NCBI GenBank assembly: GCA_000746015.1
Contig: JQKK01000005.1
Span: 62,001 to 126,000 of the forward strand
From: Lachnospiraceae bacterium MA2020
GTDB lineage: Bacteria; Bacillota; Clostridia; Lachnospirales; Lachnospiraceae
DNA: 64,000 nt
Reading direction: 5' to 3'
Shown one piece after another: positions 1 through 64,000 of this stretch. The first letter of the stretch is position 1. Every line of letters begins with the position of its first letter. The position numbers and the translations under genes were made by a program. Below the pieces are notes generated by a model. That model was given only the letters and a program-made list of their open reading frames with translations. It was not told where the DNA came from and did no database searches.

Positions 1-1
1 A

Positions 2-2233
2 GCGATAGTTATGGCAGTTCTGCTTATTGCAGCAGGCTGTGCACATGATGCAAAGCTTAAATCTGAGAGTGCTGCGCCTGCCGGAGCTGAGACTTTGGCC
101 GGCGAGGCTAACGGTATAAACGGTGCAGTAAAGGTTGAGGTTCAGGCCGATGCTGACAAAATTTACTCAGTGAAGGTTACAGAGCACTCTGAGACAGACG
201 GTATCGGCACAAACGCAGTTGATGCTATACCTGGTGCGATAGTAGATGCGCAGTCACTTGATGTTGACGCGGTTTCCGGTGCTACTATCACATCAAACGC
301 TATCAAGGAGGCTGTAAAGGCAGCTTTGGAGAGCGGTGGAATCGATGCTTCAAAGTTTGGCGGAGCAGCCGGTGCTGAAGCAGCAGGTTCTGAGGCAGCT
401 TCAGAAGCAGCACCTGCAGTTGATCCGGCTGATATTCCGGATACAGCCAAGACAGCAACTGGTGAGGCTCAGGGACTTGACGGCCCTGTAAAGGTTGAAG
501 TTATCGCTGATGACCAGAAGCTTTATTCTGTAAAGGTTACTGAGCAGAATGAGACTGAGGGTATCGGATCTGTTGCAGCAGAGAAGATCCCGGCAGCAAT
601 GGTTGAGCAGCAGACAATCAACGTAGATGCAATGAGTGGTGCAACTATCACATCTGACGCTGTAAAGAACGCTGTTAAGTCAGCTCTTGAGAGCGCAGGC
701 ATTGCAACGACAGCATTTGAGACTGCTAAGGCAGGCAGTGCTGCTGAGGATAAGACAGTTGATGTTGATGTTTGCGTAGTTGGCGCAGGCGGTGCTGGTA
801 TCACAGCAGCTATCGAGGCAGCAGACGCAGGTAAGAAGGTTGTTATTATCGAGAGCCAGGCTATGGCAGGCGGTAATACAACACGTTCAACAGGTGGTCT
901 TAACGCATCAAAGACAACTCTTCAGGATGAGAATGAGTTTGACGAGTCAGCAGGTGTTGAGAAAACCCTCAAGACTGCAGCTGATGAATGGGCAGATAAT
1001 AAAGAGATCACAGATCTTGCTGCAACAGTTAAAGAGCAGTGGGATGCTTATCAGGAAAAGCCTGAAGGCTATTTCGACTCTGTAGAGCTCTTTGAGCTTG
1101 ATACTATGATCGGTGGACATGGTATCAATGATATTAATCTCGTTAAGTTCCTTTGCGAGAACAGCGCTGATGCTATCGATTGGCTCGACAAGATCGGTGC
1201 ACCTCTTAAGTCTGTAGGCAGCTTTGGCGGCGCTTCTGTTAAGCGTATCCACAGACCTATCGATGACGAGGGCAAGACAAAGTCAGTAGGTGCTTATCTT
1301 GTACCTATCCTTACAAAGAACCTTGAGGATAGAGGTATCGAGGTCATCTACGATACAACTGCTGATGAGATCATGATGACAGATGGCAAGGTTAGCGGTA
1401 TTCACGCTAAGGGCAATGGCGGCAACGAAGTTGTTGTAAATGCTCCTGCAGTAGTACTTGCAACAGGCGGATTTGGATACAATAACGACATGGTTGCAAA
1501 GTATCAGCCTGACTTTAAGGGCTATATGTCAACAAATGCTCCGGGCGCTATGGGCCAGGGTATCGATATGGCTACAGCTGTTGGCGCAGCTGTTGTTGAT
1601 ATGGATCAGATCCAGCTTCATCCTACTGTTGAGAAGAACACAGCTTCTCTTATTACAGAAGGACTTCGTGGTGACGGTGCTATCCTTGTAAACTCAGAAG
1701 GAAAGCGTTTCTTTGATGAAGTTTCAACAAGAGACAAGGTTTCAGCAGCTGAGTTTAAGCAGCCGGGTGAGTTTGCATGGCTCGTTGTTGACCAGGCAAT
1801 GGTTGATGCATCAAGCGTTATCCAGGGCTATATCAATAAGGGACTTACTATCGAGGGTAAGGATGCAGCAGATCTTGCAGCAAATATCAAAGTTGATGCA
1901 GCTGCATTTGAGCAGACTCTCGAAGATTGGAATAAGTGCGTAGAAGCTAAGGAAGATAAGGAGTTTGGCAGAACAAGCTTTGCAAATCCTCTCAGCACAG
2001 CTCCATACTACGCTATTCAGGTTGCACCTGGTATCCATCATACAATGGGTGGATTAAAGATCAATACAGATACAGAAGTACTTGATGAGAGCGGAAATGC
2101 AATCCCAGGTCTCTTTGCAGCAGGCGAAGTTACAGGTGGTGTTCACGGAGGAAACCGTCTTGGCGGTAACGCTGTAGCTGACATAATCGTATTCGGTCGT
2201 CAGGCTGGTATAAAGGCAGCAGCTTACAAGTAA
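2..2233 (+). CDS. FAD-dependent reductase lipoprotein with two FMN-binding domains (5' end outside window)
   Basis: Extracytoplasmic flavoprotein of the fumarate/urocanate reductase-like family. The frame is open to the window edge. The first in-window ATG (position 11) is followed at once by a hydrophobic stretch and lipobox AAGC with no preceding basic residues, so the true start is probably upstream. Counting from that ATG, two FMN-binding domains follow, each ending in a covalent-FMN (ApbE-type) motif: DAVSGAT near residue 87 and DAMSGAT near 207. The FAD domain begins with VVGAGGAG near residue 256. Active-site signatures are QLHPT, STRDKVSAA (the Arg corresponds to the proton donor of flavocytochrome c fumarate reductase) and HHTMGG. 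The C-terminal FAD-binding motif GNRLGGNA is present. It is the first of three related genes. The electron acceptor (fumarate, urocanate, an acrylate or other enoate) cannot be told from sequence. Confidence 0.9.
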   Translation, partial: AIVMAVLLIAAGCAHDAKLKSESAAPAGAETLAGEANGINGAVKVEVQADADKIYSVKVTEHSETDGIGTNAVDAIPGAIVDAQSLDVDAVSGATITSNAIKEAVKAALESGGIDASKFGGAAGAEAAGSEAASEAAPAVDPADIPDTAKTATGEAQGLDGPVKVEVIADDQKLYSVKVTEQNETEGIGSVAAEKIPAAMVEQQTINVDAMSGATITSDAVKNAVKSALESAGIATTAFETAKAGSAAEDKTVDVDVCVVGAGGAGITAAIEAADAGKKVVIIESQAMAGGNTTRSTGGLNASKTTLQDENEFDESAGVEKTLKTAADEWADNKEITDLAATVKEQWDAYQEKPEGYFDSVELFELDTMIGGHGINDINLVKFLCENSADAIDWLDKIGAPLKSVGSFGGASVKRIHRPIDDEGKTKSVGAYLVPILTKNLEDRGIEVIYDTTADEIMMTDGKVSGIHAKGNGGNEVVVNAPAVVLATGGFGYNNDMVAKYQPDFKGYMSTNAPGAMGQGIDMATAVGAAVVDMDQIQLHPTVEKNTASLITEGLRGDGAILVNSEGKRFFDEVSTRDKVSAAEFKQPGEFAWLVVDQAMVDASSVIQGYINKGLTIEGKDAADLAANIKVDAAAFEQTLEDWNKCVEAKEDKEFGRTSFANPLSTAPYYAIQVAPGIHHTMGGLKINTDTEVLDESGNAIPGLFAAGEVTGGVHGGNRLGGNAVADIIVFGRQAGIKAAAYK

Positions 2234-2260
2234 TTTGGAATTGTTTTTGGAGAAATAAGT

Positions 2261-4528
2261 ATGAGAAATGTGAAAAAATGGTCACTGATCGTTACACTAG
2301 TGGGATTAGTAACACTTGCAGCATGTGCAAAGAATGTTTCAAATCAGAAATCTGGAAATGCACCTGCTGACGCGACTACATGCACCGGTGAAGCAAACGG
2401 AATCGGCGGAGCAGTGAAGGTTGAGGTAAAGGCTGATGCAGACAAGATTTATTCTGTAACAGTTACCGAGCACAATGAGACAGATGGCATTGGTACAAAG
2501 GCAGTTGATGCTATACCAGGTGCTATCGTAGACGCACAGTCACTTGATGTTGATGCTGTTGCAGGTGCAACTATCACATCTGATGCTATTAAGAATGCAG
2601 TTAAGGCAGCTCTTGACGGAGCAGGTCTTGACTCATCAAAGTATGGCGGAGCAGCTACAGCTGCAGCCGGCTCTGAAGAGGCAGCTTCTGAGGCAGCACC
2701 TGCAGTTGATCCAGCTGATATCCCTGATACAGCTAAGACAGCAACAGGCGAGGCACAGGGACTTGACGGTCCTGTAAAGGTTGAAGTTATCGCTGACGAG
2801 AACCAGATCTACTCTGTAAAGGTTACAGAGCAGCAGGAGACTGAGGGTATCGGTACTGTTGCAGCAGAGAAGATCCCGGCAGCTATCGTTGCTCAGCAGA
2901 CAATCAACGTAGATGCAATGAGTGGTGCAACTATTACATCTGACGCTGTAAAGAACGCTGTTAAGTCAGCTCTTGAGAGCGCAGGCATTGCAACAGCAGC
3001 ATTTGAGGGAGCTGGTAAGGCTACTGCAGCTACTGCTGAAGACAGAACTATCGATGTTGACGTTTGTGTAGTCGGAGCAGGCGGAGCTGGTATGAGTGCA
3101 GCTATCGAAGCTTATGACGCAGGCAAGAAGGTAGTTATCCTTGAGAGTCAGGCTATGGCAGGTGGTAACTCAACTCGTGCAGGCGGCGGACTTAACGCAG
3201 CAAAGACAAAGAGACAGGATGAGAACGAATTCACTGAGGAAGCTGGTGTTGAGAAGACTCTCAAGAATGCAGCAGGTGATGAAGTTAAGGATAACGAGGC
3301 AGTACAGAAGCTCGCTGAGACAGTTAAGAAGCAGTGGGAAGACTATCAGGCTAATCCGGAAGGATACTTCGATTCTCCTGAGCTCTTCCAGCTTGATACA
3401 ATCATTGGCGGACACGGAAAGAACGATCCTGAGCTTGTAAAGTTCATGACAGAGCATAGTGCAGACGCTATCGACTGGCTTGATTCTATCGGTGCTCCTC
3501 TTGAGTCTGTAGGTGCAGCAGGTGGTGCAGCAGTTAAGCGTATCCACAGACCTGTAGATGATGAGGGTAAGGCAAAGGAAGTTGGTGCTTATCTTGTACC
3601 TATCTTCCAGGAGAACGTTGAGAAGAGAAATATCGAGATCGTTTATGAGACAACTGCTGATGAGATCCTTATGGCTGACGGCAAGGTAACTGGTGTTCAC
3701 GCTACAGGCGCAGCAGGAAATGAAGTTACAGTAAACGCTCCGGCTGTTGTTATCGCAACAGGTGGATTCGGATACAACAACGAGATGGTTGCTAAGTACA
3801 GACCAGACCTCAAGGGATTCATGTCAACAAATGCACCAAGTGCTATGGGACAGGGTATCGAGATGGCTGAGAAGGCTGGAGCAGACTTCGTTGATATGGA
3901 TCAGATCCAGCTTCACCCAACAGTTGAGAAGAATTCTTCATCACTTATCACAGAGGGACTTCGTGGTGACGGTGCTATCCTTGTTAATACAGATGGTAAG
4001 CGTTTCTATGATGAAGTTTCAACAAGAGATAAGGTTTCAGCAGCAGAGTTTGAGCAGCCAGGTGAGTTCTCATGGCTCATCATCGACCAGAAGATGGTTG
4101 ACGCTTCTAAGGTAATCCAGGGCTACATCCAGAAGGGTTACACAACAGAAGGCAAGGACTACAAAGAGCTCGCTGAGAAGATCGAGATCAACGCTGAGAA
4201 CTTCGAAGAGACAATGAACAAGTGGAATGAGTATGTTGAGAAGAAGGAAGATCCTGACTTCGGAAGAACAAGTTTCGAGTCTCCTCTTGATACAGCTCCA
4301 TTCTATGCTATCAAGGTTGCTCCTGGTATCCACCACACAATGGGTGGTATCCACATCAATCCTGAGACAGAGGTACTTGATAAGGACGGAAACGTTATCC
4401 CTGGTCTCTTTGCAGCAGGCGAAGTAACAGGTGGAGTTCACGGCGGAAACCGTCTTGGTGGTAACGCTGTCTGCGATATCGTTGTATTTGGTCGTCAGGC
4501 CGGACAGAAAGCAGCAGCTTACAAGTAA
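2261..4528 (+). CDS. FAD-dependent reductase lipoprotein with two FMN-binding domains, paralog
   Basis: Paralog of the preceding gene, 27 bp downstream. The start has a GGAG site about 9 bp upstream. The N-terminus is a lipoprotein signal (basic MRNVKK, hydrophobic core, lipobox LAAC with Cys22). The domain order is the same: FMN-binding domain with DAVAGAT near residue 98, a second with DAMSGAT near 218, then the FAD domain from about 268 (VVGAGGAG). STRDKVSAA near 587, HHTMGG and GNRLGGNA are kept. The protein is 755 residues. A linker rich in Ala, Glu and Ser joins the FMN domains. It is probably tethered outside the cytoplasmic membrane and takes electrons through covalent FMN to reduce an external acceptor. 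The acceptor is unknown, and differences from the first copy may reflect another substrate. Confidence 0.9.
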   Translation: MRNVKKWSLIVTLVGLVTLAACAKNVSNQKSGNAPADATTCTGEANGIGGAVKVEVKADADKIYSVTVTEHNETDGIGTKAVDAIPGAIVDAQSLDVDAVAGATITSDAIKNAVKAALDGAGLDSSKYGGAATAAAGSEEAASEAAPAVDPADIPDTAKTATGEAQGLDGPVKVEVIADENQIYSVKVTEQQETEGIGTVAAEKIPAAIVAQQTINVDAMSGATITSDAVKNAVKSALESAGIATAAFEGAGKATAATAEDRTIDVDVCVVGAGGAGMSAAIEAYDAGKKVVILESQAMAGGNSTRAGGGLNAAKTKRQDENEFTEEAGVEKTLKNAAGDEVKDNEAVQKLAETVKKQWEDYQANPEGYFDSPELFQLDTIIGGHGKNDPELVKFMTEHSADAIDWLDSIGAPLESVGAAGGAAVKRIHRPVDDEGKAKEVGAYLVPIFQENVEKRNIEIVYETTADEILMADGKVTGVHATGAAGNEVTVNAPAVVIATGGFGYNNEMVAKYRPDLKGFMSTNAPSAMGQGIEMAEKAGADFVDMDQIQLHPTVEKNSSSLITEGLRGDGAILVNTDGKRFYDEVSTRDKVSAAEFEQPGEFSWLIIDQKMVDASKVIQGYIQKGYTTEGKDYKELAEKIEINAENFEETMNKWNEYVEKKEDPDFGRTSFESPLDTAPFYAIKVAPGIHHTMGGIHINPETEVLDKDGNVIPGLFAAGEVTGGVHGGNRLGGNAVCDIVVFGRQAGQKAAAYK

Positions 4529-4589
4529 AATAGCAGATGGTAATACACTTAGTGTTTACTATATAAAAAATTAAGAAGGAAACAAGGAA

Positions 4590-4973
4590 ATGAGAAAAGC
4601 AAAATATTTATTACTTATTGCAGCAATCGGTGTATTTTCAATGACAGCATGCGGAAAGTCAGCAGACAAGGGCGCTGATGCATCTGCAGAGGCTAAGACA
4701 TGCACAGGCGAGGCTCAGGGCATGGACGGAGCTGTTAAGGTTGAGGTTAAGGCTGATGCAAACAAGATCTACTCAGTAACAGTTACAGAGCAGAATGAGA
4801 CAGAAGGCGTTGGCACAAAGGCTGTTGACGAGCTTCCAGGCGCTATCGTAGAGAAGCAGTCACTCAACGTTGACGCTGTTTCAGGCGCAACAGTTACATC
4901 TGAAGCTATCAAGGAAGCTGTAAAGAACGCACTTGAGAGTGCCGGCATTGATACAGCAGCATTTGAGAAATAA
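4590..4973 (+). CDS. Single FMN-binding domain lipoprotein
   Basis: A 127-residue lipoprotein: MRKAK, hydrophobic segment, lipobox TAC with Cys21, then one FMN-binding domain with DAVSGATVT near residue 99, the expected threonine attachment site for ApbE flavin transferase. It closely matches the FMN domains of the two large reductases upstream but has no FAD module. The start is preceded by AAGGAA. It lies 61 bp after the second reductase and before a strong terminator, so it is likely the last gene of the operon. The inferred role is an electron-carrying flavin lipoprotein that feeds or buffers the two reductases. Confidence 0.88.
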   Translation: MRKAKYLLLIAAIGVFSMTACGKSADKGADASAEAKTCTGEAQGMDGAVKVEVKADANKIYSVTVTEQNETEGVGTKAVDELPGAIVEKQSLNVDAVSGATVTSEAIKEAVKNALESAGIDTAAFEK

Positions 4974-5003
4974 GTAGAATTTAATAAGCATAATGCTTAA
5001 GAG

Positions 5004-5038
5004 AATCCCTCTACCTTTGACCGGTAGAGGGATTTTTT
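5004..5038 (+). terminator. Rho-independent terminator of the flavoprotein operon
   Basis: Perfect stem AATCCCTCTACC (5004-5015) with its complement at 5023-5034, a 7-nt loop and a run of six T at 5033-5038. Confidence 0.9.
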
Positions 5039-5115
5039 AGTGACTGAATTTTCGAAAAGTGTTAAAATGGCAAATGTAGCTTGTAATGGTTTTGACAGAT
5101 AAATGGAGTAATTTT

Positions 5116-5913
5116 ATGATAAAACTTGTGGCAACAGATGTAGATGGAACACTTGTAAAGGATTCATATCCGGAAGTATATCCTGAGATGATAGAGATGA
5201 TAAAAAAGCTGCGTGCTATGGATATTATCGTATGCATAGCGAGTGGCAGGCAGTACAGCAGTATAGCGAGGATGTTTGAGGAAGTAGCTCATGATCTGAT
5301 ATTTATCGCAGGCAACGGCTCTCACATCAAGTGCCGCGGTGTAGATATGAGCGTGGTAAAGATGGACAGAGGCTATGCTGAAGAGCTTACACGTGACCTG
5401 AGAGCGCATAAGGATGAATGTGAGCTTATCTTTGAGGCTCCGGGGCTTACTTATGTAGAGTCAAAGGATGAGGAGTTTATCCACATCTTAAAGAATCTTT
5501 ATAGGAATGATACTATCCTTGTAGATGACGCACTTGAGGCAAATCAGAATATCGTGAAGATCTCAGCTTTCCACCGCCCTTCTATCCGTAAGCTTGGAGA
5601 GGAAGTGCTGATACCTAAGTGGAAAGACAGACTTAAGGCAACTATGGCAGGTGAAGACTGGGTAGACTTCATGGATAAGTCGGTGGACAAGGGAAACGCT
5701 CTTAAGACTATTCAGGACTTTTTCCATATCACACCAGAGGAGACAATGGTATTTGGAGATAACAATAATGATATCGGCATGCTGGATATTGCGGCTGAGA
5801 GCTATGCGGTAGAGACTGCGCCAGATGTTGTAAAAGCGCATGCTGCACATATATGTGGCTCATGGAAGGAAAAAGGAGTATATCAGGTACTTAAAGAAAA
5901 ATTTGGAGAATAA
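5116..5913 (+). CDS. Cof-type HAD family phosphatase
   Basis: HAD superfamily hydrolase of the Cof/YbjI type, 265 residues, cytoplasmic. Motif I is DVDGTLV near residue 8, with the nucleophile Asp as first D. The conserved lysine lies in the middle part, and motif IV is GDNNNDIGML near the C-terminus, with a C2-type cap between. ATG at 5116 is preferred because GGAG lies 7 bp before it; an in-frame ATG at 5086 has no such site. These enzymes dephosphorylate sugar phosphates, flavin mononucleotide or pyridoxal phosphate, and the substrate cannot be assigned here. FMN turnover would fit the neighbouring FMN proteins but is only a suggestion. It is flanked by terminators and is probably monocistronic. 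Confidence 0.88.
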   Translation: MIKLVATDVDGTLVKDSYPEVYPEMIEMIKKLRAMDIIVCIASGRQYSSIARMFEEVAHDLIFIAGNGSHIKCRGVDMSVVKMDRGYAEELTRDLRAHKDECELIFEAPGLTYVESKDEEFIHILKNLYRNDTILVDDALEANQNIVKISAFHRPSIRKLGEEVLIPKWKDRLKATMAGEDWVDFMDKSVDKGNALKTIQDFFHITPEETMVFGDNNNDIGMLDIAAESYAVETAPDVVKAHAAHICGSWKEKGVYQVLKEKFGE

Positions 5914-5930
5914 TTACATAAATATTAACG

Positions 5931-5970
5931 CGAAAACGGTACTCCTAGATTTAGGAGTACCGTTTTCGTT
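5931..5970 (+). terminator. Long perfect hairpin, probable terminator
   Basis: A 17-bp perfect stem (5931-5947 with 5952-5968) and a 4-nt loop, 17 bp after the phosphatase stop codon. The T-tract is part of the 3' arm (TTTTCGTT). Confidence 0.8.
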
Positions 5971-6139
5971 CTGTTGGGTTATAAGGATTGATTTTGTCCC
6001 GCGCCCACAATGGCGGGACGAACAAAAATGTATGAGAAAAAATACAACTATAAAATAACACCATATCTAATTGAGGTCAATACATTTTGTTGCGATTTTA
6101 TTAAAAGTTTATAATTAGTGTAACAAAAAATGAGTACGG
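5971..6139. other. Intergenic region with a small inverted repeat
   Basis: No gene was seen. An inverted repeat TTTTGTCCCGC (5992-6002) and GCGGGACGAACAAAA (6013-6027) can fold into a stem with a small bulge. It could be a degenerate terminator or a small repeat element; no second copy was noticed. Confidence 0.35.
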
Positions 6140-6166
6140 TAAAGAAATCTCAAAAACAGCCGATAT
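6140..6166 (+). promoter_or_regulatory. Sigma-28 (flagellar, FliA/SigD) promoter
   Basis: TAAA at 6140-6143, exactly 15 bp, then GCCGATAT at 6159-6166. This matches the TAAA-N15-GCCGATAA consensus except for the last base, and the start codon of the small gene is 42 bp downstream. Confidence 0.8.
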
Positions 6167-6208
6167 ACATCTTGTAAGAAGTTGTGTTACATACAGGCGA
6201 GGTGGTGT

Positions 6209-6511
6209 ATGAGGATAGACTCTGTTTATGGTGTAAAGAGCAGCTCGGTTGCGGATATTTTTGAAGCAGGAAAACGTGGAGAGCTTGACTACTCTGCGAT
6301 ACTTAAAAGCAAGAAAGAAGAGCTAAAAAATAAGATAGAGAATGGCGATACAGAAGAGAAGATACCTATCGGTGGCTCGGAGTTTACCATCAAGGAATGG
6401 GATAAGTTGATGCATACGATAGATAAGGCGCAGGATGCAATTAAAGACGAGCTTGAGGAGCGCGAGGAAAGACTGGAAAGAGAAAGGCTTAAAGAAACTT
6501 TGGAAGAATGA
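6209..6511 (+). CDS. Small charged protein of unknown function under a sigma-28 promoter
   Basis: A 100-residue soluble protein that I do not recognise. ATG at 6209 is chosen because GAGGTGG lies just upstream; an in-frame ATG at 6182 would place that site inside the gene. The N-terminus reads MRIDSVYG. The middle contains KKEELKNKIENG, which faintly recalls the C-terminal segment of FlgM-type anti-sigma factors. The C-terminal third is a strongly charged helix rich in Glu, Arg and Leu, likely a coiled coil. There is no signal peptide or membrane segment. The near-perfect sigma-28 promoter at 6140-6166 predicts co-expression with late flagellar and chemotaxis genes. The gene is monocistronic, with its own terminator. 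Confidence 0.75.
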   Translation: MRIDSVYGVKSSSVADIFEAGKRGELDYSAILKSKKEELKNKIENGDTEEKIPIGGSEFTIKEWDKLMHTIDKAQDAIKDELEEREERLERERLKETLEE

Positions 6512-6516
6512 AAAAT

Positions 6517-6549
6517 GCCCCGGAGAATGTATGATCTTCGGGGCTTTTT
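6517..6549 (+). terminator. Rho-independent terminator
   Basis: GCCCCGGAG (6517-6525) pairs with CTTCGGGGC (6536-6544), including one G-U pair, followed by TTTTT at 6545-6549. Confidence 0.88.
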
Positions 6550-6550
6550 G

Positions 6551-6799
6551 CTTTACGTGGACTCTCTTTCTACAAGCTTTGACTGGAAAATGATGTGCTG
6601 TGTGCTGAGCGGCGTATCTTTTTGACAACAATATGACAGCACTTCATAAAGTACATATAAAATCTAAAGATATTCAATTAATTTTCCGATATATCTTATA
6701 ACTTGAGGTTTCATGTTCATCAAAGGGCGTAAGGGATTTGCAGTGACAGGGGATGTATATGCTGCAGATGCGCGATGATAAAGCAGGGGGTAAGTTTTT
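6551..6799 (+). promoter_or_regulatory. Upstream region of the giant surface protein, weak sigma-A promoter candidate
   Basis: No gene is seen in these 249 bp. A -35-like TTGACA at 6622-6627 is followed after 17 bp by CATAAA (6645-6650), a poor -10. The ribosome binding site AGGGGG is at 6785-6790. Confidence 0.35.
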
Positions 6800-9700
6800 A
6801 TGAAAGGAACGCGGAAATTAAAGAGAAAATTGCTGAGTATTTTGCTTGCATCAACGCTGGTTGCTGGAATGCTGCCAAGCACAGCCTGGGCAGATGCGCA
6901 GAGTACTGATACGTCACTAGGGGGGGCGAACGGTAGTTCTGTATCGCAAGATGCAAATCAGAGCTCTAATGGGAAGAAGCTTGAGGGGCTGATGGAGACA
7001 TCCGGATATGGAGGTGTGCCTTCAGCTGGAGACGATGCCGGTAATGGCATGAGATATTATGTTGGATTTGAATCAGACAGTGGAACTGATGGAATTGCTA
7101 GTTGTGATGCAGACAAATTAGTTGATGGTAATGCAGGTGCTGAACAGTATAAGTATTGCGTAGGGAGTCCTGGAACATTAACTACGGAGTTTCATTACGA
7201 TACAGCTTTTGTGCCTAAAAAGTATTATTTGATGACGGCTGAAGATACTTCGCGTCATTCCGGAAGAAATCCACAAAGCTGGAAGATTTTCGCAAAAGAA
7301 AAAAAATCCGACAGTTATACTGTAATAGCAGATGTTTCCGATTATACAAGTATGGGAGCCCTAGATAATACAGTATATAATTTTGATTTTGCTAACATTG
7401 AAAATAATAAATATCGATATTTTAAATTCGAAGTTTCAGCTGTTCAGGGTTCTGATGAGTGTTTCCAGCTTGGAGAACTTTACATGGCAGGACTAGTCTT
7501 GCCAAAAAATGGTGATGATGCTGGGGATGGTTTGAAATATTATGTTGGAAATGATGCTTTTACTAATATTACAGGAACTGATATAAATAAAACTTCTCAG
7601 GGACCAGGCTTTCTGTTTGATGGTAGTTATGGCGGAGCTTATAAGTATTATACAACTACAAAGCCTTTATGGGTAGAATTTAACGCGGAAACTTCATTTG
7701 TTCCTAAAAAGTATTATTTTCTGACAGGAGAGGATACCGCCTCATATCATAGAAATCCAACAAAGTGGAAAATTTTTGCCAAACAAGATCCTGGTGACAA
7801 CTGGACTACAATAGCAGAAGATACCAATGATAATATGATGGCTGACAAAAACAATACAGTATATGAGTTTAGTTTCAATAGTAATGTTAGCAAGTTATAT
7901 AGATATTTCAGACTTGAAGTAGATGATTTTGAAGCCGCTGGTTTCCAGCTTGGCGAGCTCTACATGGCAGGAAAAGATGAGGCACAAATCGTTGATGTCG
8001 ACTATCCTCATGCTACATCAACAACCGACAGCAGCGTAACGCTTAAAGTTGACGGTGATATAGCTCCCTGTAAATGGCAGAAGAGTGAAAGCTCTGAAAC
8101 AGAGCCTAATACTTTTACTGATATAGATGGTGCAACAACGCAAAAATATACATTTGAAGAGAGTAACCTTGTGGACGGTGCATGGTATCGCTGCAAAGTT
8201 GGCAGTTCCTATAGCAAGGCTGTGCAGCTTATATATCCTGATGCCAATAATGGTAGTGGTTGGGGTGAAACTACTGACACATTTGGCAGAATATGGACAT
8301 ATCCACATAAGTACTCTGAGAATTACCAAACCTCATGGTATGTGAGCAACGGAACTGCGGCATACGCAGTTGATATTTACGAAGATAATACATACGGCTA
8401 TTATACGGCTAAATTTGATGTAGTAGGTAAATATGTAAAAAAAGATAATAATGACATCGAAACTACTTACATGCTCCAGACAACCTATGCAGGTGACGGC
8501 TGGGGTATGACCAGCAGTACTGAGAAGGATCCGGGAGTACAGGATAAATGGTCTGTCAAACAAAAGGCTCCTGACAGTCTGAAGATGACATTTGATGAAA
8601 GCAATGAATCCAAAGTCAATGTCGAGGCGACTCTTGATGATGGCGGTTCATTCGCGGTCTACTGTGATACACAGCTTGGAAATGATGATACAAGCGATTA
8701 CAGTGACAGTGCAGCACTTGTCACCAAGCTTAACAGTAAAAAGGGCTTGCAGCAGCTTACAATGGTAGGAGCCGCATCAGAGGCTGATGCAAAGGATGAT
8801 AATCCAGCATTTACTATTCAAGGTATCAAGAATGATCCAGTATTTTGGGTAGGTCCATACTGGCTTAACGTTTATGCTTTTAATACGGATGGGGATTATG
8901 GCTGCACTTTGAATGAAGTGTATGCAAAGGGAAGAGAGAAGACAGAAGCTGCAGTAAAGGCAGAAGGAATCGACAGCGGAACTGCTATAAGCTGGCTGAA
9001 TATAGACGCAAGGGATACAGTAGAATTCCAGTTTGCTGTAGGTGACGCTGCGAGCGCAGGAGCCATCAGCAGTACTGTAAATTATACAGACGAGACACTT
9101 GAAGGACTTGATTCAGAGCAAAAGTACACTATTACCTATGAGGGCAATACTGAAGGCATCGAGGTTACATCATCTACTACCGGAACAATCACTATTAGTG
9201 ACTACTTAGGCAAGACCATCGAACTTCAGAAGGAAGGCTATGAGCCACAGGAGATCACTCTTGCACCGCGTCCTATAGCACAGGCAGCAGTAATAGCAGA
9301 CCAGGCGGAAATCGCAAAGTCACCGGTCTACGTAAAAGATCAGGAGACGGCAGTTACAGAAAACAGTGTTACGCTTAGGTTTTTTGATAATGCAATGCTC
9401 AATCAGCAGTATGCAATCTTTAATGGTGACACACTTGTAGGCGGATGGGTTTTAGGTACGAACGGAATGGTTGTATTCGACGGTTTGACTGAAAATACAG
9501 CTTATGAAGTGAGGGCGAAGATTCCTGCAACTAATATAGCTCCTAGGTCAGATGAAGCAATAACAAAAGTAAAAACAGCAGCAGCTATCACTGTGACCGA
9601 GCCTGACAAAAAAACTGTGGATTATAACGGAGAGGCTCAAAAATTTACAGTAACTACCTCAGGTGGTACAAATACAAAGGTTGCCTATAGCACAGATTAT

Positions 9701-12337
9701 GCAGAGGAATATAGTGAAACAGTACCTTCATTTACAGAGGGCGGTCTATATACGATATTCTATCGCGTAACTGCAGACAACAGCGTACCACGCTATGGCT
9801 GCTTTAATGCAGAAATCAGACCACAGGTTAAGTTTGATGCCAACGGCGGAACACTTAATGAGGCAACAAAGAAGGATGCTTTCTATTTAAAATATGGGGA
9901 TTTTATACCTGAAGAGTATTTTGCAGAGCCGACATATAGCTCAGGTACCCGTTACTTTGCCGGTTGGTACACAAGCAAGAATTTCTCAACTCGCTTTGAT
10001 GCTAATACACCGGTAACAGAAAATCTGACACTCTATGCACGCTGGGTACAGAAGCTCTTTGGTATAAGCGGTACAGTGGATAAGGCCATATCGGTACAAC
10101 TCTTCCAGGGAAATAAGGCAGTGAGCAAAGAGATTAAGCTTGAAAGTGAAAAGAGCTTTACATTCGACAAAATACCTGATGGCGAGTATGATCTTGTTGT
10201 TTCAATGGATGATAACAGGACCATAACGAAGCTTGTAAAACTTAAGGACAGTGATATCCAGAATCTTGATGTAGAGGCAGTAGACGAAAACATTAGCTCA
10301 ATCGTTAATGTAGCAGATGAAACACCGGATATCGTAGTTGGAAATCTCGATGTCGAAGCGACACACAAAGATGCATATTGGAATAAGTCATATACACAAA
10401 ATAAAAACAGGGTAGAAATATCTCTGGATGCTGAAAGCCAGTATGACTGGACAAGAGTTGATGCAGATGGCGCAGAGCATCTGTCAGCTTCAGAAAAGGC
10501 ATTATGGGATGAGCAGACAGCCATTGTTAAAGCGGCGGAAGATAACAAGGATGAGATCATTGAGTTTATAGGCTTGGATATTTCTCAGGCAGTATTGAAA
10601 GATAATGCAAAAGCTACGGGCGCAGCAACAGGTACTGCAACTAATGAAGTTTTGGAAATCATAGTTCCTTATGACACAGATGAGGTAGAAGGACTTACAG
10701 TCTATCGCTATCATGGCGGTGAGGTAACAAAGCTTACGGAGGTAGATGAAAGGCCTACGGCAAATCTGAAAGATGGACTGAAAGATGGAAAATTTTATGT
10801 AGAAGGAGCGGATACTGAGAACAGCAGAGGCGGATACATTGCAATCTACGCAAATGGTTTCTCTACATATGCGATAGGATACGAAAATCCGCCAGAGCCA
10901 GAGCCGGAAGAGCCAGAGCCGGAGCCAGAGCCGGAGCCAACACCTACACCGACACCAACACCTACACCGACACCAACTCCAACACCGACACCAACTCCTA
11001 CACCTACGCCAACACCAACACCGACTCCGGAGCCAACACCAGAGCCTGAGCCGGTAGTACCGGAGAAGGAAAAGCAGGCAAAGCCTGATATCCCTAGGCT
11101 GAAGAGGACGACTAAAACATCTATTACAGTAGTGGAAGAAGACGGACTGGAATACAGTATCGATGGCGGTAAGACATGGCAGAGCAGCGGAACATTTGAT
11201 GGACTTGAGCCAGGTACGGAGTACAAGATCATCGCAAGGCGTGCTGCAACCGATGATAAACTGGCAAGTGACCCATCGGATCCGCTGACGGTTACGACAA
11301 ATGTGAATGATATTACGACTGATACGACTCTCATTGATGATGACGACTATGGCAAAGGAAAGATTACCACTGAGACGAATATAGATAAAGATCTTCCAAA
11401 GATTAATGTTGACAATTTCACTGTTGAGCTTGCAAAGACTCTATTGACAGATGAAGAGCTTGAGCGAGTTAAAAATGGTGAGCATCTGTGGATGTACCTT
11501 GATGTCAAGGCTGCAGAAACCAACATAACAGACGCAGATAAGAAGTCGATGGATGACATAGCAAAGACTATCGCTTCTGACGGAAAGATCGGAGCTTACT
11601 TAGAGATTAGTCTCTATAAGAAGATAGGTAATGATGACCCGACAAAGATAACTGAGCTTGGTTCCAACAGTATCACGATAACTGTGGATGTTCCGGAAGA
11701 ATTACATGCACCGGCAGGAGTATACAGAAAATTCTTCCTGTCACAGATACACAATAATGTGGCAAGGATCGTGGCTACATCAATAACTAAAGTGCTTAAG
11801 GCTAATATTGGCGGCTTCTCATTATTTGCAATAGGATATTCTGACAAGGAAAACAATTATCTCGTTGTTAAGCAGAAGGTCTTTGCAAGAAACTACTTCT
11901 CGAAGTTTGGACAGGATACGTCAAAGTATAAGTATAAGCTCAAGGTAGAGGATAAATCTCAGAAGAAGATGATCAAAGCTGCCAAGGACATGATAAAGGC
12001 AAAGAAGGAAGGTACTGCAAAGGTTTCACTGTACCGCAAGGAGAAGAAAGGTACATGGGAAAAGGTTGAAGAGGTTGAGTTTATAGTAGAGAAGCCTGAA
12101 GTAACAAAGAAGGTCGATACACTTAAAGTGGGCGATAATATAGATGCTATGAGCTTCGTGACAAGCAAGATGTCAGTGAAGCCGACCTACTTCCTGTCAT
12201 CAAAACCTGAAGTGGCAGAGGTAGATTTTAACACAGGCAAGATAAAAGTACTCAAGAAAGGCAGTACAACGATCACGATATCTTATGATAATGGTATCGG
12301 AGCAGCAAAGTACAAGGTTAAACTGAAAGTAAAGTAA
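6800..12337 (+). CDS. Giant secreted multidomain surface protein (discoidin-like repeats, InlB B-repeat, Pro-Thr linker)
   Basis: Secreted protein of 1845 residues. A signal peptide occupies about residues 1-32 (MKGTRKLKRK, hydrophobic core, AWA cleavage site). Two similar modules of about 155 residues (about 74-228 and 235-392) each run from GDDAG near the start to LGELYMAG at the end and resemble F5/8 type C (discoidin) carbohydrate-binding folds. An Ig-like segment and uncharacterised beta-rich regions follow. An InlB B-repeat (Listeria-Bacteroides type) lies at about 1010-1084, with FDANGG and FAGWYT. A Glu-Pro and Thr-Pro linker at about 1364-1418 separates a fibronectin type III-like module (about 1425-1500). 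The last 75 residues resemble a bacterial Ig-like (Big_2) domain. No LPXTG motif or membrane anchor is visible. Likely role: adhesion to glycans or plant particles. Confidence 0.85.
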   Translation: MKGTRKLKRKLLSILLASTLVAGMLPSTAWADAQSTDTSLGGANGSSVSQDANQSSNGKKLEGLMETSGYGGVPSAGDDAGNGMRYYVGFESDSGTDGIASCDADKLVDGNAGAEQYKYCVGSPGTLTTEFHYDTAFVPKKYYLMTAEDTSRHSGRNPQSWKIFAKEKKSDSYTVIADVSDYTSMGALDNTVYNFDFANIENNKYRYFKFEVSAVQGSDECFQLGELYMAGLVLPKNGDDAGDGLKYYVGNDAFTNITGTDINKTSQGPGFLFDGSYGGAYKYYTTTKPLWVEFNAETSFVPKKYYFLTGEDTASYHRNPTKWKIFAKQDPGDNWTTIAEDTNDNMMADKNNTVYEFSFNSNVSKLYRYFRLEVDDFEAAGFQLGELYMAGKDEAQIVDVDYPHATSTTDSSVTLKVDGDIAPCKWQKSESSETEPNTFTDIDGATTQKYTFEESNLVDGAWYRCKVGSSYSKAVQLIYPDANNGSGWGETTDTFGRIWTYPHKYSENYQTSWYVSNGTAAYAVDIYEDNTYGYYTAKFDVVGKYVKKDNNDIETTYMLQTTYAGDGWGMTSSTEKDPGVQDKWSVKQKAPDSLKMTFDESNESKVNVEATLDDGGSFAVYCDTQLGNDDTSDYSDSAALVTKLNSKKGLQQLTMVGAASEADAKDDNPAFTIQGIKNDPVFWVGPYWLNVYAFNTDGDYGCTLNEVYAKGREKTEAAVKAEGIDSGTAISWLNIDARDTVEFQFAVGDAASAGAISSTVNYTDETLEGLDSEQKYTITYEGNTEGIEVTSSTTGTITISDYLGKTIELQKEGYEPQEITLAPRPIAQAAVIADQAEIAKSPVYVKDQETAVTENSVTLRFFDNAMLNQQYAIFNGDTLVGGWVLGTNGMVVFDGLTENTAYEVRAKIPATNIAPRSDEAITKVKTAAAITVTEPDKKTVDYNGEAQKFTVTTSGGTNTKVAYSTDYAEEYSETVPSFTEGGLYTIFYRVTADNSVPRYGCFNAEIRPQVKFDANGGTLNEATKKDAFYLKYGDFIPEEYFAEPTYSSGTRYFAGWYTSKNFSTRFDANTPVTENLTLYARWVQKLFGISGTVDKAISVQLFQGNKAVSKEIKLESEKSFTFDKIPDGEYDLVVSMDDNRTITKLVKLKDSDIQNLDVEAVDENISSIVNVADETPDIVVGNLDVEATHKDAYWNKSYTQNKNRVEISLDAESQYDWTRVDADGAEHLSASEKALWDEQTAIVKAAEDNKDEIIEFIGLDISQAVLKDNAKATGAATGTATNEVLEIIVPYDTDEVEGLTVYRYHGGEVTKLTEVDERPTANLKDGLKDGKFYVEGADTENSRGGYIAIYANGFSTYAIGYENPPEPEPEEPEPEPEPEPTPTPTPTPTPTPTPTPTPTPTPTPTPTPTPEPTPEPEPVVPEKEKQAKPDIPRLKRTTKTSITVVEEDGLEYSIDGGKTWQSSGTFDGLEPGTEYKIIARRAATDDKLASDPSDPLTVTTNVNDITTDTTLIDDDDYGKGKITTETNIDKDLPKINVDNFTVELAKTLLTDEELERVKNGEHLWMYLDVKAAETNITDADKKSMDDIAKTIASDGKIGAYLEISLYKKIGNDDPTKITELGSNSITITVDVPEELHAPAGVYRKFFLSQIHNNVARIVATSITKVLKANIGGFSLFAIGYSDKENNYLVVKQKVFARNYFSKFGQDTSKYKYKLKVEDKSQKKMIKAAKDMIKAKKEGTAKVSLYRKEKKGTWEKVEEVEFIVEKPEVTKKVDTLKVGDNIDAMSFVTSKMSVKPTYFLSSKPEVAEVDFNTGKIKVLKKGSTTITISYDNGIGAAKYKVKLKVK
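10891..11055 (+). repeat. Low-complexity Glu-Pro / Thr-Pro coding repeat
   Basis: Tandem hexanucleotide-like units (ccagag/ccggag, then acaccg/acacct) encoding PE and TP dipeptides. This is an extended linker inside the surface protein, and a stretch prone to length change. Confidence 0.85.
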
Positions 12338-12361
12338 GATCCTTGTTAGTTCAGGATGACA
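12335..12361 (-). repeat. Dispersed repeat, copy 1 (TGTCATCCTGAAC type)
   Basis: On the minus strand this reads TGTCATCCTGAAC followed by AAGGATCTTA. It aligns with 16684-16712 on the plus strand with a 2-nt gap and few substitutions. It begins at the stop codon of the giant surface gene. Confidence 0.55.
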
Positions 12362-12375
12362 ATAGGGTATGATAC

Positions 12376-12409
12376 AAGGGCAGCTGTGAAATATCGCAGT
12401 TGCCCTTTA
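12376..12409 (+). terminator. Probable terminator of the giant surface gene
   Basis: AAGGGCAGCTGTG (12376-12388) pairs with CGCAGTTGCCCTT (12395-12407) with two G-U pairs and a 6-nt loop. Only a short T tract follows. Confidence 0.65.
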
Positions 12410-12433
12410 CTGCGCGTTATTATGACTTTTTTC

Positions 12434-12462
12434 TTGCACTTATGTTGCTAAAACTATACAAT
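12434..12462 (+). promoter_or_regulatory. Sigma-A promoter for the dacA-MBOAT-SGNH operon
   Basis: TTGCAC (12434-12439), 17 bp, TACAAT (12457-12462), about 80 bp before the carboxypeptidase start. Confidence 0.6.
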
Positions 12463-12543
12463 ATACAACGTAGGTAATTTTGGCAATTTTCAAGGAATGA
12501 ATTTGCCAAAAGAAAGTGCTTTATATAGGGGAGACTTTTAGCA

Positions 12544-13686
12544 ATGTACGATGAAATGGATGATGGATATAGAGAACGGCGCAGGAAGCGCAAGAGATAT
12601 GAGAGAAGGATGGCTCGCAGGCGGAAGAGAGCGATAAGGATTATCGTTACCAGATGGATTCCGTTTGGTATAGCGTGTATCTTATTTGTTTCACTTTTTG
12701 CAGTAGGAATTAAAGCAGTAGTTAAGGCTGCCGGTGGGCCAAAGAGTGTCTCAGTGGATATGGCAACGGAGGCTGTGTCAGAAAATACGGTTTCAGAGGA
12801 TACGGTATCTGAAAATGAGACAGTGTCGGAGGACAGTGTTTCTGAGAATGTGATCGAGCCGGTAAAGATACTCGGGATAACTGATGACTCGACAGCAGGA
12901 GCGATACCCGGAGATGTTGTCAGTGAGCATGCGGTGCTTATCTCGCTTTCTGAGAACAAGATAGTAGCAGGAAGAGACTACAGAAGTACGATAAACCCTG
13001 CATCTATGACAAAGGTACTTACAGTACTTGTGGCAGCTGAGCAGATGCAGCTCAAGGGTGATGACCTTGACACCAAATTTACGATCGACTACGAGATTGA
13101 GAATTTTAGTTATGTAAATGAGTGCAGCAACGTCGGCTTTTCTGTAGGCGAGGAAGTGACGCTGAAGGATCTGTTTTACGGCACGATATTGCCATCAGGC
13201 GGTGATGCTGCATATGCGCTTGCAAGATATGCGGGTGGCTCTATGGAGGGCTTTGCAGACCTCATGAATCAAAAGCTTGCTGAGCTGGGATGCTCTTCGA
13301 CGGCGCATTTTACAAACAGCATAGGTCTTTATGATGAGGCGCATCACTGTACGACTTATGATATGGCTGAGATCATGAATGCTGCTATGCAAAATGAGCT
13401 CTGCCGTGAGGTTCTTTCAACCCATATATATACGACCTCTGCTACTGCTGAGCATCCGGAGGGTATCGAGATATCAAACTGGTTTCTCCGCAGGATAGAG
13501 GATAAGGACAGTGGAGGCAAGGTGATCGCGGCTAAGACGGGATTTGTGATCCAGTCTAAGAACTGTGCAGTAAGCTATGGCGAGGATAACTACGGAAACG
13601 GATATATCTGCGTTACAGCCGGATCTTCCAGTGCATGGAGATGTATATATGACCATGTTTCGATATATAAAAAGTATCTTAAATAA
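12544..13686 (+). CDS. D-alanyl-D-alanine carboxypeptidase, S11 family (PBP5/DacA-like)
   Basis: Membrane-anchored serine peptidase that trims the terminal D-Ala of peptidoglycan stem peptides. It has 380 residues, with a very basic cytoplasmic N-terminus (about 1-37), one membrane helix (about 38-58) and a linker of repeated SE(N/D)TVSE units (about 77-105). The catalytic domain has all three S11 motifs: SMTK near residue 154, SGGD (the SxN-type position, with Gly for Asn) near 218, and KTG near 331. Anchoring is N-terminal; no PBP5-type C-terminal amphipathic anchor domain is evident. GGGGAG precedes the start. It heads an operon with an MBOAT acyltransferase 10 bp downstream, which suggests a joint role in envelope modification. 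Confidence 0.87.
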   Translation: MYDEMDDGYRERRRKRKRYERRMARRRKRAIRIIVTRWIPFGIACILFVSLFAVGIKAVVKAAGGPKSVSVDMATEAVSENTVSEDTVSENETVSEDSVSENVIEPVKILGITDDSTAGAIPGDVVSEHAVLISLSENKIVAGRDYRSTINPASMTKVLTVLVAAEQMQLKGDDLDTKFTIDYEIENFSYVNECSNVGFSVGEEVTLKDLFYGTILPSGGDAAYALARYAGGSMEGFADLMNQKLAELGCSSTAHFTNSIGLYDEAHHCTTYDMAEIMNAAMQNELCREVLSTHIYTTSATAEHPEGIEISNWFLRRIEDKDSGGKVIAAKTGFVIQSKNCAVSYGEDNYGNGYICVTAGSSSAWRCIYDHVSIYKKYLK

Positions 13687-13696
13687 GGTGGCTTAA

Positions 13697-15151
13697 ATGA
13701 GTTTTGTTTCGTTGGAGTTTTTGGTTTTTATAACGGCGCTGATAGGCATTTACTATGCGCTTATCCCGCCTAAGTGGAGATGGTGCGCGCTTCTGGCGGC
13801 GAGTATGGCTTTTTACCTGCTCTCAGATCGCGCAGCGTTTATATATTTTCTCAGTATGATCGTGGCATCTTACCTATTGTCACGATCCATCTACAACTTA
13901 AAGCTTAAAGGTGCCGCCAGCTCAGTGCAGAAGGGCATGCTTGCAGCGGCGATCCTGGTCACAATAATGCCGACACTTGTCACAAAGGATCTTGAGTATA
14001 TCTGGACAAGCATCTTAAATCATGAGTCTCATCACTGGATAATGGCGACGGGTATGTCGTTTTTTATGCTTCAGATGATCGCATATTATGTGGATATATG
14101 GAGGGGCAAGATCGAGCCCGAGAAGAATTTCTTTAAGTATGCGCTGTTTATTTCGTTCTTCCCACAGATAATCCAGGGTCCTATACCAAGATATGAGCAG
14201 CTCCACACTTCTCTTATGAAGGAGCACAGATGGGATGCTCGCGGATTGGTAAGAGGAGCGCAGCTTGTAATTTGGGGATTTTTCCTCAAGCTTATGATAG
14301 CTGACAAGGCAGGTATAGTAGTAGACAGTGTATTTAGTAATTACAGGACATACATGGGAGGCTATGTACTCGTTGCCGGGATCTTAAGCGGTTTTCAGGT
14401 CTACACTGATTTCGCTTCTTGTGTAAGTATCGCAAAGGGTGTATCTGAGATGCTGGGAGTTGAGCTTGCAGATAACTTCAATCACCCGTTTTTCTCAATA
14501 TCCATAAAGGACTTCTGGAGACGCTGGCACATGTCGCTTGGCAGCTGGCTGAGAGACTATATTTATTTCCCGCTGGGCGGAAGCCGCAAGGGCAAGGTGA
14601 GAAAGCATATCAATATTTTGATCACTTTCCTTGTAAGTGGTATCTGGCATGGCGCAGGCATCAAGTATGCGGTATGGGGTATCATGCATGGCATCTACCA
14701 GGTTGCAGGAGATATGAGTGCAGATCTTCAGTCTAAGATTTACAGGATCTTAGGTTTTGAAAAGGATTCAAGGCTTGAGATGTGGGGAAGACGCGCAGGA
14801 GTATTTATCTGGCTTATCCCAAACTGGATCATATTTAGGGCTGACAGTGTGAAGCAGGCCGCTTATATGATGCTCTCAGTATTTACAGTGAGAAATCCAT
14901 GGATCTTTTTTGATGATTCGCTTTTTACGCTTGGACTTGAATGGAAAGAGTGGGTAGTGCTCGCACTTTCGATCTATGTGCTTATGAAGGTGAGCATCAT
15001 GCAGGAAAAATGCGTCGTTCGTGACAGAGTGCTGGAGCAGCCGCTTGTTGTGAGATGGACGCTCTACATAGCAGCGATTGTGATCATATGGGTATTTGGA
15101 ACTTACGGATTTGGCTTTAATGCAAAGGACTTTATATATGCAGCTTTCTAA
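13697..15151 (+). CDS. MBOAT family O-acyltransferase (AlgI/DltB-like)
   Basis: Polytopic membrane acyltransferase of 484 residues, thought to move acyl groups from a cytoplasmic donor across the membrane to a surface polymer. Hydrophobic segments span nearly the whole length. The MBOAT signatures are clear: WRRWHMSLGSWLRDYIYFPL near residues 272-291, and the catalytic His in SGIWHGAG near 315. AAGGTGG precedes the ATG. It overlaps the next gene by 14 bp, which implies translational coupling with the SGNH partner, the usual AlgI/AlgJ or DltB/DltD type arrangement. Without dltA or dltC nearby, D-alanylation is less likely than O-acetylation of a glycan, but the target is unknown. Confidence 0.88.
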   Translation: MSFVSLEFLVFITALIGIYYALIPPKWRWCALLAASMAFYLLSDRAAFIYFLSMIVASYLLSRSIYNLKLKGAASSVQKGMLAAAILVTIMPTLVTKDLEYIWTSILNHESHHWIMATGMSFFMLQMIAYYVDIWRGKIEPEKNFFKYALFISFFPQIIQGPIPRYEQLHTSLMKEHRWDARGLVRGAQLVIWGFFLKLMIADKAGIVVDSVFSNYRTYMGGYVLVAGILSGFQVYTDFASCVSIAKGVSEMLGVELADNFNHPFFSISIKDFWRRWHMSLGSWLRDYIYFPLGGSRKGKVRKHINILITFLVSGIWHGAGIKYAVWGIMHGIYQVAGDMSADLQSKIYRILGFEKDSRLEMWGRRAGVFIWLIPNWIIFRADSVKQAAYMMLSVFTVRNPWIFFDDSLFTLGLEWKEWVVLALSIYVLMKVSIMQEKCVVRDRVLEQPLVVRWTLYIAAIVIIWVFGTYGFGFNAKDFIYAAF

Positions 15152-16673
15152 ATATATAGGGATAAGCAGACTCAGCCGGTTTCTCATGAATTATGCCGGC
15201 AGGTGTGCGATATTTTTAGCGTTGCTCATTATGGCGCTCCGGGTGACAACTACCTGGCTTGTGCCAAAGTATCTCAGCAACAATATGTATCCGACGACAA
15301 CGACATTTACAAGATTTTATGATATGAAAAAGGACAGCGTGGATGTGATATTCCTTGGAAGCAGTCACGCTGTAAACGGGTTTAATACGCAGGAGCTTTA
15401 CGATACTTACGGATACAGAAGCTATAATCTTGCGAGTGAGCAGCAGAATCTTCTCACATCATTTTACTGGCTTGAGGAAGCACTTCAGTATCAGAGCCCC
15501 AAGGTGGTAGTACTCGATGCTTTCATGGCATTTCCGCATGTTAAGGAGGAAAACTTAAATGCTGTAGAAGCGACCACTAGAAAGGCTTTTGACTACATGA
15601 GATGGGGAAAGGTCAAAAGAGATGCGGTGAAGGCTATCACAGACTATGATGACAGCCAGTCGCTCCTTAGCTATTATCTTCCGAATATCAGGTATCATGC
15701 GAGATGGACAGGACTTGAAAATGAGGATTTCCAGTTTGCTTTTGATCACTCTCCTGAGCTCAAGGGTACGGGAGTTTTGCTTGGAAGCTGCGGAAATGAC
15801 AGATACGGAACATTTACAACTTCTGAATCTGATACTGAGATGGCTGAAATGGCACCGGTGATGGTGGAATACTTAGAAAAGATCAATTCTCTCTGCAAGG
15901 AGAAGAAGATCGAGCTGATACTTACCATGACACCGGCTATCGACTATTCACTCAAAAAGAATACAGCAATGAGAGCATTTGCAGCTAAGCATGCCCTTCC
16001 TTTTTATGACTTTAATGATACTGCAGTATATGACGAGGCAGGGCTTGTTTTTGGCGATGACATGGCAGATATCGAGCATGCAAATATAGCAGGATCGGTA
16101 AAGATCACTGACTATATCGGAGAAAGACTGTTTGAGACGGGACTTTTGGAGAGTGTTGAAGATGAGCAGTGGAGCAGCAGCTCACAGTTTTTCAGAAACT
16201 GCCTTGAAGATTATGCCATTCACCATGAAAATGATTTTTATGCATATTTTGATATGCTCGAAAGAGACAGGTTTACTATCCTTATCTCGGCTTTGGGCGA
16301 AGCGACAGAGGCAATTGATGAAAATGTCGTTGCAGAGTTTCAAAAGCTTGGGCTTTCATGTATCCTCAAGAATGTCAGCTACGCCAGCTATATTGGTGTC
16401 GTGAATAAGGGTGAAGTGTATGAAAATGTCAGTGCAGGACTTGAAGGAGCGGTATCTTACAAAGGAATAATGGCAGATAAAGCCACAATGTTTGAGCTGC
16501 TGAGTAAAAATGGCGACTACACAGAGATGCAGAGCTCTATCATTATTGACGGAGAAGAATGTTCGATGATGAATAACGGACTTAATGTAGCAGTATATGA
16601 CAATGACAGCAAAAAACTGGTAGATAAGGTATGCTTTGACACGCATAATCCGGACTTGCCGGCGATAAGATAA
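15138..16673 (+). CDS. Membrane-anchored SGNH-type acyltransferase partner of MBOAT
   Basis: 511-residue protein with an N-terminal membrane helix (about 20-45) and an extracytoplasmic SGNH-like domain beginning FLGSSHAVNGF near residue 72, with the block I serine in GSSH. It probably completes acyl transfer from the MBOAT channel to the surface polymer. ATG at 15138 is preferred: AAAGGA lies 9 bp upstream and the product starts MQLSKYIG just before the helix. In-frame ATGs at 15096 and 15120 lie deeper inside the MBOAT gene. The C-terminal part (about 360-511) has no family I recognise. It is the last gene of the operon, before a hairpin shared with the convergent V-ATPase-like operon. Confidence 0.82.
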   Translation: MQLSKYIGISRLSRFLMNYAGRCAIFLALLIMALRVTTTWLVPKYLSNNMYPTTTTFTRFYDMKKDSVDVIFLGSSHAVNGFNTQELYDTYGYRSYNLASEQQNLLTSFYWLEEALQYQSPKVVVLDAFMAFPHVKEENLNAVEATTRKAFDYMRWGKVKRDAVKAITDYDDSQSLLSYYLPNIRYHARWTGLENEDFQFAFDHSPELKGTGVLLGSCGNDRYGTFTTSESDTEMAEMAPVMVEYLEKINSLCKEKKIELILTMTPAIDYSLKKNTAMRAFAAKHALPFYDFNDTAVYDEAGLVFGDDMADIEHANIAGSVKITDYIGERLFETGLLESVEDEQWSSSSQFFRNCLEDYAIHHENDFYAYFDMLERDRFTILISALGEATEAIDENVVAEFQKLGLSCILKNVSYASYIGVVNKGEVYENVSAGLEGAVSYKGIMADKATMFELLSKNGDYTEMQSSIIIDGEECSMMNNGLNVAVYDNDSKKLVDKVCFDTHNPDLPAIR

Positions 16674-16680
16674 AAAAAAG

Positions 16681-16740
16681 AAATGTCATTCTGAACGAAG
16701 TGAAGAATCTTATTCACTCTATTCAGGATGACATTTTTTT
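16681..16740. terminator. Bidirectional terminator made of a palindromic dispersed repeat (copy 2)
   Basis: AAATGTCATTCTGAA pairs with TTCAGGATGACATTT (one U-G pair) around a loop that holds a second small stem. A T-tract at 16734-16740 follows on the plus strand and an A-rich stretch at 16673-16683 gives Ts on the minus strand. It separates convergent operons. The segment 16684-16712 matches the repeat at 12335-12361. Confidence 0.8.
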
Positions 16741-17218
16741 ATTCAATCCTATTATCTATCTCTCGTGTCAGAAGCGGAAATTTTCCGTCATAGATGACGT
16801 TCAACAGTGCTGAAAGTGACTTCAGTGCCTTTGTGACGTCGTCTATTGAGAGGGCTCCGCTAGTTATGGCTTCTTCAAACTCATCAAGATCATCAACCTT
16901 TACAAAATCATCGGGATAAACGATCACATCTGCGAGGAGATCACGGAATACATAAGTGTTTTCGCCTTCTTTATATTCGTGATCTATTATGTCGCAGTAC
17001 CAGTACAGGAGATTCCCGTCTGCTTTTAAAAATTTACTTACTTTGTATCCCTTATTTAAAAAATAACATGAATAACCATGAGTAAATTCTTTTTTAGGGC
17101 GCAGTGTTTTCCACTGTGTGATTATCTTGTCTTCATCTTTGTAAAGAATGATATCATCTTTAAGCAAAATACATTCGGAAGGAATTATCCTTTTGCGATA
17201 GAGTTTTGGGTCAGCCAT
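16739..17218 (-). CDS. DUF402 domain protein
   Basis: 159-residue soluble protein with the DUF402 (PF04167) pattern YWYCDIID followed by DLLADVIVYPDDFVKVDDLDE. Characterised members of this fold, such as the Ntdp family, hydrolyse nucleoside di- and triphosphates or related phosphate compounds using a bound metal. The substrate here is unknown. It starts 12 bp after the stop of the B-like subunit with GGAGG upstream, so it is the last gene of the V-ATPase-like operon. A nucleotide hydrolase tied to an ATPase-like complex is suggestive, but linkage may be incidental. Confidence 0.8.
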   Translation of the reverse strand: MADPKLYRKRIIPSECILLKDDIILYKDEDKIITQWKTLRPKKEFTHGYSCYFLNKGYKVSKFLKADGNLLYWYCDIIDHEYKEGENTYVFRDLLADVIVYPDDFVKVDDLDEFEEAITSGALSIDDVTKALKSLSALLNVIYDGKFPLLTREIDNRIE

Positions 17219-17230
17219 AACGATACCTCC

Positions 17231-18256
17231 TCATTTGAGCTCAGGGTCAGCGAACTGTGAAAAAGATAATACCGGATCTATAGGCGGGATGACACCTCTG
17301 CGATACAAGTCTCTTGACAATATTATACGACCTTCTGTGATACGGCTGAGAGTAAGTGCAGCCTCCTTTGAAGCTTCATCAGAAGATGCTGTGAGCATAG
17401 GAAGGACGGTGATCGTTCCTACCCGGTCTTTGCGTTTGCCGGAGCGCTCAAAGATGGAAGCCAGATTTGAGTAGAGGCTCTCATGCTGCAGGGGCTCAGA
17501 CTCACGGAAAGCATCAGCGTAGCTTGCGAGGTCGGTCATTATCACAAGGACATCCATATTTTTTTCGAATGCAATATATTCAGCTGCGGTCATTGCAAAC
17601 TTGGGAGCTTCGAGGCACTCAAGCGGAGAGTGACCTGCAAAGCTTATAAAGGAAACACTTCGGTCGATCGCGCCGGATTTTTTCATATTTTCAACGAACA
17701 GGTCTATTTCTTCTGAGGCAGACCCAAGAGCGGCAAAAACGACAGACATATTTGTGCTTTCGGCAATCTGGGCGGCGAGGCTGAGGTGAGGTACGCCAGG
17801 TTCAGATATGATAGCCATTTTTTGTCCCTTTGCGATAGGGCAGACATCGTCAATGCCGGAAATGCCGGTAACGAGCCTGTCGGCAGGCATTTCTCTTGAA
17901 AGCGGATTTACCGGTAAGCCTTCTACATTGACATACATGTCTGCCAGAAGCTCCGGAGCACCATCTATCGGACGGCCTAGCCCGTCGAATATACGTGAGA
18001 AAAGGTCATCTGACACACCTAAAGTTGGCTTTTTTCCGGAAAAAAACACCTTTGAGGACGATGGATTTATACCGAAGTTATCATCATAAACCTGAAGTAC
18101 GGCATGTTTTTTATCAACTTCTATCACCTGAAATCTGGCGATGCTTTTATCTTCAAGCTCTATATGTCCAAATTCGCCATATCTGACATCTTCAACGCCG
18201 TCAACAGTGATGAAGGAGCCGGAGATTTTGGAAATTGTTTTATAACATTTAGCCAT
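17231..18256 (-). CDS. ntpB: V-type ATPase subunit B-like protein, short form lacking C-terminal domain
   Basis: 341 residues, against about 460 for ordinary bacterial/archaeal V/A-type B subunits. The N-terminal barrel and nucleotide-binding domain are recognisable: GRPIDG, NPLSREMP, GISGIDDVCPIAKGQK and SEPGVPHLSLAAQIA (the degenerate P-loop usual in B), then SIFERSG, ITEGRIILSRDLYRRG and PPIDPV. The family continues with an SLSRLM-type segment carrying the arginine finger, then a C-terminal helical domain that contacts the rotor. Here the protein diverges to LSFSQFADPELK and stops. No leftover coding sequence follows before the next gene, so this is a settled short form and not a fresh frameshift. 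It overlaps subunit A by 1 bp (TAATG). Confidence 0.85.
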   Translation of the reverse strand: MAKCYKTISKISGSFITVDGVEDVRYGEFGHIELEDKSIARFQVIEVDKKHAVLQVYDDNFGINPSSSKVFFSGKKPTLGVSDDLFSRIFDGLGRPIDGAPELLADMYVNVEGLPVNPLSREMPADRLVTGISGIDDVCPIAKGQKMAIISEPGVPHLSLAAQIAESTNMSVVFAALGSASEEIDLFVENMKKSGAIDRSVSFISFAGHSPLECLEAPKFAMTAAEYIAFEKNMDVLVIMTDLASYADAFRESEPLQHESLYSNLASIFERSGKRKDRVGTITVLPMLTASSDEASKEAALTLSRITEGRIILSRDLYRRGVIPPIDPVLSFSQFADPELK

Positions 18257-19902
18257 TATCTGCCCTCCTCTCTGGTTGCAGCTTTCTGGACATCAGAATT
18301 AAGGTGCTCGATGATATTTCGATAAGCACTTCCGAGATCCTTGTCTTCGGTATGCTTAAATGCAGCGATCTCATCAAGAGAAGAGATGGATGTAAGCGCC
18401 TCTACAGGTGCCCCGTCATCGAGTGTTTTCTTTGCCAATCTATAATAGTCGTAAATGAGGCGCATATATTTGTACTGTTTATCGAGAGAACAGCCATATA
18501 TTTCCTCATGTGCATCCTGAGTTATAAAATCGTCGCAGATCACAGATACAGTCCTGTCGATAAGCTTTTCGGCATCGGAGAGTGTATCTTTATCAATGTC
18601 TGCATCGGGTGCAAGACCCAGCAGCTCGGTAAACTTTGAGCTGAATTTTGCCCAGTTATCATTTACATTTTTATTAAACCACTCGCGGGTATTTTCTGCG
18701 TAGAGAGAATAGCTGCGTATGGCATCGATTGCAGGAAAATGCTTCTTTTCTGCAAGTGCGGAATCTAAAGTTAACATAACTTTGGCACTTCTTTCGGTAG
18801 CTGGATCCGGATGTCTGTCCGATGAAGCGATGAAAGTGATGGTACCCTCGCGAGCTTCACGACCGATAGCTGCAACTCTTCCAACTCTCTCATAAATACG
18901 GGCAAGATATGGACTTACCTCATGTTCATCCGGATATGCGGAGAGGAGACTTTCCTGCCAGACTGAAAGTGAATCAGCGATAAGTACTACATTACAGCCC
19001 ATTTCTCTATAGTATTCAGCAATGGTAACGCCTGTATACAAGGAAGCTTCACGCATTGCGGGATTCATATCAGCAGTTGTTGCGATTATGACAGACTTCC
19101 TGGTCATTGCCTTTGAAGATAAGATGTCGAGTATGTGGAGCATTTCATTTCCACGCTCGCCGCAGCCAACGTAAACGAGTACATCTACGTCTACAGAAGC
19201 GGCTATCTGATACTCGAGAGTAGTCTTACCTGTACTGTATCCGCCGCAGATAGCTGTGATGCTGCCCTTTGCGATAGGATATATAGCGTCAATGGCGCGC
19301 TGCAGCGTAACGATAGGCTCGCCCGGAAGAAGCTTTTCAGCAAATGGGCGAGGGGCGCGGATCGGCCATTTATGCATGATGCTGATCTCATGAAGCGTAT
19401 TATCGTGACCGTTTATAGACACAACGATATCGGTCAGCTTGCAGGGATTTTCGTTGATCGCCCTGATTGTGCCAGACACGTTATGCGGAACAAGTATCTT
19501 GTGTATTATCTTGTCGTCTTCGGCGACAGTTCCAAGAACATCTCCACCAAAAACCTCGTCACCTACGTTCACGCGTGCTTTGAAATCCCAGAGTTTTTCG
19601 TGATCGAGCTGGGGAGCATCTGGATCGTCAAGAGGACGACCGATGCCGTCGTAGATTTTTCCTAATAGTCCCGGGCCTAATTCTATAGTGACAGGACCTT
19701 TATCTGATACAACGCTGTGTCCAAGTTCGATATCGGTTGCCCTGTCAAAGAGGTGGATCAATGCTTCTCCATTTTCAAATCCTATTATCTCGCCTGATAT
19801 ATCGCGATGCGGAAAACGTACTACATCATATAGTCCGGAATCATTGAGCCCTTCGGCTGCAAGGAACTGTCCGGAGACTTTTGTAATAGTACCCTTACTC
19901 AT
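18256..19902 (-). CDS. ntpA: V-type ATPase catalytic subunit A-like protein, divergent
   Basis: 548 residues, slightly shorter than the usual 580-590. The order is an N-terminal barrel, the non-homologous insert of A subunits (about 110-180), the ATPase core and a C-terminal helical domain. Walker A is GGYSTGKT at 220-227, where the family normally has GPFGSGKT. The catalytic glutamate lies in GCGERGNEM at about 247-254, and the Walker B strand ends in IAD at 308-310. The conserved loop that normally reads about GRLEEMPGEEG is shortened to YPDEHEVS near 323-330, and the SGGDFSEP-type segment is ASSDRHPDP. ATP hydrolysis therefore looks possible, but the head is unusual. It lies 22 bp after subunit E and is coupled to B. 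Confidence 0.88.
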   Translation of the reverse strand: MSKGTITKVSGQFLAAEGLNDSGLYDVVRFPHRDISGEIIGFENGEALIHLFDRATDIELGHSVVSDKGPVTIELGPGLLGKIYDGIGRPLDDPDAPQLDHEKLWDFKARVNVGDEVFGGDVLGTVAEDDKIIHKILVPHNVSGTIRAINENPCKLTDIVVSINGHDNTLHEISIMHKWPIRAPRPFAEKLLPGEPIVTLQRAIDAIYPIAKGSITAICGGYSTGKTTLEYQIAASVDVDVLVYVGCGERGNEMLHILDILSSKAMTRKSVIIATTADMNPAMREASLYTGVTIAEYYREMGCNVVLIADSLSVWQESLLSAYPDEHEVSPYLARIYERVGRVAAIGREAREGTITFIASSDRHPDPATERSAKVMLTLDSALAEKKHFPAIDAIRSYSLYAENTREWFNKNVNDNWAKFSSKFTELLGLAPDADIDKDTLSDAEKLIDRTVSVICDDFITQDAHEEIYGCSLDKQYKYMRLIYDYYRLAKKTLDDGAPVEALTSISSLDEIAAFKHTEDKDLGSAYRNIIEHLNSDVQKAATREEGR

Positions 19903-19924
19903 GTTACCGTACTCCCCTTTTAAT

Positions 19925-20524
19925 TTATGTACTAAATAATTTTGAATTAACGTCGTCTTTCATTTTTTCACATGCATCTTTTAGAAGGGTGTCTATTGAG
20001 CAATCCTCTTCTATGCCATCGTATGAAAGTATGAAGCCGCCATCTATGTCTGCCGGCTCTTTAGATATGGTAAGACTTCCATGCTTTAACTCAAGCTCCA
20101 TATTTACAAGTATTTCATATGCAGGAGGCAAACGATCAAGATCCTCCGCAGAGAAAAGAAGCTCTCCTTTCTTATTAGAAAGTGCGTGCTTCTTGATGAT
20201 TTTTTTCATCATGGGAAAATATACTTCACTCGGCACGTGCTTTATATAGTTGCCAGCTCTTTCAAACATATTGTTTATAAGCAGCTGCTTTTCGGAAAGT
20301 ATCATCTGCTTCTTTTGAAAAGAAGCCTCGTAATGAGCTTTCCTGAGTATGCTGTCTGCTTCATTTTCACCGTTTTTGATTATTGTTTGTGCCTCATTAT
20401 CCGCTTCGAGGCGTGTCTTTGTAAAGAGCTCGCTGGCTTCTAAGGTAGCCTTGCCCTTTATTGCAGCTATCCTTGCATCAGAGTCGGTTTTTATCTGCTC
20501 AAGGATTTTTTCCAGTCCACTCAT
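19925..20524 (-). CDS. ntpE: V-type ATPase subunit E-like peripheral stalk protein
   Basis: 199 residues. A long N-terminal helix (about 1-110), rich in Ala, Glu and Lys, is followed by a globular C-terminal domain with LTISKEPADIDGGFILSY, the most conserved stretch of the E family. In ordinary V/A-ATPases, E pairs with G/H to form the stator stalk that ties the A3B3 head to subunit I. Its start codon overlaps the end of the I-like gene region, and its ribosome binding site (GAGGAGG) is encoded within the last codons of that gene, so the two are translationally coupled. Confidence 0.88.
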   Translation of the reverse strand: MSGLEKILEQIKTDSDARIAAIKGKATLEASELFTKTRLEADNEAQTIIKNGENEADSILRKAHYEASFQKKQMILSEKQLLINNMFERAGNYIKHVPSEVYFPMMKKIIKKHALSNKKGELLFSAEDLDRLPPAYEILVNMELELKHGSLTISKEPADIDGGFILSYDGIEEDCSIDTLLKDACEKMKDDVNSKLFST

Positions 20525-20526
20525 GA

Positions 20527-21675
20527 TCAGAAGACCTCCTCAAACTCGTAGTATTTAGTGTGAATACCAAACGGCGTAAACTCGCGCCTTCCGCCGGAAT
20601 GGATCTTTTCAGAAAAGCTGATGACTCCGCCGATCGGAACAGAGCGACCGCTTATCTCAAAACGGATAGGCGGCTTTTCACCGGGTGCAGGGTCAGATAA
20701 TTCTATATGTAATGCCTTATGATCAGAAAGAGCTTCATTAAGATCATCGATATCTTTTTCTGCGATCCATCCATTCAGTATGAAAGTATGCTTAGAAATG
20801 GCAAGGCGTGATGTTACACCTGTCCGGTCTTTGCATATATGGCTATAATCTATGAAAAACTTGATACGGTCTCTTTCCTCACTCAGACTCTTAAGCTGGG
20901 CTTTTATGGTATTGATACGTCCCTTTAATTCTTTCAAATGGTTTTCGCGGAGATGAAACTCTTTGGAAGGGATCATTTCAGAGTCGGGAGCAAAGTCAAA
21001 GCTTAAATGCTCAAGAGTGACTTTAATGTTTTGCGCATCACGTCTATGGCAGATAACTACTATGTACACACGGTTTTCGGTAGATGCGAGATTTTTAATG
21101 CCGACACCTACGATACCGGGAGTGTTTTCTTCGATAGTTTCGATAAGTGACTTGTCATCTAAGGCGTCATTCGAAGATTTAAACATTGATCCAACGAAAA
21201 AGCGTGTATCCTGTGTTCCTTCATAATTAAATGGGACATCCAGTTTGATCCATGGGCGCATTTCCTCAAGTGATGCTTCAGCAGAGGGAATAGCAGCCTC
21301 GATCTCCTTCAATTCCTTCTCAAGTGAGAGTATATTATCTATGACAGCAAGTGTATTGTCATATTCTTTGACCCATTGCTGGAATTGTGACTTATCTAAT
21401 ACATTTTCGCGCTTAAACTGACGCTGGACGAAACTGTATTTTTGCGGTGAATATTTCTCAAGAACCTTAAGCGAATCGGAAGCGTGGGCAGCGTTAGTTT
21501 CGAAAGTGTCAACCTGCCTACCGGTATCCTCATATGAAAAAACACTATCATTTTTAAAAGTGGAACGGTCATCTATAATTTCAACTGAGTGCAGACGCTG
21601 CAAAGACTCAAGTATAGGATCGAGGTCTTTGATAAGACCGAAAAGCGCAAGGCGCTTCATTGACAAAACAGCCAT
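20527..21675 (-). CDS. ntpI: V-type ATPase subunit I-like protein, cytoplasmic half only
   Basis: 382 residues, against about 650 for full subunit I. The N-terminal cytoplasmic pattern is clear: MAVLSMKRLALFGLIKD, LQRLHSVEIID, paired coiled coils (about 105-145 and 250-285) and FILNGWIAEKDIDDL near 318. The next section starts like the family (EKPPIRF) but then turns to a short tail ending YEFEEVF. None of the membrane helices that form the proton or sodium half-channel are present. The gene ends cleanly within the ribosome binding site of the E gene. As built, it could collar EG stalks but could not conduct ions. Confidence 0.85.
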   Translation of the reverse strand: MAVLSMKRLALFGLIKDLDPILESLQRLHSVEIIDDRSTFKNDSVFSYEDTGRQVDTFETNAAHASDSLKVLEKYSPQKYSFVQRQFKRENVLDKSQFQQWVKEYDNTLAVIDNILSLEKELKEIEAAIPSAEASLEEMRPWIKLDVPFNYEGTQDTRFFVGSMFKSSNDALDDKSLIETIEENTPGIVGVGIKNLASTENRVYIVVICHRRDAQNIKVTLEHLSFDFAPDSEMIPSKEFHLRENHLKELKGRINTIKAQLKSLSEERDRIKFFIDYSHICKDRTGVTSRLAISKHTFILNGWIAEKDIDDLNEALSDHKALHIELSDPAPGEKPPIRFEISGRSVPIGGVISFSEKIHSGGRREFTPFGIHTKYYEFEEVF

Positions 21676-21694
21676 AGCATTTCCCCCTTCTCAC

Positions 21695-22003
21695 CTATGC
21701 AAGGCTATTTATTATTGATTGGATTATCTCATCTTCTTTGGATGAAGCAAGCGCTCTCAAACTCTCTATTTCTTCCTCGGCAGAAGAAATATATGCTTCG
21801 ACGAGCTTTTTGGCTTCTTCATTGGCTGAAGCAACAGCTGCACTTGACGCAGCGTGAGCATCTATCAGTATAGACTTTCTAAGCTCTTCGGCTTCGACCT
21901 CTGCGTCTGCCTGCATCCTGCCGGCTTCAAGGTATGCCTGCTCCTCAGCTGATGCTGCAGAGAGCTCGGCATTGCGTATTTCTTCGATAGTATCTGTAAA
22001 CAA
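21695..22003 (-). CDS. V-type ATPase subunit G/H-like coiled-coil stalk protein (TTG start)
   Basis: 102-residue, almost wholly helical protein rich in Ala, Glu and Ser, as in the G/H (NtpF/AhaH) peripheral stalk partners of subunit E. The start is taken as TTG at 22001-22003 because a strong GGAGGGG site lies 6 bp upstream; an ATG further upstream at 22022-22024 would bury that site inside the gene. It is the first gene of the operon, about 40 bp downstream of a good promoter and 19 bp before the I-like gene. Low complexity makes the family call less certain than the gene call; position and partner genes support it. Confidence 0.75.
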   Translation of the reverse strand: MFTDTIEEIRNAELSAASAEEQAYLEAGRMQADAEVEAEELRKSILIDAHAASSAAVASANEEAKKLVEAYISSAEEEIESLRALASSKEDEIIQSIINSLA

Positions 22004-22040
22004 TTTTTTCCCCTCCACATACACATACTAAAGTGATTTT

Positions 22041-22069
22041 ATTTTATATCAATAAAGGGGGTTAGTCAA
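22041..22069 (-). promoter_or_regulatory. Sigma-A promoter of the V-ATPase-like operon
   Basis: On the minus strand, TTGACT (22064-22069), 17 bp, TAAAAT (22041-22046); each hexamer matches consensus at five of six positions. Confidence 0.65.
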
Positions 22070-22102
22070 TTGAAAGACGGTAATATGGCTCTTTTGCATA
22101 TA

Positions 22103-22134
22103 TTGTGGAATTTAAAATGTATTTGTGTTATAAT
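22103..22134 (+). promoter_or_regulatory. Possible promoter of the rfb/export operon
   Basis: A perfect TATAAT at 22129-22134 lies about 80 bp before rfbB. The best -35 is TTGTGG (22103-22108) with an over-long 20-bp spacer. A small hairpin TGCCG/CGGCA (22155-22169) lies in the leader. Confidence 0.4.
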
Positions 22135-22212
22135 TCAACATAATTATGTTCAGTTGCCGGATAGCGGCATGGACTATGAAGAAAATAAACGTATAGACAT
22201 ATGGAGGATATT

Positions 22213-23295
22213 ATGCGTACTTATCTTGTTACTGGTGGGGCTGGTTTCATCGGTTCGAACTTTGTTCATTACATGTTTAGGAAGTATGGAGATGAGATCC
22301 GTATCATCAACGTTGATGCGCTCACCTATGCAGGAAACCTTGCAAACCTTAAGGATTTTGAAGGAAAAGAAAACTACACATTTGTGAAGGCTGACATCCG
22401 TGATAAGGCTGCCATCACAAAGATTTTTGAAGAGAATGATATAGACAGAGTTGTAAACTTTGCCGCAGAGAGCCATGTTGACAGAAGTATTGCGAACCCT
22501 GAGGTTTTCGTTGAGACTAACGTACTTGGCACACTTGTAATGCTCAATGCTGCAAAGCAGGCATGGGAGAATGAGGACGGCTCATTTAAGGAAGGTAAGA
22601 GATTCCTTCATGTTTCAACTGATGAGGTTTATGGATCACTTGAGAATCCAGAGGATTACTTCTATGAGACAACACCTTATGATCCACACAGCCCATACTC
22701 AGCAAGTAAGGCATCATCAGACTTCATCGTAAAGGCATATGTTGATACATACCACTTCCCGGCGTTTATCACAAACTGCTCAAACAACTATGGCCCTTAC
22801 CAGTTCCCTGAGAAGCTTATCCCGCTCATCATCAACAATGCACTCAGCGGCAAGAAGCTTCCTGTATACGGAGACGGTAAGAATGTTCGTGACTGGCTCT
22901 ATGTAGATGATCACTGCAAGGGTATCGATATGGTACTTGAGAACGGAAGACTTGGTGAGAAGTACAATATCGGCGGACACAATGAGAAGCAGAATATCGA
23001 GATAATCCATATCATTCTTGATACACTTAAGGAGTATCTCCCTGACTCAGATCCACGTAAGGCAAACGTAAGCGAGGATCTCATTACTTACGTAACAGAC
23101 CGTAAGGGACACGACAGAAGATATGCTATCGCACCTGACAAGATCAAGGCTGAGCTTGGCTGGGAGCCAGAGACATGCTTTGCAGAGGGCATTAAGAAGA
23201 CTATCAAGTGGTACCTTGAGAACCTTGACTGGATGACAAACATCACAAGCGGAGACTATCAGCAGTACTACGAGAAGATGTATAAGGATAGATAA
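22213..23295 (+). CDS. rfbB: dTDP-glucose 4,6-dehydratase
   Basis: 360-residue NAD-dependent short-chain dehydrogenase/reductase that converts dTDP-glucose to dTDP-4-keto-6-deoxyglucose, the second step toward dTDP-L-rhamnose. Visible motifs are the Rossmann TGGAGFIGSN at the N-terminus, NFAAESHVDRSI, STDEVYG and the catalytic YSASKASSD. The length is typical. ATG at 22213 has GGAGG 5 bp upstream; the in-frame ATG at 22201 overlaps that site. It is first of a plus-strand operon with rfbA 22 bp downstream and diverges from the V-ATPase-like operon. Confidence 0.95.
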   Translation: MRTYLVTGGAGFIGSNFVHYMFRKYGDEIRIINVDALTYAGNLANLKDFEGKENYTFVKADIRDKAAITKIFEENDIDRVVNFAAESHVDRSIANPEVFVETNVLGTLVMLNAAKQAWENEDGSFKEGKRFLHVSTDEVYGSLENPEDYFYETTPYDPHSPYSASKASSDFIVKAYVDTYHFPAFITNCSNNYGPYQFPEKLIPLIINNALSGKKLPVYGDGKNVRDWLYVDDHCKGIDMVLENGRLGEKYNIGGHNEKQNIEIIHIILDTLKEYLPDSDPRKANVSEDLITYVTDRKGHDRRYAIAPDKIKAELGWEPETCFAEGIKKTIKWYLENLDWMTNITSGDYQQYYEKMYKDR

Positions 23296-23317
23296 TAATA
23301 TAGGGAGATAAATAAAG

Positions 23318-24187
23318 ATGAAAGGTATAATCCTTGCCGGAGGTTCCGGTACAAGACTTTATCCACTTACAAAGGCAGTTTCAAAGCAGATAATGCCGGT
23401 TTATGATAAGCCGATGATCTATTATCCGCTTTCAACACTTATGCTTGCAGGCATTCAGGATATTTTGATCATTTCTACACCAAGAGATCTTCCTGTATTT
23501 GAGGAGCTCTTTGGTGATGGATCACAGCTTGGTCTTAACTTTACATATAAGGTTCAGGAGCATCCAAACGGACTTGCTGAGGCATTTATCCTTGGAGCTG
23601 ATTTCATCGGAAATGACAGCGTTGCAATGGTTCTTGGAGATAATATCTTCTATGGACATGATCTTACAGCAGTGCTTGCCCGTGCAGCCGCAAGGCAGAG
23701 CGGTGCAACTATCTTTGGATACTATGTAAAGGATCCAAGAGCATATGGCGTAGTTGAGTTTGATGATGACGGAAGAGCTGTTTCCATCGAGGAAAAGCCG
23801 GAGCATCCAAAGTCAAAGTATGCGGTACCTGGACTTTACTTCTACGACAATGATGTAGTGGATATTGCAAGGAATGTTAAGCCATCAGCTCGTGGTGAGC
23901 TTGAGATAACCAGCGTAAACAATGCATATCTTGAGAGAGGAGATCTCTATGTAGAGACTCTCGGCAGAGGTTTTGCATGGCTTGATACAGGAAACCATGA
24001 TGCTCTTTTGGATGCAGCAGATTTCGTTGCTGCTTTCCAGAAGAGACAGGGATTATATATCTCATGTATAGAAGAAATTGCTTACAAGAAAGGCTTTATT
24101 ACTAAAGATCAGCTGCTCAAGCTTGCTGAGCCGCTTATGAAGACCGCTTACGGTCAGTATCTTGTAGATGTTTCGGAAGGATTATAA
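23318..24187 (+). CDS. rfbA: Glucose-1-phosphate thymidylyltransferase
   Basis: 289-residue nucleotidyltransferase that makes dTDP-glucose from dTTP and glucose-1-phosphate. The signature [11 protein letters not shown] is at the N-terminus; [27 protein letters not shown] and EEKPEHPKS follow, as in RmlA. The full-length family size is kept. AGGGAG precedes the start. The gene overlaps the next one by 20 bp. Confidence 0.95.
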
Positions 24188-25403
24188 GAGCCTTGCCATT
24201 ATAGCGGCAGTACTGACTACAGCTACTGCTGCTGTGGCGCTGGCCCTGACAGGCTATAGCCGTGAGGTGCAGTCAAAGCAGGCGAAAGCTTTAGCGGCTG
24301 CTTCCACAGAGGCTTATGAGACTGAGCAGTATATTGGACTCGGAGAAGCTGATTTTCAGAGTATCAGCTCGGGAGTCATGGGAGCTCAGTCATCGGCTCA
24401 TAAAAAACAAAAACTGACATTGTTGCTTTCATCACTGGATCATGATATCAGGATGATGGTAGTTGATGAAAATGGAAATCTTGTTAAAAACCAGGATTTC
24501 CATGTTTTTATCACCGGGGATAATGATACCGGAGAGTATCAGGATTCAGATATGGATGGAGTGATATATGCCGGTAATCTGCCAAGTGGAAAATATTCGG
24601 TGCGATTAGAAGCTCTGGAAGGATTCAATGTGCCGAAGTCACAGACGGTGAAGGTGAGAAATCACATCACCTATAATACCATTGCAGACATCACTGCGCT
24701 TATCAGATCTGAGGCGGATATCGATGCTTCAAAGGAAGATACAGCGGATATCGGTGAAAGCGATGATGGAAGCCTGCTTGAGTCGGGAGAGATAGATCTC
24801 TCATCGGGAACTATCGGAATCGACGTATCAAAGTACAATAAGGATATCGACTGGGAAAAGGTAAAAGCTTCCGGTATAGAGTTTGCGATAATAAGGCTTG
24901 GCTACAGAGGATCATCGACAGGTGTGCTTGTTGAGGACCCTTATTTTGAGAAAAACTTTGCAGGAGCTAAGGCTGCAGGAGTAAAAAGGGGTGTCTATTT
25001 CTTTACACAGGCACTAAATGAGCAGGAGGCGATAGAGGAAGCTGAGATGGTTGCTGCCTTTGTCGAGCCGTCAGAGCTCTCAACTCCGGTATTTTTGGAT
25101 GTTGAGACAGCACATGGTCGCGGCGACCTTATAAGTGCGGATCAACGGACAGCCAATATAAATGCTTTTTGCAAAGCTCTTGAGGAAAAAGGATACAAAG
25201 CCGGTGTCTATGCAAATAAGACATGGTTTAATAAATATATAAACACGGATGCGCTTGATGGATGGAAGATATGGCTTGCACAGTATAAAGTCAAGTCGCC
25301 TACATGGAAAGGCCACTATGATGCATGGCAGTACTCTTCAAAGGGACATGTAGATGGTATCAGCGGTTACGTTGATCTCGATCTTAATCTATCATTAAAT
25401 TAA
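24168..25403 (+). CDS. Membrane-anchored glycoside hydrolase family 25 (lysozyme-like) protein
   Basis: 411 residues. A short basic N-terminus (MFRKDYK) is followed by a membrane or uncleaved signal helix (about 8-29), then a Ser/Ala-rich region, a small beta domain (about 85-175) reminiscent of a prealbumin-like fold, and a C-terminal GH25 domain from about 220. GH25 features are [13 protein letters not shown] near the start, [10 protein letters not shown], and [12 protein letters not shown] with the catalytic Asp/Glu pair in the DxE arrangement. It is expected to cleave peptidoglycan between MurNAc and GlcNAc. It sits inside the dTDP-rhamnose genes, overlapping rfbA by 20 bp and 20 bp before rfbC. 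It may open the wall for export or attachment of the polysaccharide, which is inference. Confidence 0.85.
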
Positions 25404-25423
25404 TTATATTAAGGAGTTAAACA

Positions 25424-25990
25424 ATGGGACAGATTACAGTAGAAACCTGTGAAATTGAAGGATTGAAGGTTATCACACCTAAGGTATTTGGTGATGAGAG
25501 AGGCTATTTCATGGAGACATACAACCATGATGATTTTGTAAATGCAGGTATCACAAATACTTTTGTGCAGGACAACCAGTCATCATCAACAAAGGGAGTT
25601 TTGAGAGGTATGCACTTCCAGAACAACTTCCCACAGGCTAAGCTTGTAAGATGCTTAAAGGGAGAAGTATACGATGTTGCAGTAGACCTTCGTCCGGATT
25701 CTGCTACATTTGGTAAGTGGTTTGGTGTAACCCTTTCAGAAGAAAACAAGAAGATGTTCTTCATCCCACGTGGATTTGCACATGGTTTCCTTGTACTTTC
25801 TGACGTTGCTGAGTTTGCTTACAAGTGCGATGATCTCTATCATCCGGGTGATGACGGCGGACTTCGTTTCGATGATCCTGAGATCGGTATCGTATGGCCT
25901 GACAGCGTAAAAGAGTCAGAGCTTAACATCAACGACAGAGACAGAAACTGGCCATTGTTCAGCGAATATAAGAAGGAACGTAATCTTTAA
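25424..25990 (+). CDS. rfbC: dTDP-4-dehydrorhamnose 3,5-epimerase
   Basis: 188-residue cupin epimerase that inverts C3 and C5 of dTDP-4-keto-6-deoxyglucose. Conserved features include GDERGYFMETYN, the substrate-binding stretch FVQDNQSSSTKGVLRGMHFQ (with the catalytic His in GMHFQ), and FIPRGFAHGF. AAGGAG precedes the ATG. No rfbD (dTDP-4-dehydrorhamnose reductase) follows, so the final reduction must be encoded elsewhere if L-rhamnose is made. Confidence 0.95.
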   Translation: MGQITVETCEIEGLKVITPKVFGDERGYFMETYNHDDFVNAGITNTFVQDNQSSSTKGVLRGMHFQNNFPQAKLVRCLKGEVYDVAVDLRPDSATFGKWFGVTLSEENKKMFFIPRGFAHGFLVLSDVAEFAYKCDDLYHPGDDGGLRFDDPEIGIVWPDSVKESELNINDRDRNWPLFSEYKKERNL

Positions 25991-25993
25991 GCT

Positions 25994-26968
25994 ATGGAAA
26001 AGAAAAAGAAAGTCGTCCTGACCTCACTTGTGATAGTTCTGGTCTGGAATGCCTATATCATCCTGCATCACAATGTCCTTGCGGATCCGGTGCAGGAGAT
26101 CCTTAAAAAGATAATATCATGCTGCATGCTAAATGCTGCATATATAGGCTTTGTGCTTGGCTATGATAGGATAGTCTCACTCCCGGTAGAGCTCTGGCAA
26201 AACCGGGAGCTCATATGGAAACTTGCCAAAAATGATTTCAAATCGAGGTATGCCGGCTCTTATCTCGGCATATTTTGGGCGTTTGTACCGCAGATAGTGA
26301 CAGTGCTCGTGTACTGCTTTGTATTTTCTGTCGGCGTGAGATCAGATGCTACGGGAAGTACGGACTATCCGTTTGTGCTTTTCTTAGTTGCAGGCATATG
26401 TCCGTGGTTTTTCTTCTCAGAGGCATGGAACAGCGGAACAAGTGCATTTCTTTCATACGAGTACCTCGTTAAAAAGGTCGTGTTTAAGATAAGCATACTT
26501 CCGATAATCAAGGTAATATCAGCGCTTTTCATACACTTTTTCTTTATATTGCTGGTTGCGATACTTATGATCGTGTGCGGATATACACCGACGATTTACT
26601 GGCTTGAGATACCGTATTTTACATTCTGTACCTTCGTGCTGGTGCTTGGCATGAGCTATGTGACTTCTTCACTTGTGGTATTTTTCAGAGATATCGGCCA
26701 GTTTATCAATATTTTGATGCAGGTGGGTATCTGGATCACACCTATCATGTGGCACATAGAAGCACTGCCTCGTCCATTCCAGATATTGTTTAAGCTCAAT
26801 CCGGTCTACTATGTTGTAGACGGATTCAGGATGGCTTTCCTCGATAAGATGTGGTTTTTTGAACACTTCTATTCGACAGCATATTTTTGGATCTTCACTG
26901 TAGTTATGTTCATCTTTGGCGCAGTAGTTTTCAAGAAGCTGAAGGTGCATTTTGCAGATGTCTTGTAG
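25994..26968 (+). CDS. ABC-2 type polysaccharide export permease (Wzm/TagG-like)
   Basis: 324-residue integral membrane protein. The core matches the ABC-2 permeases that export O-antigen or teichoic-acid type polymers: LAKNDFKSRYAGSYLGIFWAF near residue 76, and the late LNPVYYVVDGFRMAF near 270. About six helices lie in the core. In addition there is an N-terminal extension of about 65 residues with one or two extra hydrophobic segments (about 9-24 and 38-56), longer than typical for the family. It starts 3 bp after rfbC. The partner ATPase is 44 bp downstream. Confidence 0.9.
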   Translation: MEKKKKVVLTSLVIVLVWNAYIILHHNVLADPVQEILKKIISCCMLNAAYIGFVLGYDRIVSLPVELWQNRELIWKLAKNDFKSRYAGSYLGIFWAFVPQIVTVLVYCFVFSVGVRSDATGSTDYPFVLFLVAGICPWFFFSEAWNSGTSAFLSYEYLVKKVVFKISILPIIKVISALFIHFFFILLVAILMIVCGYTPTIYWLEIPYFTFCTFVLVLGMSYVTSSLVVFFRDIGQFINILMQVGIWITPIMWHIEALPRPFQILFKLNPVYYVVDGFRMAFLDKMWFFEHFYSTAYFWIFTVVMFIFGAVVFKKLKVHFADVL

Positions 26969-27012
26969 TAAACAGATAAAAAATTACGTTTACTATATAA
27001 AAGGAATAATTT

Positions 27013-28326
27013 ATGTCAGATATAGCGATAAAAGTCGAGCATCTCGACAAGGTCTATAAGCTCTATGATCATAGACGCGACCGTCTGAGGGATGCTCTGG
27101 GACTTACAAAGAAAAAATTATATCACGAGCATTATGCACTTCACGATGTTTCAATGGAAGTAAAGAAAGGTGAAACGGTTGGAATTATCGGAACTAACGG
27201 TTCCGGTAAGTCAACCATCCTTAAGATAATTACAGGCGTGCTCAATCCATCTGCCGGAAATGTTGATATCCAGGGCAGGATATCTGCACTTCTTGAGCTT
27301 GGTGCCGGATTCAATATGGAGTTTACCGGTATTGAAAATGTTTACCTGAACGGTACAATGATCGGTTTTTCTAAGGCGGAGATCGATGCTAAGCTCAATG
27401 ATATTTTGGATTTTGCAGACATCGGAGATTTTGTATATCAAAAGGTCAAGACCTACTCAAGCGGTATGTTTGTCAGGCTTGCTTTTGCGGTAGCTATCAA
27501 CATTGAGCCAGAGATACTTATAGTAGATGAGGCTCTTTCGGTTGGAGATATTTTCTTCCAGAATAAGTGCTATCACAAGTTTGAGGAGTTTAAGAAGGCA
27601 GGAAAGACCATTGTCTTCGTAAGCCATGACCTTTCAAGCATATCGAAGTATTGTGACAGAGTCATACTTCTCGACAGAGGAAAGAAGCTTGGCGAGGGTA
27701 CACCAAAGACCATGATAGACATGTACAAAAAGGTACTTGTCAATCAGCTCGATTCCAAGCCGGGAGACAATGCACAGTCGCTCAATCGCGGCGGCATGAA
27801 GGACGCTGACGGCAATGATAATAATGCCGTGCCAAAGCGCTGGATGGACAAGATGGTGCTCAATCCTTCGCAGGATACTTATGGAAATGGTCTTGCTGAG
27901 ATAGTAGATTTTTGCTGCGTGGATAACAGCGGTCAGATAACAAATACAGTTATCAAGGGTGACAGCTTTACCATACGCATGAAAGTCAGATTTAATGCAA
28001 GGATACAACAGCCGATACTCGCATGTTCATTTAAGAACAGGATGGGCGTTGAGATAACGGGAACCAATACCATGTTTGAAAAACTGGATACAGGTAATCC
28101 CGAAGCTGGGGAAGTTATGGTCGTGAACTTTACACAGGAGATGAGTCTGCAGGGTGGAGAGTACCTGATCTCATTTGGCTGTGTTGGCTATAGGGAAGGC
28201 GAGTTCACTGTATATCATAGGCTATATGACATATTTAGCTTAAATGTCATTTCATCAAAGGACACAGTAGGCTATTATGATATGGGGATGGAAACTACTG
28301 TAGAGATGCTGGAGGGCGATGAATAA
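27013..28326 (+). CDS. wzt: Polysaccharide export ABC ATPase with C-terminal carbohydrate-binding domain (Wzt-like)
   Basis: 437 residues. The ATPase domain (about 1-245) has Walker A GTNGSGKST at about 60-68, signature YSSGMFVRLAFA, and Walker B ILIVDEALSVGD, as in the Wzt/TagH group. A second domain (about 285-437) is a beta-sandwich of the Wzt C-terminal type, which in O9a-like systems recognises the modified non-reducing end of the finished polysaccharide. This implies a synthase-free ABC route with chain-end recognition. The next gene, a methyltransferase-kinase fusion, begins directly after its stop codon, which fits that model. Confidence 0.92.
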   Translation: MSDIAIKVEHLDKVYKLYDHRRDRLRDALGLTKKKLYHEHYALHDVSMEVKKGETVGIIGTNGSGKSTILKIITGVLNPSAGNVDIQGRISALLELGAGFNMEFTGIENVYLNGTMIGFSKAEIDAKLNDILDFADIGDFVYQKVKTYSSGMFVRLAFAVAINIEPEILIVDEALSVGDIFFQNKCYHKFEEFKKAGKTIVFVSHDLSSISKYCDRVILLDRGKKLGEGTPKTMIDMYKKVLVNQLDSKPGDNAQSLNRGGMKDADGNDNNAVPKRWMDKMVLNPSQDTYGNGLAEIVDFCCVDNSGQITNTVIKGDSFTIRMKVRFNARIQQPILACSFKNRMGVEITGTNTMFEKLDTGNPEAGEVMVVNFTQEMSLQGGEYLISFGCVGYREGEFTVYHRLYDIFSLNVISSKDTVGYYDMGMETTVEMLEGDE

Positions 28327-30567
28327 ATGGACGTGAAGCAGGAAAAAATAGGAAATGTAATATTAGATTACACTGATTACCCGGGAGAGGATTTTTACTC
28401 TGAGGGAAGCGACGAGGACAGGCTCCTTGAGATAGTCAAGGAGCATACAGACAAAGAGTTTAATCGCATAATCGCCGAAGAAAGGCGATGGAGTACCCTG
28501 TATCATCTGTCACACTTAAGGGGAAACATCGTGGATTTCCTGCCGATACAGCCACATGAAAAGGTTCTTGAGGTAGGAGCCGGATGCGGTGCTATCACAG
28601 GTGTACTTGCAAAGAAGGCAAAGAAAGTTACATGCATCGAGCTCAGCCGCAAGAGAAGCCTTATCAACGCCTATAAAAACAGGGATAAGGACAATATCGA
28701 GATCAAGGTTGGCAATTTCCAGGATGTGGAGAGCCACCTCAATGAGAAATACGACTATATCATGCTCATCGGAGTACTTGAGTATGCGCTTTCATATATT
28801 AACGATCCTAAACCTTATGAAAGATTCCTTGAGATACTCGCAGAGCATTTAAATACGGGCGGCAGGATAATCATTGCCATCGAGAACAAGTATGGCATGA
28901 AGTATTTTGCCGGAGCAAGAGAAGATCACACAGGAAGATACTTTGACAGCATCATGGGATACCCTCATGGCTCTGGTGTAAGGACATTTTCACGAGATCA
29001 GCTTGCCCGTCTTGCTGTTGATAATGGATTTATGTATAAGTTTTACTATCCATATCCGGACTACAAGCTCCCTATAATGATCTACTCTGATGATCGTCTT
29101 CCGGCTGTCGGAGATTTCACCATGAACGAAAGAAACTTTGACGGTGAAAGATTTACAGCGTTTGATGAGGGACTTGCTTTTGATGAGTCAGTACGCGACG
29201 GCAGTTTCCCATTTTTCTCAAACTCATTTTTGCTTGAGCTCTATAAGGAAAATAAGGTAGAGGGATTTAGTGTACGTCATCCTATCTACTCTAAGCATTC
29301 AAATGAGAGAGATGTTAGATTCCGTATAAGAACTGACATTGCAGAAGATGGCTATCATAAGAGATATGTTATGAAATTCCCTGCAGCTTCCGAGGCAGTA
29401 GCACATCTTGAGAAGATGTATGCTGCATTTGAGAAGATGAAGGAAGAATATGTCGGAACTAATTTCCGTCCAAATAATTGTGTGAGAAAAGTTGATGCAA
29501 ACGGCAAGCTTGAGTGTCTTGAGTTTGAATATCTTGATGGCATCACTATGGCTGATGAGCTCGACAGGCTTCGTAAACGAGGCAGGATCGACGATCTTAT
29601 CAGTGTCATGGTGAAGTTTAAGGAAACCCTTGAGACTATCGCCCGCAGAGATTTTTATATCACAGACGAATTTACTCAGATCTTTGGTGAGACAAAGATT
29701 CCGGGTTCGCATGCCAGCATGGGTACTACAAACGTAGATATGATATTTACAAATCTTGCGTACTCTGAGGGCTGGAATGTACTTGACTATGAGTGGACAT
29801 TTGACTTCCCTATACCGGTTGACTATGTCCTTTACCGCTCTATCCGCTATTATCTTGAGGATTCTGCAGATGACGAGCTCAAAAAGAGAGACATTTACGG
29901 CGTGCTCGGAATGAGTGAGGAAGAGCTCAAGATCTACGAGAGAATGGAAAATTCCTTCCAGAGATGGATTGCGGGAGATAAGCTTTCACTTATCGGCATG
30001 TACTCTATCTTTGGCGGAAATAACATTCATTTTGAAGAGGCGATCGGTAACGCAAGGCTTCTGGTCCGTCCTGAGAGAGTAAGACTTTACTTTGATTACG
30101 GCAAGGGCTTTAGCGAAGAAAATACTATTTTCGTAAATGCAGAAAGAGACGAGAATAATACTATTTCATTTGACACTAAGCTTCCGGAGGGATGTGTTGC
30201 ACTTAGGATAGATCCGGGCGATTTTTCATGCATATTGAAGCTTGTAAGCTGCAAGCTTAACAATAATGAAGTAGAGAAGTACCTTGTAAATGGAATATCG
30301 ATCAGAGATCATGTTGTGCTCTACGATACTGCTGATCCTCAGATAATTCTTGAGTATGCTCCGGGTGGGGCTGAGCTTCATCTTTCCTACACCCTTTCCA
30401 AGATTTCTAATGACTTTTATCTGCCGCTTGCAGACGAGATCAGAAATCAAAGGGCAAGACTTAAGGTGGCAGAGAGAAGTACCAAGAAGAAGGTTAAGGA
30501 TTTCCTCAAGCATGAGCAGCAAGTTGTGGAAGTTCCGTCAAGCTATGTCGAAGTGAAGGGTATCTGA
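28327..30567 (+). CDS. Methyltransferase-kinase fusion, WbdD-like polysaccharide chain terminator candidate
   Basis: 746 residues. The N-terminal class I SAM methyltransferase has motif I VLEVGAGCGAITG at about 80-92 and acidic CIELS at the end of strand 2. A kinase-like region follows (about 320-560): a candidate ATP-binding Lys in VMKFPA near 348, a hinge-like LEFEYLDGITM near 400, NVDMIFTN at 469-476 giving the catalytic D-x4-N spacing, and LDYEW at about 486-490 where the metal-binding Asp is expected. A C-terminal beta-rich part (about 575-710) and a basic helical tail complete it. In E. coli O9a, WbdD uses the same methyltransferase-then-kinase order to cap chains for Wzt. The methyltransferase is clear; the kinase and role are inference. 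Confidence 0.78.
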   Translation: MDVKQEKIGNVILDYTDYPGEDFYSEGSDEDRLLEIVKEHTDKEFNRIIAEERRWSTLYHLSHLRGNIVDFLPIQPHEKVLEVGAGCGAITGVLAKKAKKVTCIELSRKRSLINAYKNRDKDNIEIKVGNFQDVESHLNEKYDYIMLIGVLEYALSYINDPKPYERFLEILAEHLNTGGRIIIAIENKYGMKYFAGAREDHTGRYFDSIMGYPHGSGVRTFSRDQLARLAVDNGFMYKFYYPYPDYKLPIMIYSDDRLPAVGDFTMNERNFDGERFTAFDEGLAFDESVRDGSFPFFSNSFLLELYKENKVEGFSVRHPIYSKHSNERDVRFRIRTDIAEDGYHKRYVMKFPAASEAVAHLEKMYAAFEKMKEEYVGTNFRPNNCVRKVDANGKLECLEFEYLDGITMADELDRLRKRGRIDDLISVMVKFKETLETIARRDFYITDEFTQIFGETKIPGSHASMGTTNVDMIFTNLAYSEGWNVLDYEWTFDFPIPVDYVLYRSIRYYLEDSADDELKKRDIYGVLGMSEEELKIYERMENSFQRWIAGDKLSLIGMYSIFGGNNIHFEEAIGNARLLVRPERVRLYFDYGKGFSEENTIFVNAERDENNTISFDTKLPEGCVALRIDPGDFSCILKLVSCKLNNNEVEKYLVNGISIRDHVVLYDTADPQIILEYAPGGAELHLSYTLSKISNDFYLPLADEIRNQRARLKVAERSTKKKVKDFLKHEQQVVEVPSSYVEVKGI

Positions 30568-32345
30568 TGACACACGAAGAGTATCTTTATTCAAAAGAGT
30601 GCTATGAAGATCCATACGCGGTATGGCGTAGGGAAAAGACAATAGATGAGCCGGTCATAGGGCTTTCGGCCTTAAAGGATGAGGTCCTTTCTCAGTATGA
30701 ACTGTTTACTGTCGGAGATGTAAAGATCGATGACAGATTCTGGCAGAGAGCTAGTGATGAGCTGGCTAAAAGTCCGGGCATCATATACGCTGATGAGGAC
30801 ATAGGCGGAGTAAGAGAGCCATTCTTTAAGCCGGAAAAGTCACCGGAGACACTTGAGAATTTTTTCTATATCGGTGCGGCAGTATTGGTCCGCCGGGATA
30901 TCGCAGAAAAAGTTGAAAGTGATGCTTCTCGTGGAAGTATTGAGTTTTTGCGTGAGTGTGCAAAGGAATCAAGGAATTACTGCCACATTGGGGAAGTGCT
31001 TGTGCATCGCAGTGAGCGGGCGGTATATACTTATGCGGACGCAGCCCCAAAGAAGTATGACGGCAATGCTCTTGTGTCCGTTGTCATACTTTCGAAGGAC
31101 AACCCGGAAGTGCTTGAAAAGTGCGTTTCAAGTCTTTGTGCTGCAGGCGAGCTTGAGAGTCAGAGCCTTGAGATAATAGTGGTAGACAACGGCAGCAATG
31201 AGGAAAATGCTAAAAGCTACCGCGAGTGCGCGGAAAAGTACGGCTTTAGATATATGCCGCATCCAATGGCATTTGAGTACTCTACACTTTGCAATATAGG
31301 TGCAGCTGAGGCCGGAGGGAAGTTCTTATTATTCTTAAATGATGATATAGAAGTTCCGGTGGGAACTGAGTTTTTGAGAGAAATGCTCTATTATGCTTCG
31401 AAAGCTGAGGTAGGCGCAGTAGGATGTAAGCTGCTCTATCCTGACAGAGAGACTATACAGCACAATGGTATAACTATGCTTAAGAGTGGGCCTTCGCATA
31501 AGCTTTGCACTTTCTCTGACAGACAGGAATATTATTGTGGAGTAAACCGCAGCACCAGAAACGTTATGGCAGTAACAGGTGCGGCATTGATGGTCAAAGC
31601 ATCAAAGTTTAGGAAGATAGGCGGCTTTGATGAGAGATTAAAGATCGCATATACTGATATGGATCTTTGCTTTGCCCTGCTTGAGAAGGGATATAGAAAT
31701 GTCTGCATTTCAGACTTTTATCTCTTGCATCATGAGAGTCTGTCACGCGATGATGATATAAATGACAGCCGTGCGTTTGAGAGATTAAATCGCGAAAGGG
31801 CTGTTTTTGAAGAAAAGTATGCCGATATATTAAAAAGAGGAGACCCATACTATAGTCCAAACCTCACAAAGACAAGGCTGGATTACTCACCGGATATACT
31901 TATGCCGGATGAGCGGCTGGCTGTTGGGACAGCTTCCAATGATACATCGTTTTATAGCCTGAAAAGCGGCAACAAAAAAGCTATGGCTAGTATCGACAAT
32001 ATAGCTTTTCATTTGTCAGATGCCTGCTGCAGACGCGACTTTTATGAATTTAGCGGATGGGCATTTGTAAGTGGGACTAAAGGCTATAGCTACGATGTGG
32101 TGCTGGTGCTTGACTATAGTGATGAACGACTTATTTTTGATACAGCAAGATGCATGCGCGAGGACGTAGCTAAGGTCTTTCCTAAGGAAAAGGATATCGA
32201 GCTTGCAGGATTTGTGGCAAGAGTCCATAAAGATCTTATCCGAAAAGACAGAGACTGCCGTATCTCAGTAGGGCTTGTTAAGACGGGGCTGTTTAATAAA
32301 AGAATTTATAAAGGCTTTATAGTGGAAACAGATAAGGCTTTTTGA
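30567..32345 (+). CDS. Family 2 glycosyltransferase
   Basis: 592-residue protein with a GT-A family 2 domain at about 170-430: SVVILSKDNPEVLEKCVSSL, IIVVDNGS, the metal-binding LFLNDDIEVP, then GAVGCKLLYPD and VTGAALMVK. The N-terminal 165 residues look like a degenerate second GT2-like or accessory domain. The C-terminal 130 residues form a beta-rich domain similar in style to the end of the preceding protein. There are no membrane helices. The start overlaps the previous stop (TGATG). It likely adds sugars to the exported polysaccharide at the cytoplasmic face. Confidence 0.88.
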   Translation: MTHEEYLYSKECYEDPYAVWRREKTIDEPVIGLSALKDEVLSQYELFTVGDVKIDDRFWQRASDELAKSPGIIYADEDIGGVREPFFKPEKSPETLENFFYIGAAVLVRRDIAEKVESDASRGSIEFLRECAKESRNYCHIGEVLVHRSERAVYTYADAAPKKYDGNALVSVVILSKDNPEVLEKCVSSLCAAGELESQSLEIIVVDNGSNEENAKSYRECAEKYGFRYMPHPMAFEYSTLCNIGAAEAGGKFLLFLNDDIEVPVGTEFLREMLYYASKAEVGAVGCKLLYPDRETIQHNGITMLKSGPSHKLCTFSDRQEYYCGVNRSTRNVMAVTGAALMVKASKFRKIGGFDERLKIAYTDMDLCFALLEKGYRNVCISDFYLLHHESLSRDDDINDSRAFERLNRERAVFEEKYADILKRGDPYYSPNLTKTRLDYSPDILMPDERLAVGTASNDTSFYSLKSGNKKAMASIDNIAFHLSDACCRRDFYEFSGWAFVSGTKGYSYDVVLVLDYSDERLIFDTARCMREDVAKVFPKEKDIELAGFVARVHKDLIRKDRDCRISVGLVKTGLFNKRIYKGFIVETDKAF

Positions 32346-32360
32346 GCGATAAAGAGGATT

Positions 32361-34388
32361 ATGATGTCAGATAATGATATGAACGAGTACTATAAGAAAC
32401 TCTACGAAGAAGAAAAAAGAAAGAATGAAAAGCTTACACGCGAGCTTGTGACTGCTGAGACTGAAAATGCAGAAATGAAGCGTAAGATCAATCTCTTGAA
32501 GGACAGTATGATCTACAAATCTATCATGCCATTCCGTCTTGCTTGGTCACATACTAAAAATGCGATAACTCGCGTTAAGAGATATGGAAATGTGAAAGGT
32601 GTTGTTGATAAGCTTAAGTCAAAGCGTATCGAAATGATGGCATATAAGCTTCATGGAACAGCAAGCCTTCCGGATGCTGAAAGACGTGAGGCGGAGGAAA
32701 ATTACCGCTTTGAGAAGCAGCACATTTTTAGTATACTTGTACCGCTCTACAACACTCCGGAGAAATTCCTTCGCGAGATGATCGAAAGCGTGACAAATCA
32801 GACCTATCCAGGATTTGAGCTTTGTCTTGCTGACGGATCTGACAGCGAGCATGCATACGTAAAAAAAATCGTTGATGAGTATATCAGCAAGGATGAGGCT
32901 GCAGGACATAAGGGCAGGATCAAGTATAAGAAGATCGAGAAGAATCTCGGAATTTCCGGAAATACAAATGTCTGCTTTGAGCTTGCAACAGGTGATTACA
33001 TAGGACTTTTTGACCATGATGATCTTCTTCATCCTTCAGTACTCTATCAGTACATGAGAGAGATCGAGAAGACAGACGCGGATTTCCTTTACTGTGATGA
33101 GGCAACTTTTGAGGGTGACAGTATCAACAACATGATCACTCTTCACTTTAAGCCGGATTTCTCTATTGATAATCTGAGAGCAAACAATTATATCTGTCAT
33201 TTCTCAGTATTTAAAAAGGAGTTGTCTGATAAGGTTGGTCTTTTCCGCTCTGAGTTTGACGGAAGCCAGGATCATGACATGATACTGAGGCTGACAGCAG
33301 CGGCTAAGTGCATACGCCATGTACCGCACATCCTTTACTACTGGAGAAGCCACGCAGCATCAACTGCGGCAGATATTAATTCAAAGACTTATGCCATCAA
33401 TGCGGCAAAGGGTGCGGTAGCAGCGCATCTTACAGCGTGCGGATTCAAGAATTTTGAGATAGAGAGCACAAGGGCATTCCCGACCATATTCAGGATAAGA
33501 TATGAGATAAAGGGTAATCCAAAAATAAGCATTGTAATACCAAGCCACGATCACGAAAAGGATCTCAGAAGATGCGTTGAGTCTATACTTGAAAAGACAT
33601 CATACGATAATTATGAGATCGTAGTCGTTGAGAATGGAAGTACAGAGGAAGCAACTCTTAACTATTACAAGGCACTTGAAGAGTGTCCGAAGGTTAAGAT
33701 CGTGCAGTACATAAGCACTGAGAGCGGCTTTAATTTCTCTAAGCTTGTAAACTATGGAGTAAAGAACTCTACAGGAGATTACATTTTGCTCCTCAACAAT
33801 GATACCGAGGTTATAAGCCGTGACTGGATTGAGAATCTTCTTATGTATGCACAGAGAGAAGACGTCGGTGCAGTAGGATGTAAGCTTTACTATGGTGACT
33901 GGTCTATCCAGCATGCAGGTATCGTTATCGGTCTTGGTGCACACAGGACAGCAGGGCATACTCACTACCGTCTTGCCAAGGACAATCTTGGATATATGGG
34001 AAGACTTTGCTATGCACAGGATGTTACAGCCGTTACGGGTGCATGCATGATGGTGAGTCGTGAGAAGTTTAATGAAGTCTGCGGATTTTCTGAAGACTTT
34101 GCAGTAGCGCTCAATGACGTAGATTTTTGCCTTGAACTCAGAAAGAAGGGGTATTTGAACATCTTTACACCATTTGCAGAGATGTTCCACTATGAGTCAA
34201 AGTCCAGAGGGGATGATACGGATGGCTCAAGTGCTGAGAGGGCAGCAAGATATGACGAGGAAGCATCACACTTCCGTAAAAAGTGGAAGAATGAGATAAA
34301 GGCGGGAGATCCATATTATAACCCGAATTTCTCTCTTGATCACAGTAATTACACATTGAAGGGATCACCTGCGCCGATGGTGCAGTAA
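32361..34388 (+). CDS. Tandem-domain family 2 glycosyltransferase
   Basis: 675 residues. An N-terminal coiled coil (about 5-50) is followed by two GT2 domains. The first (about 122-330) has FSILVPLYNTPEKFLREMI, LADGS and GLFDHDDLLHP. The second (about 385-620) has ISIVIPSHDHEKDLRRCVES, VVVENGS, LLLNNDTEVI, GAVGCKLYYGDW and VTGACMMVS. Both retain Asp-rich metal sites, so one protein may perform two successive transfers, as in polymerising bifunctional GT2 enzymes. GAGGA precedes two adjacent ATG codons; the second (32364) has the better spacing. Confidence 0.88.
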   Translation: MMSDNDMNEYYKKLYEEEKRKNEKLTRELVTAETENAEMKRKINLLKDSMIYKSIMPFRLAWSHTKNAITRVKRYGNVKGVVDKLKSKRIEMMAYKLHGTASLPDAERREAEENYRFEKQHIFSILVPLYNTPEKFLREMIESVTNQTYPGFELCLADGSDSEHAYVKKIVDEYISKDEAAGHKGRIKYKKIEKNLGISGNTNVCFELATGDYIGLFDHDDLLHPSVLYQYMREIEKTDADFLYCDEATFEGDSINNMITLHFKPDFSIDNLRANNYICHFSVFKKELSDKVGLFRSEFDGSQDHDMILRLTAAAKCIRHVPHILYYWRSHAASTAADINSKTYAINAAKGAVAAHLTACGFKNFEIESTRAFPTIFRIRYEIKGNPKISIVIPSHDHEKDLRRCVESILEKTSYDNYEIVVVENGSTEEATLNYYKALEECPKVKIVQYISTESGFNFSKLVNYGVKNSTGDYILLLNNDTEVISRDWIENLLMYAQREDVGAVGCKLYYGDWSIQHAGIVIGLGAHRTAGHTHYRLAKDNLGYMGRLCYAQDVTAVTGACMMVSREKFNEVCGFSEDFAVALNDVDFCLELRKKGYLNIFTPFAEMFHYESKSRGDDTDGSSAERAARYDEEASHFRKKWKNEIKAGDPYYNPNFSLDHSNYTLKGSPAPMVQ

Positions 34389-34398
34389 ATATTTAGAT

Positions 34399-35481
34399 AT
34401 GTTTGAAAAGAAGATAGCAAAGGAAGAACTTGAAACTTTCTATCAGTCAAAATATGAATACTTCAGACGCTTGAGCTTTATGGCGGCGATAATCACAGCT
34501 TTTGCTGAGATCACATATTTTGGTACAGATTGTCAGATTTTTGGAAGGTTTGCATGGGAGACCTTAATTCCGAGGTTTTCTATACTCATTCCGGTAGCTT
34601 TTCTTGTGATTTTTGAACCACGTATCAAAAGTTACAAGGTAGCTACGGTTATGAATTACTTACTGGCGCATGCTGCGATGTGGGCAACGATATGGGCTAT
34701 ATGGTATCTCCCGGACAGGGATTTTGCGCGGGAAGGCTTTATAATCATGCATTTTGCCTTTCTTGCAGTAGGATTTGGCATGCCGGTAAAGTATCATATA
34801 CCAATGCATGGTGCTATGCTCCTGAATATTATTATATCAAACCAATGGAATCATTATGAGCAGTTTGAAATGATGATATCTATGTCTGTGCCGATATATA
34901 TTGGGGCTGTCGTACTGATGATGATACAGGAGAGCTCATATGCAGATCATTATCTTGTCCGTAAAGAGCTGCAAAATAGTCTAATGACGGATAGTCTTAC
35001 CGCTGTCTATAATAGAAACAAGATTGAGGAAATATTGGTGCCGGATAGTGGAAAGCTGGATATTCCACATGTCGATTATGCAACTGTTCTCATGATGGAT
35101 ATAGACTGGTTTAAGAATGTAAACGACACTTATGGTCATGACTCTGGAGATAAGATACTTGTCTTTTTTGCAGAGCAGATCAAAAATTGTGTGCGCTCGC
35201 TTGATATAGTAGTCAGATGGGGCGGTGAGGAGTTTGTAGTATTGCTCCTTGGCGCTGATTTGGATGCCGGATGCAAGATTGCCGAAAAGATAAGAACTAC
35301 TGTTGAAAATAGCAGTAATGAAGTCTGTCCGATCACTACATCGATAGGTGTGTGCCGCTATGATGGCGGAGACTTTCACGAATCAGTCAAAAAAGCTGAT
35401 AAGGCTCTGTATTACGCAAAAAATCATGGCAGAAACAGAGTTGTAATGTATGATGATATAAAGGATGAAATAGAGGATTAA
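34399..35481 (+). CDS. Membrane-bound diguanylate cyclase (GGDEF)
   Basis: 360 residues. About five to six hydrophobic helices fill residues 25-180, with no recognisable sensory family. The catalytic GGDEF domain occupies about 195-355, with MTDSLTAVYNRN, DIDWFKNVNDTYGHDSGD and the active-site loop GGEEF at about 275-279. An inhibitory I-site RSLD lies five residues before it, so product feedback is expected. It makes cyclic di-GMP from GTP. It starts 11 bp after the last glycosyltransferase, with no strong ribosome binding site, and ends at a terminator. It therefore seems co-transcribed with the polysaccharide genes. Confidence 0.9.
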   Translation: MFEKKIAKEELETFYQSKYEYFRRLSFMAAIITAFAEITYFGTDCQIFGRFAWETLIPRFSILIPVAFLVIFEPRIKSYKVATVMNYLLAHAAMWATIWAIWYLPDRDFAREGFIIMHFAFLAVGFGMPVKYHIPMHGAMLLNIIISNQWNHYEQFEMMISMSVPIYIGAVVLMMIQESSYADHYLVRKELQNSLMTDSLTAVYNRNKIEEILVPDSGKLDIPHVDYATVLMMDIDWFKNVNDTYGHDSGDKILVFFAEQIKNCVRSLDIVVRWGGEEFVVLLLGADLDAGCKIAEKIRTTVENSSNEVCPITTSIGVCRYDGGDFHESVKKADKALYYAKNHGRNRVVMYDDIKDEIED

Positions 35482-35513
35482 AAAGGGAGGCGGATCATTC
35501 CGTCTCCTTTTTG
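35480..35513 (+). terminator. Rho-independent terminator of the polysaccharide operon
   Basis: AAAAGGGAGGCGG pairs with CCGTCTCCTTTTT around ATCATT, including G-U pairs, ending in TTTTT at 35508-35512. Confidence 0.85.
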
Positions 35514-35686
35514 CTGCCAATTTTCAGCGTTCATCAAAAAATACATCAATTCTTACCTTAACTGCTTATTATTTACTTAAATAATGACGATAAATAAGTG
35601 AAACGGTTGTTGTCTTTCCATATTATCAGAGCTGTTGAGTTGGGGATGTTCTGATTAAATGTGGCTACTTTAAGGGGGGATTTGAT

Positions 35687-37726
35687 ATGGCAGACAAAGT
35701 AAACTCAAATGCAAAAAATAGTAAATCAAGGAGGCTTAAAAAAAGCATAAGTCAGACACTTCTTATGTGTTTAATGCCTATTATAGTAATAGGCATAGTT
35801 ATTATTATAGTTTTCCTTACGTTGAATGCAAAAAAATCCTTGACAGAAGTTGCCTGTATGGACCTGCAGGCGGAAACAAATGCCAATGCCCTTGAAATAG
35901 GCACTCCCTTCAGAATGCTCACGGCGAAGTTTGGTCAGTATTGCGATACTATGGAACAGATCCCGATGGAAGGTAATGAAGGCCTTCTTAAGTATATAGA
36001 GCCTTCTGCAAGCTATAGTGCGATTAAAAATACAGGTATCTTTGTGGGATTTGAAGACGATACTTATATATTTGCAAACCACACGGTAGAGGCTGACTCG
36101 TGGAAACCGACGGAACAGAAATGGTATCAGTCCGGTATCGGGCATGAGACTTTTGTAGAGCTTGATCCAGCAGTAGATCCTGCCAATAATGAACTCTGTA
36201 TTTCATTTGTCAGACAGAATGATTTTAATGATGGAAGGATAGGTGTCTGCGGGGCCAATGTTTATCTCACAGATATACAGGAAGCAGTAAGCGAGTTTAA
36301 GCCTATGAAGACAGGAGCGTCCATGATCATAGGAGGAGACTATATAATCGCATATTCAGATAGTTCCTTAAACGGAAAGCTTGTATCTGAAGTTGGAAAT
36401 GAATACTTAAATCAGATAAAGGCGCATATAGACTCTGATCCTGAAGAGGTTGTGGAGCTTTCAAAGGGCGGCACTGCAGGAAATGTCTATGTAGCTGCTT
36501 CTCCAATACAGGGAACTTCATGGATGCTTGTTTCGTCAGTTCCGGTAAAAGATGTAGAGGCAAATGCTAATCATTTCATGATGATAGCAATTATCGCAAT
36601 GATCATTCTTATACTTATAATAGTTACGGTGATCATAATTACTATAAAGCAGGTAATAACAAAACCTGTAAATGTCTTGTCAGAAGGTATCCTCAAGGTA
36701 TCGGGAGGCGACTTTACAACTGAGATGCCAAAGGACAACGGAGATGAGATAGGTCTTATTTGCCGCGAGATGGATACTTATGTCAAGACCATGAACAAGA
36801 CAATACACTCTATACGGGAAAAGGCTGAGCAGCTTAAAGCTGACTCTGATCTGTCACGGGAAGCATCCGGCAAGATGACAGGAGAGGCTAATGAGCAGTC
36901 TGAGTCAATGAGACAGATCCAGATGACTATGGATGATATCTCAAATGCGGTAAATGAGCTGGCAAATAATGCTACTCAGCTGGCAGGTGCAGTATCAGAT
37001 CTGACCAATAGCGGAAATAAGACAAATGACATTATGCTTGAGCTTGTAGATCAGGCTGATGTGGGACATCGTGATATGAACGCTGTACAGAAAAATATGG
37101 AGAGTATCACATCATCCATGCATGAGATGAATGATGTAGTAACAACTGTAGGAGAGTCAGCAGAGAAGATTACAGAGATTGTAGAAATGATAGACTCCAT
37201 ATCACAGCAGACTAATCTGCTCTCTCTCAATGCCAGCATAGAGGCAGCAAGAGCCGGAGAGGCTGGGCGCGGCTTTGCAGTTGTAGCTGACGAGATAGGC
37301 AAGCTAGCTCAGAACAGTCAGGAGTCGGCTAAAGAGATTAGTGATATCATTATGGAGATCACACAGCTCATTAAAAATCTTGCGGATAAGTCGCAGGAAA
37401 ACATGGATGCTATAAACCAAAATAATGAGGCTGTTATCCAGGCAGGTGTAAGTTTCAATAAGATCTTTGAAGAGCTTAATGCTACAGCAAAGACTATGCG
37501 AAATATGATAGGCATGATGGGCGAAGTAAATAATATCGCGGCATCTGTTGCAGCTATTTCAGAGGAACAGTCCGCAAGCTCGCAGGAGGTTACATCCACT
37601 ATTGCAAATCTTGCAGACAGCGCGCGTGAGATAGCAGGTGAGTCCAAGGGTGTCGAGGGCGCAGCAAATTCTGTTTCAGACTCTGCTATATCTATCAATG
37701 ATGAGCTTAGTAAATTTACTATCTGA
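35687..37726 (+). CDS. Methyl-accepting chemotaxis protein with Cache-type sensor
   Basis: 679-residue transmembrane chemoreceptor: basic N-terminus, TM1 (about 25-47), an extracytoplasmic double-Cache-like ligand domain (about 55-290), TM2 (about 297-322), HAMP (about 323-376) and a long cytoplasmic signalling domain. The hairpin tip [20 protein letters not shown] near residue 508 contacts CheA/CheW. There is no C-terminal CheR-docking pentapeptide. AAGGGGGG precedes the start. It closely resembles the receptor at 61805-63829 in the cytoplasmic part. Upstream, GACGATAA (35586-35593) is one base off the sigma-28 -10 box but lacks a matching -35. Confidence 0.93.
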
Positions 37727-37741
37727 TTTTATATGCTGTAG

Positions 37742-37773
37742 AGTGGTGTGTGCGATAGTACACACCACTTTGT
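37742..37773 (+). terminator. Rho-independent terminator
   Basis: AGTGGTGTGT (37742-37751) pairs with ACACACCACT-type arm at 37760-37769 with an 8-nt loop, followed by a T-rich stretch. Confidence 0.75.
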
Positions 37774-37841
37774 TATGTGTTATTTTTATTGACATCTGGG
37801 CTGATTTTGTATTAAAGTAAATCAAACGAAGGAGATACACT

Positions 37842-38789
37842 ATGGAAATAATAATTGCGGTTGGTTTACTTGTACTTGGATTTATTTTTCTGATAAAGGG
37901 AGCAGATTTTTTTGTTGATGGCGCCTCATCTGTTGCAAAGATGCTGAGAGTTCCGTCGCTTATCATTGGAATGACAATAGTAGCGATGGGGACGTCACTT
38001 CCGGAGCTGTCAGTCAGTGTGACTGCGTCACTCAACAATAGCAATGCGCTGGCTATAAGTAATGTCATTGGCTCAAATATGTTTAACCTGATGGTAGTGC
38101 TTGGAGCAGCAGCTTTGATTGCGCCGCTGAAGGTCGGCAAGGAAACTCTCAGACGCGACTATCCGTTTTCGGTCATCTGCTCAGTGCTACTCTTGATACT
38201 TGGCTTCATTGGGATGGAGCTTGGACGTATAGACGGCTTGATTTTCTTGGGTGCATTTGTCGGATTTTTGACCTACGAAGTCAGAAGTGCAGTGAAAGCA
38301 AGGAATGCTGCATCTTCTGAAGAAGTTGAAGATGCAAAGGTTCTTCCGGTTTGGCTTAGCATTATCTACATAGTTGGTGGTGCGACTGCAGTTAAGTTTG
38401 GTGGTGACTGGGTTGTAAACGGTGCGGTTACTATCGCCAAGGCTTTTGGACTTTCAGAAAACCTCATCGGACTTACAATAGTAGCGTGCGGAACATCACT
38501 TCCGGAGCTCGTCACATCAATCATGGCCGCAAGAAAGAACGAGCTTGATATGGCTATCGGAAATGTTGTAGGATCAAACGTCTTCAATGTACTTATGATA
38601 CTCGGCGTTGCCTCAGCCATCAGCCCGATACCTTTCATCAGTGAAAACATGATAGATATAGCGGTACTGCTTGGCTTTTCACTTCTGACATGGCTCTTCT
38701 GTAAGACAAATGAGTCCATCAGAAAGCGCGAAGGTGCAGCAATGCTCGTATGCTATTTTGTATATTTAGGATATATCTGTGTGAGATGA
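37842..38789 (+). CDS. Calcium/sodium exchanger, CaCA family (YrbG-like)
   Basis: 315-residue membrane antiporter with about ten helices and two inverted alpha-repeats. The first contains VAMGTSLPELSVSVTA near residue 46 and SNVIGSNMFNLMVVLG. The second contains VACGTSLPELVTSIMAA near 217 and GNVVGSNVFNVLMILG. The acidic residues of both GTSLPE motifs bind the transported cation. It exports Ca2+ or takes up Na+ in exchange, depending on gradients. AAGGAG precedes the start. It is probably monocistronic, between two terminators. Confidence 0.92.
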   Translation: MEIIIAVGLLVLGFIFLIKGADFFVDGASSVAKMLRVPSLIIGMTIVAMGTSLPELSVSVTASLNNSNALAISNVIGSNMFNLMVVLGAAALIAPLKVGKETLRRDYPFSVICSVLLLILGFIGMELGRIDGLIFLGAFVGFLTYEVRSAVKARNAASSEEVEDAKVLPVWLSIIYIVGGATAVKFGGDWVVNGAVTIAKAFGLSENLIGLTIVACGTSLPELVTSIMAARKNELDMAIGNVVGSNVFNVLMILGVASAISPIPFISENMIDIAVLLGFSLLTWLFCKTNESIRKREGAAMLVCYFVYLGYICVR

Positions 38790-38798
38790 TAAGACATG

Positions 38799-38834
38799 AC
38801 CCCCAGTTGGTATATGACCGACTGGGGGTTTTTG
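38799..38834 (+). terminator. Rho-independent terminator
   Basis: ACCCCCAGT (38799-38807) pairs with ACTGGGGGT (38821-38829), followed by TTTTT. Confidence 0.9.
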
Positions 38835-38838
38835 CAAC

Positions 38839-38957
38839 ATTTTCTTGACTTAGCCGTACGGAGAAATTTATAATAATTGTAGAAAATTTCTTCGTACGGC
38901 TAAATTTATGCTTAAAACTGAAAATATAGCCGTACGACTAAGGGGGATTGCTGTGAA
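38839..38957 (+). promoter_or_regulatory. Duplicated promoter/operator module, copy 1
   Basis: Collinear with 42724-42842, with four substitutions in 119 bp and no gaps. TTGACT (38845-38850) and TATAAT (38869-38874) are 18 bp apart. Operator-like sites share the core CCGTACG: one inside the promoter spacer (from 38851), one at 38886-38902 inverted to the first with one mismatch, and one at 38927-38940 just before AAGGGGG and a GTG (38953). Confidence 0.75.
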
Positions 38958-39063
38958 AATAATGGGGTATTCAACTAAGCTTAAAATTGCCTATATTCAG
39001 AAAAATCGTGGATTACGGGCTGCATGGCTTGATGTTTTGCTGCGTATTGTTTTTTTTTTTTGA
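38953..39063 (+). pseudogene. Vestigial short reading frame after promoter copy 1
   Basis: A GTG in the position of the HipB-like start codon of copy 2 opens a 36-codon frame (VKIMGYSTK...). After the first few codons it no longer resembles the repressor, apart from a weak AYIQK/GYTQK match. It is most simply a decayed remnant of a repressor gene; it may not be translated. Confidence 0.35.
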
Positions 39064-39195
39064 AAGATTTATAATTGTACTTGAATTTCGTACACAAATA
39101 CTTATTGTGAACCTAGAGTGCTTAATTAAGTGCGAAGTTTGGGTATTGTTACTTTTGACACGGTGTTTATTTTGTGAAGGGAAGGGATTTATTTA
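38958..39195 (+). promoter_or_regulatory. Intergenic region with a T12 tract inside a putative promoter of the BspA-like gene
   Basis: TTGTTT (39047-39052), 17 bp, TATAAT (39070-39075). A run of 12 T (39050-39061) fills most of the spacer. Directly downstream is an inverted TGTAC-N9-GTACA (39076-39094). The ribosome binding region AAGGGA lies about 8 bp before the start at 39196. Confidence 0.5.
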
Positions 39196-41505
39196 ATGAA
39201 CGGAGAGTTGAAGAGGGAAAAGAAGATGCGGAAGGCTGCAGTCGTACTTGCGGCAGCAATTGCAATGAGCAATTTGTCAGTAGCGACTACTGTCTATGCG
39301 GATGAAGTGTACGAAAGCGCATCAGAGGAAGTAACTACTAATGCAGTTTCACAGAAGGAAGCTGATTTGTCAAATGATGGTGACAAATCTGTACTTGGTG
39401 ATTTTGATGCAAAAACAGGTAAGCTCACAATATATCCCAGTGGAACCGGAAGTCATGTGATGGGTGGGCTTGGGTACAATGGCAGTTGTCATTTATTTTT
39501 AAGGTTTAAAAGTGTATCAGCGGATGACATAAAGGAAGTTGTGGTTAGGCAAAAGAATGGTGTGAAGGTCAAGGCCTCAGAAGATTTTAACTCAGGGTTT
39601 TCAGAATTCAGGAACATGGTAAGTGCAGATCTCAGTGGTCTTGATACCTCTGAGGTGAAATCAATGTATGATATGTTTGGCGGCTGCAATTCTTTGGAAA
39701 ACGTGAATCTCAGTGGTCTAGACACATCTAATGTGGAATCAATGGGGCGAATGTTCTTGGGATGTAAATCTTTGAAGAATATCGATTTAAGTAGTTTTAA
39801 TACATCAAAAGTTACAGATATGACATGTATGTTTGCTGGCTGCGAATCATTGACAGCTCTTGATCTGAGTAATTTTGATACATCAAATGTTACTGATATG
39901 AGCATTATGTTTCATAACTGTCTTTCATTGACGGAGCTTGATTTGAGCAAGTTCAATACATCAAATGTTACTAATATGGAAAGCATGTTTAACTGTCCTT
40001 CATTGACAGCGCTTAATCTGAGTAATTTTGACACATCAAATGTTACTGATATGAGCCTTATGTTTGGTGGGTGCAAGTCATTGACCAGGCTTGATGTGAG
40101 CAAGCTCAATACATCAAATGTTACTGATATGAGTGAAATGTTTTGGAATTGTCCATCTTTGATTACTCTTGATCTGAGCAATTTTGACACATCAAATGTT
40201 ACTGATATGCACAATATGTTTCATTATTGCGATGCATTAAAAAGCATAGATATAAGTAGCTTTGACACATCAAATGTTACTAATATGAGAACTATGTTTT
40301 ATGAGTGCAGATCATTGACTGATGTTGATGTGAGCAAGTTCAATACCTCAAATGTTACGGATATGGGGTTTATGTTTAGCCAATGCGAATCATTGCCTGC
40401 TCTTGATTTAAGTAAATTTGATACATCAAATGTTACTGGTATGGATGCTATGTTTCAAAAATGTGAGGCATTAAAAAGCATAGATATAAGTAGCTTTGAC
40501 ACATCAAATGTTACGGATATGAGTACTATGTTTAATGGGTGTGAGTCATTGACCGAGCTTGATTTGAGTAAATTTGATACATTAAAAGTGACTGATATGC
40601 ACTATATGTTTAACAGTTGCGAGTCATTAAAGAATCTTGATATAAGCAATTTTGATATGTCATCTGTTAAAAATACGGAGGAAATGTTTAGGGACACCAA
40701 AGAGCTCACAACACTTAAGAGCCCTGTAAAGGCAATTGCCGGTGTATATCTGGGCAAGGAATTTCATGATGCCGAAGGCAATAAGTATACAGATCTTCCA
40801 CTTACAGGAAAGACTTTATATTCGGGAGAAGCTAAAGAAGAACCGTCGGATCCAACAAACCCGGAAAATCCAGAAAATCCAGAGAATCCGGAAAACCCTG
40901 TAAACCCAGAAAAACCGGAAAAACCTGTAACCCCAGAAAATCCAGACAAATCCGTAAGCGATAATTCCCAGTCATCAAATGACAAAGTAGTTCCAAAGGA
41001 AGTTACTGCAGGAACACATGCTATAAAGGTAAGTTTCAATGAAACTCCTGCATTTGCCGGAAGAAAGCTTACGGCGGCTGACTTTATACAGGACTTTACG
41101 CTTGATGGTAAAACTTACAGTGCGGCTGACATTAAGGTAAAAGTTACGGGTGGAAAGAATGTCGGAGACAAGATTACAGTTTCAATAAAAAAGATCAAGG
41201 GACTTGACAGCACGACCAATAAAGAAGTTAAAGGAACCGTAATCGGTGACGCAACTATTCGTGCGATCCAGGCAAGTGAAATTGTGAATGCCAAAGGAAA
41301 CTACACAAAAGAAGGTCAGGTTCTTATAAAGACAAAGAAGGATGGCAGCATCAAGAACGTAAAAGTTCTTGTTTCAAAGAAGGGTAAGTATTCTTCGGAT
41401 ACTGCATCCAAAGTCGTGAAAGTAAAAGGATGGAGCTATGATGCATCCTCAAAAGTCCTTTCATTTGACGGCTCCCAGCTTACAGGCTCGGTTAAAGTAA
41501 ACTGA
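39196..41505 (+). CDS. BspA-like leucine-rich-repeat surface protein
   Basis: 769-residue secreted protein. The signal peptide is about residues 1-36 (basic MNGELKREKKMRK, hydrophobic core, VYA). About 14 BspA-type repeats (PF03382/DUF285 class) of roughly 24 residues follow from about 135 to 500, each with a pattern like F(D/N)TSNVTDMSxMF and a Cys-x-SL step. Then come a Pro-Glu-Asn linker (about 553-595) and a C-terminal beta-rich domain of about 160 residues. No LPXTG motif is seen. BspA proteins act in adhesion and biofilm formation. An alternative start at 39226 (MRKAAVV) would also give a good signal peptide. Repeat units are near-identical in DNA. Confidence 0.88.
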   Translation: MNGELKREKKMRKAAVVLAAAIAMSNLSVATTVYADEVYESASEEVTTNAVSQKEADLSNDGDKSVLGDFDAKTGKLTIYPSGTGSHVMGGLGYNGSCHLFLRFKSVSADDIKEVVVRQKNGVKVKASEDFNSGFSEFRNMVSADLSGLDTSEVKSMYDMFGGCNSLENVNLSGLDTSNVESMGRMFLGCKSLKNIDLSSFNTSKVTDMTCMFAGCESLTALDLSNFDTSNVTDMSIMFHNCLSLTELDLSKFNTSNVTNMESMFNCPSLTALNLSNFDTSNVTDMSLMFGGCKSLTRLDVSKLNTSNVTDMSEMFWNCPSLITLDLSNFDTSNVTDMHNMFHYCDALKSIDISSFDTSNVTNMRTMFYECRSLTDVDVSKFNTSNVTDMGFMFSQCESLPALDLSKFDTSNVTGMDAMFQKCEALKSIDISSFDTSNVTDMSTMFNGCESLTELDLSKFDTLKVTDMHYMFNSCESLKNLDISNFDMSSVKNTEEMFRDTKELTTLKSPVKAIAGVYLGKEFHDAEGNKYTDLPLTGKTLYSGEAKEEPSDPTNPENPENPENPENPVNPEKPEKPVTPENPDKSVSDNSQSSNDKVVPKEVTAGTHAIKVSFNETPAFAGRKLTAADFIQDFTLDGKTYSAADIKVKVTGGKNVGDKITVSIKKIKGLDSTTNKEVKGTVIGDATIRAIQASEIVNAKGNYTKEGQVLIKTKKDGSIKNVKVLVSKKGKYSSDTASKVVKVKGWSYDASSKVLSFDGSQLTGSVKVN
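39595..40700 (+). repeat. Tandem leucine-rich-repeat coding units
   Basis: About 14 units of roughly 72-75 bp sharing the core GACACATCAAATGTTACTGA with few changes. They could recombine to alter the repeat number of the surface protein. Confidence 0.85.
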
Positions 41506-41519
41506 TAAATACGAAAAGT

Positions 41520-41555
41520 GTGGCTGTCGCAAAAAAAGTGCGGCAGCCACTTACT
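41520..41555 (+). terminator. Probable terminator of the BspA-like gene
   Basis: GTGGCTGTCGC (41520-41530) pairs with GCGGCAGCCAC (41540-41550) with one U-G pair. Only a weak T-tract follows. Confidence 0.65.
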
Positions 41556-41602
41556 ATATCAAGGTGTTTGTCGCCTGCCTTTAATATATAAGATTATAGT
41601 GA

Positions 41603-41650
41603 ATTATATTTTTTTATATGATATTATATTTTTATAAGAATAATTATATT
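41603..41650 (+). repeat. Three direct repeats ATTATATT at exact 20-bp spacing upstream of the ATPase gene
   Basis: ATTATATT starts at 41603, 41623 and 41643, about two helical turns apart, ending just before the ribosome binding site TGGAGG. The same arrangement recurs at 43136, 43156 and 43176 in a decayed copy. Confidence 0.6.
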
Positions 41651-41664
41651 TTCTGGAGGAAAAT

Positions 41665-42708
41665 ATGGCAGTAAAGAATCCGTATGTTATAACATTTGGA
41701 AGAATACCGAGGCAATATATAAGCAGAGATATATTGATAGATGAGATAATAGAGGCTCTTGATAATGATGAAGCAGGCGAGCAGGCATTTAAATTGACAG
41801 GAATAAGAGGAACCGGGAAGACAGTTACACTTACTGCAATAGAAAATGAAATAAGAGAAGACAGAAACTGGATTGTTATAGATTTAAAATCTAATTCGGA
41901 TATTACATCGGATCTGGTTGCAAATCTATATAGTGACGTGCCTTTTCTGACAAAGTTTGTAGATGCAGATCTGAATTTATCTGCGTTTGGAATAGGAATA
42001 AATATCTCAAATAAGAGTCCTGTTGCAAGTATTGATGTGGCGTTAAAAAAATTGATGCAAGAAGTTAGGAAGCAAAAGAAAAAAGTATTAGTCGTAATAG
42101 ATGAAGCTAGAAAAACTGATGCTATGCTTGATTTTATTCAGGAATTCCAGATTCTTATAAGAGAAGAACTTCCGCTTTATATGATAATTGCGGGATTGTA
42201 TGAAGATATCGAAAGCATTGAAAATTCTGACGGATTAACGTTCTTTTTGCGTGCATCAAAATATGAAATGAAACCGCTAAGTATAAGGATAATCAAAGAA
42301 GACTATAAGAAAACATTAGGGTTGTCAGATGAGGTTGCAGCGGACCTGGCAGAGATGACAAAAGGCTATGCTTTTGCATATCAGGCATTTGGAAAATATA
42401 TGTGGCAGTCAGGAGATAAGGATATTTCAGATTTTGTTATAGCACAGGTTGACGAAGCACTATCGGAAAAAGTATATAATAAAATCTGGAGTGAACTGAG
42501 ACCGAAAGACAAATGGTATCTGAGTTTCATAATTCAGAAAGACAAAATGACAGCATCAGAATTGCTGGAAATAACTAAAACAAAGCATAATGAATGGAGT
42601 GAGCCTAGAAAGCGCTTGATAGAAAAGGGGATAATTGACGGTTCAAAACGCGGAGTGATAGCCATAAAACTTCCAAGATTTAAAGAGTATGTTGAAAATC
42701 AGGAGTGA
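41665..42708 (+). CDS. AAA/STAND-like ATPase of the archaeal-ATPase type
   Basis: 347-residue cytoplasmic ATP-binding protein. Walker A is GIRGTGKT near residues 46-53, Walker B is KVLVVIDEA near 139-147, and a sensor-like IIAGLYEDI follows near 175. A helical lid and a C-terminal winged-helix-like region (about 290-345) close the protein. The family resembles COG1672/AAA_16-type ATPases, often multicopy in Lachnospiraceae, with no settled function. TGGAGG precedes the start, behind three phased ATTATATT repeats. It lies between the BspA-like gene and a HipB-like repressor, and a truncated remnant of its own 5' end occurs 1.5 kb downstream. Confidence 0.8.
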   Translation: MAVKNPYVITFGRIPRQYISRDILIDEIIEALDNDEAGEQAFKLTGIRGTGKTVTLTAIENEIREDRNWIVIDLKSNSDITSDLVANLYSDVPFLTKFVDADLNLSAFGIGINISNKSPVASIDVALKKLMQEVRKQKKKVLVVIDEARKTDAMLDFIQEFQILIREELPLYMIIAGLYEDIESIENSDGLTFFLRASKYEMKPLSIRIIKEDYKKTLGLSDEVAADLAEMTKGYAFAYQAFGKYMWQSGDKDISDFVIAQVDEALSEKVYNKIWSELRPKDKWYLSFIIQKDKMTASELLEITKTKHNEWSEPRKRLIEKGIIDGSKRGVIAIKLPRFKEYVENQE

Positions 42709-42723
42709 AGGTGTTCAGATATT

Positions 42724-42842
42724 ATTTTCTTGACTTAGCCGTACGGAGAAATCTATAATAATTGTAGAAAATTTCTTCGTACGGCTAAATTTATGCTTAA
42801 AACTAAAAATAAAGCCGTACGCCTAAGGGGGATTGCTGTGAA
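42724..42842 (+). promoter_or_regulatory. Duplicated promoter/operator module, copy 2, driving the HipB-like gene
   Basis: TTGACT (42730-42735), 18 bp, TATAAT (42754-42759). CCGTACG operator cores lie in the spacer, at 42771-42787 (inverted) and at 42812-42825. The module ends in AAGGGGG and the GTG start of the repressor. Site placement is typical of autorepression. Confidence 0.78.
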
Positions 42843-43059
42843 GATTAATAATTCTCAAGATTTCGGAAAAATGCTAAGAAAAAGGCGAAAGCAGCTGGGA
42901 TATACTCAGAAATATTTATCGGATTTTACAGGTTTTAGTGTAAGCTTTATTTCTGACCTGGAGAATGGCAAAGAAACAATTGAAATCGGAAGAGCATTTA
43001 AGCTTGCTAATTCATTGGGATTTGATATTGAGCTGAACGAGAGAGGTACACATAAATGA
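42838..43059 (+). CDS. HipB-like XRE family repressor
   Basis: 73-residue helix-turn-helix protein. GTG at 42838 is preferred because AAGGGGG lies 7 bp upstream; an in-frame ATG at 42793 would place operators inside the coding region. The HTH core is LGYTQKYLSDFTGFSVSFIS with DLENGKET after it, and the tail ANSLGFDIELNERG resembles HipB proteins. No HipA-type kinase follows directly: a decayed region and a different HTH/HipA-like pair come next. It probably represses its own promoter via the CCGTACG sites, and perhaps copy 1 before the BspA-like gene. Confidence 0.82.
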   Translation: MKINNSQDFGKMLRKRRKQLGYTQKYLSDFTGFSVSFISDLENGKETIEIGRAFKLANSLGFDIELNERGTHK

Positions 43060-43246
43060 GAAATCTGACGAAATGAGAGACAGTATCATAAATAGTGGCG
43101 GATTCAGGAGATGTTAATATATAAGATTATACTGAATTATATTTTTTTATATATTATTATATTTTTTTTAGGGGAATTATATTTTTTCGGGAGAAAAATA
43201 TCGATTGGAAGAATACCTAAGCTTAAAGTAAATTAATGTGAAAAAT

Positions 43247-43280
43247 CCTAGGTCATGGATTTCCGTGACCTAGGGTTTTT
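43247..43280 (+). terminator. Rho-independent terminator
   Basis: CCTAGGTCATGG (43247-43258), loop ATTT, CCGTGACCTAGG (43263-43274), then GTTTTT. The flanking AGTAAATTAATGT and stem resemble the terminator at 46255-46305. Confidence 0.85.
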
Positions 43281-43287
43281 CTATATA

Positions 43288-43373
43288 TTGCTTTTTTATC
43301 TGAAAGAATTATAATTATAATATAAAGTAACCATATTGGATACAAATTATAATTTGATAACCAAATAGGGTAT
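43288..43373 (+). promoter_or_regulatory. Promoter and two operator-like direct repeats before the HTH/HipA-like pair
   Basis: TTGCTT (43288-43293), 16 bp, TATAAT (43310-43315). TAACCATATTGGATAC (43328-43343) and TAACCAAATAGGGTAT (43358-43373) are direct repeats 30 bp apart, each itself a loose TAACC-N5-GGATA palindrome. Confidence 0.6.
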
Positions 43374-43384
43374 AGGTGTAAAGT

Positions 43385-43789
43385 ATGAATTTATTGGTGC
43401 GTGAATTGAGAGAATCAACCGGAATGACACAGAAAGCGTTTGCTGAGTTGTTTGATATTCCGCTAAGTACGTTGAGAAAGTGGGAGCAGGGGGAGGCATC
43501 TCCACCTCCGTATGTTGTCAGGATGATGGCTCGTCTTTTGCCATTTGAGAGAGTAGATTTGAAAGAGATAAATAGCAAAAAAGGGCATAAGTATTATTAT
43601 GACAATGCGAAAAAAATATTGATGGATTCGAAGGGAAATTCTATAAACATTGAGGAAAGCATAGAGGGGGTTAAAGAAGAAAATCTGCCAATATATGTTG
43701 AGGATTTATTTGAAGCTTTTTATGAAATTCAAGAGAGATTTAACAGAGATCTTAGATTTGACAGGGAAGAAGATATTATATGGAGTTAA
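43385..43789 (+). CDS. Helix-turn-helix antitoxin-like regulator
   Basis: 134-residue protein. The N-terminal HTH (about 1-55) includes GMTQKAFAELFDIPLSTLRKW, followed by EQGEASPPPYVVRMMARLL as in antitoxin-type XRE/MqsA-like domains. The C-terminal half is acidic and unrecognised. The stop is 3 bp before the HipA-like gene, so the two are co-expressed. It is the likely DNA-binding and neutralising partner of the kinase and probably binds the TAACC repeats in its promoter. Confidence 0.8.
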   Translation: MNLLVRELRESTGMTQKAFAELFDIPLSTLRKWEQGEASPPPYVVRMMARLLPFERVDLKEINSKKGHKYYYDNAKKILMDSKGNSINIEESIEGVKEENLPIYVEDLFEAFYEIQERFNRDLRFDREEDIIWS

Positions 43790-43792
43790 TAT

Positions 43793-44995
43793 ATGGCAAA
43801 AAAATCAGTAAATGAATATTATCTGATGCACAAAGACATTCCGGTATGTCTGATGGAAATTTCCAACGACGGAACACTTGGGAAATATAGAAAGAATAAT
43901 TCTGCAATCGAGCATTTTCCACTAGGTGGTCAGATGAATGATATGAAATTTCACGACTGGTGGAAGGATCGAGCCATACCAAAAACAAGACATGGCGCTA
44001 AGACAGCACTTCAAAGACTTGGTTACGCTTCCACAAATTGTGCATTGGTTGATAACCTTGCACTAAGCCTTTCCGATTGCTATTGGATAAAGCCCAGAGG
44101 AGCAGACTTGACATGGAACGATGTCAATTTATTTACAAATGATTTTGTAGATACATTTGGTGAGATAACTATTAATCAGGACCATCTGATAGATATACGA
44201 AAAAAAACAAGGTTTAATTGTGCTACGTCACAAGGCGAATTGCAAAAAAAATGGTGTATAGATGATACTGGTCGCAGGTATATGGTAAAGGGAAATTATG
44301 GTGAATCTTACCAGCAGAGCTTAAATGAATTATTTGCTACAGAGCTTCACATGCAGCAGGGCTATTCAAATTACACTAAATACACACTTACAAAGCTCAG
44401 TGTAGAAGGTGATATGGAAGGAATAGGATGTCTATCCTATGATTTTTGCAGTGAAAATATAGAATGTATAAGTGCATGGGAGCTGTTGCAGACGACAAAG
44501 CTAAAACAAAATGAATCATATTTCTATCCTTTAAAAAAAGTATGTATGGATATAGGAATGACGGAACAGGCTTTTCATGAATTTATGGATTATCAGATTA
44601 TGACGGACTATTTGATTTCCAATACCGACAGACATATGAACAATATTGCAATCATGCGCAATCCTGATACACTGGAATTACTTGGCTTTGCACCTATATA
44701 TGATTCGGGTAATTCGATGTTTTACAATGTTCCATATGAAAAACTGGATAGTGTAAAGCTGGACGACATAAAGACACATTCATTTGTCGAAAGGGAATGT
44801 AAACTATTGTCATATGTAAAGAACAGAAATGCGGTTGACTTAAATAAGGCGCAGGTGAGTTTTGATATCTATACTAATGACATATACGAACGACAGATCA
44901 GAATACCTAAGCTTAAGGCAAAGTATGAGCAAAAATTGGCAAGATTATCTGCATTTCAGGCAGGAAAAGATATTTGGAAAGCCAGGAAGTTTTAA
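43793..44995 (+). CDS. HipA-like kinase domain protein
   Basis: 400-residue protein of the HipA-like kinase group. The catalytic-loop pattern SNTDRHMNNIAIMRN is near residue 280 and the metal-binding Asp is in PIYDSGNSMF near 301. An upstream MVKGNYGESY near 162 may supply the nucleotide-binding lysine and loop. HipA toxins phosphorylate targets such as glutamyl-tRNA synthetase; this relative's target is unknown. The partner HTH gene lies 3 bp upstream and ends immediately before it, a toxin-antitoxin-like layout. Length is close to E. coli HipA (440), but the N-terminal domain is different. No ribosome binding site is obvious, so coupling to the upstream gene is likely. Confidence 0.8.
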   Translation: MAKKSVNEYYLMHKDIPVCLMEISNDGTLGKYRKNNSAIEHFPLGGQMNDMKFHDWWKDRAIPKTRHGAKTALQRLGYASTNCALVDNLALSLSDCYWIKPRGADLTWNDVNLFTNDFVDTFGEITINQDHLIDIRKKTRFNCATSQGELQKKWCIDDTGRRYMVKGNYGESYQQSLNELFATELHMQQGYSNYTKYTLTKLSVEGDMEGIGCLSYDFCSENIECISAWELLQTTKLKQNESYFYPLKKVCMDIGMTEQAFHEFMDYQIMTDYLISNTDRHMNNIAIMRNPDTLELLGFAPIYDSGNSMFYNVPYEKLDSVKLDDIKTHSFVERECKLLSYVKNRNAVDLNKAQVSFDIYTNDIYERQIRIPKLKAKYEQKLARLSAFQAGKDIWKARKF

Positions 44996-45136
44996 AATGA
45001 TCGGGTATACAAGATTATAGTAAATTTTTTCGGAAGATAAATATGGATAAGCCTTATTTTTTCAGAAGTAATTGCCGATAAACAATATAGAGGTGTAGGT
45101 CATTTTATGTGCTTATCTGTTAGAGGAGGACTTGTC
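44996..45136 (+). promoter_or_regulatory. Interval with a second promoter remnant and a sigma-28 -10 box
   Basis: 45006-45046 repeats part of the ATPase 5' module (TATACAAGATTATAGTAAAT, TTCGGAAGATAAATATG) with the iterons deleted. GCCGATAA at 45074-45081 is a perfect sigma-28 -10 box 55 bp before the next gene, but the -35 position (45055-45058) reads TATT instead of TAAA. Confidence 0.45.
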
Positions 45137-46159
45137 ATGAAAGTTAATAGAGCAGGTCAGAATGGCATGGAAGCCATATTTAAGGTATCGGGAAACACGA
45201 ATAAGACAGAAAAAAGAGGAACCTCGGTTAGTGGAAGTATACTGGGCGCTGATCCTATTGCTTATAGGCGGGCGTTGGCTCATAAGCAGGCAATTAAGGT
45301 AGTGAAGGATGCTTTCAAGGGACAGCAGGGGACTGTTGACCGTATGAAAGGATATGAAGATCTTATAGGTCAGATGAAACAGCAAAATAGTGAGTATCGG
45401 GATACGATCAATGAAGGCTATAAAAAGATTGATGACCTGCAGAAACAGTATGGAATAAGTGATGAGTCTGAAGAACAGAAGGAGGCGGAGCTGCTTGCGC
45501 GTGCTGTTGAAAAGCCCTTTGAATTAAGTGAAGAGGAGAGGGCAAAGGTAGCCGATATCAAAGAGCGCGGGCTTACTGAGTATCAGCAAAAATATCTCTC
45601 TGAGAAAGAGGATATCAAGCATTGGGAGAGAGAAATTGATACTAATAATGCAAATATCAATTCGCTCAATCAGTCTATAAAAGAGATGAAGAAAGCCATG
45701 CTAAAGGATCAGTCGATGGTAAAGGCAACGAAAGCGGCGGATGAGATGGAGATTCAGGCAGCTAAAAATGAAGCAGTAGCACTTATTGCCGAAGCCAAGG
45801 ATAATATCGAAGATGACCTTGAAGAGACGATCGAGAAGGCTGAAGAGATCAAGGAGAAGCGTGCAGAGGAAGAAGAGAAGGAACTTGAGGCAAAGGAACG
45901 TGAAGCACGTATTCAGGAGATGATCGAGCGCATAAGAGAAAGTAGTGAGGAAAATAAGGAAAGAACGGAAGATGATAAATCGGATGACGAACTTTCTGTA
46001 GATGCTCTGCTTGCCCGACATGAAGCACTTTCTGCACCTGATCTTTCCGAGACCAAGGGTACAAAGGACAAGATTAACAACGAAATAAAAACAATAGCGG
46101 CAAAACTCAGGCTTGTCGTGGACGACATCAAAGGCGCTGAAGTTGATAAGTCTATATAA
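45137..46159 (+). CDS. Charged coiled-coil protein of unknown function
   Basis: 340 residues; I do not recognise the family. ATG at 45137 has AGGAGG 7 bp upstream and is preferred to 45107. The N-terminus reads MKVNRAG, then a conserved-looking stretch GADPIAYRRALAHKQAIKVV near residues 42-61, of a kind seen in uncharacterised Lachnospiraceae proteins. The remainder is almost wholly helical and highly charged, with coiled coils at about 70-115, 150-205 and 215-290. There is no signal peptide or membrane helix. The possible sigma-28 box upstream links it to motility. It ends at a hairpin shared with the convergent mscS gene. Confidence 0.72.
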   Translation: MKVNRAGQNGMEAIFKVSGNTNKTEKRGTSVSGSILGADPIAYRRALAHKQAIKVVKDAFKGQQGTVDRMKGYEDLIGQMKQQNSEYRDTINEGYKKIDDLQKQYGISDESEEQKEAELLARAVEKPFELSEEERAKVADIKERGLTEYQQKYLSEKEDIKHWEREIDTNNANINSLNQSIKEMKKAMLKDQSMVKATKAADEMEIQAAKNEAVALIAEAKDNIEDDLEETIEKAEEIKEKRAEEEEKELEAKEREARIQEMIERIRESSEENKERTEDDKSDDELSVDALLARHEALSAPDLSETKGTKDKINNEIKTIAAKLRLVVDDIKGAEVDKSI

Positions 46160-46254
46160 AATAATAATGAAGTTGGGCGAGCATGTCTTTAAGTTGTGAA
46201 AAAAGATATGTTGTGATTTTAAGAGCCTGGAAGAAATAATAAAGACGTATAGAG

Positions 46255-46305
46255 TAAATTAATGTTAAAACCCCAGGTCGTGGACTCTGCGACCTGGGGG
46301 TTTTT
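46255..46305. terminator. Bidirectional terminator between convergent genes
   Basis: CCCCAGGTCG (46271-46280) pairs with CGACCTGGGG (46290-46299), flanked by AAAA on the left and TTTTT on the right, so it works on both strands. The preceding AGTAAATTAATGTTAAAA repeats the flank of the terminator at 43247. Confidence 0.85.
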
Positions 46306-46311
46306 GTAACA

Positions 46312-47193
46312 CTACTTTTTCATTATCACATCTACATGGTTGTATGGTATTTCTATGCCATTTTCCTTCAATGCGTTAAAAACTGAGGTGTTGATCTCGT
46401 CTTTAAGGACTTCGCTCTTTATGTTTGATGGAAAACGTACTGTTGCGCCCATGATAAGCGCGCTATCCTTCAGCTCCAAAAAATATACAGATCTGGTATT
46501 AGGATTAGTCTTATCATACTCATCAGTATTTAATGTGAGCGGATTGTCGCATATTGTTTTACGGATAATTTTTTTGGCATGCTCTACATCGGAGTCATAG
46601 CTTATCGGAAACTTAAAAACTACCGATCTTGGGACATCTCCATAGCTATAGTTTATGACTTTCATTGCATTTGCCCTGCTGTTTGGTATGATCGCCCTTG
46701 TAGTATCAAGAAGGATTATAACCACGTGACGCAAAGTCATCGACTCCACGACACCCGTAGTACCATCTTCAAATTCTATCCTGGAGCCTACATCAAACGG
46801 CTTGTAAAGACTTATCTGAAGACCTGCAAACATATCTTTTATGGTATCCTGGGCTGCAAATCCGACGATGGCTGCCACTACCGCAGTACTGCCAAGGAGT
46901 GAGCGCGCTATCTGATCACCACCCAAAGGCAGCACGATAAAACAAACAACTATCGCTACAGTTATTACTCTTTCAATAAACTGAAGGGTTAAACTTTTTC
47001 CATTTTTTTTCTCGAAGTGTTTTATTGCTTTGTTTTTAATTTTCAAAACAAGTAAAAAAACACCAAGATACAGCGCCAGTGCAACGACGAGTATCACTAT
47101 TATGAATATCAAGAGTTTAATAGTAGCGCTGTCAGACAGTCCTGACAAAAAACTTATTGCTTCTTTATAAAAAGTATCAGCAGATTCTTTCAT
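46312..47193 (-). CDS. Small-conductance mechanosensitive channel (MscS family)
   Basis: 293-residue membrane channel that opens under membrane tension to release solutes on hypo-osmotic shock. There are three hydrophobic helices: about 25-52, 76-100 and the pore-lining TM3 near 100-125 (LLGSTAVVAAIVGFAAQDTIKDMFAG). The beta domain starts at KPFDVGSRIEF and a C-terminal alpha-beta domain ends at PYNHVDVIMKK. The start at 47193 (MKESADT) has AAGGGGG 5 bp upstream, preferred to an ATG 24 bp earlier. It is convergent with the coiled-coil gene. Confidence 0.9.
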   Translation of the reverse strand: MKESADTFYKEAISFLSGLSDSATIKLLIFIIVILVVALALYLGVFLLVLKIKNKAIKHFEKKNGKSLTLQFIERVITVAIVVCFIVLPLGGDQIARSLLGSTAVVAAIVGFAAQDTIKDMFAGLQISLYKPFDVGSRIEFEDGTTGVVESMTLRHVVIILLDTTRAIIPNSRANAMKVINYSYGDVPRSVVFKFPISYDSDVEHAKKIIRKTICDNPLTLNTDEYDKTNPNTRSVYFLELKDSALIMGATVRFPSNIKSEVLKDEINTSVFNALKENGIEIPYNHVDVIMKK

Positions 47194-47373
47194 GTATTCC
47201 CCCTTAATAAAAGACAAAATTTGGTATCGCTATTATTTATATCGGCATAAATATTTAATTCTTAAGGACAACTATGCTTTTTCGTGTAAAAGTGAATAGT
47301 TTATCGGGTATATATATTGCATTTCATTTACTATTATAAAATTATACATAATTATGAATGCGAGGGTACTTCT

Positions 47374-49515
47374 TTGAATAAAGACATGATGAAAAGAGCT
47401 AAAGAACTGGTGTCTCAGATGACGCTTGAGGAAAAGATGAGTCAGATGCTGCATCATTCTCCGGCTATCGAGAGACTCGGCATACCTGCATACTGCTGGT
47501 GGAGCGAGGCACTTCATGGCGTGGCGAGAGCAGGAGATGCTACAGTATTTCCACAGGCGATAGGACTTGGCGCGACTTTTGATGAAGAGCTTGTAGAGAA
47601 GATTGCAGACGTGACTTCTACAGAAGGACGCGCAAAGTTCAATGAGTTTTCAAAGCATGAGGACAGAGACATTTATAAAGGCCTGACATTTTGGGCACCA
47701 AATGTAAATATATTCCGTGATCCACGATGGGGACGCGGTCATGAGACTTATGGAGAAGATCCATATCTCACAGGTCAGCTCGGCATGGCATTTGTAAGAG
47801 GACTTCAGGGCGAAGACCTCGACAATCCAAAGGCAGCGGCTTGCGCAAAGCATTTTGCGGTACATTCAGGACCTGAGGCAGACCGCCATCACTTTGATGC
47901 AAAGGTGTCAAAGCAGGATCTTTATGATACTTACCTTTATGCATTTAAGAGGCTTGTAAAGGACGCCAAGGTCGAGGCTGTCATGGGCGCGTACAACAGA
48001 GTAAACGGTGAGCCGGCATGCGGAAGCAAGACACTGCTTAAAAACATACTTAGACGTGACTGGGGCTTTGAAGGCCATGTGGTTTCTGACTGCTGGGCTA
48101 TCAAGGACTTCCATGAAAACCACAAAGTGACAGGCTGCGAAGTAGAGTCAGCAGCTATGGCTGTAAACAATGGTTGTGATCTCAACTGTGGCTGTGTTTA
48201 TGAAAAGATGATATATGCTTACAAGGCAGGACTTGTAAAGGAAGAGACTATAGATGCAGCAGTAGAGCGACTTATGGAGATCCGTCTCCGTCTTGGCACA
48301 CTTCCGGAGCACAAGAGCAAGTATGATGATATACCATATGAAGTGCTTGAGTGCAAAGAGCATATAGACCTTGCAGTAGAAGCAGCAAGGAGAAGTATGG
48401 TACTTTTGAAGAACGACGGGATACTTCCACTTAAGAAGGGAGAGTATAAAACTGTCGGCGTGATAGGACCAAATTCAAACTCACGAATTGCGCTTGTTGG
48501 TAATTACGAAGGAATATCTTCTGAATATATAACACCGCTTGAAGGGATAAAGGCATACCTTGGCGATGAGACAAGGGTTTTCCATGCAGACGGCACACAT
48601 CTTTGGAAAGACAGGATGCATGGACTCGGAGAGGCAAGAGATGGCTTTGCTGAGGCAATGACAGTGGCAGAGCATTCAGATGTAGTGATCATGTGCCTTG
48701 GACTTGATGCGACTATAGAAGGTGAAGAGGGAGATGCAGGAAATGAGTTTGGAAGCGGAGATAAAAAGAGCCTTAAGCTTCCGGGACTTCAGCAGGAACT
48801 TCTTGAAAAGATCACAGCAATAGGAAAGCCGGTCGTACTTTTAGTCCTTGCAGGCTCAGCACTTGACCTTTCATGGGCTGATGAAAATGTAAATGCTATA
48901 GTGCAGTGTTTCTATCCGGGCGCAAGAGGAGGTAAGGCAATAGCCGAGCTTCTCTATGGTGAGTTCAGCCCTAGCGCAAAGCTTCCGATAACATTTTACA
49001 GGTCTGATGATGACCTTCCGGATTTCAAAGATTACAGTATGGAAGGCCGTACTTACAGATATTTCAAGGGAAGTCCACTTTATCCATTTGGATATGGAAA
49101 GAGCTATTCAAAGATAAGTTACAGCGACGCTTCTATCGACAGGACAGAAGGCACAGCTGAGGATACCTTCACAGTTGATTTCACAGTAAAAAATGATGGT
49201 GAATATCTTCAGCATGAGGCAGTGCAGCTCTATGTAAAAGATGTGGAGGCAAGCACAAGAGTTGCAAACTGGACTTTGAGAAAGATCGCAAATGTAGAGC
49301 TTAAGCCGGGAGAAGAGAGGCATATAAGCTTTGTTCTGACAAAGAGAGACTTTGCTATAATAGATGAAAAAGGCAGATGCATCGTGGAGCCGGGAAGCTT
49401 TAAGATCGCACTGGGTGGACAGCAGCCGGATGAAAGAAGTAGAGAGCTTACAGGAGAGAGCTGTCATTTCTTTGACATAAACATAAATGGGGAAACAGTA
49501 GAAGCTGAGTATTGA
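47374..49515 (+). CDS. Glycoside hydrolase family 3 beta-xylosidase/beta-glucosidase (TTG start)
   Basis: 713-residue cytoplasmic exo-glycosidase with no signal peptide. TTG at 47374 has GAGGG 7 bp upstream; the ATG at 47386 is too far from it, and an ATG at 47317 is upstream of it. GH3 features: CWWSEALHGVARAG (typical of the xylosidase-type branch), KHFAVHSGPE, and the nucleophile Asp239 in VVSDCWAI. The second alpha/beta domain and a fibronectin III-like C-terminus (about 600-690) are present. It likely releases xylose, or glucose/arabinose, from imported oligosaccharides. It opens the locus, with the SGNH hydrolase 22 bp downstream. Confidence 0.9.
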   Translation: MNKDMMKRAKELVSQMTLEEKMSQMLHHSPAIERLGIPAYCWWSEALHGVARAGDATVFPQAIGLGATFDEELVEKIADVTSTEGRAKFNEFSKHEDRDIYKGLTFWAPNVNIFRDPRWGRGHETYGEDPYLTGQLGMAFVRGLQGEDLDNPKAAACAKHFAVHSGPEADRHHFDAKVSKQDLYDTYLYAFKRLVKDAKVEAVMGAYNRVNGEPACGSKTLLKNILRRDWGFEGHVVSDCWAIKDFHENHKVTGCEVESAAMAVNNGCDLNCGCVYEKMIYAYKAGLVKEETIDAAVERLMEIRLRLGTLPEHKSKYDDIPYEVLECKEHIDLAVEAARRSMVLLKNDGILPLKKGEYKTVGVIGPNSNSRIALVGNYEGISSEYITPLEGIKAYLGDETRVFHADGTHLWKDRMHGLGEARDGFAEAMTVAEHSDVVIMCLGLDATIEGEEGDAGNEFGSGDKKSLKLPGLQQELLEKITAIGKPVVLLVLAGSALDLSWADENVNAIVQCFYPGARGGKAIAELLYGEFSPSAKLPITFYRSDDDLPDFKDYSMEGRTYRYFKGSPLYPFGYGKSYSKISYSDASIDRTEGTAEDTFTVDFTVKNDGEYLQHEAVQLYVKDVEASTRVANWTLRKIANVELKPGEERHISFVLTKRDFAIIDEKGRCIVEPGSFKIALGGQQPDERSRELTGESCHFFDININGETVEAEY

Positions 49516-49537
49516 TGAGATGCGAGGAGGTATTGAA

Positions 49538-51244
49538 ATGGAAATCGTAAAAGCACCAACAGATCCGGAAAAGAACAGACCATTTTTTTACATCATGAAG
49601 GATCATGAGATATTTACAGCACCGGATGAAGAAAAAGACGGCAGAGGAGTATCATTCTTATATCAGAGTGATGGCAGACTTACAAGTAGCGCGGGCTTTG
49701 TAGGAAATGTAACCGACGACAGGATCATTAAGCTGCTTGAGACAGTGTCAGGCTTTAAGGAGCTTGTTCACAGTGTAGGTGTAACTGTTGAAATGGAGAA
49801 TAAGTCAGAGGATGTAGAGTTTGTTTTCCAGATGTATGGTAAAAAGGATCTTTATGGCGGCGGAGCTAATCTGGTAGCAGATTTTAAGGCAGACTCTTCT
49901 GAAAAAAGGATATACTTGAGCGATATTGACTGGAAGGCAGATGACGATGTACCGGGACAGATAAGGGTATATACACCATCACCTGAAGAAAAAGCATTCT
50001 TAAGTGTCAGACTTTACCTCAATGACGGTTTTGAAGCACCGCCTCAGATAGAAGAAAAAGAGGTTGACATAAATTCGCCTGAGTATTCTGAGATGATTGA
50101 AAGATCTGTCGTAAACGTTGGAAATGGCGAGAGACTCACTAAGCTTAAAGAAAAGGCTGAGAGAGGCGAGGATGTTACCATAGCTTATATCGGAGGCTCT
50201 ATCACTCAGGGTGCTGGTGCGACTCCTATTAATACGGAGTGCTATGCTTATAAGTCATTCCTTGGATTTAAGAAGCTTCTCGGCGGCGGTGAAAATATCC
50301 ACTACCTCAAGGCTGGTGTCGGCGGTACTCCATCCGAGCTTGGTATGATAAGATTTGACAGGGATGTGCTTAAGGATGGCAAGGTAAAGCCTGATCTTGT
50401 TATAGTAGAGTTTGCCGTAAATGATGAAGGTGATGAAACAAAGGGAAATTGCTTTGAGAGTCTTGTGAGAAAGATACTTGCTCTTGAGTGGGAGCCTGCT
50501 GTAATGATCATGTTCTCAGTATTTTCAGATGACTTCAATCTGCAGGAGAGACTTGCGCCGGTTGGCATGAGATATGACCTGCCTATGGCAAGTGTAAAGG
50601 ACGCTGTGGTTCCGCAGTTTTATGACCGCGACAAGAGAATACTGACAAAGCATCAGTACTTCTATGACATGTTCCACCCGACAAATTTAGGTCATACGAT
50701 CATGGCAGACTGTCTCATCAGAGTTATGGAAAAATCGCTGAAAAATCATAAAGCTGAGTATACATATCTACCAAAACTTGATGAAGCCCCTATTATTGGA
50801 AATACATTTGATGATATAATCCTCTTGGACAAAAAGGATAATACAGGACTTGCCAAAGTCGAAGAAGGCGGCTTCACACTTACAGATACAGTGCTGCAGT
50901 CAGTTGAGATGGATATGGATCTTGATATGACACCGGAGTTCCCATACAACTGGATGTATGATGGAGCAGTATGTGATCACAAGAGCTTTAACATGACTAT
51001 CAATTGTAAGGCACTTGTCATTGTGATGAAGGATTCAGGCGAAGTAGATGCTGCGACTGCAAAGGTATATGTTGACGGCAAATTTGTGCGCGACCTCGAT
51101 CCGTATGTAAACAGATGGTGTCACTGCAATCCACTCATCATCATCGATGAAAAGGAGTCAGCTGAGCACAGAGTAGAAGTACGAGTTGACGAAGACGAAG
51201 TAAGAAATAAATTTACTATTCTTGGATTTGGCGTAGTCAGATAA
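49538..51244 (+). CDS. SGNH-type carbohydrate esterase with flanking beta domains
   Basis: 568 residues, no signal peptide. An N-terminal beta-sandwich (about 1-185) is followed by an SGNH hydrolase domain (about 208-395): block I AYIGGSITQG with Ser near 220, GVGGT as block II, FAVND as block III near 297, and DMFH as block V at about 377-380. A C-terminal beta domain (about 410-568) follows. ATG at 49538 follows AGGAGG; an ATG at 49520 would include that site. In this xylan context it probably removes acetyl groups from xylo-oligosaccharides inside the cell. Confidence 0.85.
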   Translation: MEIVKAPTDPEKNRPFFYIMKDHEIFTAPDEEKDGRGVSFLYQSDGRLTSSAGFVGNVTDDRIIKLLETVSGFKELVHSVGVTVEMENKSEDVEFVFQMYGKKDLYGGGANLVADFKADSSEKRIYLSDIDWKADDDVPGQIRVYTPSPEEKAFLSVRLYLNDGFEAPPQIEEKEVDINSPEYSEMIERSVVNVGNGERLTKLKEKAERGEDVTIAYIGGSITQGAGATPINTECYAYKSFLGFKKLLGGGENIHYLKAGVGGTPSELGMIRFDRDVLKDGKVKPDLVIVEFAVNDEGDETKGNCFESLVRKILALEWEPAVMIMFSVFSDDFNLQERLAPVGMRYDLPMASVKDAVVPQFYDRDKRILTKHQYFYDMFHPTNLGHTIMADCLIRVMEKSLKNHKAEYTYLPKLDEAPIIGNTFDDIILLDKKDNTGLAKVEEGGFTLTDTVLQSVEMDMDLDMTPEFPYNWMYDGAVCDHKSFNMTINCKALVIVMKDSGEVDAATAKVYVDGKFVRDLDPYVNRWCHCNPLIIIDEKESAEHRVEVRVDEDEVRNKFTILGFGVVR

Positions 51245-51257
51245 GGTTATATAATTT

Positions 51258-52859
51258 ATGGCTGGATTTTTTGCAATGATAAAGAATAGGATTTACAGGA
51301 TAAAGAACCGGAGGAAAATGCTGGTTCTTTATTTTGCGTGTGTAATTATTCCTATCATTATTACAGATATATATGTACTTTCGGCGCTGTACCGTGCCGA
51401 GCAGAGTTCACGGGAGCACAGGCTTGAAAATGAGGCAAATGCCATACACTACACTTTTTTTAACAGTGTGGATGAGGCGGCAAGATTTGGAAACACTGTA
51501 TATACGAGCATGTATGTGTATCGCTTCATGCATAGGGAATTCGCCTCAGAGATGGAATACTATGACGCTTATAACGAATTTTTTAGCAATCCACTGGTAA
51601 ATCAGGTTAATAAGCAGTCCGGAATAGAGTATAAGTTTTACATCGATAACGATACCATAACGAGCGGAGACCAGATACAGCAGATAGATAAGGCAGAGGG
51701 TCTTGACTGGTATGAGTATATGATAAATTCCGGCAGACCCAAAGGTCTTTTCTTTGGCGGTAAGAAGATTTTTGATGGCTCTGTGCAGAGAAAGATGTAT
51801 TATTTCCAAAGACTGAATTATTTCGACAATTCATCTAAGGATATTTTTTTAATAGAGTTTGACTATACGAAATTAGCGCAGAAGATTCAAAACTTAAACT
51901 GTGAGTCAAAGGCATATATCTGTGATGACAGGCGTGTGCTGATGACAAACAGTACTTACAGCAATGTAAACAAAAGGTATACCAGTGCCAACGTATTATC
52001 TGATGCTTCATTCAGGGTACCGATGCAGGTATACGGACTGGAGCTATATATAGTTGTTGAGGATGGAGGCAATATTCCGATACATCTTATATATAAGAAG
52101 TGGTATATTTTGGGACCATTGCTTCTCATAAACATCCTTTTCCCGATGTACATGATGGTACAGATAATGAGGGTGATCTACGCAAACAAATTGCGTGAGC
52201 AGGAGATGGTCGTTGCGCAGAAAAACGCCGAGCTGCTGGCACTTCACAGCCAGATCAATCCACACTTTCTATTTAATGCACTGGAAAGTATCCGCATGCA
52301 TTCGCTCTTGAAGCAGGAGAGAGAGACTGCGGAAATGGTTGAAAAGCTGGCAAAGCTTCAGAGGCAATACACTGAGTGGCAGGATGATATAATATCTATT
52401 GAGAAAGAGCTGGAGTTTGTAGGGGCATATCTTGAGTTGCAGAAATACAGATTTGGCGATAGACTTTCTTTTGACATCGATGTTTCTGATGAATGCAGGA
52501 AGTACAAAATTCCGAAGCTTACGTTGGTCACATTTGTTGAGAATGCCTGCATACATGGGATTGAGAGCAAGACTAGCCCGGGCTGGATATTTGTAAGGGC
52601 CTATAGAGAGGGCGAGAACATGCTGCTCGAAATCGAAGATACAGGCAACGGTATGTTGGGGCTTGAAGCAATAGAGCTTGCAGCAAAGATGCGTGGTGCA
52701 AGTATCGATATGCTTAAAACCAAGGGCAGAGTGGGTATAATAAATGCCTGCCTGCGCTTAAAGATGATGACTGAGAACAATGTAGAGTTTGAAGTTGACT
52801 CAGAGCAGGGAGCCGGCACACTTATCCAGATGAAAATGCCGACAAAGTATATGTTGTAA
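51258..52859 (+). CDS. Sensor histidine kinase, YesM/LytS type
   Basis: 533-residue membrane kinase. TM1 is about 22-44, an extracytoplasmic sensor spans about 45-278, and TM2 is about 280-303 (WYILGPLLLINILFPMYMMV). The His_kinase domain has HSQINPHFLFNALESIRM with the phosphorylated His near 336; the HATPase domain has FVENACIHGIE as N-box and EDTGNGM as G-box. No HAMP domain is clear. It pairs with the AraC-type response regulator 10 bp downstream and probably senses xylo-oligosaccharides or the loaded binding protein. Confidence 0.9.
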   Translation: MAGFFAMIKNRIYRIKNRRKMLVLYFACVIIPIIITDIYVLSALYRAEQSSREHRLENEANAIHYTFFNSVDEAARFGNTVYTSMYVYRFMHREFASEMEYYDAYNEFFSNPLVNQVNKQSGIEYKFYIDNDTITSGDQIQQIDKAEGLDWYEYMINSGRPKGLFFGGKKIFDGSVQRKMYYFQRLNYFDNSSKDIFLIEFDYTKLAQKIQNLNCESKAYICDDRRVLMTNSTYSNVNKRYTSANVLSDASFRVPMQVYGLELYIVVEDGGNIPIHLIYKKWYILGPLLLINILFPMYMMVQIMRVIYANKLREQEMVVAQKNAELLALHSQINPHFLFNALESIRMHSLLKQERETAEMVEKLAKLQRQYTEWQDDIISIEKELEFVGAYLELQKYRFGDRLSFDIDVSDECRKYKIPKLTLVTFVENACIHGIESKTSPGWIFVRAYREGENMLLEIEDTGNGMLGLEAIELAAKMRGASIDMLKTKGRVGIINACLRLKMMTENNVEFEVDSEQGAGTLIQMKMPTKYML

Positions 52860-52869
52860 GGGGATAGAA

Positions 52870-54456
52870 ATGCTAAAAGTTTTGTTAGTTGATGATGAAC
52901 CATTTATACTTCAGGGACTTCAGGTACTTATTGATTGGGAAAAAGAAGGCTATGAAATAGCAACAGCAGTCAATGGCCGTGAGGCACTTGAGTATGCACT
53001 TGAAAATGAAGTAGACCTGATAATATCTGATATCAAGATGCCTGTGATGACAGGACTTGAATTATTAAAGGCTATTCGCACTACTTATAAAAGAGAGACC
53101 TATTTTGTAATACTCAGTGGATTTGCAGAGTTTGGCTATGCTCAGGAGGCGATGAGATATGACTGTACTGACTATATCCTCAAGCCTGTAGAGAAGGATC
53201 AGCTTCTTGCAATACTTAAGAATGTTGCGGCTCTTTCTGAAAAGAAATCTTCACAGTCAGAGAGGCAGGAAAAGCAGGAAAAGGCATATCTTGACAGAAA
53301 CCTTATGGCGCTGCTCGGAGGTAAGTATGATAGCGACAACCTTGAGTATCTGTCTGAAAAGATAAATATAGACGAGTCTATGAGCTATATAGGTATCCAG
53401 CTTGATGTGGAGACAATGGCAGATGACTATTCTGATGAGGAAAAGAAAGCGCAGCTTAAAAAGCTCTATGCGGCAGCGGTTTCATTTCTTAAAGAGAATT
53501 CTGACCTATGTATCATGGACGTTTCTGACAGCGAGAAAGTGTATGACATAGGTGTCATTTACTGCGAGTCAATGGCTGAGAAAAAGCAGCTGACATTTGA
53601 AAAATATCTTAAAGAATTTGTAGGATATATAAAAGATAACACAAATCTGCCGGTGACAATGCTGGTGGGAAAAATGGTATCCGGGATCAAAAATATCTCA
53701 AAATCCTATGGATCTGTAAATATCCTGCGTTCTCTCAAGGGCTTCAGGGACCAGAAGGATATATACTTTTATGAGGAAGAATATAAGATAAGCGATACAG
53801 GTATCATGATATGCAAAAAAGAGCTTGATGAGCTCATCGATGCCATAGAGCTTGGAGAAAGTATAAATATCCGCAAAAAAGTTGATGAATTTTATGATGA
53901 AATGCAGAAGATGGGTATCACTGAATCCTCGATGGACTTAAATATCAACTATCTCTTATTTCAGCTTATACATCTGGCAAGCGAGCTCGACAGTGAAGTA
54001 AACCAGGAGGAGATCTTCCGTATAATCCTTGAAAGTACTACGGAAGAAGGAATCAAGAGAGGCGGAAAGAAGCACCTTTGCAAGATGGCGGTTGTTTATG
54101 GAGAATATCTCGCGCAGCTTCGCAAAAACGTTTCAAAAGGTGTGCTCGGTCAGGTGGAGGACGAGATAAAGAAGAACTACGCAAGCAATCTGACACTTAA
54201 AGAGTTAAGTGAAAAATACTATGTAAATAGCGCGTACTTAGGTCAACTTTTCCGGAAAAAATATGGGTGTTCTTTTAAAGATTACCTGAATAATCATAGA
54301 ATGGAAGAGGCGGCAAAGCTTCTTTTGAAAAGTGACATGAAGATATATGAGGTCGCAGATGCCGTAGGATTCAAGGATGTAGACTACTTTGTCAATAAAT
54401 TCATAGCCGCAAAAGGATGTACCCCGACAAAATATAAAAAGAACACGTTGCAATAA
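52870..54456 (+). CDS. AraC-type response regulator (YesN-like)
   Basis: 528 residues. The receiver domain (about 1-120) has VDDEP, phosphoacceptor Asp54 in IISDIKMP, a Ser in ILSGFAEF and the conserved Lys in YILKPVE. A long uncharacterised middle section (about 140-420) is usual for this group. The C-terminal AraC double HTH (about 430-525) has LTLKELSEKYYVNSAYLGQLF and AAKLLLKSDMKIYEVADAVGF. AAGGGG precedes the start. It presumably activates the downstream binding-protein/permease operon in response to the kinase. Confidence 0.92.
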   Translation: MLKVLLVDDEPFILQGLQVLIDWEKEGYEIATAVNGREALEYALENEVDLIISDIKMPVMTGLELLKAIRTTYKRETYFVILSGFAEFGYAQEAMRYDCTDYILKPVEKDQLLAILKNVAALSEKKSSQSERQEKQEKAYLDRNLMALLGGKYDSDNLEYLSEKINIDESMSYIGIQLDVETMADDYSDEEKKAQLKKLYAAAVSFLKENSDLCIMDVSDSEKVYDIGVIYCESMAEKKQLTFEKYLKEFVGYIKDNTNLPVTMLVGKMVSGIKNISKSYGSVNILRSLKGFRDQKDIYFYEEEYKISDTGIMICKKELDELIDAIELGESINIRKKVDEFYDEMQKMGITESSMDLNINYLLFQLIHLASELDSEVNQEEIFRIILESTTEEGIKRGGKKHLCKMAVVYGEYLAQLRKNVSKGVLGQVEDEIKKNYASNLTLKELSEKYYVNSAYLGQLFRKKYGCSFKDYLNNHRMEEAAKLLLKSDMKIYEVADAVGFKDVDYFVNKFIAAKGCTPTKYKKNTLQ

Positions 54457-54491
54457 TTTGTCCTACCTTTATATATAATTTCTCTGATGTT

Positions 54492-54520
54492 TTGTAAAGT
54501 GATTTTATGTAAGATAGTAT
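54492..54520 (+). promoter_or_regulatory. Candidate promoter of the ABC uptake operon
   Basis: TTGTAA (54492-54497), 17 bp, TAGTAT (54515-54520), about 75 bp before the binding-protein gene. The weak hexamers would suit an activator-dependent promoter. Confidence 0.45.
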
Positions 54521-54593
54521 TATCAACAAAACAAAACGAAAGCGAAACATATTGAACTAAAGTTAAAACAAGGTATTTGATGGAGGGTAGTAC

Positions 54594-56267
54594 ATGAAAA
54601 AGAAGATAGTCAGTGCAATTTTGGTTGCGGCTATGCTTGGTACAATGCTCACAGGCTGCGGAAGCAAGGCAAGTGCAAAGGGCAGTGAGGCAGGCAAGGA
54701 TGGTATCAAAGAGTTTACAGCATTCTTTGCTGTACCTGGCTCTGAGATCAATGATGACAATGAAGTTCAGCAGCTTATAGCTGAAAAGACAGGCGTTAAA
54801 GTTAAAGAGACATGGCTTACAGGTCAGACAGCTGAGGAAGCTATCGGAACACTTATCGCAGGCGGCGAGTATCCTGACTTTGTAGAAGCAGGAAGCGGCT
54901 CAGTACAGATGTATGAAGCAGGCGCACTTGTTGCACTTGATGATTATCTTGACAAATATCCAAATATAAAAGAGTTCTTCACAGATCAGGAATGGGACAG
55001 CCTTCGTCAGAGCGACGGTCACATTTACTGGATCCCACAGTTCTCAAACATCTATGGTGAAGAGAGAGAATGTACTCACAATGATGAAGCATTCTGGATC
55101 CAGGCAAGAGTTTTGAAGTGGGCAGGCTATCCAAAGATCGAGACAATGGATGAATACTTCGATCTCATCGAGAGATACAACGAGGCAAATCCTACACTTG
55201 AGGATGGAACAGCAAATATTCCTTACACAATCCTCTGTGACGACTGGAGATACTTCTGTCTTGAGAACGCAGGTGAGTTCCTTGACGGATATCCAAATGA
55301 TGGTTCTGTAATCGTTGATCCTGAAGCAAAGAAGATCATCGACTACAATACAACACCAACAACAAAGAAGTATTTTGAAAAGCTCAATGAAGAGTACAAG
55401 AAGGGCATTGTAGATCCTGAGTCATTCACACAGACATACGACGAGTACATTGCTAAGCTTTCAACAGGTCGTGTACTTGGTATGGTAGATCAGTGGTGGG
55501 ATTTCTCAAACAATGCTGAGGATGCTATCAAGACAGCTGGTCTTGACGAGCAGGGATGCCAGTACATTCCTCTTGGACTTACTATCGAAAAGGGTATGCA
55601 TAATCAGTGGCACAACTCCGGCGGAATTGTAAACGTAAGCTCAGGTCTTGCAATTACAACAAGCTGCCAGGATGTTGAAGGCGCACTTCAGTTTGTAAAT
55701 GATCTTCTTGGACAGGAAGTACATGATCTCAGATTCTGGGGCGTAAAGGATGTTGACTACAAGGTTGGAGATGACGGAATGTACTACCGCACACCTGAGA
55801 TGAGAAAACAGCTTGCAGATACAGCTTACAAGGCATCACACAGCTGCTCATATTCATACTTCCCACAGTGGCTCGGAACAAGCCGCGATGGCAAGAACGC
55901 TATGAAGCCTGAAGGACAGGAGCAGGAGTTCTACGATGGACTTTCAGATGCAGTTAAAGAGTGCTTCGATGCTTATGGAGTAAAGACATACGTTGAAATG
56001 CTCGGTACTTCACCAGCACCTGGACCATGGTATCCAATGTACACATACTCAAGCACAATGACAACAGCTACACCAGGTGGTACAGCTTGGACACAGATGG
56101 GTGAGATAAAGCATCAGTATCTTCCAAAGGTTGTAATGGCTGACAACTTTGAGGCTGGATGGAATGAGTACATGGATGCATATAATGCCTGCAAGCCTGA
56201 GGACTTCATCTCTGAGATGCAGACAGAGCTTGAGAGAAGAATCACAGAGGCAGCTAAGTATAACTAA
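54594..56267 (+). CDS. Oligosaccharide ABC transporter substrate-binding lipoprotein
   Basis: 557-residue extracytoplasmic binding protein of the large LplA-like class. The lipoprotein signal is MKKK, a hydrophobic core and MLTGC with Cys22. The mature part begins GSKASAKG and has the two-lobe family-1 type pattern with many aromatic residues (WDFSNNAED, YSYFPQWLG, PGPWYPMYTYS) suited to sugar binding. GGAGGG lies just before the ATG. Followed by a stable hairpin and two permeases; no ATPase gene is present, as is usual when a shared MsmK-type ATPase serves such importers. The likely ligand is a xylo-oligosaccharide, from the enzymes nearby. Confidence 0.9.
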   Translation: MKKKIVSAILVAAMLGTMLTGCGSKASAKGSEAGKDGIKEFTAFFAVPGSEINDDNEVQQLIAEKTGVKVKETWLTGQTAEEAIGTLIAGGEYPDFVEAGSGSVQMYEAGALVALDDYLDKYPNIKEFFTDQEWDSLRQSDGHIYWIPQFSNIYGEERECTHNDEAFWIQARVLKWAGYPKIETMDEYFDLIERYNEANPTLEDGTANIPYTILCDDWRYFCLENAGEFLDGYPNDGSVIVDPEAKKIIDYNTTPTTKKYFEKLNEEYKKGIVDPESFTQTYDEYIAKLSTGRVLGMVDQWWDFSNNAEDAIKTAGLDEQGCQYIPLGLTIEKGMHNQWHNSGGIVNVSSGLAITTSCQDVEGALQFVNDLLGQEVHDLRFWGVKDVDYKVGDDGMYYRTPEMRKQLADTAYKASHSCSYSYFPQWLGTSRDGKNAMKPEGQEQEFYDGLSDAVKECFDAYGVKTYVEMLGTSPAPGPWYPMYTYSSTMTTATPGGTAWTQMGEIKHQYLPKVVMADNFEAGWNEYMDAYNACKPEDFISEMQTELERRITEAAKYN

Positions 56268-56297
56268 TCAGAACTACATAAATATGTAAACTTTTAC

Positions 56298-56329
56298 GGC
56301 GGGCGTCATAGGAGACCCAGGCGCCCGCC
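56298..56329 (+). promoter_or_regulatory. Intercistronic hairpin between binding protein and permeases
   Basis: GGCGGGCG (56298-56305) pairs with CGCCCGCC (56322-56329). A TTTTTT run comes only 13 bp later (56342-56347), so it may attenuate transcription or shield the upstream mRNA end, favouring binding-protein synthesis. Confidence 0.65.
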
Positions 56330-56395
56330 ATACTTATACCCTTTTTTAGGGTGAATTTACACCAAAAGATAGTATTTGAGGATGGAGGATAAGCA

Positions 56396-57367
56396 ATGAG
56401 CAGTACATCAAGCACAGCAATACCTATGCCGGCAGCTAAAGCAGAAAAAAAGAAAAAGAAGAATATAAGCGTAGCAGATCTTAAACATCAAAAAGTACTT
56501 TTGATCTGGTCAGTTATATTGACAATCTATGGTGTTATATTTTATTACCTGCCGCTTGGCGGTTGGCTCATGGCTTTCCAGAATTATAAGCCGCGTACGG
56601 GCCTTTTAGGTTCAGAATTTGTTGGAATGAAAAAGTTTGCAATGCTGTTTTCTGATGTGACTTTCCTTAGAGTTATCAGAAATACACTTGCAATGGGAAT
56701 CATAAATTTGATCGTTACATTTGTAATGGCAATCGTCTTTGCACTTCTCTTAAACGAAGTTGCTTCAAAAGGCGGCAAGAAGGTAGTACAGACAATCTCA
56801 TACCTTCCACACTTCCTTTCCTGGATCATTGTTACCGGTATTCTTCACGATGCTCTTTCAGGAACAGGTATCATCAATCAGGTGCTTATGAACTTCCACG
56901 TTATAAGTCAGCCTATCAATTTCTTTGCTCACGAACAATATTTCTGGCCAATAGTAGCTTTCGCAAATGTATGGAAAGAGACAGGCTGGAATGCAATCAT
57001 ATATCTCGCAGCTATCACATCTATCGATCCATCTCTTTATGAGGCAGCAGCTATTGACGGTGCCGGCAGATGGGCAAAGATCAGACATGTGACACTGCCT
57101 AGCCTTAAGCCAACTATCATGATCCTTCTTCTCATGAATGTCGGCAACGTACTCAATGCAGGATTTGAGATCCAGTACCTGCTTGGTAACGGACTTGTAC
57201 AGAATGTTTCACAGACAATCGATATCTACGTACTGAAGTGGGGTATCAGTCAGGGTGACTATTCACTTGGTACTGCTGCCGGTATCTTCAAGAGCGTTGT
57301 AAGTATCGTACTCATCGTATTCTTCAACCACATGGCTAAGCGTCATGGTGAAGAGAGACTTTTCTAA
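56396..57367 (+). CDS. Sugar ABC transporter permease (LplB-like)
   Basis: 323-residue permease with six helices. After a Lys-rich N-terminal tail (about 15-30), the first helix is near 42-65. The ATPase-coupling EAA loop reads YEAAAIDGAGRWAKIRHVTLPSL near residues 217-239. GGAGG precedes the start. It forms a heterodimer with the permease 17 bp downstream and works with the lipoprotein encoded upstream. Confidence 0.93.
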   Translation: MSSTSSTAIPMPAAKAEKKKKKNISVADLKHQKVLLIWSVILTIYGVIFYYLPLGGWLMAFQNYKPRTGLLGSEFVGMKKFAMLFSDVTFLRVIRNTLAMGIINLIVTFVMAIVFALLLNEVASKGGKKVVQTISYLPHFLSWIIVTGILHDALSGTGIINQVLMNFHVISQPINFFAHEQYFWPIVAFANVWKETGWNAIIYLAAITSIDPSLYEAAAIDGAGRWAKIRHVTLPSLKPTIMILLLMNVGNVLNAGFEIQYLLGNGLVQNVSQTIDIYVLKWGISQGDYSLGTAAGIFKSVVSIVLIVFFNHMAKRHGEERLF

Positions 57368-57384
57368 AAAGGAGGGACTGATAA

Positions 57385-58272
57385 ATGAATAAGAAGAAAA
57401 TTTCAGGCGCAGATCTCGCCTTTAGGATCTTTAACAGTATATTTATGATAGTGTTCGTTGTAGTAACACTTTATCCGGTACTTAATACACTTGCAGTGTC
57501 ACTCAATGACGGTACAGATGCTCTCCGCGGAGGTATCTATCTTATTCCGAGATTATTCACATGGAAGAACTATTCAACAGTACTTCAGAAGGATAACCTC
57601 ATGATAGGTGCAGTTGTAACAGTTGCACGTACTATCATCGGTACAGCACTTGCACTTGTTACAAATGCTATCCTTGCTTTCATCGTCAGCAGAAAGAATT
57701 TCGCTTTTTCAAAGCCAATTTCACTTTTCTGGGTAATTACTATGTATGTTAATGGCGGACTCATTCCGACATTTCTCCTTTACAAAACTCTTGGACTTAC
57801 AAATAGCTTTATGGTTTACGTAATACCAGGAATGTTGTCAGCCTTTAACATGCTTGTAATTAGGACTTACATGAAAGGTATCCCGGACAGCCTTGAAGAG
57901 TCAGCACAGCTTGATGGTGCCGGATACACAACTATCTTCCTCAAGATCATTTCTCCACTTTGTAAGCCTGTTTATGCTACAGTTGCTCTCTTCGTAGCTG
58001 TAGGTCAGTGGAACTCATGGTTTGATGCAATGCTCTACAACAGAATGAGCGACAATCTCACAACACTTCAGTATGAGCTTATGAAACTGCTTTCATCTGT
58101 AACAAACCAGAGCGCATCAGTAGAATCAATGAAAAACGCAGGTGGTTCTGTAACACCTACCTCTGTAAGGGCTGCGGCAACAATCATAACAATGTTACCC
58201 ATCATTTGCATCTACCCATTCCTTCAGAGATACTTCGTTACCGGACTTACACTTGGCGGCGTAAAAGAATGA
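57385..58272 (+). CDS. Sugar ABC transporter permease (LplC/YtcP-like)
   Basis: 295-residue permease with six helices. The EAA loop reads EESAQLDGAGYTTIFLKIISPL near residues 172-193, and the C-terminus (RYFVTGLTLGGVKE) is typical of the YtcP/CUT1 group. AAAGGAGGG precedes the start. It is the second half of the transport channel and the last gene before a strong terminator. Confidence 0.93.
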   Translation: MNKKKISGADLAFRIFNSIFMIVFVVVTLYPVLNTLAVSLNDGTDALRGGIYLIPRLFTWKNYSTVLQKDNLMIGAVVTVARTIIGTALALVTNAILAFIVSRKNFAFSKPISLFWVITMYVNGGLIPTFLLYKTLGLTNSFMVYVIPGMLSAFNMLVIRTYMKGIPDSLEESAQLDGAGYTTIFLKIISPLCKPVYATVALFVAVGQWNSWFDAMLYNRMSDNLTTLQYELMKLLSSVTNQSASVESMKNAGGSVTPTSVRAAATIITMLPIICIYPFLQRYFVTGLTLGGVKE

Positions 58273-58280
58273 TTATGAAC

Positions 58281-58323
58281 AGAGCCACGGGAAAAAAGTT
58301 CCCGTGGCTCTTCTATGTTTTCC
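58281..58323 (+). terminator. Terminator of the ABC uptake operon
   Basis: Perfect 13-bp stem AGAGCCACGGGAA (58281-58293) with TTCCCGTGGCTCT (58299-58311), then TCTATGTTTT. Confidence 0.82.
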
Positions 58324-58412
58324 CATGCAAAATCGAAAGTTTTTCGGGTTATAAGAAGCACTGTTTTTTTATATGATTATATCAATAAAGAACTGTGTTA
58401 GGAGGAATTGAT

Positions 58413-59114
58413 ATGGGAGTGTTTAGTCCGGATAGCGAGTTTATGGATTTTCTTGGGAAAGTCACGGATTTTATTATATTAAATCTTTTGTGCCTGTTTT
58501 GCTCTATACCGATTTTTACGATAGGAGCGGCATTTACGGCAAAGTACTATGTATCTATGAAGATTGTGCGCGGTGAAGAGCCGGATGCTGCAAAGAGTTA
58601 TTTTAAGTCATTTAAGGAAAACTTCAAGCAGGCTACAGCTGTATGGATGGCATTTCTTGCAGCGTTTATCGTACTTGCGATTGACTGGTATAACGTGATA
58701 AAGGGCTCGTCACAGAGCATGCCGTTTGGCGGTAAAGTCGCCTTGGGTGTGATCAGTTTTTTAGTCTGGTCAATGGCTTACTGCACTTTTTTCTTTTTGG
58801 CAAGATTCAAGATTTCCAACAAGGAATTATTTAAGGGATCGCTCGTAATGAGCCTTATGAACCTGCCATATATGATAGTGATATTCCTTGTGACATTTAT
58901 CCCTTATATCATCTGTGCATGGTATATCGAGTGGGGCCTTGGCATATGGATTTTATGCACTACAGTTTCGCTTTACTATATAAGTCGTGGATTTGACAGA
59001 CAATTCAGCAAAATTTTGGGAGGACAAAACAGTGAGTCTGAAAGAGAAGAAGACAATTGCACACAATCCGATATTAAAGGGGTTTTATCCGGATCCGTCA
59101 ATATGCAGGGTTGA
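58413..59114 (+). CDS. YesL family (DUF624) membrane protein
   Basis: 233-residue membrane protein with about five helices. The start MGVFSPDSEFMDFLGKVTDFIILN is the typical YesL beginning; helices fall near 21-45, 78-98, 107-135, 148-170 and 170-190. YesL proteins accompany YesM/YesN regulators and LplA-type importers, with unknown function. ATG at 58413 has AGGAGG upstream. The last 28 residues (a polar tail after QFSKILGG) are encoded out of phase within the first 83 bp of the next gene, an unusually long overlap, so the tail may be a read-on after loss of an earlier stop codon. Confidence 0.85.
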   Translation: MGVFSPDSEFMDFLGKVTDFIILNLLCLFCSIPIFTIGAAFTAKYYVSMKIVRGEEPDAAKSYFKSFKENFKQATAVWMAFLAAFIVLAIDWYNVIKGSSQSMPFGGKVALGVISFLVWSMAYCTFFFLARFKISNKELFKGSLVMSLMNLPYMIVIFLVTFIPYIICAWYIEWGLGIWILCTTVSLYYISRGFDRQFSKILGGQNSESEREEDNCTQSDIKGVLSGSVNMQG

Positions 59115-60609
59115 TGATGATTTTTACATCGTAAATTCAAGTTTTGTTTATGCGCCGGGAGTGCCGATCTTTCATAGCAAAGACCTCGCGCACTGGGAGC
59201 AGATAGGACATGTGCTCGATCGCGAGTCACAGCTTCCTGTCAGCGGTGAGATATCAAGGGGAATATTTGCTCCGACAATAAGATATCACAAGGGCACATA
59301 TTATATGATTACGACTAATGTAAGCCACGGCGGGAATTTTGTGGTAACTGCGACAGATCCTAGAGGTCCGTGGTCTGAGCCATATTATCTGGGAGAAGAG
59401 GAGTGCCCCGGTATCGATCCAAGTCTTTTCTTTGACGATGATGACAGATGCTACTATGTAGGCACAAGACCAAATCCGGAAGGCGTAAGATACAACGGCG
59501 ACTGGGAAATCTGGGTGCAGGAGCTTGACCTTGAGACAATGAAACTCACGGGCGAGTCTATGGCAATCTGGAAGGGTGCAGTCAAGGGAGTTATCTGGCC
59601 GGAAGGACCACATCTTTATAAAAAGGACGGCTACTATTATCTCGTTCATGCAGAAGGCGGCACAGGTCCTGAGCACAGTATTTCCGTTGCAAGATCCAAG
59701 GAGATTTTTAAGTGGTTTGAGGGCTGCCCTCGCAATCCGATATTTACACATAGAAATTTAGGCAAAAACTATCCTGTGATCTATGCAGGTCACGGAGATC
59801 TTGTTGATGATAAAGATGGCAACTGGTATATCGTAATGCTTGCGTCAAGACAGTGTGAGAGACACTGTAGTCTCGGTCGTGAGACTTTCCTTGCAAAAGT
59901 CATATGGGAAGATGGATGGCCGGTCATCAATGAAGGCATAGGCAAACTTACAGATGAAGTAGAAGTGCCGCTTGAAGAGCACAAATTTGCAAACGAAAAC
60001 GAGTGGTCAGACAGCCTGCATTTCTTTGACAAAGAGCTTGACCAGAGATTTGTCGGCATAGAAAAGATAAACGATGAGATTTACTCGCTCAGCGAAAGAG
60101 AAGGATTCTTAAAATTAAAGACAAGAAAAGAAAGACTTGAGGATATGGGATATCCTTCATATCTCGGACTCAGACAAAAGGACTATTCTTTTGTGGCAGA
60201 GACCGGAGTTGATTTTGAGCCTGCAAGTGAGAAAGAGTGCGGTGGTTTAGTACTTTATCAGAATCACGAAAATCATCTGATCGTTGAGATTGTAAAACGC
60301 AACGGCGAGAGAATGATCGAAGTCAGAAAAGTCATCAAGGGAAGTGAGAGTGTATCTGCATCTGAGAAACTTACCGAAGGACTTGTGACTATAGAAATAG
60401 AAGCAGCAGCTCAGAAGGCAATAGTGCGCATGCGTCAGGAGGGCAAGTGTACCACTCTTGAAGAGGACATTGATCTGCTTCCTTACACTACAGAAGAGGC
60501 TGGCGGCTTTGTAGGCTGCACAGTCGGAATGTACACTTCAGCAAATGGAGAGGAAAGCACAAATCACTGCGACTTTGCTTGGATGACACTTCGCAGGAAA
60601 GAGGCATAA
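59032..60609 (+). CDS. Glycoside hydrolase family 43 beta-xylosidase/arabinofuranosidase (GTG start)
   Basis: 525-residue cytoplasmic enzyme. GTG at 59032 has GGGAGG 8 bp upstream; an in-frame GTG at 58987 has none. The five-bladed propeller (about 10-310) carries the GH43 catalytic triad: Asp21 in FYPDPS, Asp129 in GIDPSLF and Glu191 in WPEGPHLY. The C-terminal beta-sandwich (about 330-520) is the GH43_C2-type domain of xylosidases that act on xylo-oligosaccharides. It lacks a signal peptide, so it works on imported oligomers. The GH8 gene starts 2 bp after its stop codon. Confidence 0.92.
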   Translation: MSLKEKKTIAHNPILKGFYPDPSICRVDDDFYIVNSSFVYAPGVPIFHSKDLAHWEQIGHVLDRESQLPVSGEISRGIFAPTIRYHKGTYYMITTNVSHGGNFVVTATDPRGPWSEPYYLGEEECPGIDPSLFFDDDDRCYYVGTRPNPEGVRYNGDWEIWVQELDLETMKLTGESMAIWKGAVKGVIWPEGPHLYKKDGYYYLVHAEGGTGPEHSISVARSKEIFKWFEGCPRNPIFTHRNLGKNYPVIYAGHGDLVDDKDGNWYIVMLASRQCERHCSLGRETFLAKVIWEDGWPVINEGIGKLTDEVEVPLEEHKFANENEWSDSLHFFDKELDQRFVGIEKINDEIYSLSEREGFLKLKTRKERLEDMGYPSYLGLRQKDYSFVAETGVDFEPASEKECGGLVLYQNHENHLIVEIVKRNGERMIEVRKVIKGSESVSASEKLTEGLVTIEIEAAAQKAIVRMRQEGKCTTLEEDIDLLPYTTEEAGGFVGCTVGMYTSANGEESTNHCDFAWMTLRRKEA

Positions 60610-60611
60610 TC

Positions 60612-61739
60612 ATGAGACAATATAGAAACGTTTTCCTTGAGATAGGAAAAAGTGAGGCTGAAACAGAGCAGCGCCTTGAAGAGATTTTTAATGAAATATA
60701 CTACGGTGATGACTGCTTTTTTGATACTACTGAAGATGGAAAAGCCGGATTTCTGATAGATACAGGAAACAATGATACACGCACGGAAGGAATCTCCTAT
60801 GGCATGATGATGTGTGTGCAGCTGGATAAAAAGAAGGAATTTGACCAGCTGTGGACATGGGCTATGACGCGCATGTACATGGAAGATGGCGAGAACAAGC
60901 ACTATTTCGCGTGGTCTGTGGCTACTGATGGAAGTAAGAATGCTGATGGTCCTGCGCCTGATGGCGAAGAGTTTTTTGCAATGGCATTGATATTTGCATC
61001 ACACAGATGGGGAAATGGTGAAGGAATATACGATTATGGAAAGAGGGCAAAGGACCTTTTGAGAGACTGCATTCACCATGAGGAACTCTACGGTGGTCAC
61101 AATATGTGGACAGAGGACGGACTTATCAAATTTGTTCCGGGACTTGAGTTCACTGATCCATCATATCACCTGCCGCATTTTTATGAGCTTTTTGCAGAGA
61201 ATTGCTATGAAGAGGACAGGGATTTTTGGAAGAAAGCGGCCAAGGCAAGCCGCGAGTATCTGAAGACAGCCTGCCATCCGTCTACCGGTCTTTCTCCGGA
61301 GTACAGCTACTATGATGGTAAGCCATATCCTGACAGAGAGCATTTTGGAGGCAGACATGACTGGTATTATAGTGACGCTTACAGGACTATTGCAAATATC
61401 GCGCTCGACTATGAGTGGTTTTCTAAGGATACTGAGTTTGGCAAATGGAGTCGCGAGACCGCAAACAAGCTGCAGAGATTTTTCAGTGAGCAGCCAAGTG
61501 ATGACAACAGAGGTATCTACGAGATAGATGGCAGAAGAGTGGAGGGAAAAGCACTTCACCCGGTAGCGATCACAGCAACAAACGCAGCTGCATCACTTGC
61601 CGCTGACTGTGAGTACTCAAAGCTTTTTGTAGAAGAATTTTGGAATACACCACTTAGAAAAGGTGAGAGAAGATATTATGACAATTGTCTTTACATCTTT
61701 GCTTTTCTTGCATTGAGTGGAAAGTATAGAATGTGGTAA
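60612..61739 (+). CDS. Glycoside hydrolase family 8, reducing-end xylose-releasing exo-oligoxylanase (Rex-like)
   Basis: 375-residue cytoplasmic enzyme with an (alpha/alpha)6 barrel. The Rex signature TRTEGISYGMMMCVQ holds the general acid Glu59; FAWSVATDGSKNADGPAPDGEEFFAMAL carries the DGE/D-type active-site segment, and HDWYYSDAYRT follows. It removes xylose from the reducing end of xylo-oligosaccharides, complementing the non-reducing-end GH43 and GH3 enzymes. ATG at 60612 lies after AGGAAAGAGG; upstream alternatives run into the GH43 gene. It is the last gene of the locus. Confidence 0.92.
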   Translation: MRQYRNVFLEIGKSEAETEQRLEEIFNEIYYGDDCFFDTTEDGKAGFLIDTGNNDTRTEGISYGMMMCVQLDKKKEFDQLWTWAMTRMYMEDGENKHYFAWSVATDGSKNADGPAPDGEEFFAMALIFASHRWGNGEGIYDYGKRAKDLLRDCIHHEELYGGHNMWTEDGLIKFVPGLEFTDPSYHLPHFYELFAENCYEEDRDFWKKAAKASREYLKTACHPSTGLSPEYSYYDGKPYPDREHFGGRHDWYYSDAYRTIANIALDYEWFSKDTEFGKWSRETANKLQRFFSEQPSDDNRGIYEIDGRRVEGKALHPVAITATNAAASLAADCEYSKLFVEEFWNTPLRKGERRYYDNCLYIFAFLALSGKYRMW

Positions 61740-61741
61740 TA

Positions 61742-61778
61742 ATAATGGCAGTCCTCATTTAATGGGGGCTGCCATTAT
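61742..61778. terminator. Hairpin between convergent genes, probable bidirectional terminator
   Basis: ATAATGGCAGTCCTCA (61742-61757) pairs with TGGGGGCTGCCATTAT (61763-61778) with two U-G pairs. T-tracts are weak on both sides. Confidence 0.65.
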
Positions 61779-61804
61779 CAATGTGTCCGAATTAATTCTT
61801 GTGG

Positions 61805-63829
61805 CTATAATTTAAAGACGCTGATCAGCTCTTCAATCTTATTGGATGAATCAGATACGGTAGCAGCACTTGCATCTACTCCCTTTGAGCTCTCTGCAAC
61901 TTGTTCAGCACTGGCGGTAACGTTAGTAACGGTTGAGCTTACCTGCTGAGTATTTGCAGACTGTTCTTCGGATATAGCGGCCATTGAGGACGCGATATCA
62001 TCTACTGTTCCAATCTTGCTGATCATATCACTTACAATATCACTGGTTGCATCAAGGTTTTTGAAGATATCTTCAAAAGTATCTCCTGCAGTATCAACGG
62101 CTTTCATATTGGTATCGATCTCTTTCATATTTGATTGAGATTTATTTGAAAGCTGCTCGATCTGAAGTGTTATATCTTTAATGATCTCTGATATCTGTTG
62201 AGTTGAGCTTGCACTGTTTTGAGCAAGCTGTCCGATTTCCTGAGCGACAACGGCAAAGCCCCTGCCGGCTTCACCGGCTCTTGCCGCTTCGATAGAAGCA
62301 TTTAAGGACAAAAGATTTGTCTGCCCGGAGATTTCATTGATCATATCAACGATAGAGTTGATTTTCTGAGCAGAATCACCGACGGTAATGACAACCTCAT
62401 TCATATCATCAATTGATTTTGCAATACCGGTCATTCCGTTCTGTACAACTTTCATATCATGTTGTCCCTCTTTTGCCTTGGTTACAAGTGCAGACATGGT
62501 ATCCTTTGTCTGCTGGCTGTTTGAGGACAGATTGGCTACTTCCTGTGCAAGATTAGTTGCCTGATTTGCCAGATCTGTAACTGCATTTGCCATGTCGTCC
62601 ATAGCACCATTGATTTGCTGCATTGCCCTTAGCTGTTCACCAGCCTGCATATTCAAATCACTTGATGCATTCTGAGAATTCGATGCCTCGTCTGCCAGAT
62701 TTAGAGAAACATCCTTGATCTCCAAAAGAGTTTTTCGCATTTTGTCTACATAATCAAGCATGTTGTTATTCATTACAGCAATTTCATTAGTTCCATTGTC
62801 TTTTTGTATTTCCACAGTAAAATCACCCTGAGCAATGCGTGTGATATTATCAGTGAGATTTCTTACAGGTCTTGTTATCATTATCCCTATAAGCTGTGAC
62901 AGAGCGATAGCAATACCGAGCAGGATTACTAATGCGATGATGATGCTGATTATAATAAACTTATACAATGGAGCCAGGACATCATTTACCTTGACAAACG
63001 ATGCAAGAAACCAGTTTGTGTTGTTAACCACATCTATAGAAACATAATAATCTGAGCCATCGGTTCCACGAAGTGTAAATACATCGTCGCGTCCACCGGA
63101 AGTGGTTATTTTTGATATTTCCTGTATAAAATTATCGTTAGGATATTCTGATACATCTTTGCCGATTTGATCCTGTGCCGGAGATGCAATCATAATAGTC
63201 CCATCAAACATCATAGTTGATCCGGTTCCAAGAGGTTTATAGGCACTTGCTCTTGCAGAAATTCCTTTAAGACTTATATCAGCGGACATGACACCACTTC
63301 GCCCATCTGATAGTTCGACTTTACGCGAGCCACATACAACCATCTGACCGGTTGTCAGATCCACAGAAGGAGGACCAAGGAAAATGGAAGTCGAATTTGA
63401 TCCGTTTTTGTACCAGGCTCTGGTCGTAGGATCATAGTCGGCATCGGGTACCCATCCACTTCCGTCATAAAAAGAATCCTTTCCAAACGCAATGTAGAGG
63501 TCACTGACAACATCGGGATTTTTGGCCATGCCGGGCTCTAAAGCTTTCAGTATGTCAGCATCGGTGCTGTAAGAGGAAACTGAAAAAGTATCAGCAAATC
63601 CATCATAATAGTCAATGATACCTTCCATATCTCCGGCTATATCAGCGGCATTTTTCTTAGCCTCTTGCTTTAATCCGTTAGTTGCTTCTTCAACAATAAC
63701 GTCTTTAGCTCTAAGAGAAATAAATAAAGCAACTATAGCAATCGCTATGAATATAGTTGGAATAATTACAGACAACAACTGAGTGCTGATGCGCTTGGCA
63801 TTAGCTTTAGACTTAGTTCTATTTGACAT
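61805..63829 (-). CDS. Methyl-accepting chemotaxis protein with Cache-type sensor
   Basis: 674-residue chemoreceptor: basic N-terminus ([13 protein letters not shown]), TM1 about 17-38, extracytoplasmic double-Cache-like domain (about 45-280, with AWYKNGS and [11 protein letters not shown]), TM2 about 288-312, HAMP (about 313-366) and signalling domain with tip [20 protein letters not shown] near 506. No CheR-docking tail is present. It shares layout and cytoplasmic sequence with the receptor at 35687 but has a different sensor domain. GAGGGG precedes the start, and a perfect sigma-28 promoter lies 54 bp upstream. Its convergent position next to the xylan locus hints at a plant-sugar ligand, which is inference. 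Confidence 0.93.
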
Positions 63830-63882
63830 AGTTACCCCTCAAACTTTCATCATAATACCACTAAAAAGCTTCTATAAACTTA

Positions 63883-63909
63883 TTATCGGCTGAATTATTT
63901 CATTATTTA
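63883..63909 (-). promoter_or_regulatory. Perfect sigma-28 (flagellar) promoter of the chemoreceptor
   Basis: On the minus strand, TAAA (63906-63909), exactly 15 bp, GCCGATAA (63883-63890): an exact match to the FliA/SigD consensus. Confidence 0.9.
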
Positions 63910-64000
63910 TATGAAAGTATGTATATTTTTCGATTCAATAATTTTAAATCAATAATACTTTCTGTCCTTCTTTTTAGACAAGATTAAGGTAAATTACACT

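Follow-up and report, generated by a model that had tools for sequence, protein, structure and literature searches.

A V-type ATPase operon stripped of rotor and membrane genes in Lachnospiraceae bacterium MA2020, possibly kept as a soluble ATP-binding scaffold

The window analyzed here is a stretch of 64,000 nt (JQKK01000005.1, positions 62,001-126,000) from the genome of Lachnospiraceae bacterium MA2020 (GCA_000746015.1; 3.72 Mb in 49 contigs, with a computed completeness of 100 %). It carries on its minus strand, between 16739 and 22003, a genuine and intact, yet reduced, V-type ATPase operon of six genes in the order G-I-E-A-B-DUF402 (Table 1). In line with the tight spacing and overlaps originally noted, all six ORFs are open and separated by 19, 2, 22, -1, and 12 bases, and each of the six starts is preceded by a purine-rich, Shine-Dalgarno-like stretch. 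The listed ORF of G reaches a GTG at 22024, and we chose the TTG at 22003 as its best start. A single promoter had been proposed as well, and a -35/-10-like pair indeed lies upstream of G (22069-22041), but such pairs are not above chance here (13 found vs 11.8 expected). Likewise, the proposed closing terminator corresponds to a hairpin visible by eye, which separates the operon from the convergent gene at 15096-16673, but which the computed scan did not list.

Table 1. Features of the reduced operon (window coordinates)
Feature	Position	Strand	Basis
G-like peripheral stalk subunit, 102 aa	21695..22003	-	TTG start; TIGR02926 AhaH; GGAGGGG before TTG
I-like subunit, 382 aa, collar and C-terminal tail	20527..21675	-	PRK05771; structure model
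E-like peripheral stalk subunit, 199 aa	19925..20524	-	PF01991
A-like subunit, 548 aa	18256..19902	-	TIGR01043; alignment with 38 full-length A
B-like subunit, 341 aa	17231..18256	-	PRK04196; alignment with 42 full-length B
DUF402 protein, 159 aa	16739..17218	-	PF04167
Long hairpin, terminator-like on both strands	16681..16736	.	by eye; not listed by computed scan

The best-scoring models for A and B were V-type (TIGR01043, E 2e-130, and PRK04196, E 5.4e-95, both under the curated NCBIfam cut-offs), and the two combine a catalytic A and a non-catalytic B with V-type domains, as in V/A-type ATPases. As F-type alpha/beta subunits they scored only 92.6 (B) and 73.7 bits (A) against a cut-off of 484.45 (atpA). 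The EG peripheral stalks and I collar of V/A-type enzymes are represented too: E matched PF01991 above the Pfam cut-off (E 3.3e-10), and G was assigned by gene position and a weak match to TIGR02926 AhaH under the NCBIfam cut-off (E 1.5e-4), with 46-49 % identity to G of the genus relatives G418, G421, and G424. I matched the V-type subunit I model PRK05771 (E 4.7e-17, under the NCBIfam cut-off), and a Pfam search with it gave nothing convincing. Its structure model (mean pLDDT 83.9; residues 345-382 below 50) had V-type subunit I/a as top PDB matches (6qum_N, E 1.8e-12, TM 0.57 by query length; 3rrk, E 4.2e-11, TM 0.41). The original description of I as short holds insofar as the membrane half is gone, but the protein is not simply shortened, as its cytoplasmic half is fused to the C-terminal tail that is conserved in full-length I and that aligns with the end of I from G110. 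It possesses no transmembrane stretch and no hydrophobic window, compared to 4-7 in six full-length I. DUF402 (PF04167, E 2.3e-18, above the Pfam cut-off) normally closes the V operon in this genus, coming directly after D in all 22 genus V loci read, by which we rejected it as a novel component.

In V-type enzymes, D and F form the central rotor, C is the coupling subunit, and K builds the ion ring. Searches for K, C, F, and D across the 3.72 Mb genome found none of them, although all four were recovered in both G424 and G418, used as control genomes; a second or full-length I was likewise not found. By these searches we rejected the idea that the missing subunits are encoded elsewhere in the genome, part of what the original prediction had named as its own refutation, and they support its claim that rotor, ion ring, and channel are absent. 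With rotor D/F, coupling subunit C, the K ring, and the membrane half of I missing from the V/A-type inventory, the operon encodes no membrane part, and coupled ion transport is not predicted from its genes. Two F-type operons are located apart from the reduced set (C15 examined gene by gene, C9 by PF00006 and ORF order only); C15, containing a delta-alpha fusion, was thereby rejected as a complete V-ATPase. The genome also harbors a FliI-like gene with an ORF of FliJ size behind it, FliI and FliJ being named by size and position only.

Relatives carry the order G-I-K-E-C-F-A-B-D-DUF402, with all ten genes seen in 17 of 22 genus loci and the remaining 5 cut by contig ends. The reduced operon keeps this order, but occurs in this genome only among the genomes searched, so that the check for a conserved reduced set among relatives, whose genes are full-length here, gave no support. 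A related-locus search of named genomes, which may omit the source genome, returned one 26 % match on a Melainabacteria contig, and a search of open-licence PMC articles for rotor-less or truncated bacterial V operons yielded no case by title and abstract.

That the losses agree with each other proved correct, and they extend beyond the B domain. B lacks its C-terminal helical domain; moreover, the sleeve, catch, and DELSEED-side loops of A are cut (against 38 full-length A), while in B the sleeve loop is cut and the catch loop replaced (against 42 full-length B), sleeve and catch being the stretches that match those of F1. Within rotor loops, designated after the gaps had been seen, though via homology to published contacts, 17 of 89 invariant residues are retained, compared to 281 of 508 invariant residues elsewhere in A and B (p 1.7e-10). 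Three further lost stretches lie off the rotor contacts known to us: 13 residues opening the A bulge, the FPEL loop of A, and RGTDEPF of B. One might imagine that the head uses a rotor encoded at another locus, either F-type gamma or FliJ, as F-type operons and the FliI-like gene with its FliJ-sized neighbor are at hand and FliJ acts as an imperfect rotor in Thermus A3B3, as described in PMC3665681; with the rotor-gripping loops largely gone and B deprived of its C-terminal domain, however, we regard this as highly improbable.

The arginine finger of B, R350 in E. hirae (PMC5095293, PMC6371843), is R in 42 of 42 B of relatives and Q334 in the window. This residue, the one lost here, lies within LPSLSRLKD; the segment ITEGQIILSRELYRKG was rejected as its site. 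In contrast to the finger, the main ATP residues on the A side are kept (K226, T227, E249, R250, D310, F389, Q462), covering the P-loop K/T, E261, R262, and F425 of E. hirae. Around them, 4 of 7 invariant positions of the P-loop (GGYSTGKT vs GPFGTGKT) and 7 of 11 near the adenine Phe are retained, and a Phe three positions past the kept Gln, present in 38 of 38 A of relatives, is lost. In F1, according to PMC5380711, rotation becomes 1000- to 10000-fold slower with alanine at the catalytic residues. Because of the change to Q334, rapid ATP hydrolysis by the A/B ring seems doubtful, and taken together with the retained A residues it leads us to expect ATP binding with slow or no hydrolysis. Of the repurposed soluble ATPase machine first proposed, the lack of an ion channel and ring stands, but the word ATPase is in doubt. 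The same residues bear on an active, rotor-free ATPase threading a substrate through a widened pore, like FliI/FliH of flagellar export or Rho. Such an enzyme would be consistent with the kept A-side catalytic residues, with the loops lining the rotor hole being among the most changed parts, and with a composition like that of the soluble FliI-FliH complex, in which FliH resembles E, as stated in PMC3665681. It appears improbable to us nevertheless, since the arginine finger is Q and both proteins score far under the cut-offs of the FliI (B 154.5 and A 123 bits vs 619.1 for FliI clade 1) and T3SS families.

In a joined A-B-E-I-G tree (35 taxa), the window grouped with G418, G421, and G424 against the rest (99 % UFBoot), as it did by E and G alone (94 %) and by A, B, and I alone (85 %). 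IQ-TREE recovered this group from I alone, FastTree placed E, G, and DUF402 in the window's own species clade, and the grouping agrees with rpoB, by which the genome joins G421 (92.6 % identity) and G424 (92.4 %), followed by G418. We therefore judge it less likely that the operon was acquired from a distant family, despite dissent from FastTree, in which L064 was the neighbor of I (local support 0.97) and L059/L118 that of B (0.95) with A unresolved, and from IQ-TREE, which set B beside L080 with weak support. An unfinished LG+C20 tree, lacking support values, put the branch beside the same clade at the upper length limit of 10. In the joined tree, this branch measured 3.09 substitutions per site, compared to 0.16 for G418; identity to G424 was 0.43 for A (0.85 between G418 and G424) and 0.475 for B (0.936), but 0.65 for DUF402 (0.66), which is not accelerated. 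Most likely, judging from these sequences, the operon goes back to the V-ATPase of the genus; its evolution has been many times faster than that of the sister operons, and it now occupies a different locus.

Simple decay nonetheless fits poorly: not one stop was observed, whereas a crude simulation of neutral change to equal divergence gave a mean of 43.7 (21-64, 200 runs), and E keeps 18 of 19 invariant residues (70 of 179 variable ones). A (164/301 invariant vs 72/247 variable), B (138/259 vs 24/82), and I (23/31 vs 104/343) show the same preference, G does so in numbers too few for a verdict (3/3 vs 44/99), and DUF402 keeps 49 of 50 invariant residues. Thus, of the suggestion that relatives might be full-length and this locus one strain's decay, the first half is right and the second fits badly, selection being judged from the one genome with the reduced form. 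The main rival to our reading is a relict heading for loss, in which the pump became dispensable, pieces were deleted, and the rest drifts, although a subunit or two may still be in use. F-type ATPases remain in the genome, 20 of 48 genus genomes (some of them incomplete) show no V-type B, by which V-ATPase loss would be common in the genus, and the extreme branch, the missing finger, the restriction to a single genome, and the weak model of A (nucleotide domain with a mean pLDDT of 69.9 and many stretches below 50) all point the same way. Against this stand the absent stops, the in-frame deletions, the frame and ribosome site retained by every gene, and the preferentially kept invariant residues, and we consider a relict rather unlikely.

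Instead, remaining genes that are intact despite the losses suggest a shell given a new job, and we put the chances that the operon encodes a soluble ATP-binding scaffold derived from the stripped genus V-ATPase at about even. The genus operon would have been inherited in the species, relocated to a new locus, and have shed what rotation and ion transport require, namely K, C, D, F, the membrane half of I, the B C-terminal domain, and the rotor-contact loops of A and B. We infer that the remnant most likely assembles as a soluble shell, an A3B3 ring topped by the N-terminal barrels, with EG stalks whose feet are linked by the I collar. For the original picture of such a head with nothing to turn, the sequences show the losses, as they do the relationship, the fast evolution, the intact frames, and the kept stalk residues, and the assembly, the slow hydrolysis, and the scaffold role are predicted. 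The ring would bind ATP and hydrolyze it slowly or not at all, bound ATP keeping it closed, and could serve as an ATP-dependent scaffold whose EG-I part presents or clamps a putative partner. A rotorless F1 alpha3beta3 ring cycles with ATP, as reported in PMC5380711, which we counted for this model; T. thermophilus A3B3 without rotor hydrolyzes ATP briefly and disassembles in it, as reported in PMC3665681, the disassembly being counted against. The extreme branch and the lost arginine finger, as found in genes losing their role, also count against a scaffold, and so do the occurrence in a single genome, the changed P-loop and adenine-Phe positions and the lost Phe of A, the poor model of its nucleotide domain, the three lost stretches off rotor contacts, and the dissenting trees.

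A rotary ring without shaft was previously examined in isolated rings, and here evolution seems to have been the experimenter, as shaft, ring seats, membrane motor, and catalytic trigger are lost, with stalks and collar retained. The full-length operons of sister species supply a before/after pair, by which residues needed for rotation only can be separated from those of assembly. We give about even odds to a natural V1 stator without rotor, selectively kept as an ATP-binding scaffold and evolved within one genus, in which rotor, seats, and finger were lost together.

Among known systems, the closest are the genus V/A-type ATPases of G424, G421, and G418 (loci L054, L058, and L053), its nearest relatives in the joined tree, which share the gene order, the terminal DUF402, and homologous G, I, E, A, and B, but from which the window differs in lacking K, C, F, D, the membrane half of I, the B C-terminal domain, the rotor loops, and the arginine finger, whose loss, as read from the alignment, is an observation new to this analysis. 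Furthermore, its A, B, E, I, and G are 33-49 % identical to theirs, where G418-G424 share 59-94 %. Isolated A3B3 of E. hirae and Thermus and rotorless F1 are likewise rings without a shaft, but as laboratory preparations they still possess rotor loops and arginine finger, whereas in the window their lack is genome-encoded. Rotary ATPase heads in other uses are represented by the F1-like ATPases of mollicutes (the MMOB1660 gliding and MSC_0618/0619 families), which are F1-derived, unlike the V1-derived window proteins that score far under their cut-off. Finally, the FliI-FliH-FliJ export ATPase, as described in PMC3665681, also pairs an E-like stalk protein with a homologous ATPase ring that is soluble; FliI, however, forms a homohexamer with FliJ, whereas the window encodes a heteromeric A/B pair together with an I collar.

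Read from its genes, the V-type ATPase-like operon of the window is the operon of its relatives minus K, C, F and D. Its six open genes code for G-, I-, E-, A- and B-like proteins and a DUF402 protein, separated by 19, 2, 22, -1 and 12 bases, each start (6/6) being preceded by a purine-rich ribosome site. The E-like protein matched PF01991 above cut-off, the A-like (436 bits, cut-off 972), B-like (319 bits, cut-off 349) and I-like proteins matched their V-type family models below it, and the G-like protein gave a weak family match. Among 22 V loci read from the genus and 20 from the family, the gene order is G-I-K-E-C-F-A-B-D. All ten genes are present in 17 of the 22 genus loci, contig ends interrupting the other five, and DUF402 follows D in all 22 (L052-L060, L118-L130). 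The family loci run from G to D in 18 of 20, two being without a detected G only; two have a DUF402 match, upstream of G.

The missing genes were not detected elsewhere in the genome (3.72 Mb, 49 contigs, computed completeness 100%): a whole-genome search found no D, a joined query that detects K, C, F and D in both control genomes found none of the four, and no second I gene was found. The observation of a six-gene operon lacking D, F, C and K stands, as does its rotor-less nature. PF00006 matched eight places, two of them within the operon. Two on contig C15 belong to an F-type operon, where Pfam matches were obtained one by one for a, c, b, a delta-alpha fusion, gamma, beta and epsilon, and two on C9 (locus L010) to a second, F-type-like operon assigned by ORF order and size. 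F-type ATPase operons are thus present apart from the reduced operon; the remaining two places are a putative FliI and a putative Rho, by size and place.

The original observation can be sharpened, as the rotor loops and the arginine finger of B are lost as well. With full-length sequences for comparison (38 of A, 42 of B), the A-like protein lacks 10 residues in its counterpart of the F1 sleeve loop, 7 in its counterpart of the catch loop, and 5 equivalent to E. hirae A 472-476; the B-like protein has lost 9 sleeve-loop residues and the C-terminal domain with V388 and L389, and keeps just 2 of the 18 catch-loop residues that are invariant in relatives. The V-type loops are those which we take, by comparison with the F1 sequence, to equal the F1 loops. 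Named by homology after the gaps were seen, the rotor loops of A and B keep 17/89 invariant residues, versus 281/508 at A and B invariant positions outside both these loops and the missing B domain (p 1.7e-10). Three lost stretches lie off this pattern: two in A, where the bulge begins and at the FPEL loop, and one in B, RGTDEPF. The F1 sleeve and catch loops follow the definition given in PMC9447477, and A 472-476 was located via the published segments R475-L476-V477 and 480-486 DSLSDND; A R475 to V477 and B V388 and L389 are described as near R165-R166 of rotor subunit D (PMC3772951, PMC3879392). The I-like protein has no hydrophobic windows, versus 4-7 in six full-length relatives, and retains the conserved C-terminal tail, residues 352-381 matching the end of full-length I of the relative G110 (53%, E 3.5e-5). 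Its predicted structure (pLDDT 83.9, tail <50) best matches V-type I/a chains in the PDB, with modest TM scores.

The A-like protein retains the equivalents of E. hirae K238, E261, R262 and F425, the P-loop Thr, the Walker B Asp and the Gln near the adenine; the invariant Phe three places downstream of this Gln is deleted, and 4/7 invariant P-loop positions are kept. Its predicted structure, weak in the nucleotide domain, best matches E. hirae A subunits. The arginine finger of B (E. hirae R350; PMC5095293, PMC6371843) is R in 42/42 relatives and Q334 in the window. Alanine at F1 catalytic residues is reported to make rotation 1000 to 10000 times slower, not to stop it (PMC5380711). Because the A residues are partly kept and the B finger is lost, and in light of these F1 data, the ring would be expected to bind ATP with slow or absent hydrolysis. 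The proposed repurposed soluble ATPase machine is partly supported: the rotor-less part stands and repurposing of the leftover shell is on balance probable, while the label "ATPase machine" is doubtful.

Decay in one strain would leave full-length genes in relatives, which are indeed found, but simple decay describes the operon poorly: it holds 0 stops, versus a mean of 43.7 (range 21-64, 200 runs) upon random change of the retained codons of sister genome G424 to equal amino-acid divergence, a figure to be taken as a guide from a crude, substitutions-only model starting at a living sister. Moreover, the relatives' invariant residues are retained above variable ones in A, B, E (18/19) and I; G has too few for comparison. 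Conservation of the reduced set in related genomes, suggested as a check, was not found. The I query matches 119/397 family genomes, and the one-piece short I is the window's only, matches in G214 and G090 being split. V-type B in 48 genus genomes, several incomplete, is full-range in 26, a fragment in one (G400), short in one and undetected in 20. The B query matched 234/391 class genomes at 1e-40 and 198/397 family genomes at 1e-45; among the matches listed, B frames <430 aa besides the window's number three, all from the class search: G773 and G811 give fragments lying at the end of a contig, and G674 has an internal stop. The weight of the claim is limited because one genome carries the reduced operon.

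By rpoB (37/48 genus genomes; 6 without a match, 5 with fragments only), the window genome groups with G421 and G424, G418 being next. The joined A-B-E-I-G tree (35 taxa; 8/42 loci without one of the five proteins omitted) separates the window and these three sisters from the rest with 99% UFBoot; in substitutions per site, the window branch measures 3.09 and that of G418 0.16. The same group is recovered by IQ-TREE from E+G (94%), A+B+I (85%) and I alone. Because the window's branch length differs by subset (E+G 0.91, I 1.64, A+B+I 4.98), its rate can be put only roughly, at some 20-fold the G418 rate. DUF402 is not accelerated relative to the sisters. In FastTree trees, I falls next to L064 (support 0.97), B next to L059/L118 (0.95), and A is unresolved, while IQ-TREE placed B alone beside L080 with weak support; we read the discordant I and B placements as long-branch effects, and the FastTree conflict is balanced by the IQ-TREE subset trees. 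Separately, the joined tree puts the V operon of L125 (genus member G426) among those from other genera of the family, which would fit either an exchange between genera or a misplaced genome. The gene adjoining G in all three sisters lies on contig C10 of the window genome, as do two further neighbours common to G421 and G424. Since that gene stands there without V genes, the operon appears to have moved away from this site; the best tblastn V-query match in this stretch, a 50-residue piece of C (E 0.003), we take as chance.

Features of the window and related loci of the same genome
Feature	Location	Coordinates	Details
V-type ATPase-like operon	window, minus strand	16739-22003	G-, I-, E-, A-, B-like, DUF402
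DUF402 gene	window, minus strand	16739-17218	
Hairpin	window	16681-16736	long, imperfect; between convergent genes, both strands with T runs; single copy in window for the stretch tested
Surface polysaccharide export cluster	window	22201-34388	starts beside operon; dTDP-sugar genes, ABC-2 membrane protein and Wzt_C ATPase, glycosyltransferases
HipA-like C-terminal domain protein	window	43793-44995	PF07804, E 3.4e-7
F-type ATPase operon (L009)	C15	96000-109257	delta-alpha fusion, 597 aa, OSCP stretch ahead of alpha
Sisters' flanking gene (L142)	C10	44000-62000	no V genes beside

The operon adjoins dTDP-sugar synthesis genes and a Wzm/Wzt-like polysaccharide exporter, which may be chance. Elsewhere in the window, the HipA-like protein is possibly a member of a toxin-antitoxin pair.

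Most likely, the EG stalks would still link the A3B3 crown to the I collar and ATP would hold the ring together, and the shell could serve as a scaffold for a putative partner. Such an assembly would resemble isolated F1 rings in being a ring without a shaft; these are reported to be able to cycle (PMC5380711). It would likewise share its rotor-free ring with the A3B3 of Thermus, which, however, is described as dissociating in ATP (PMC3665681), a fate that the stalks and collar, or the absence of fast hydrolysis, might prevent here.
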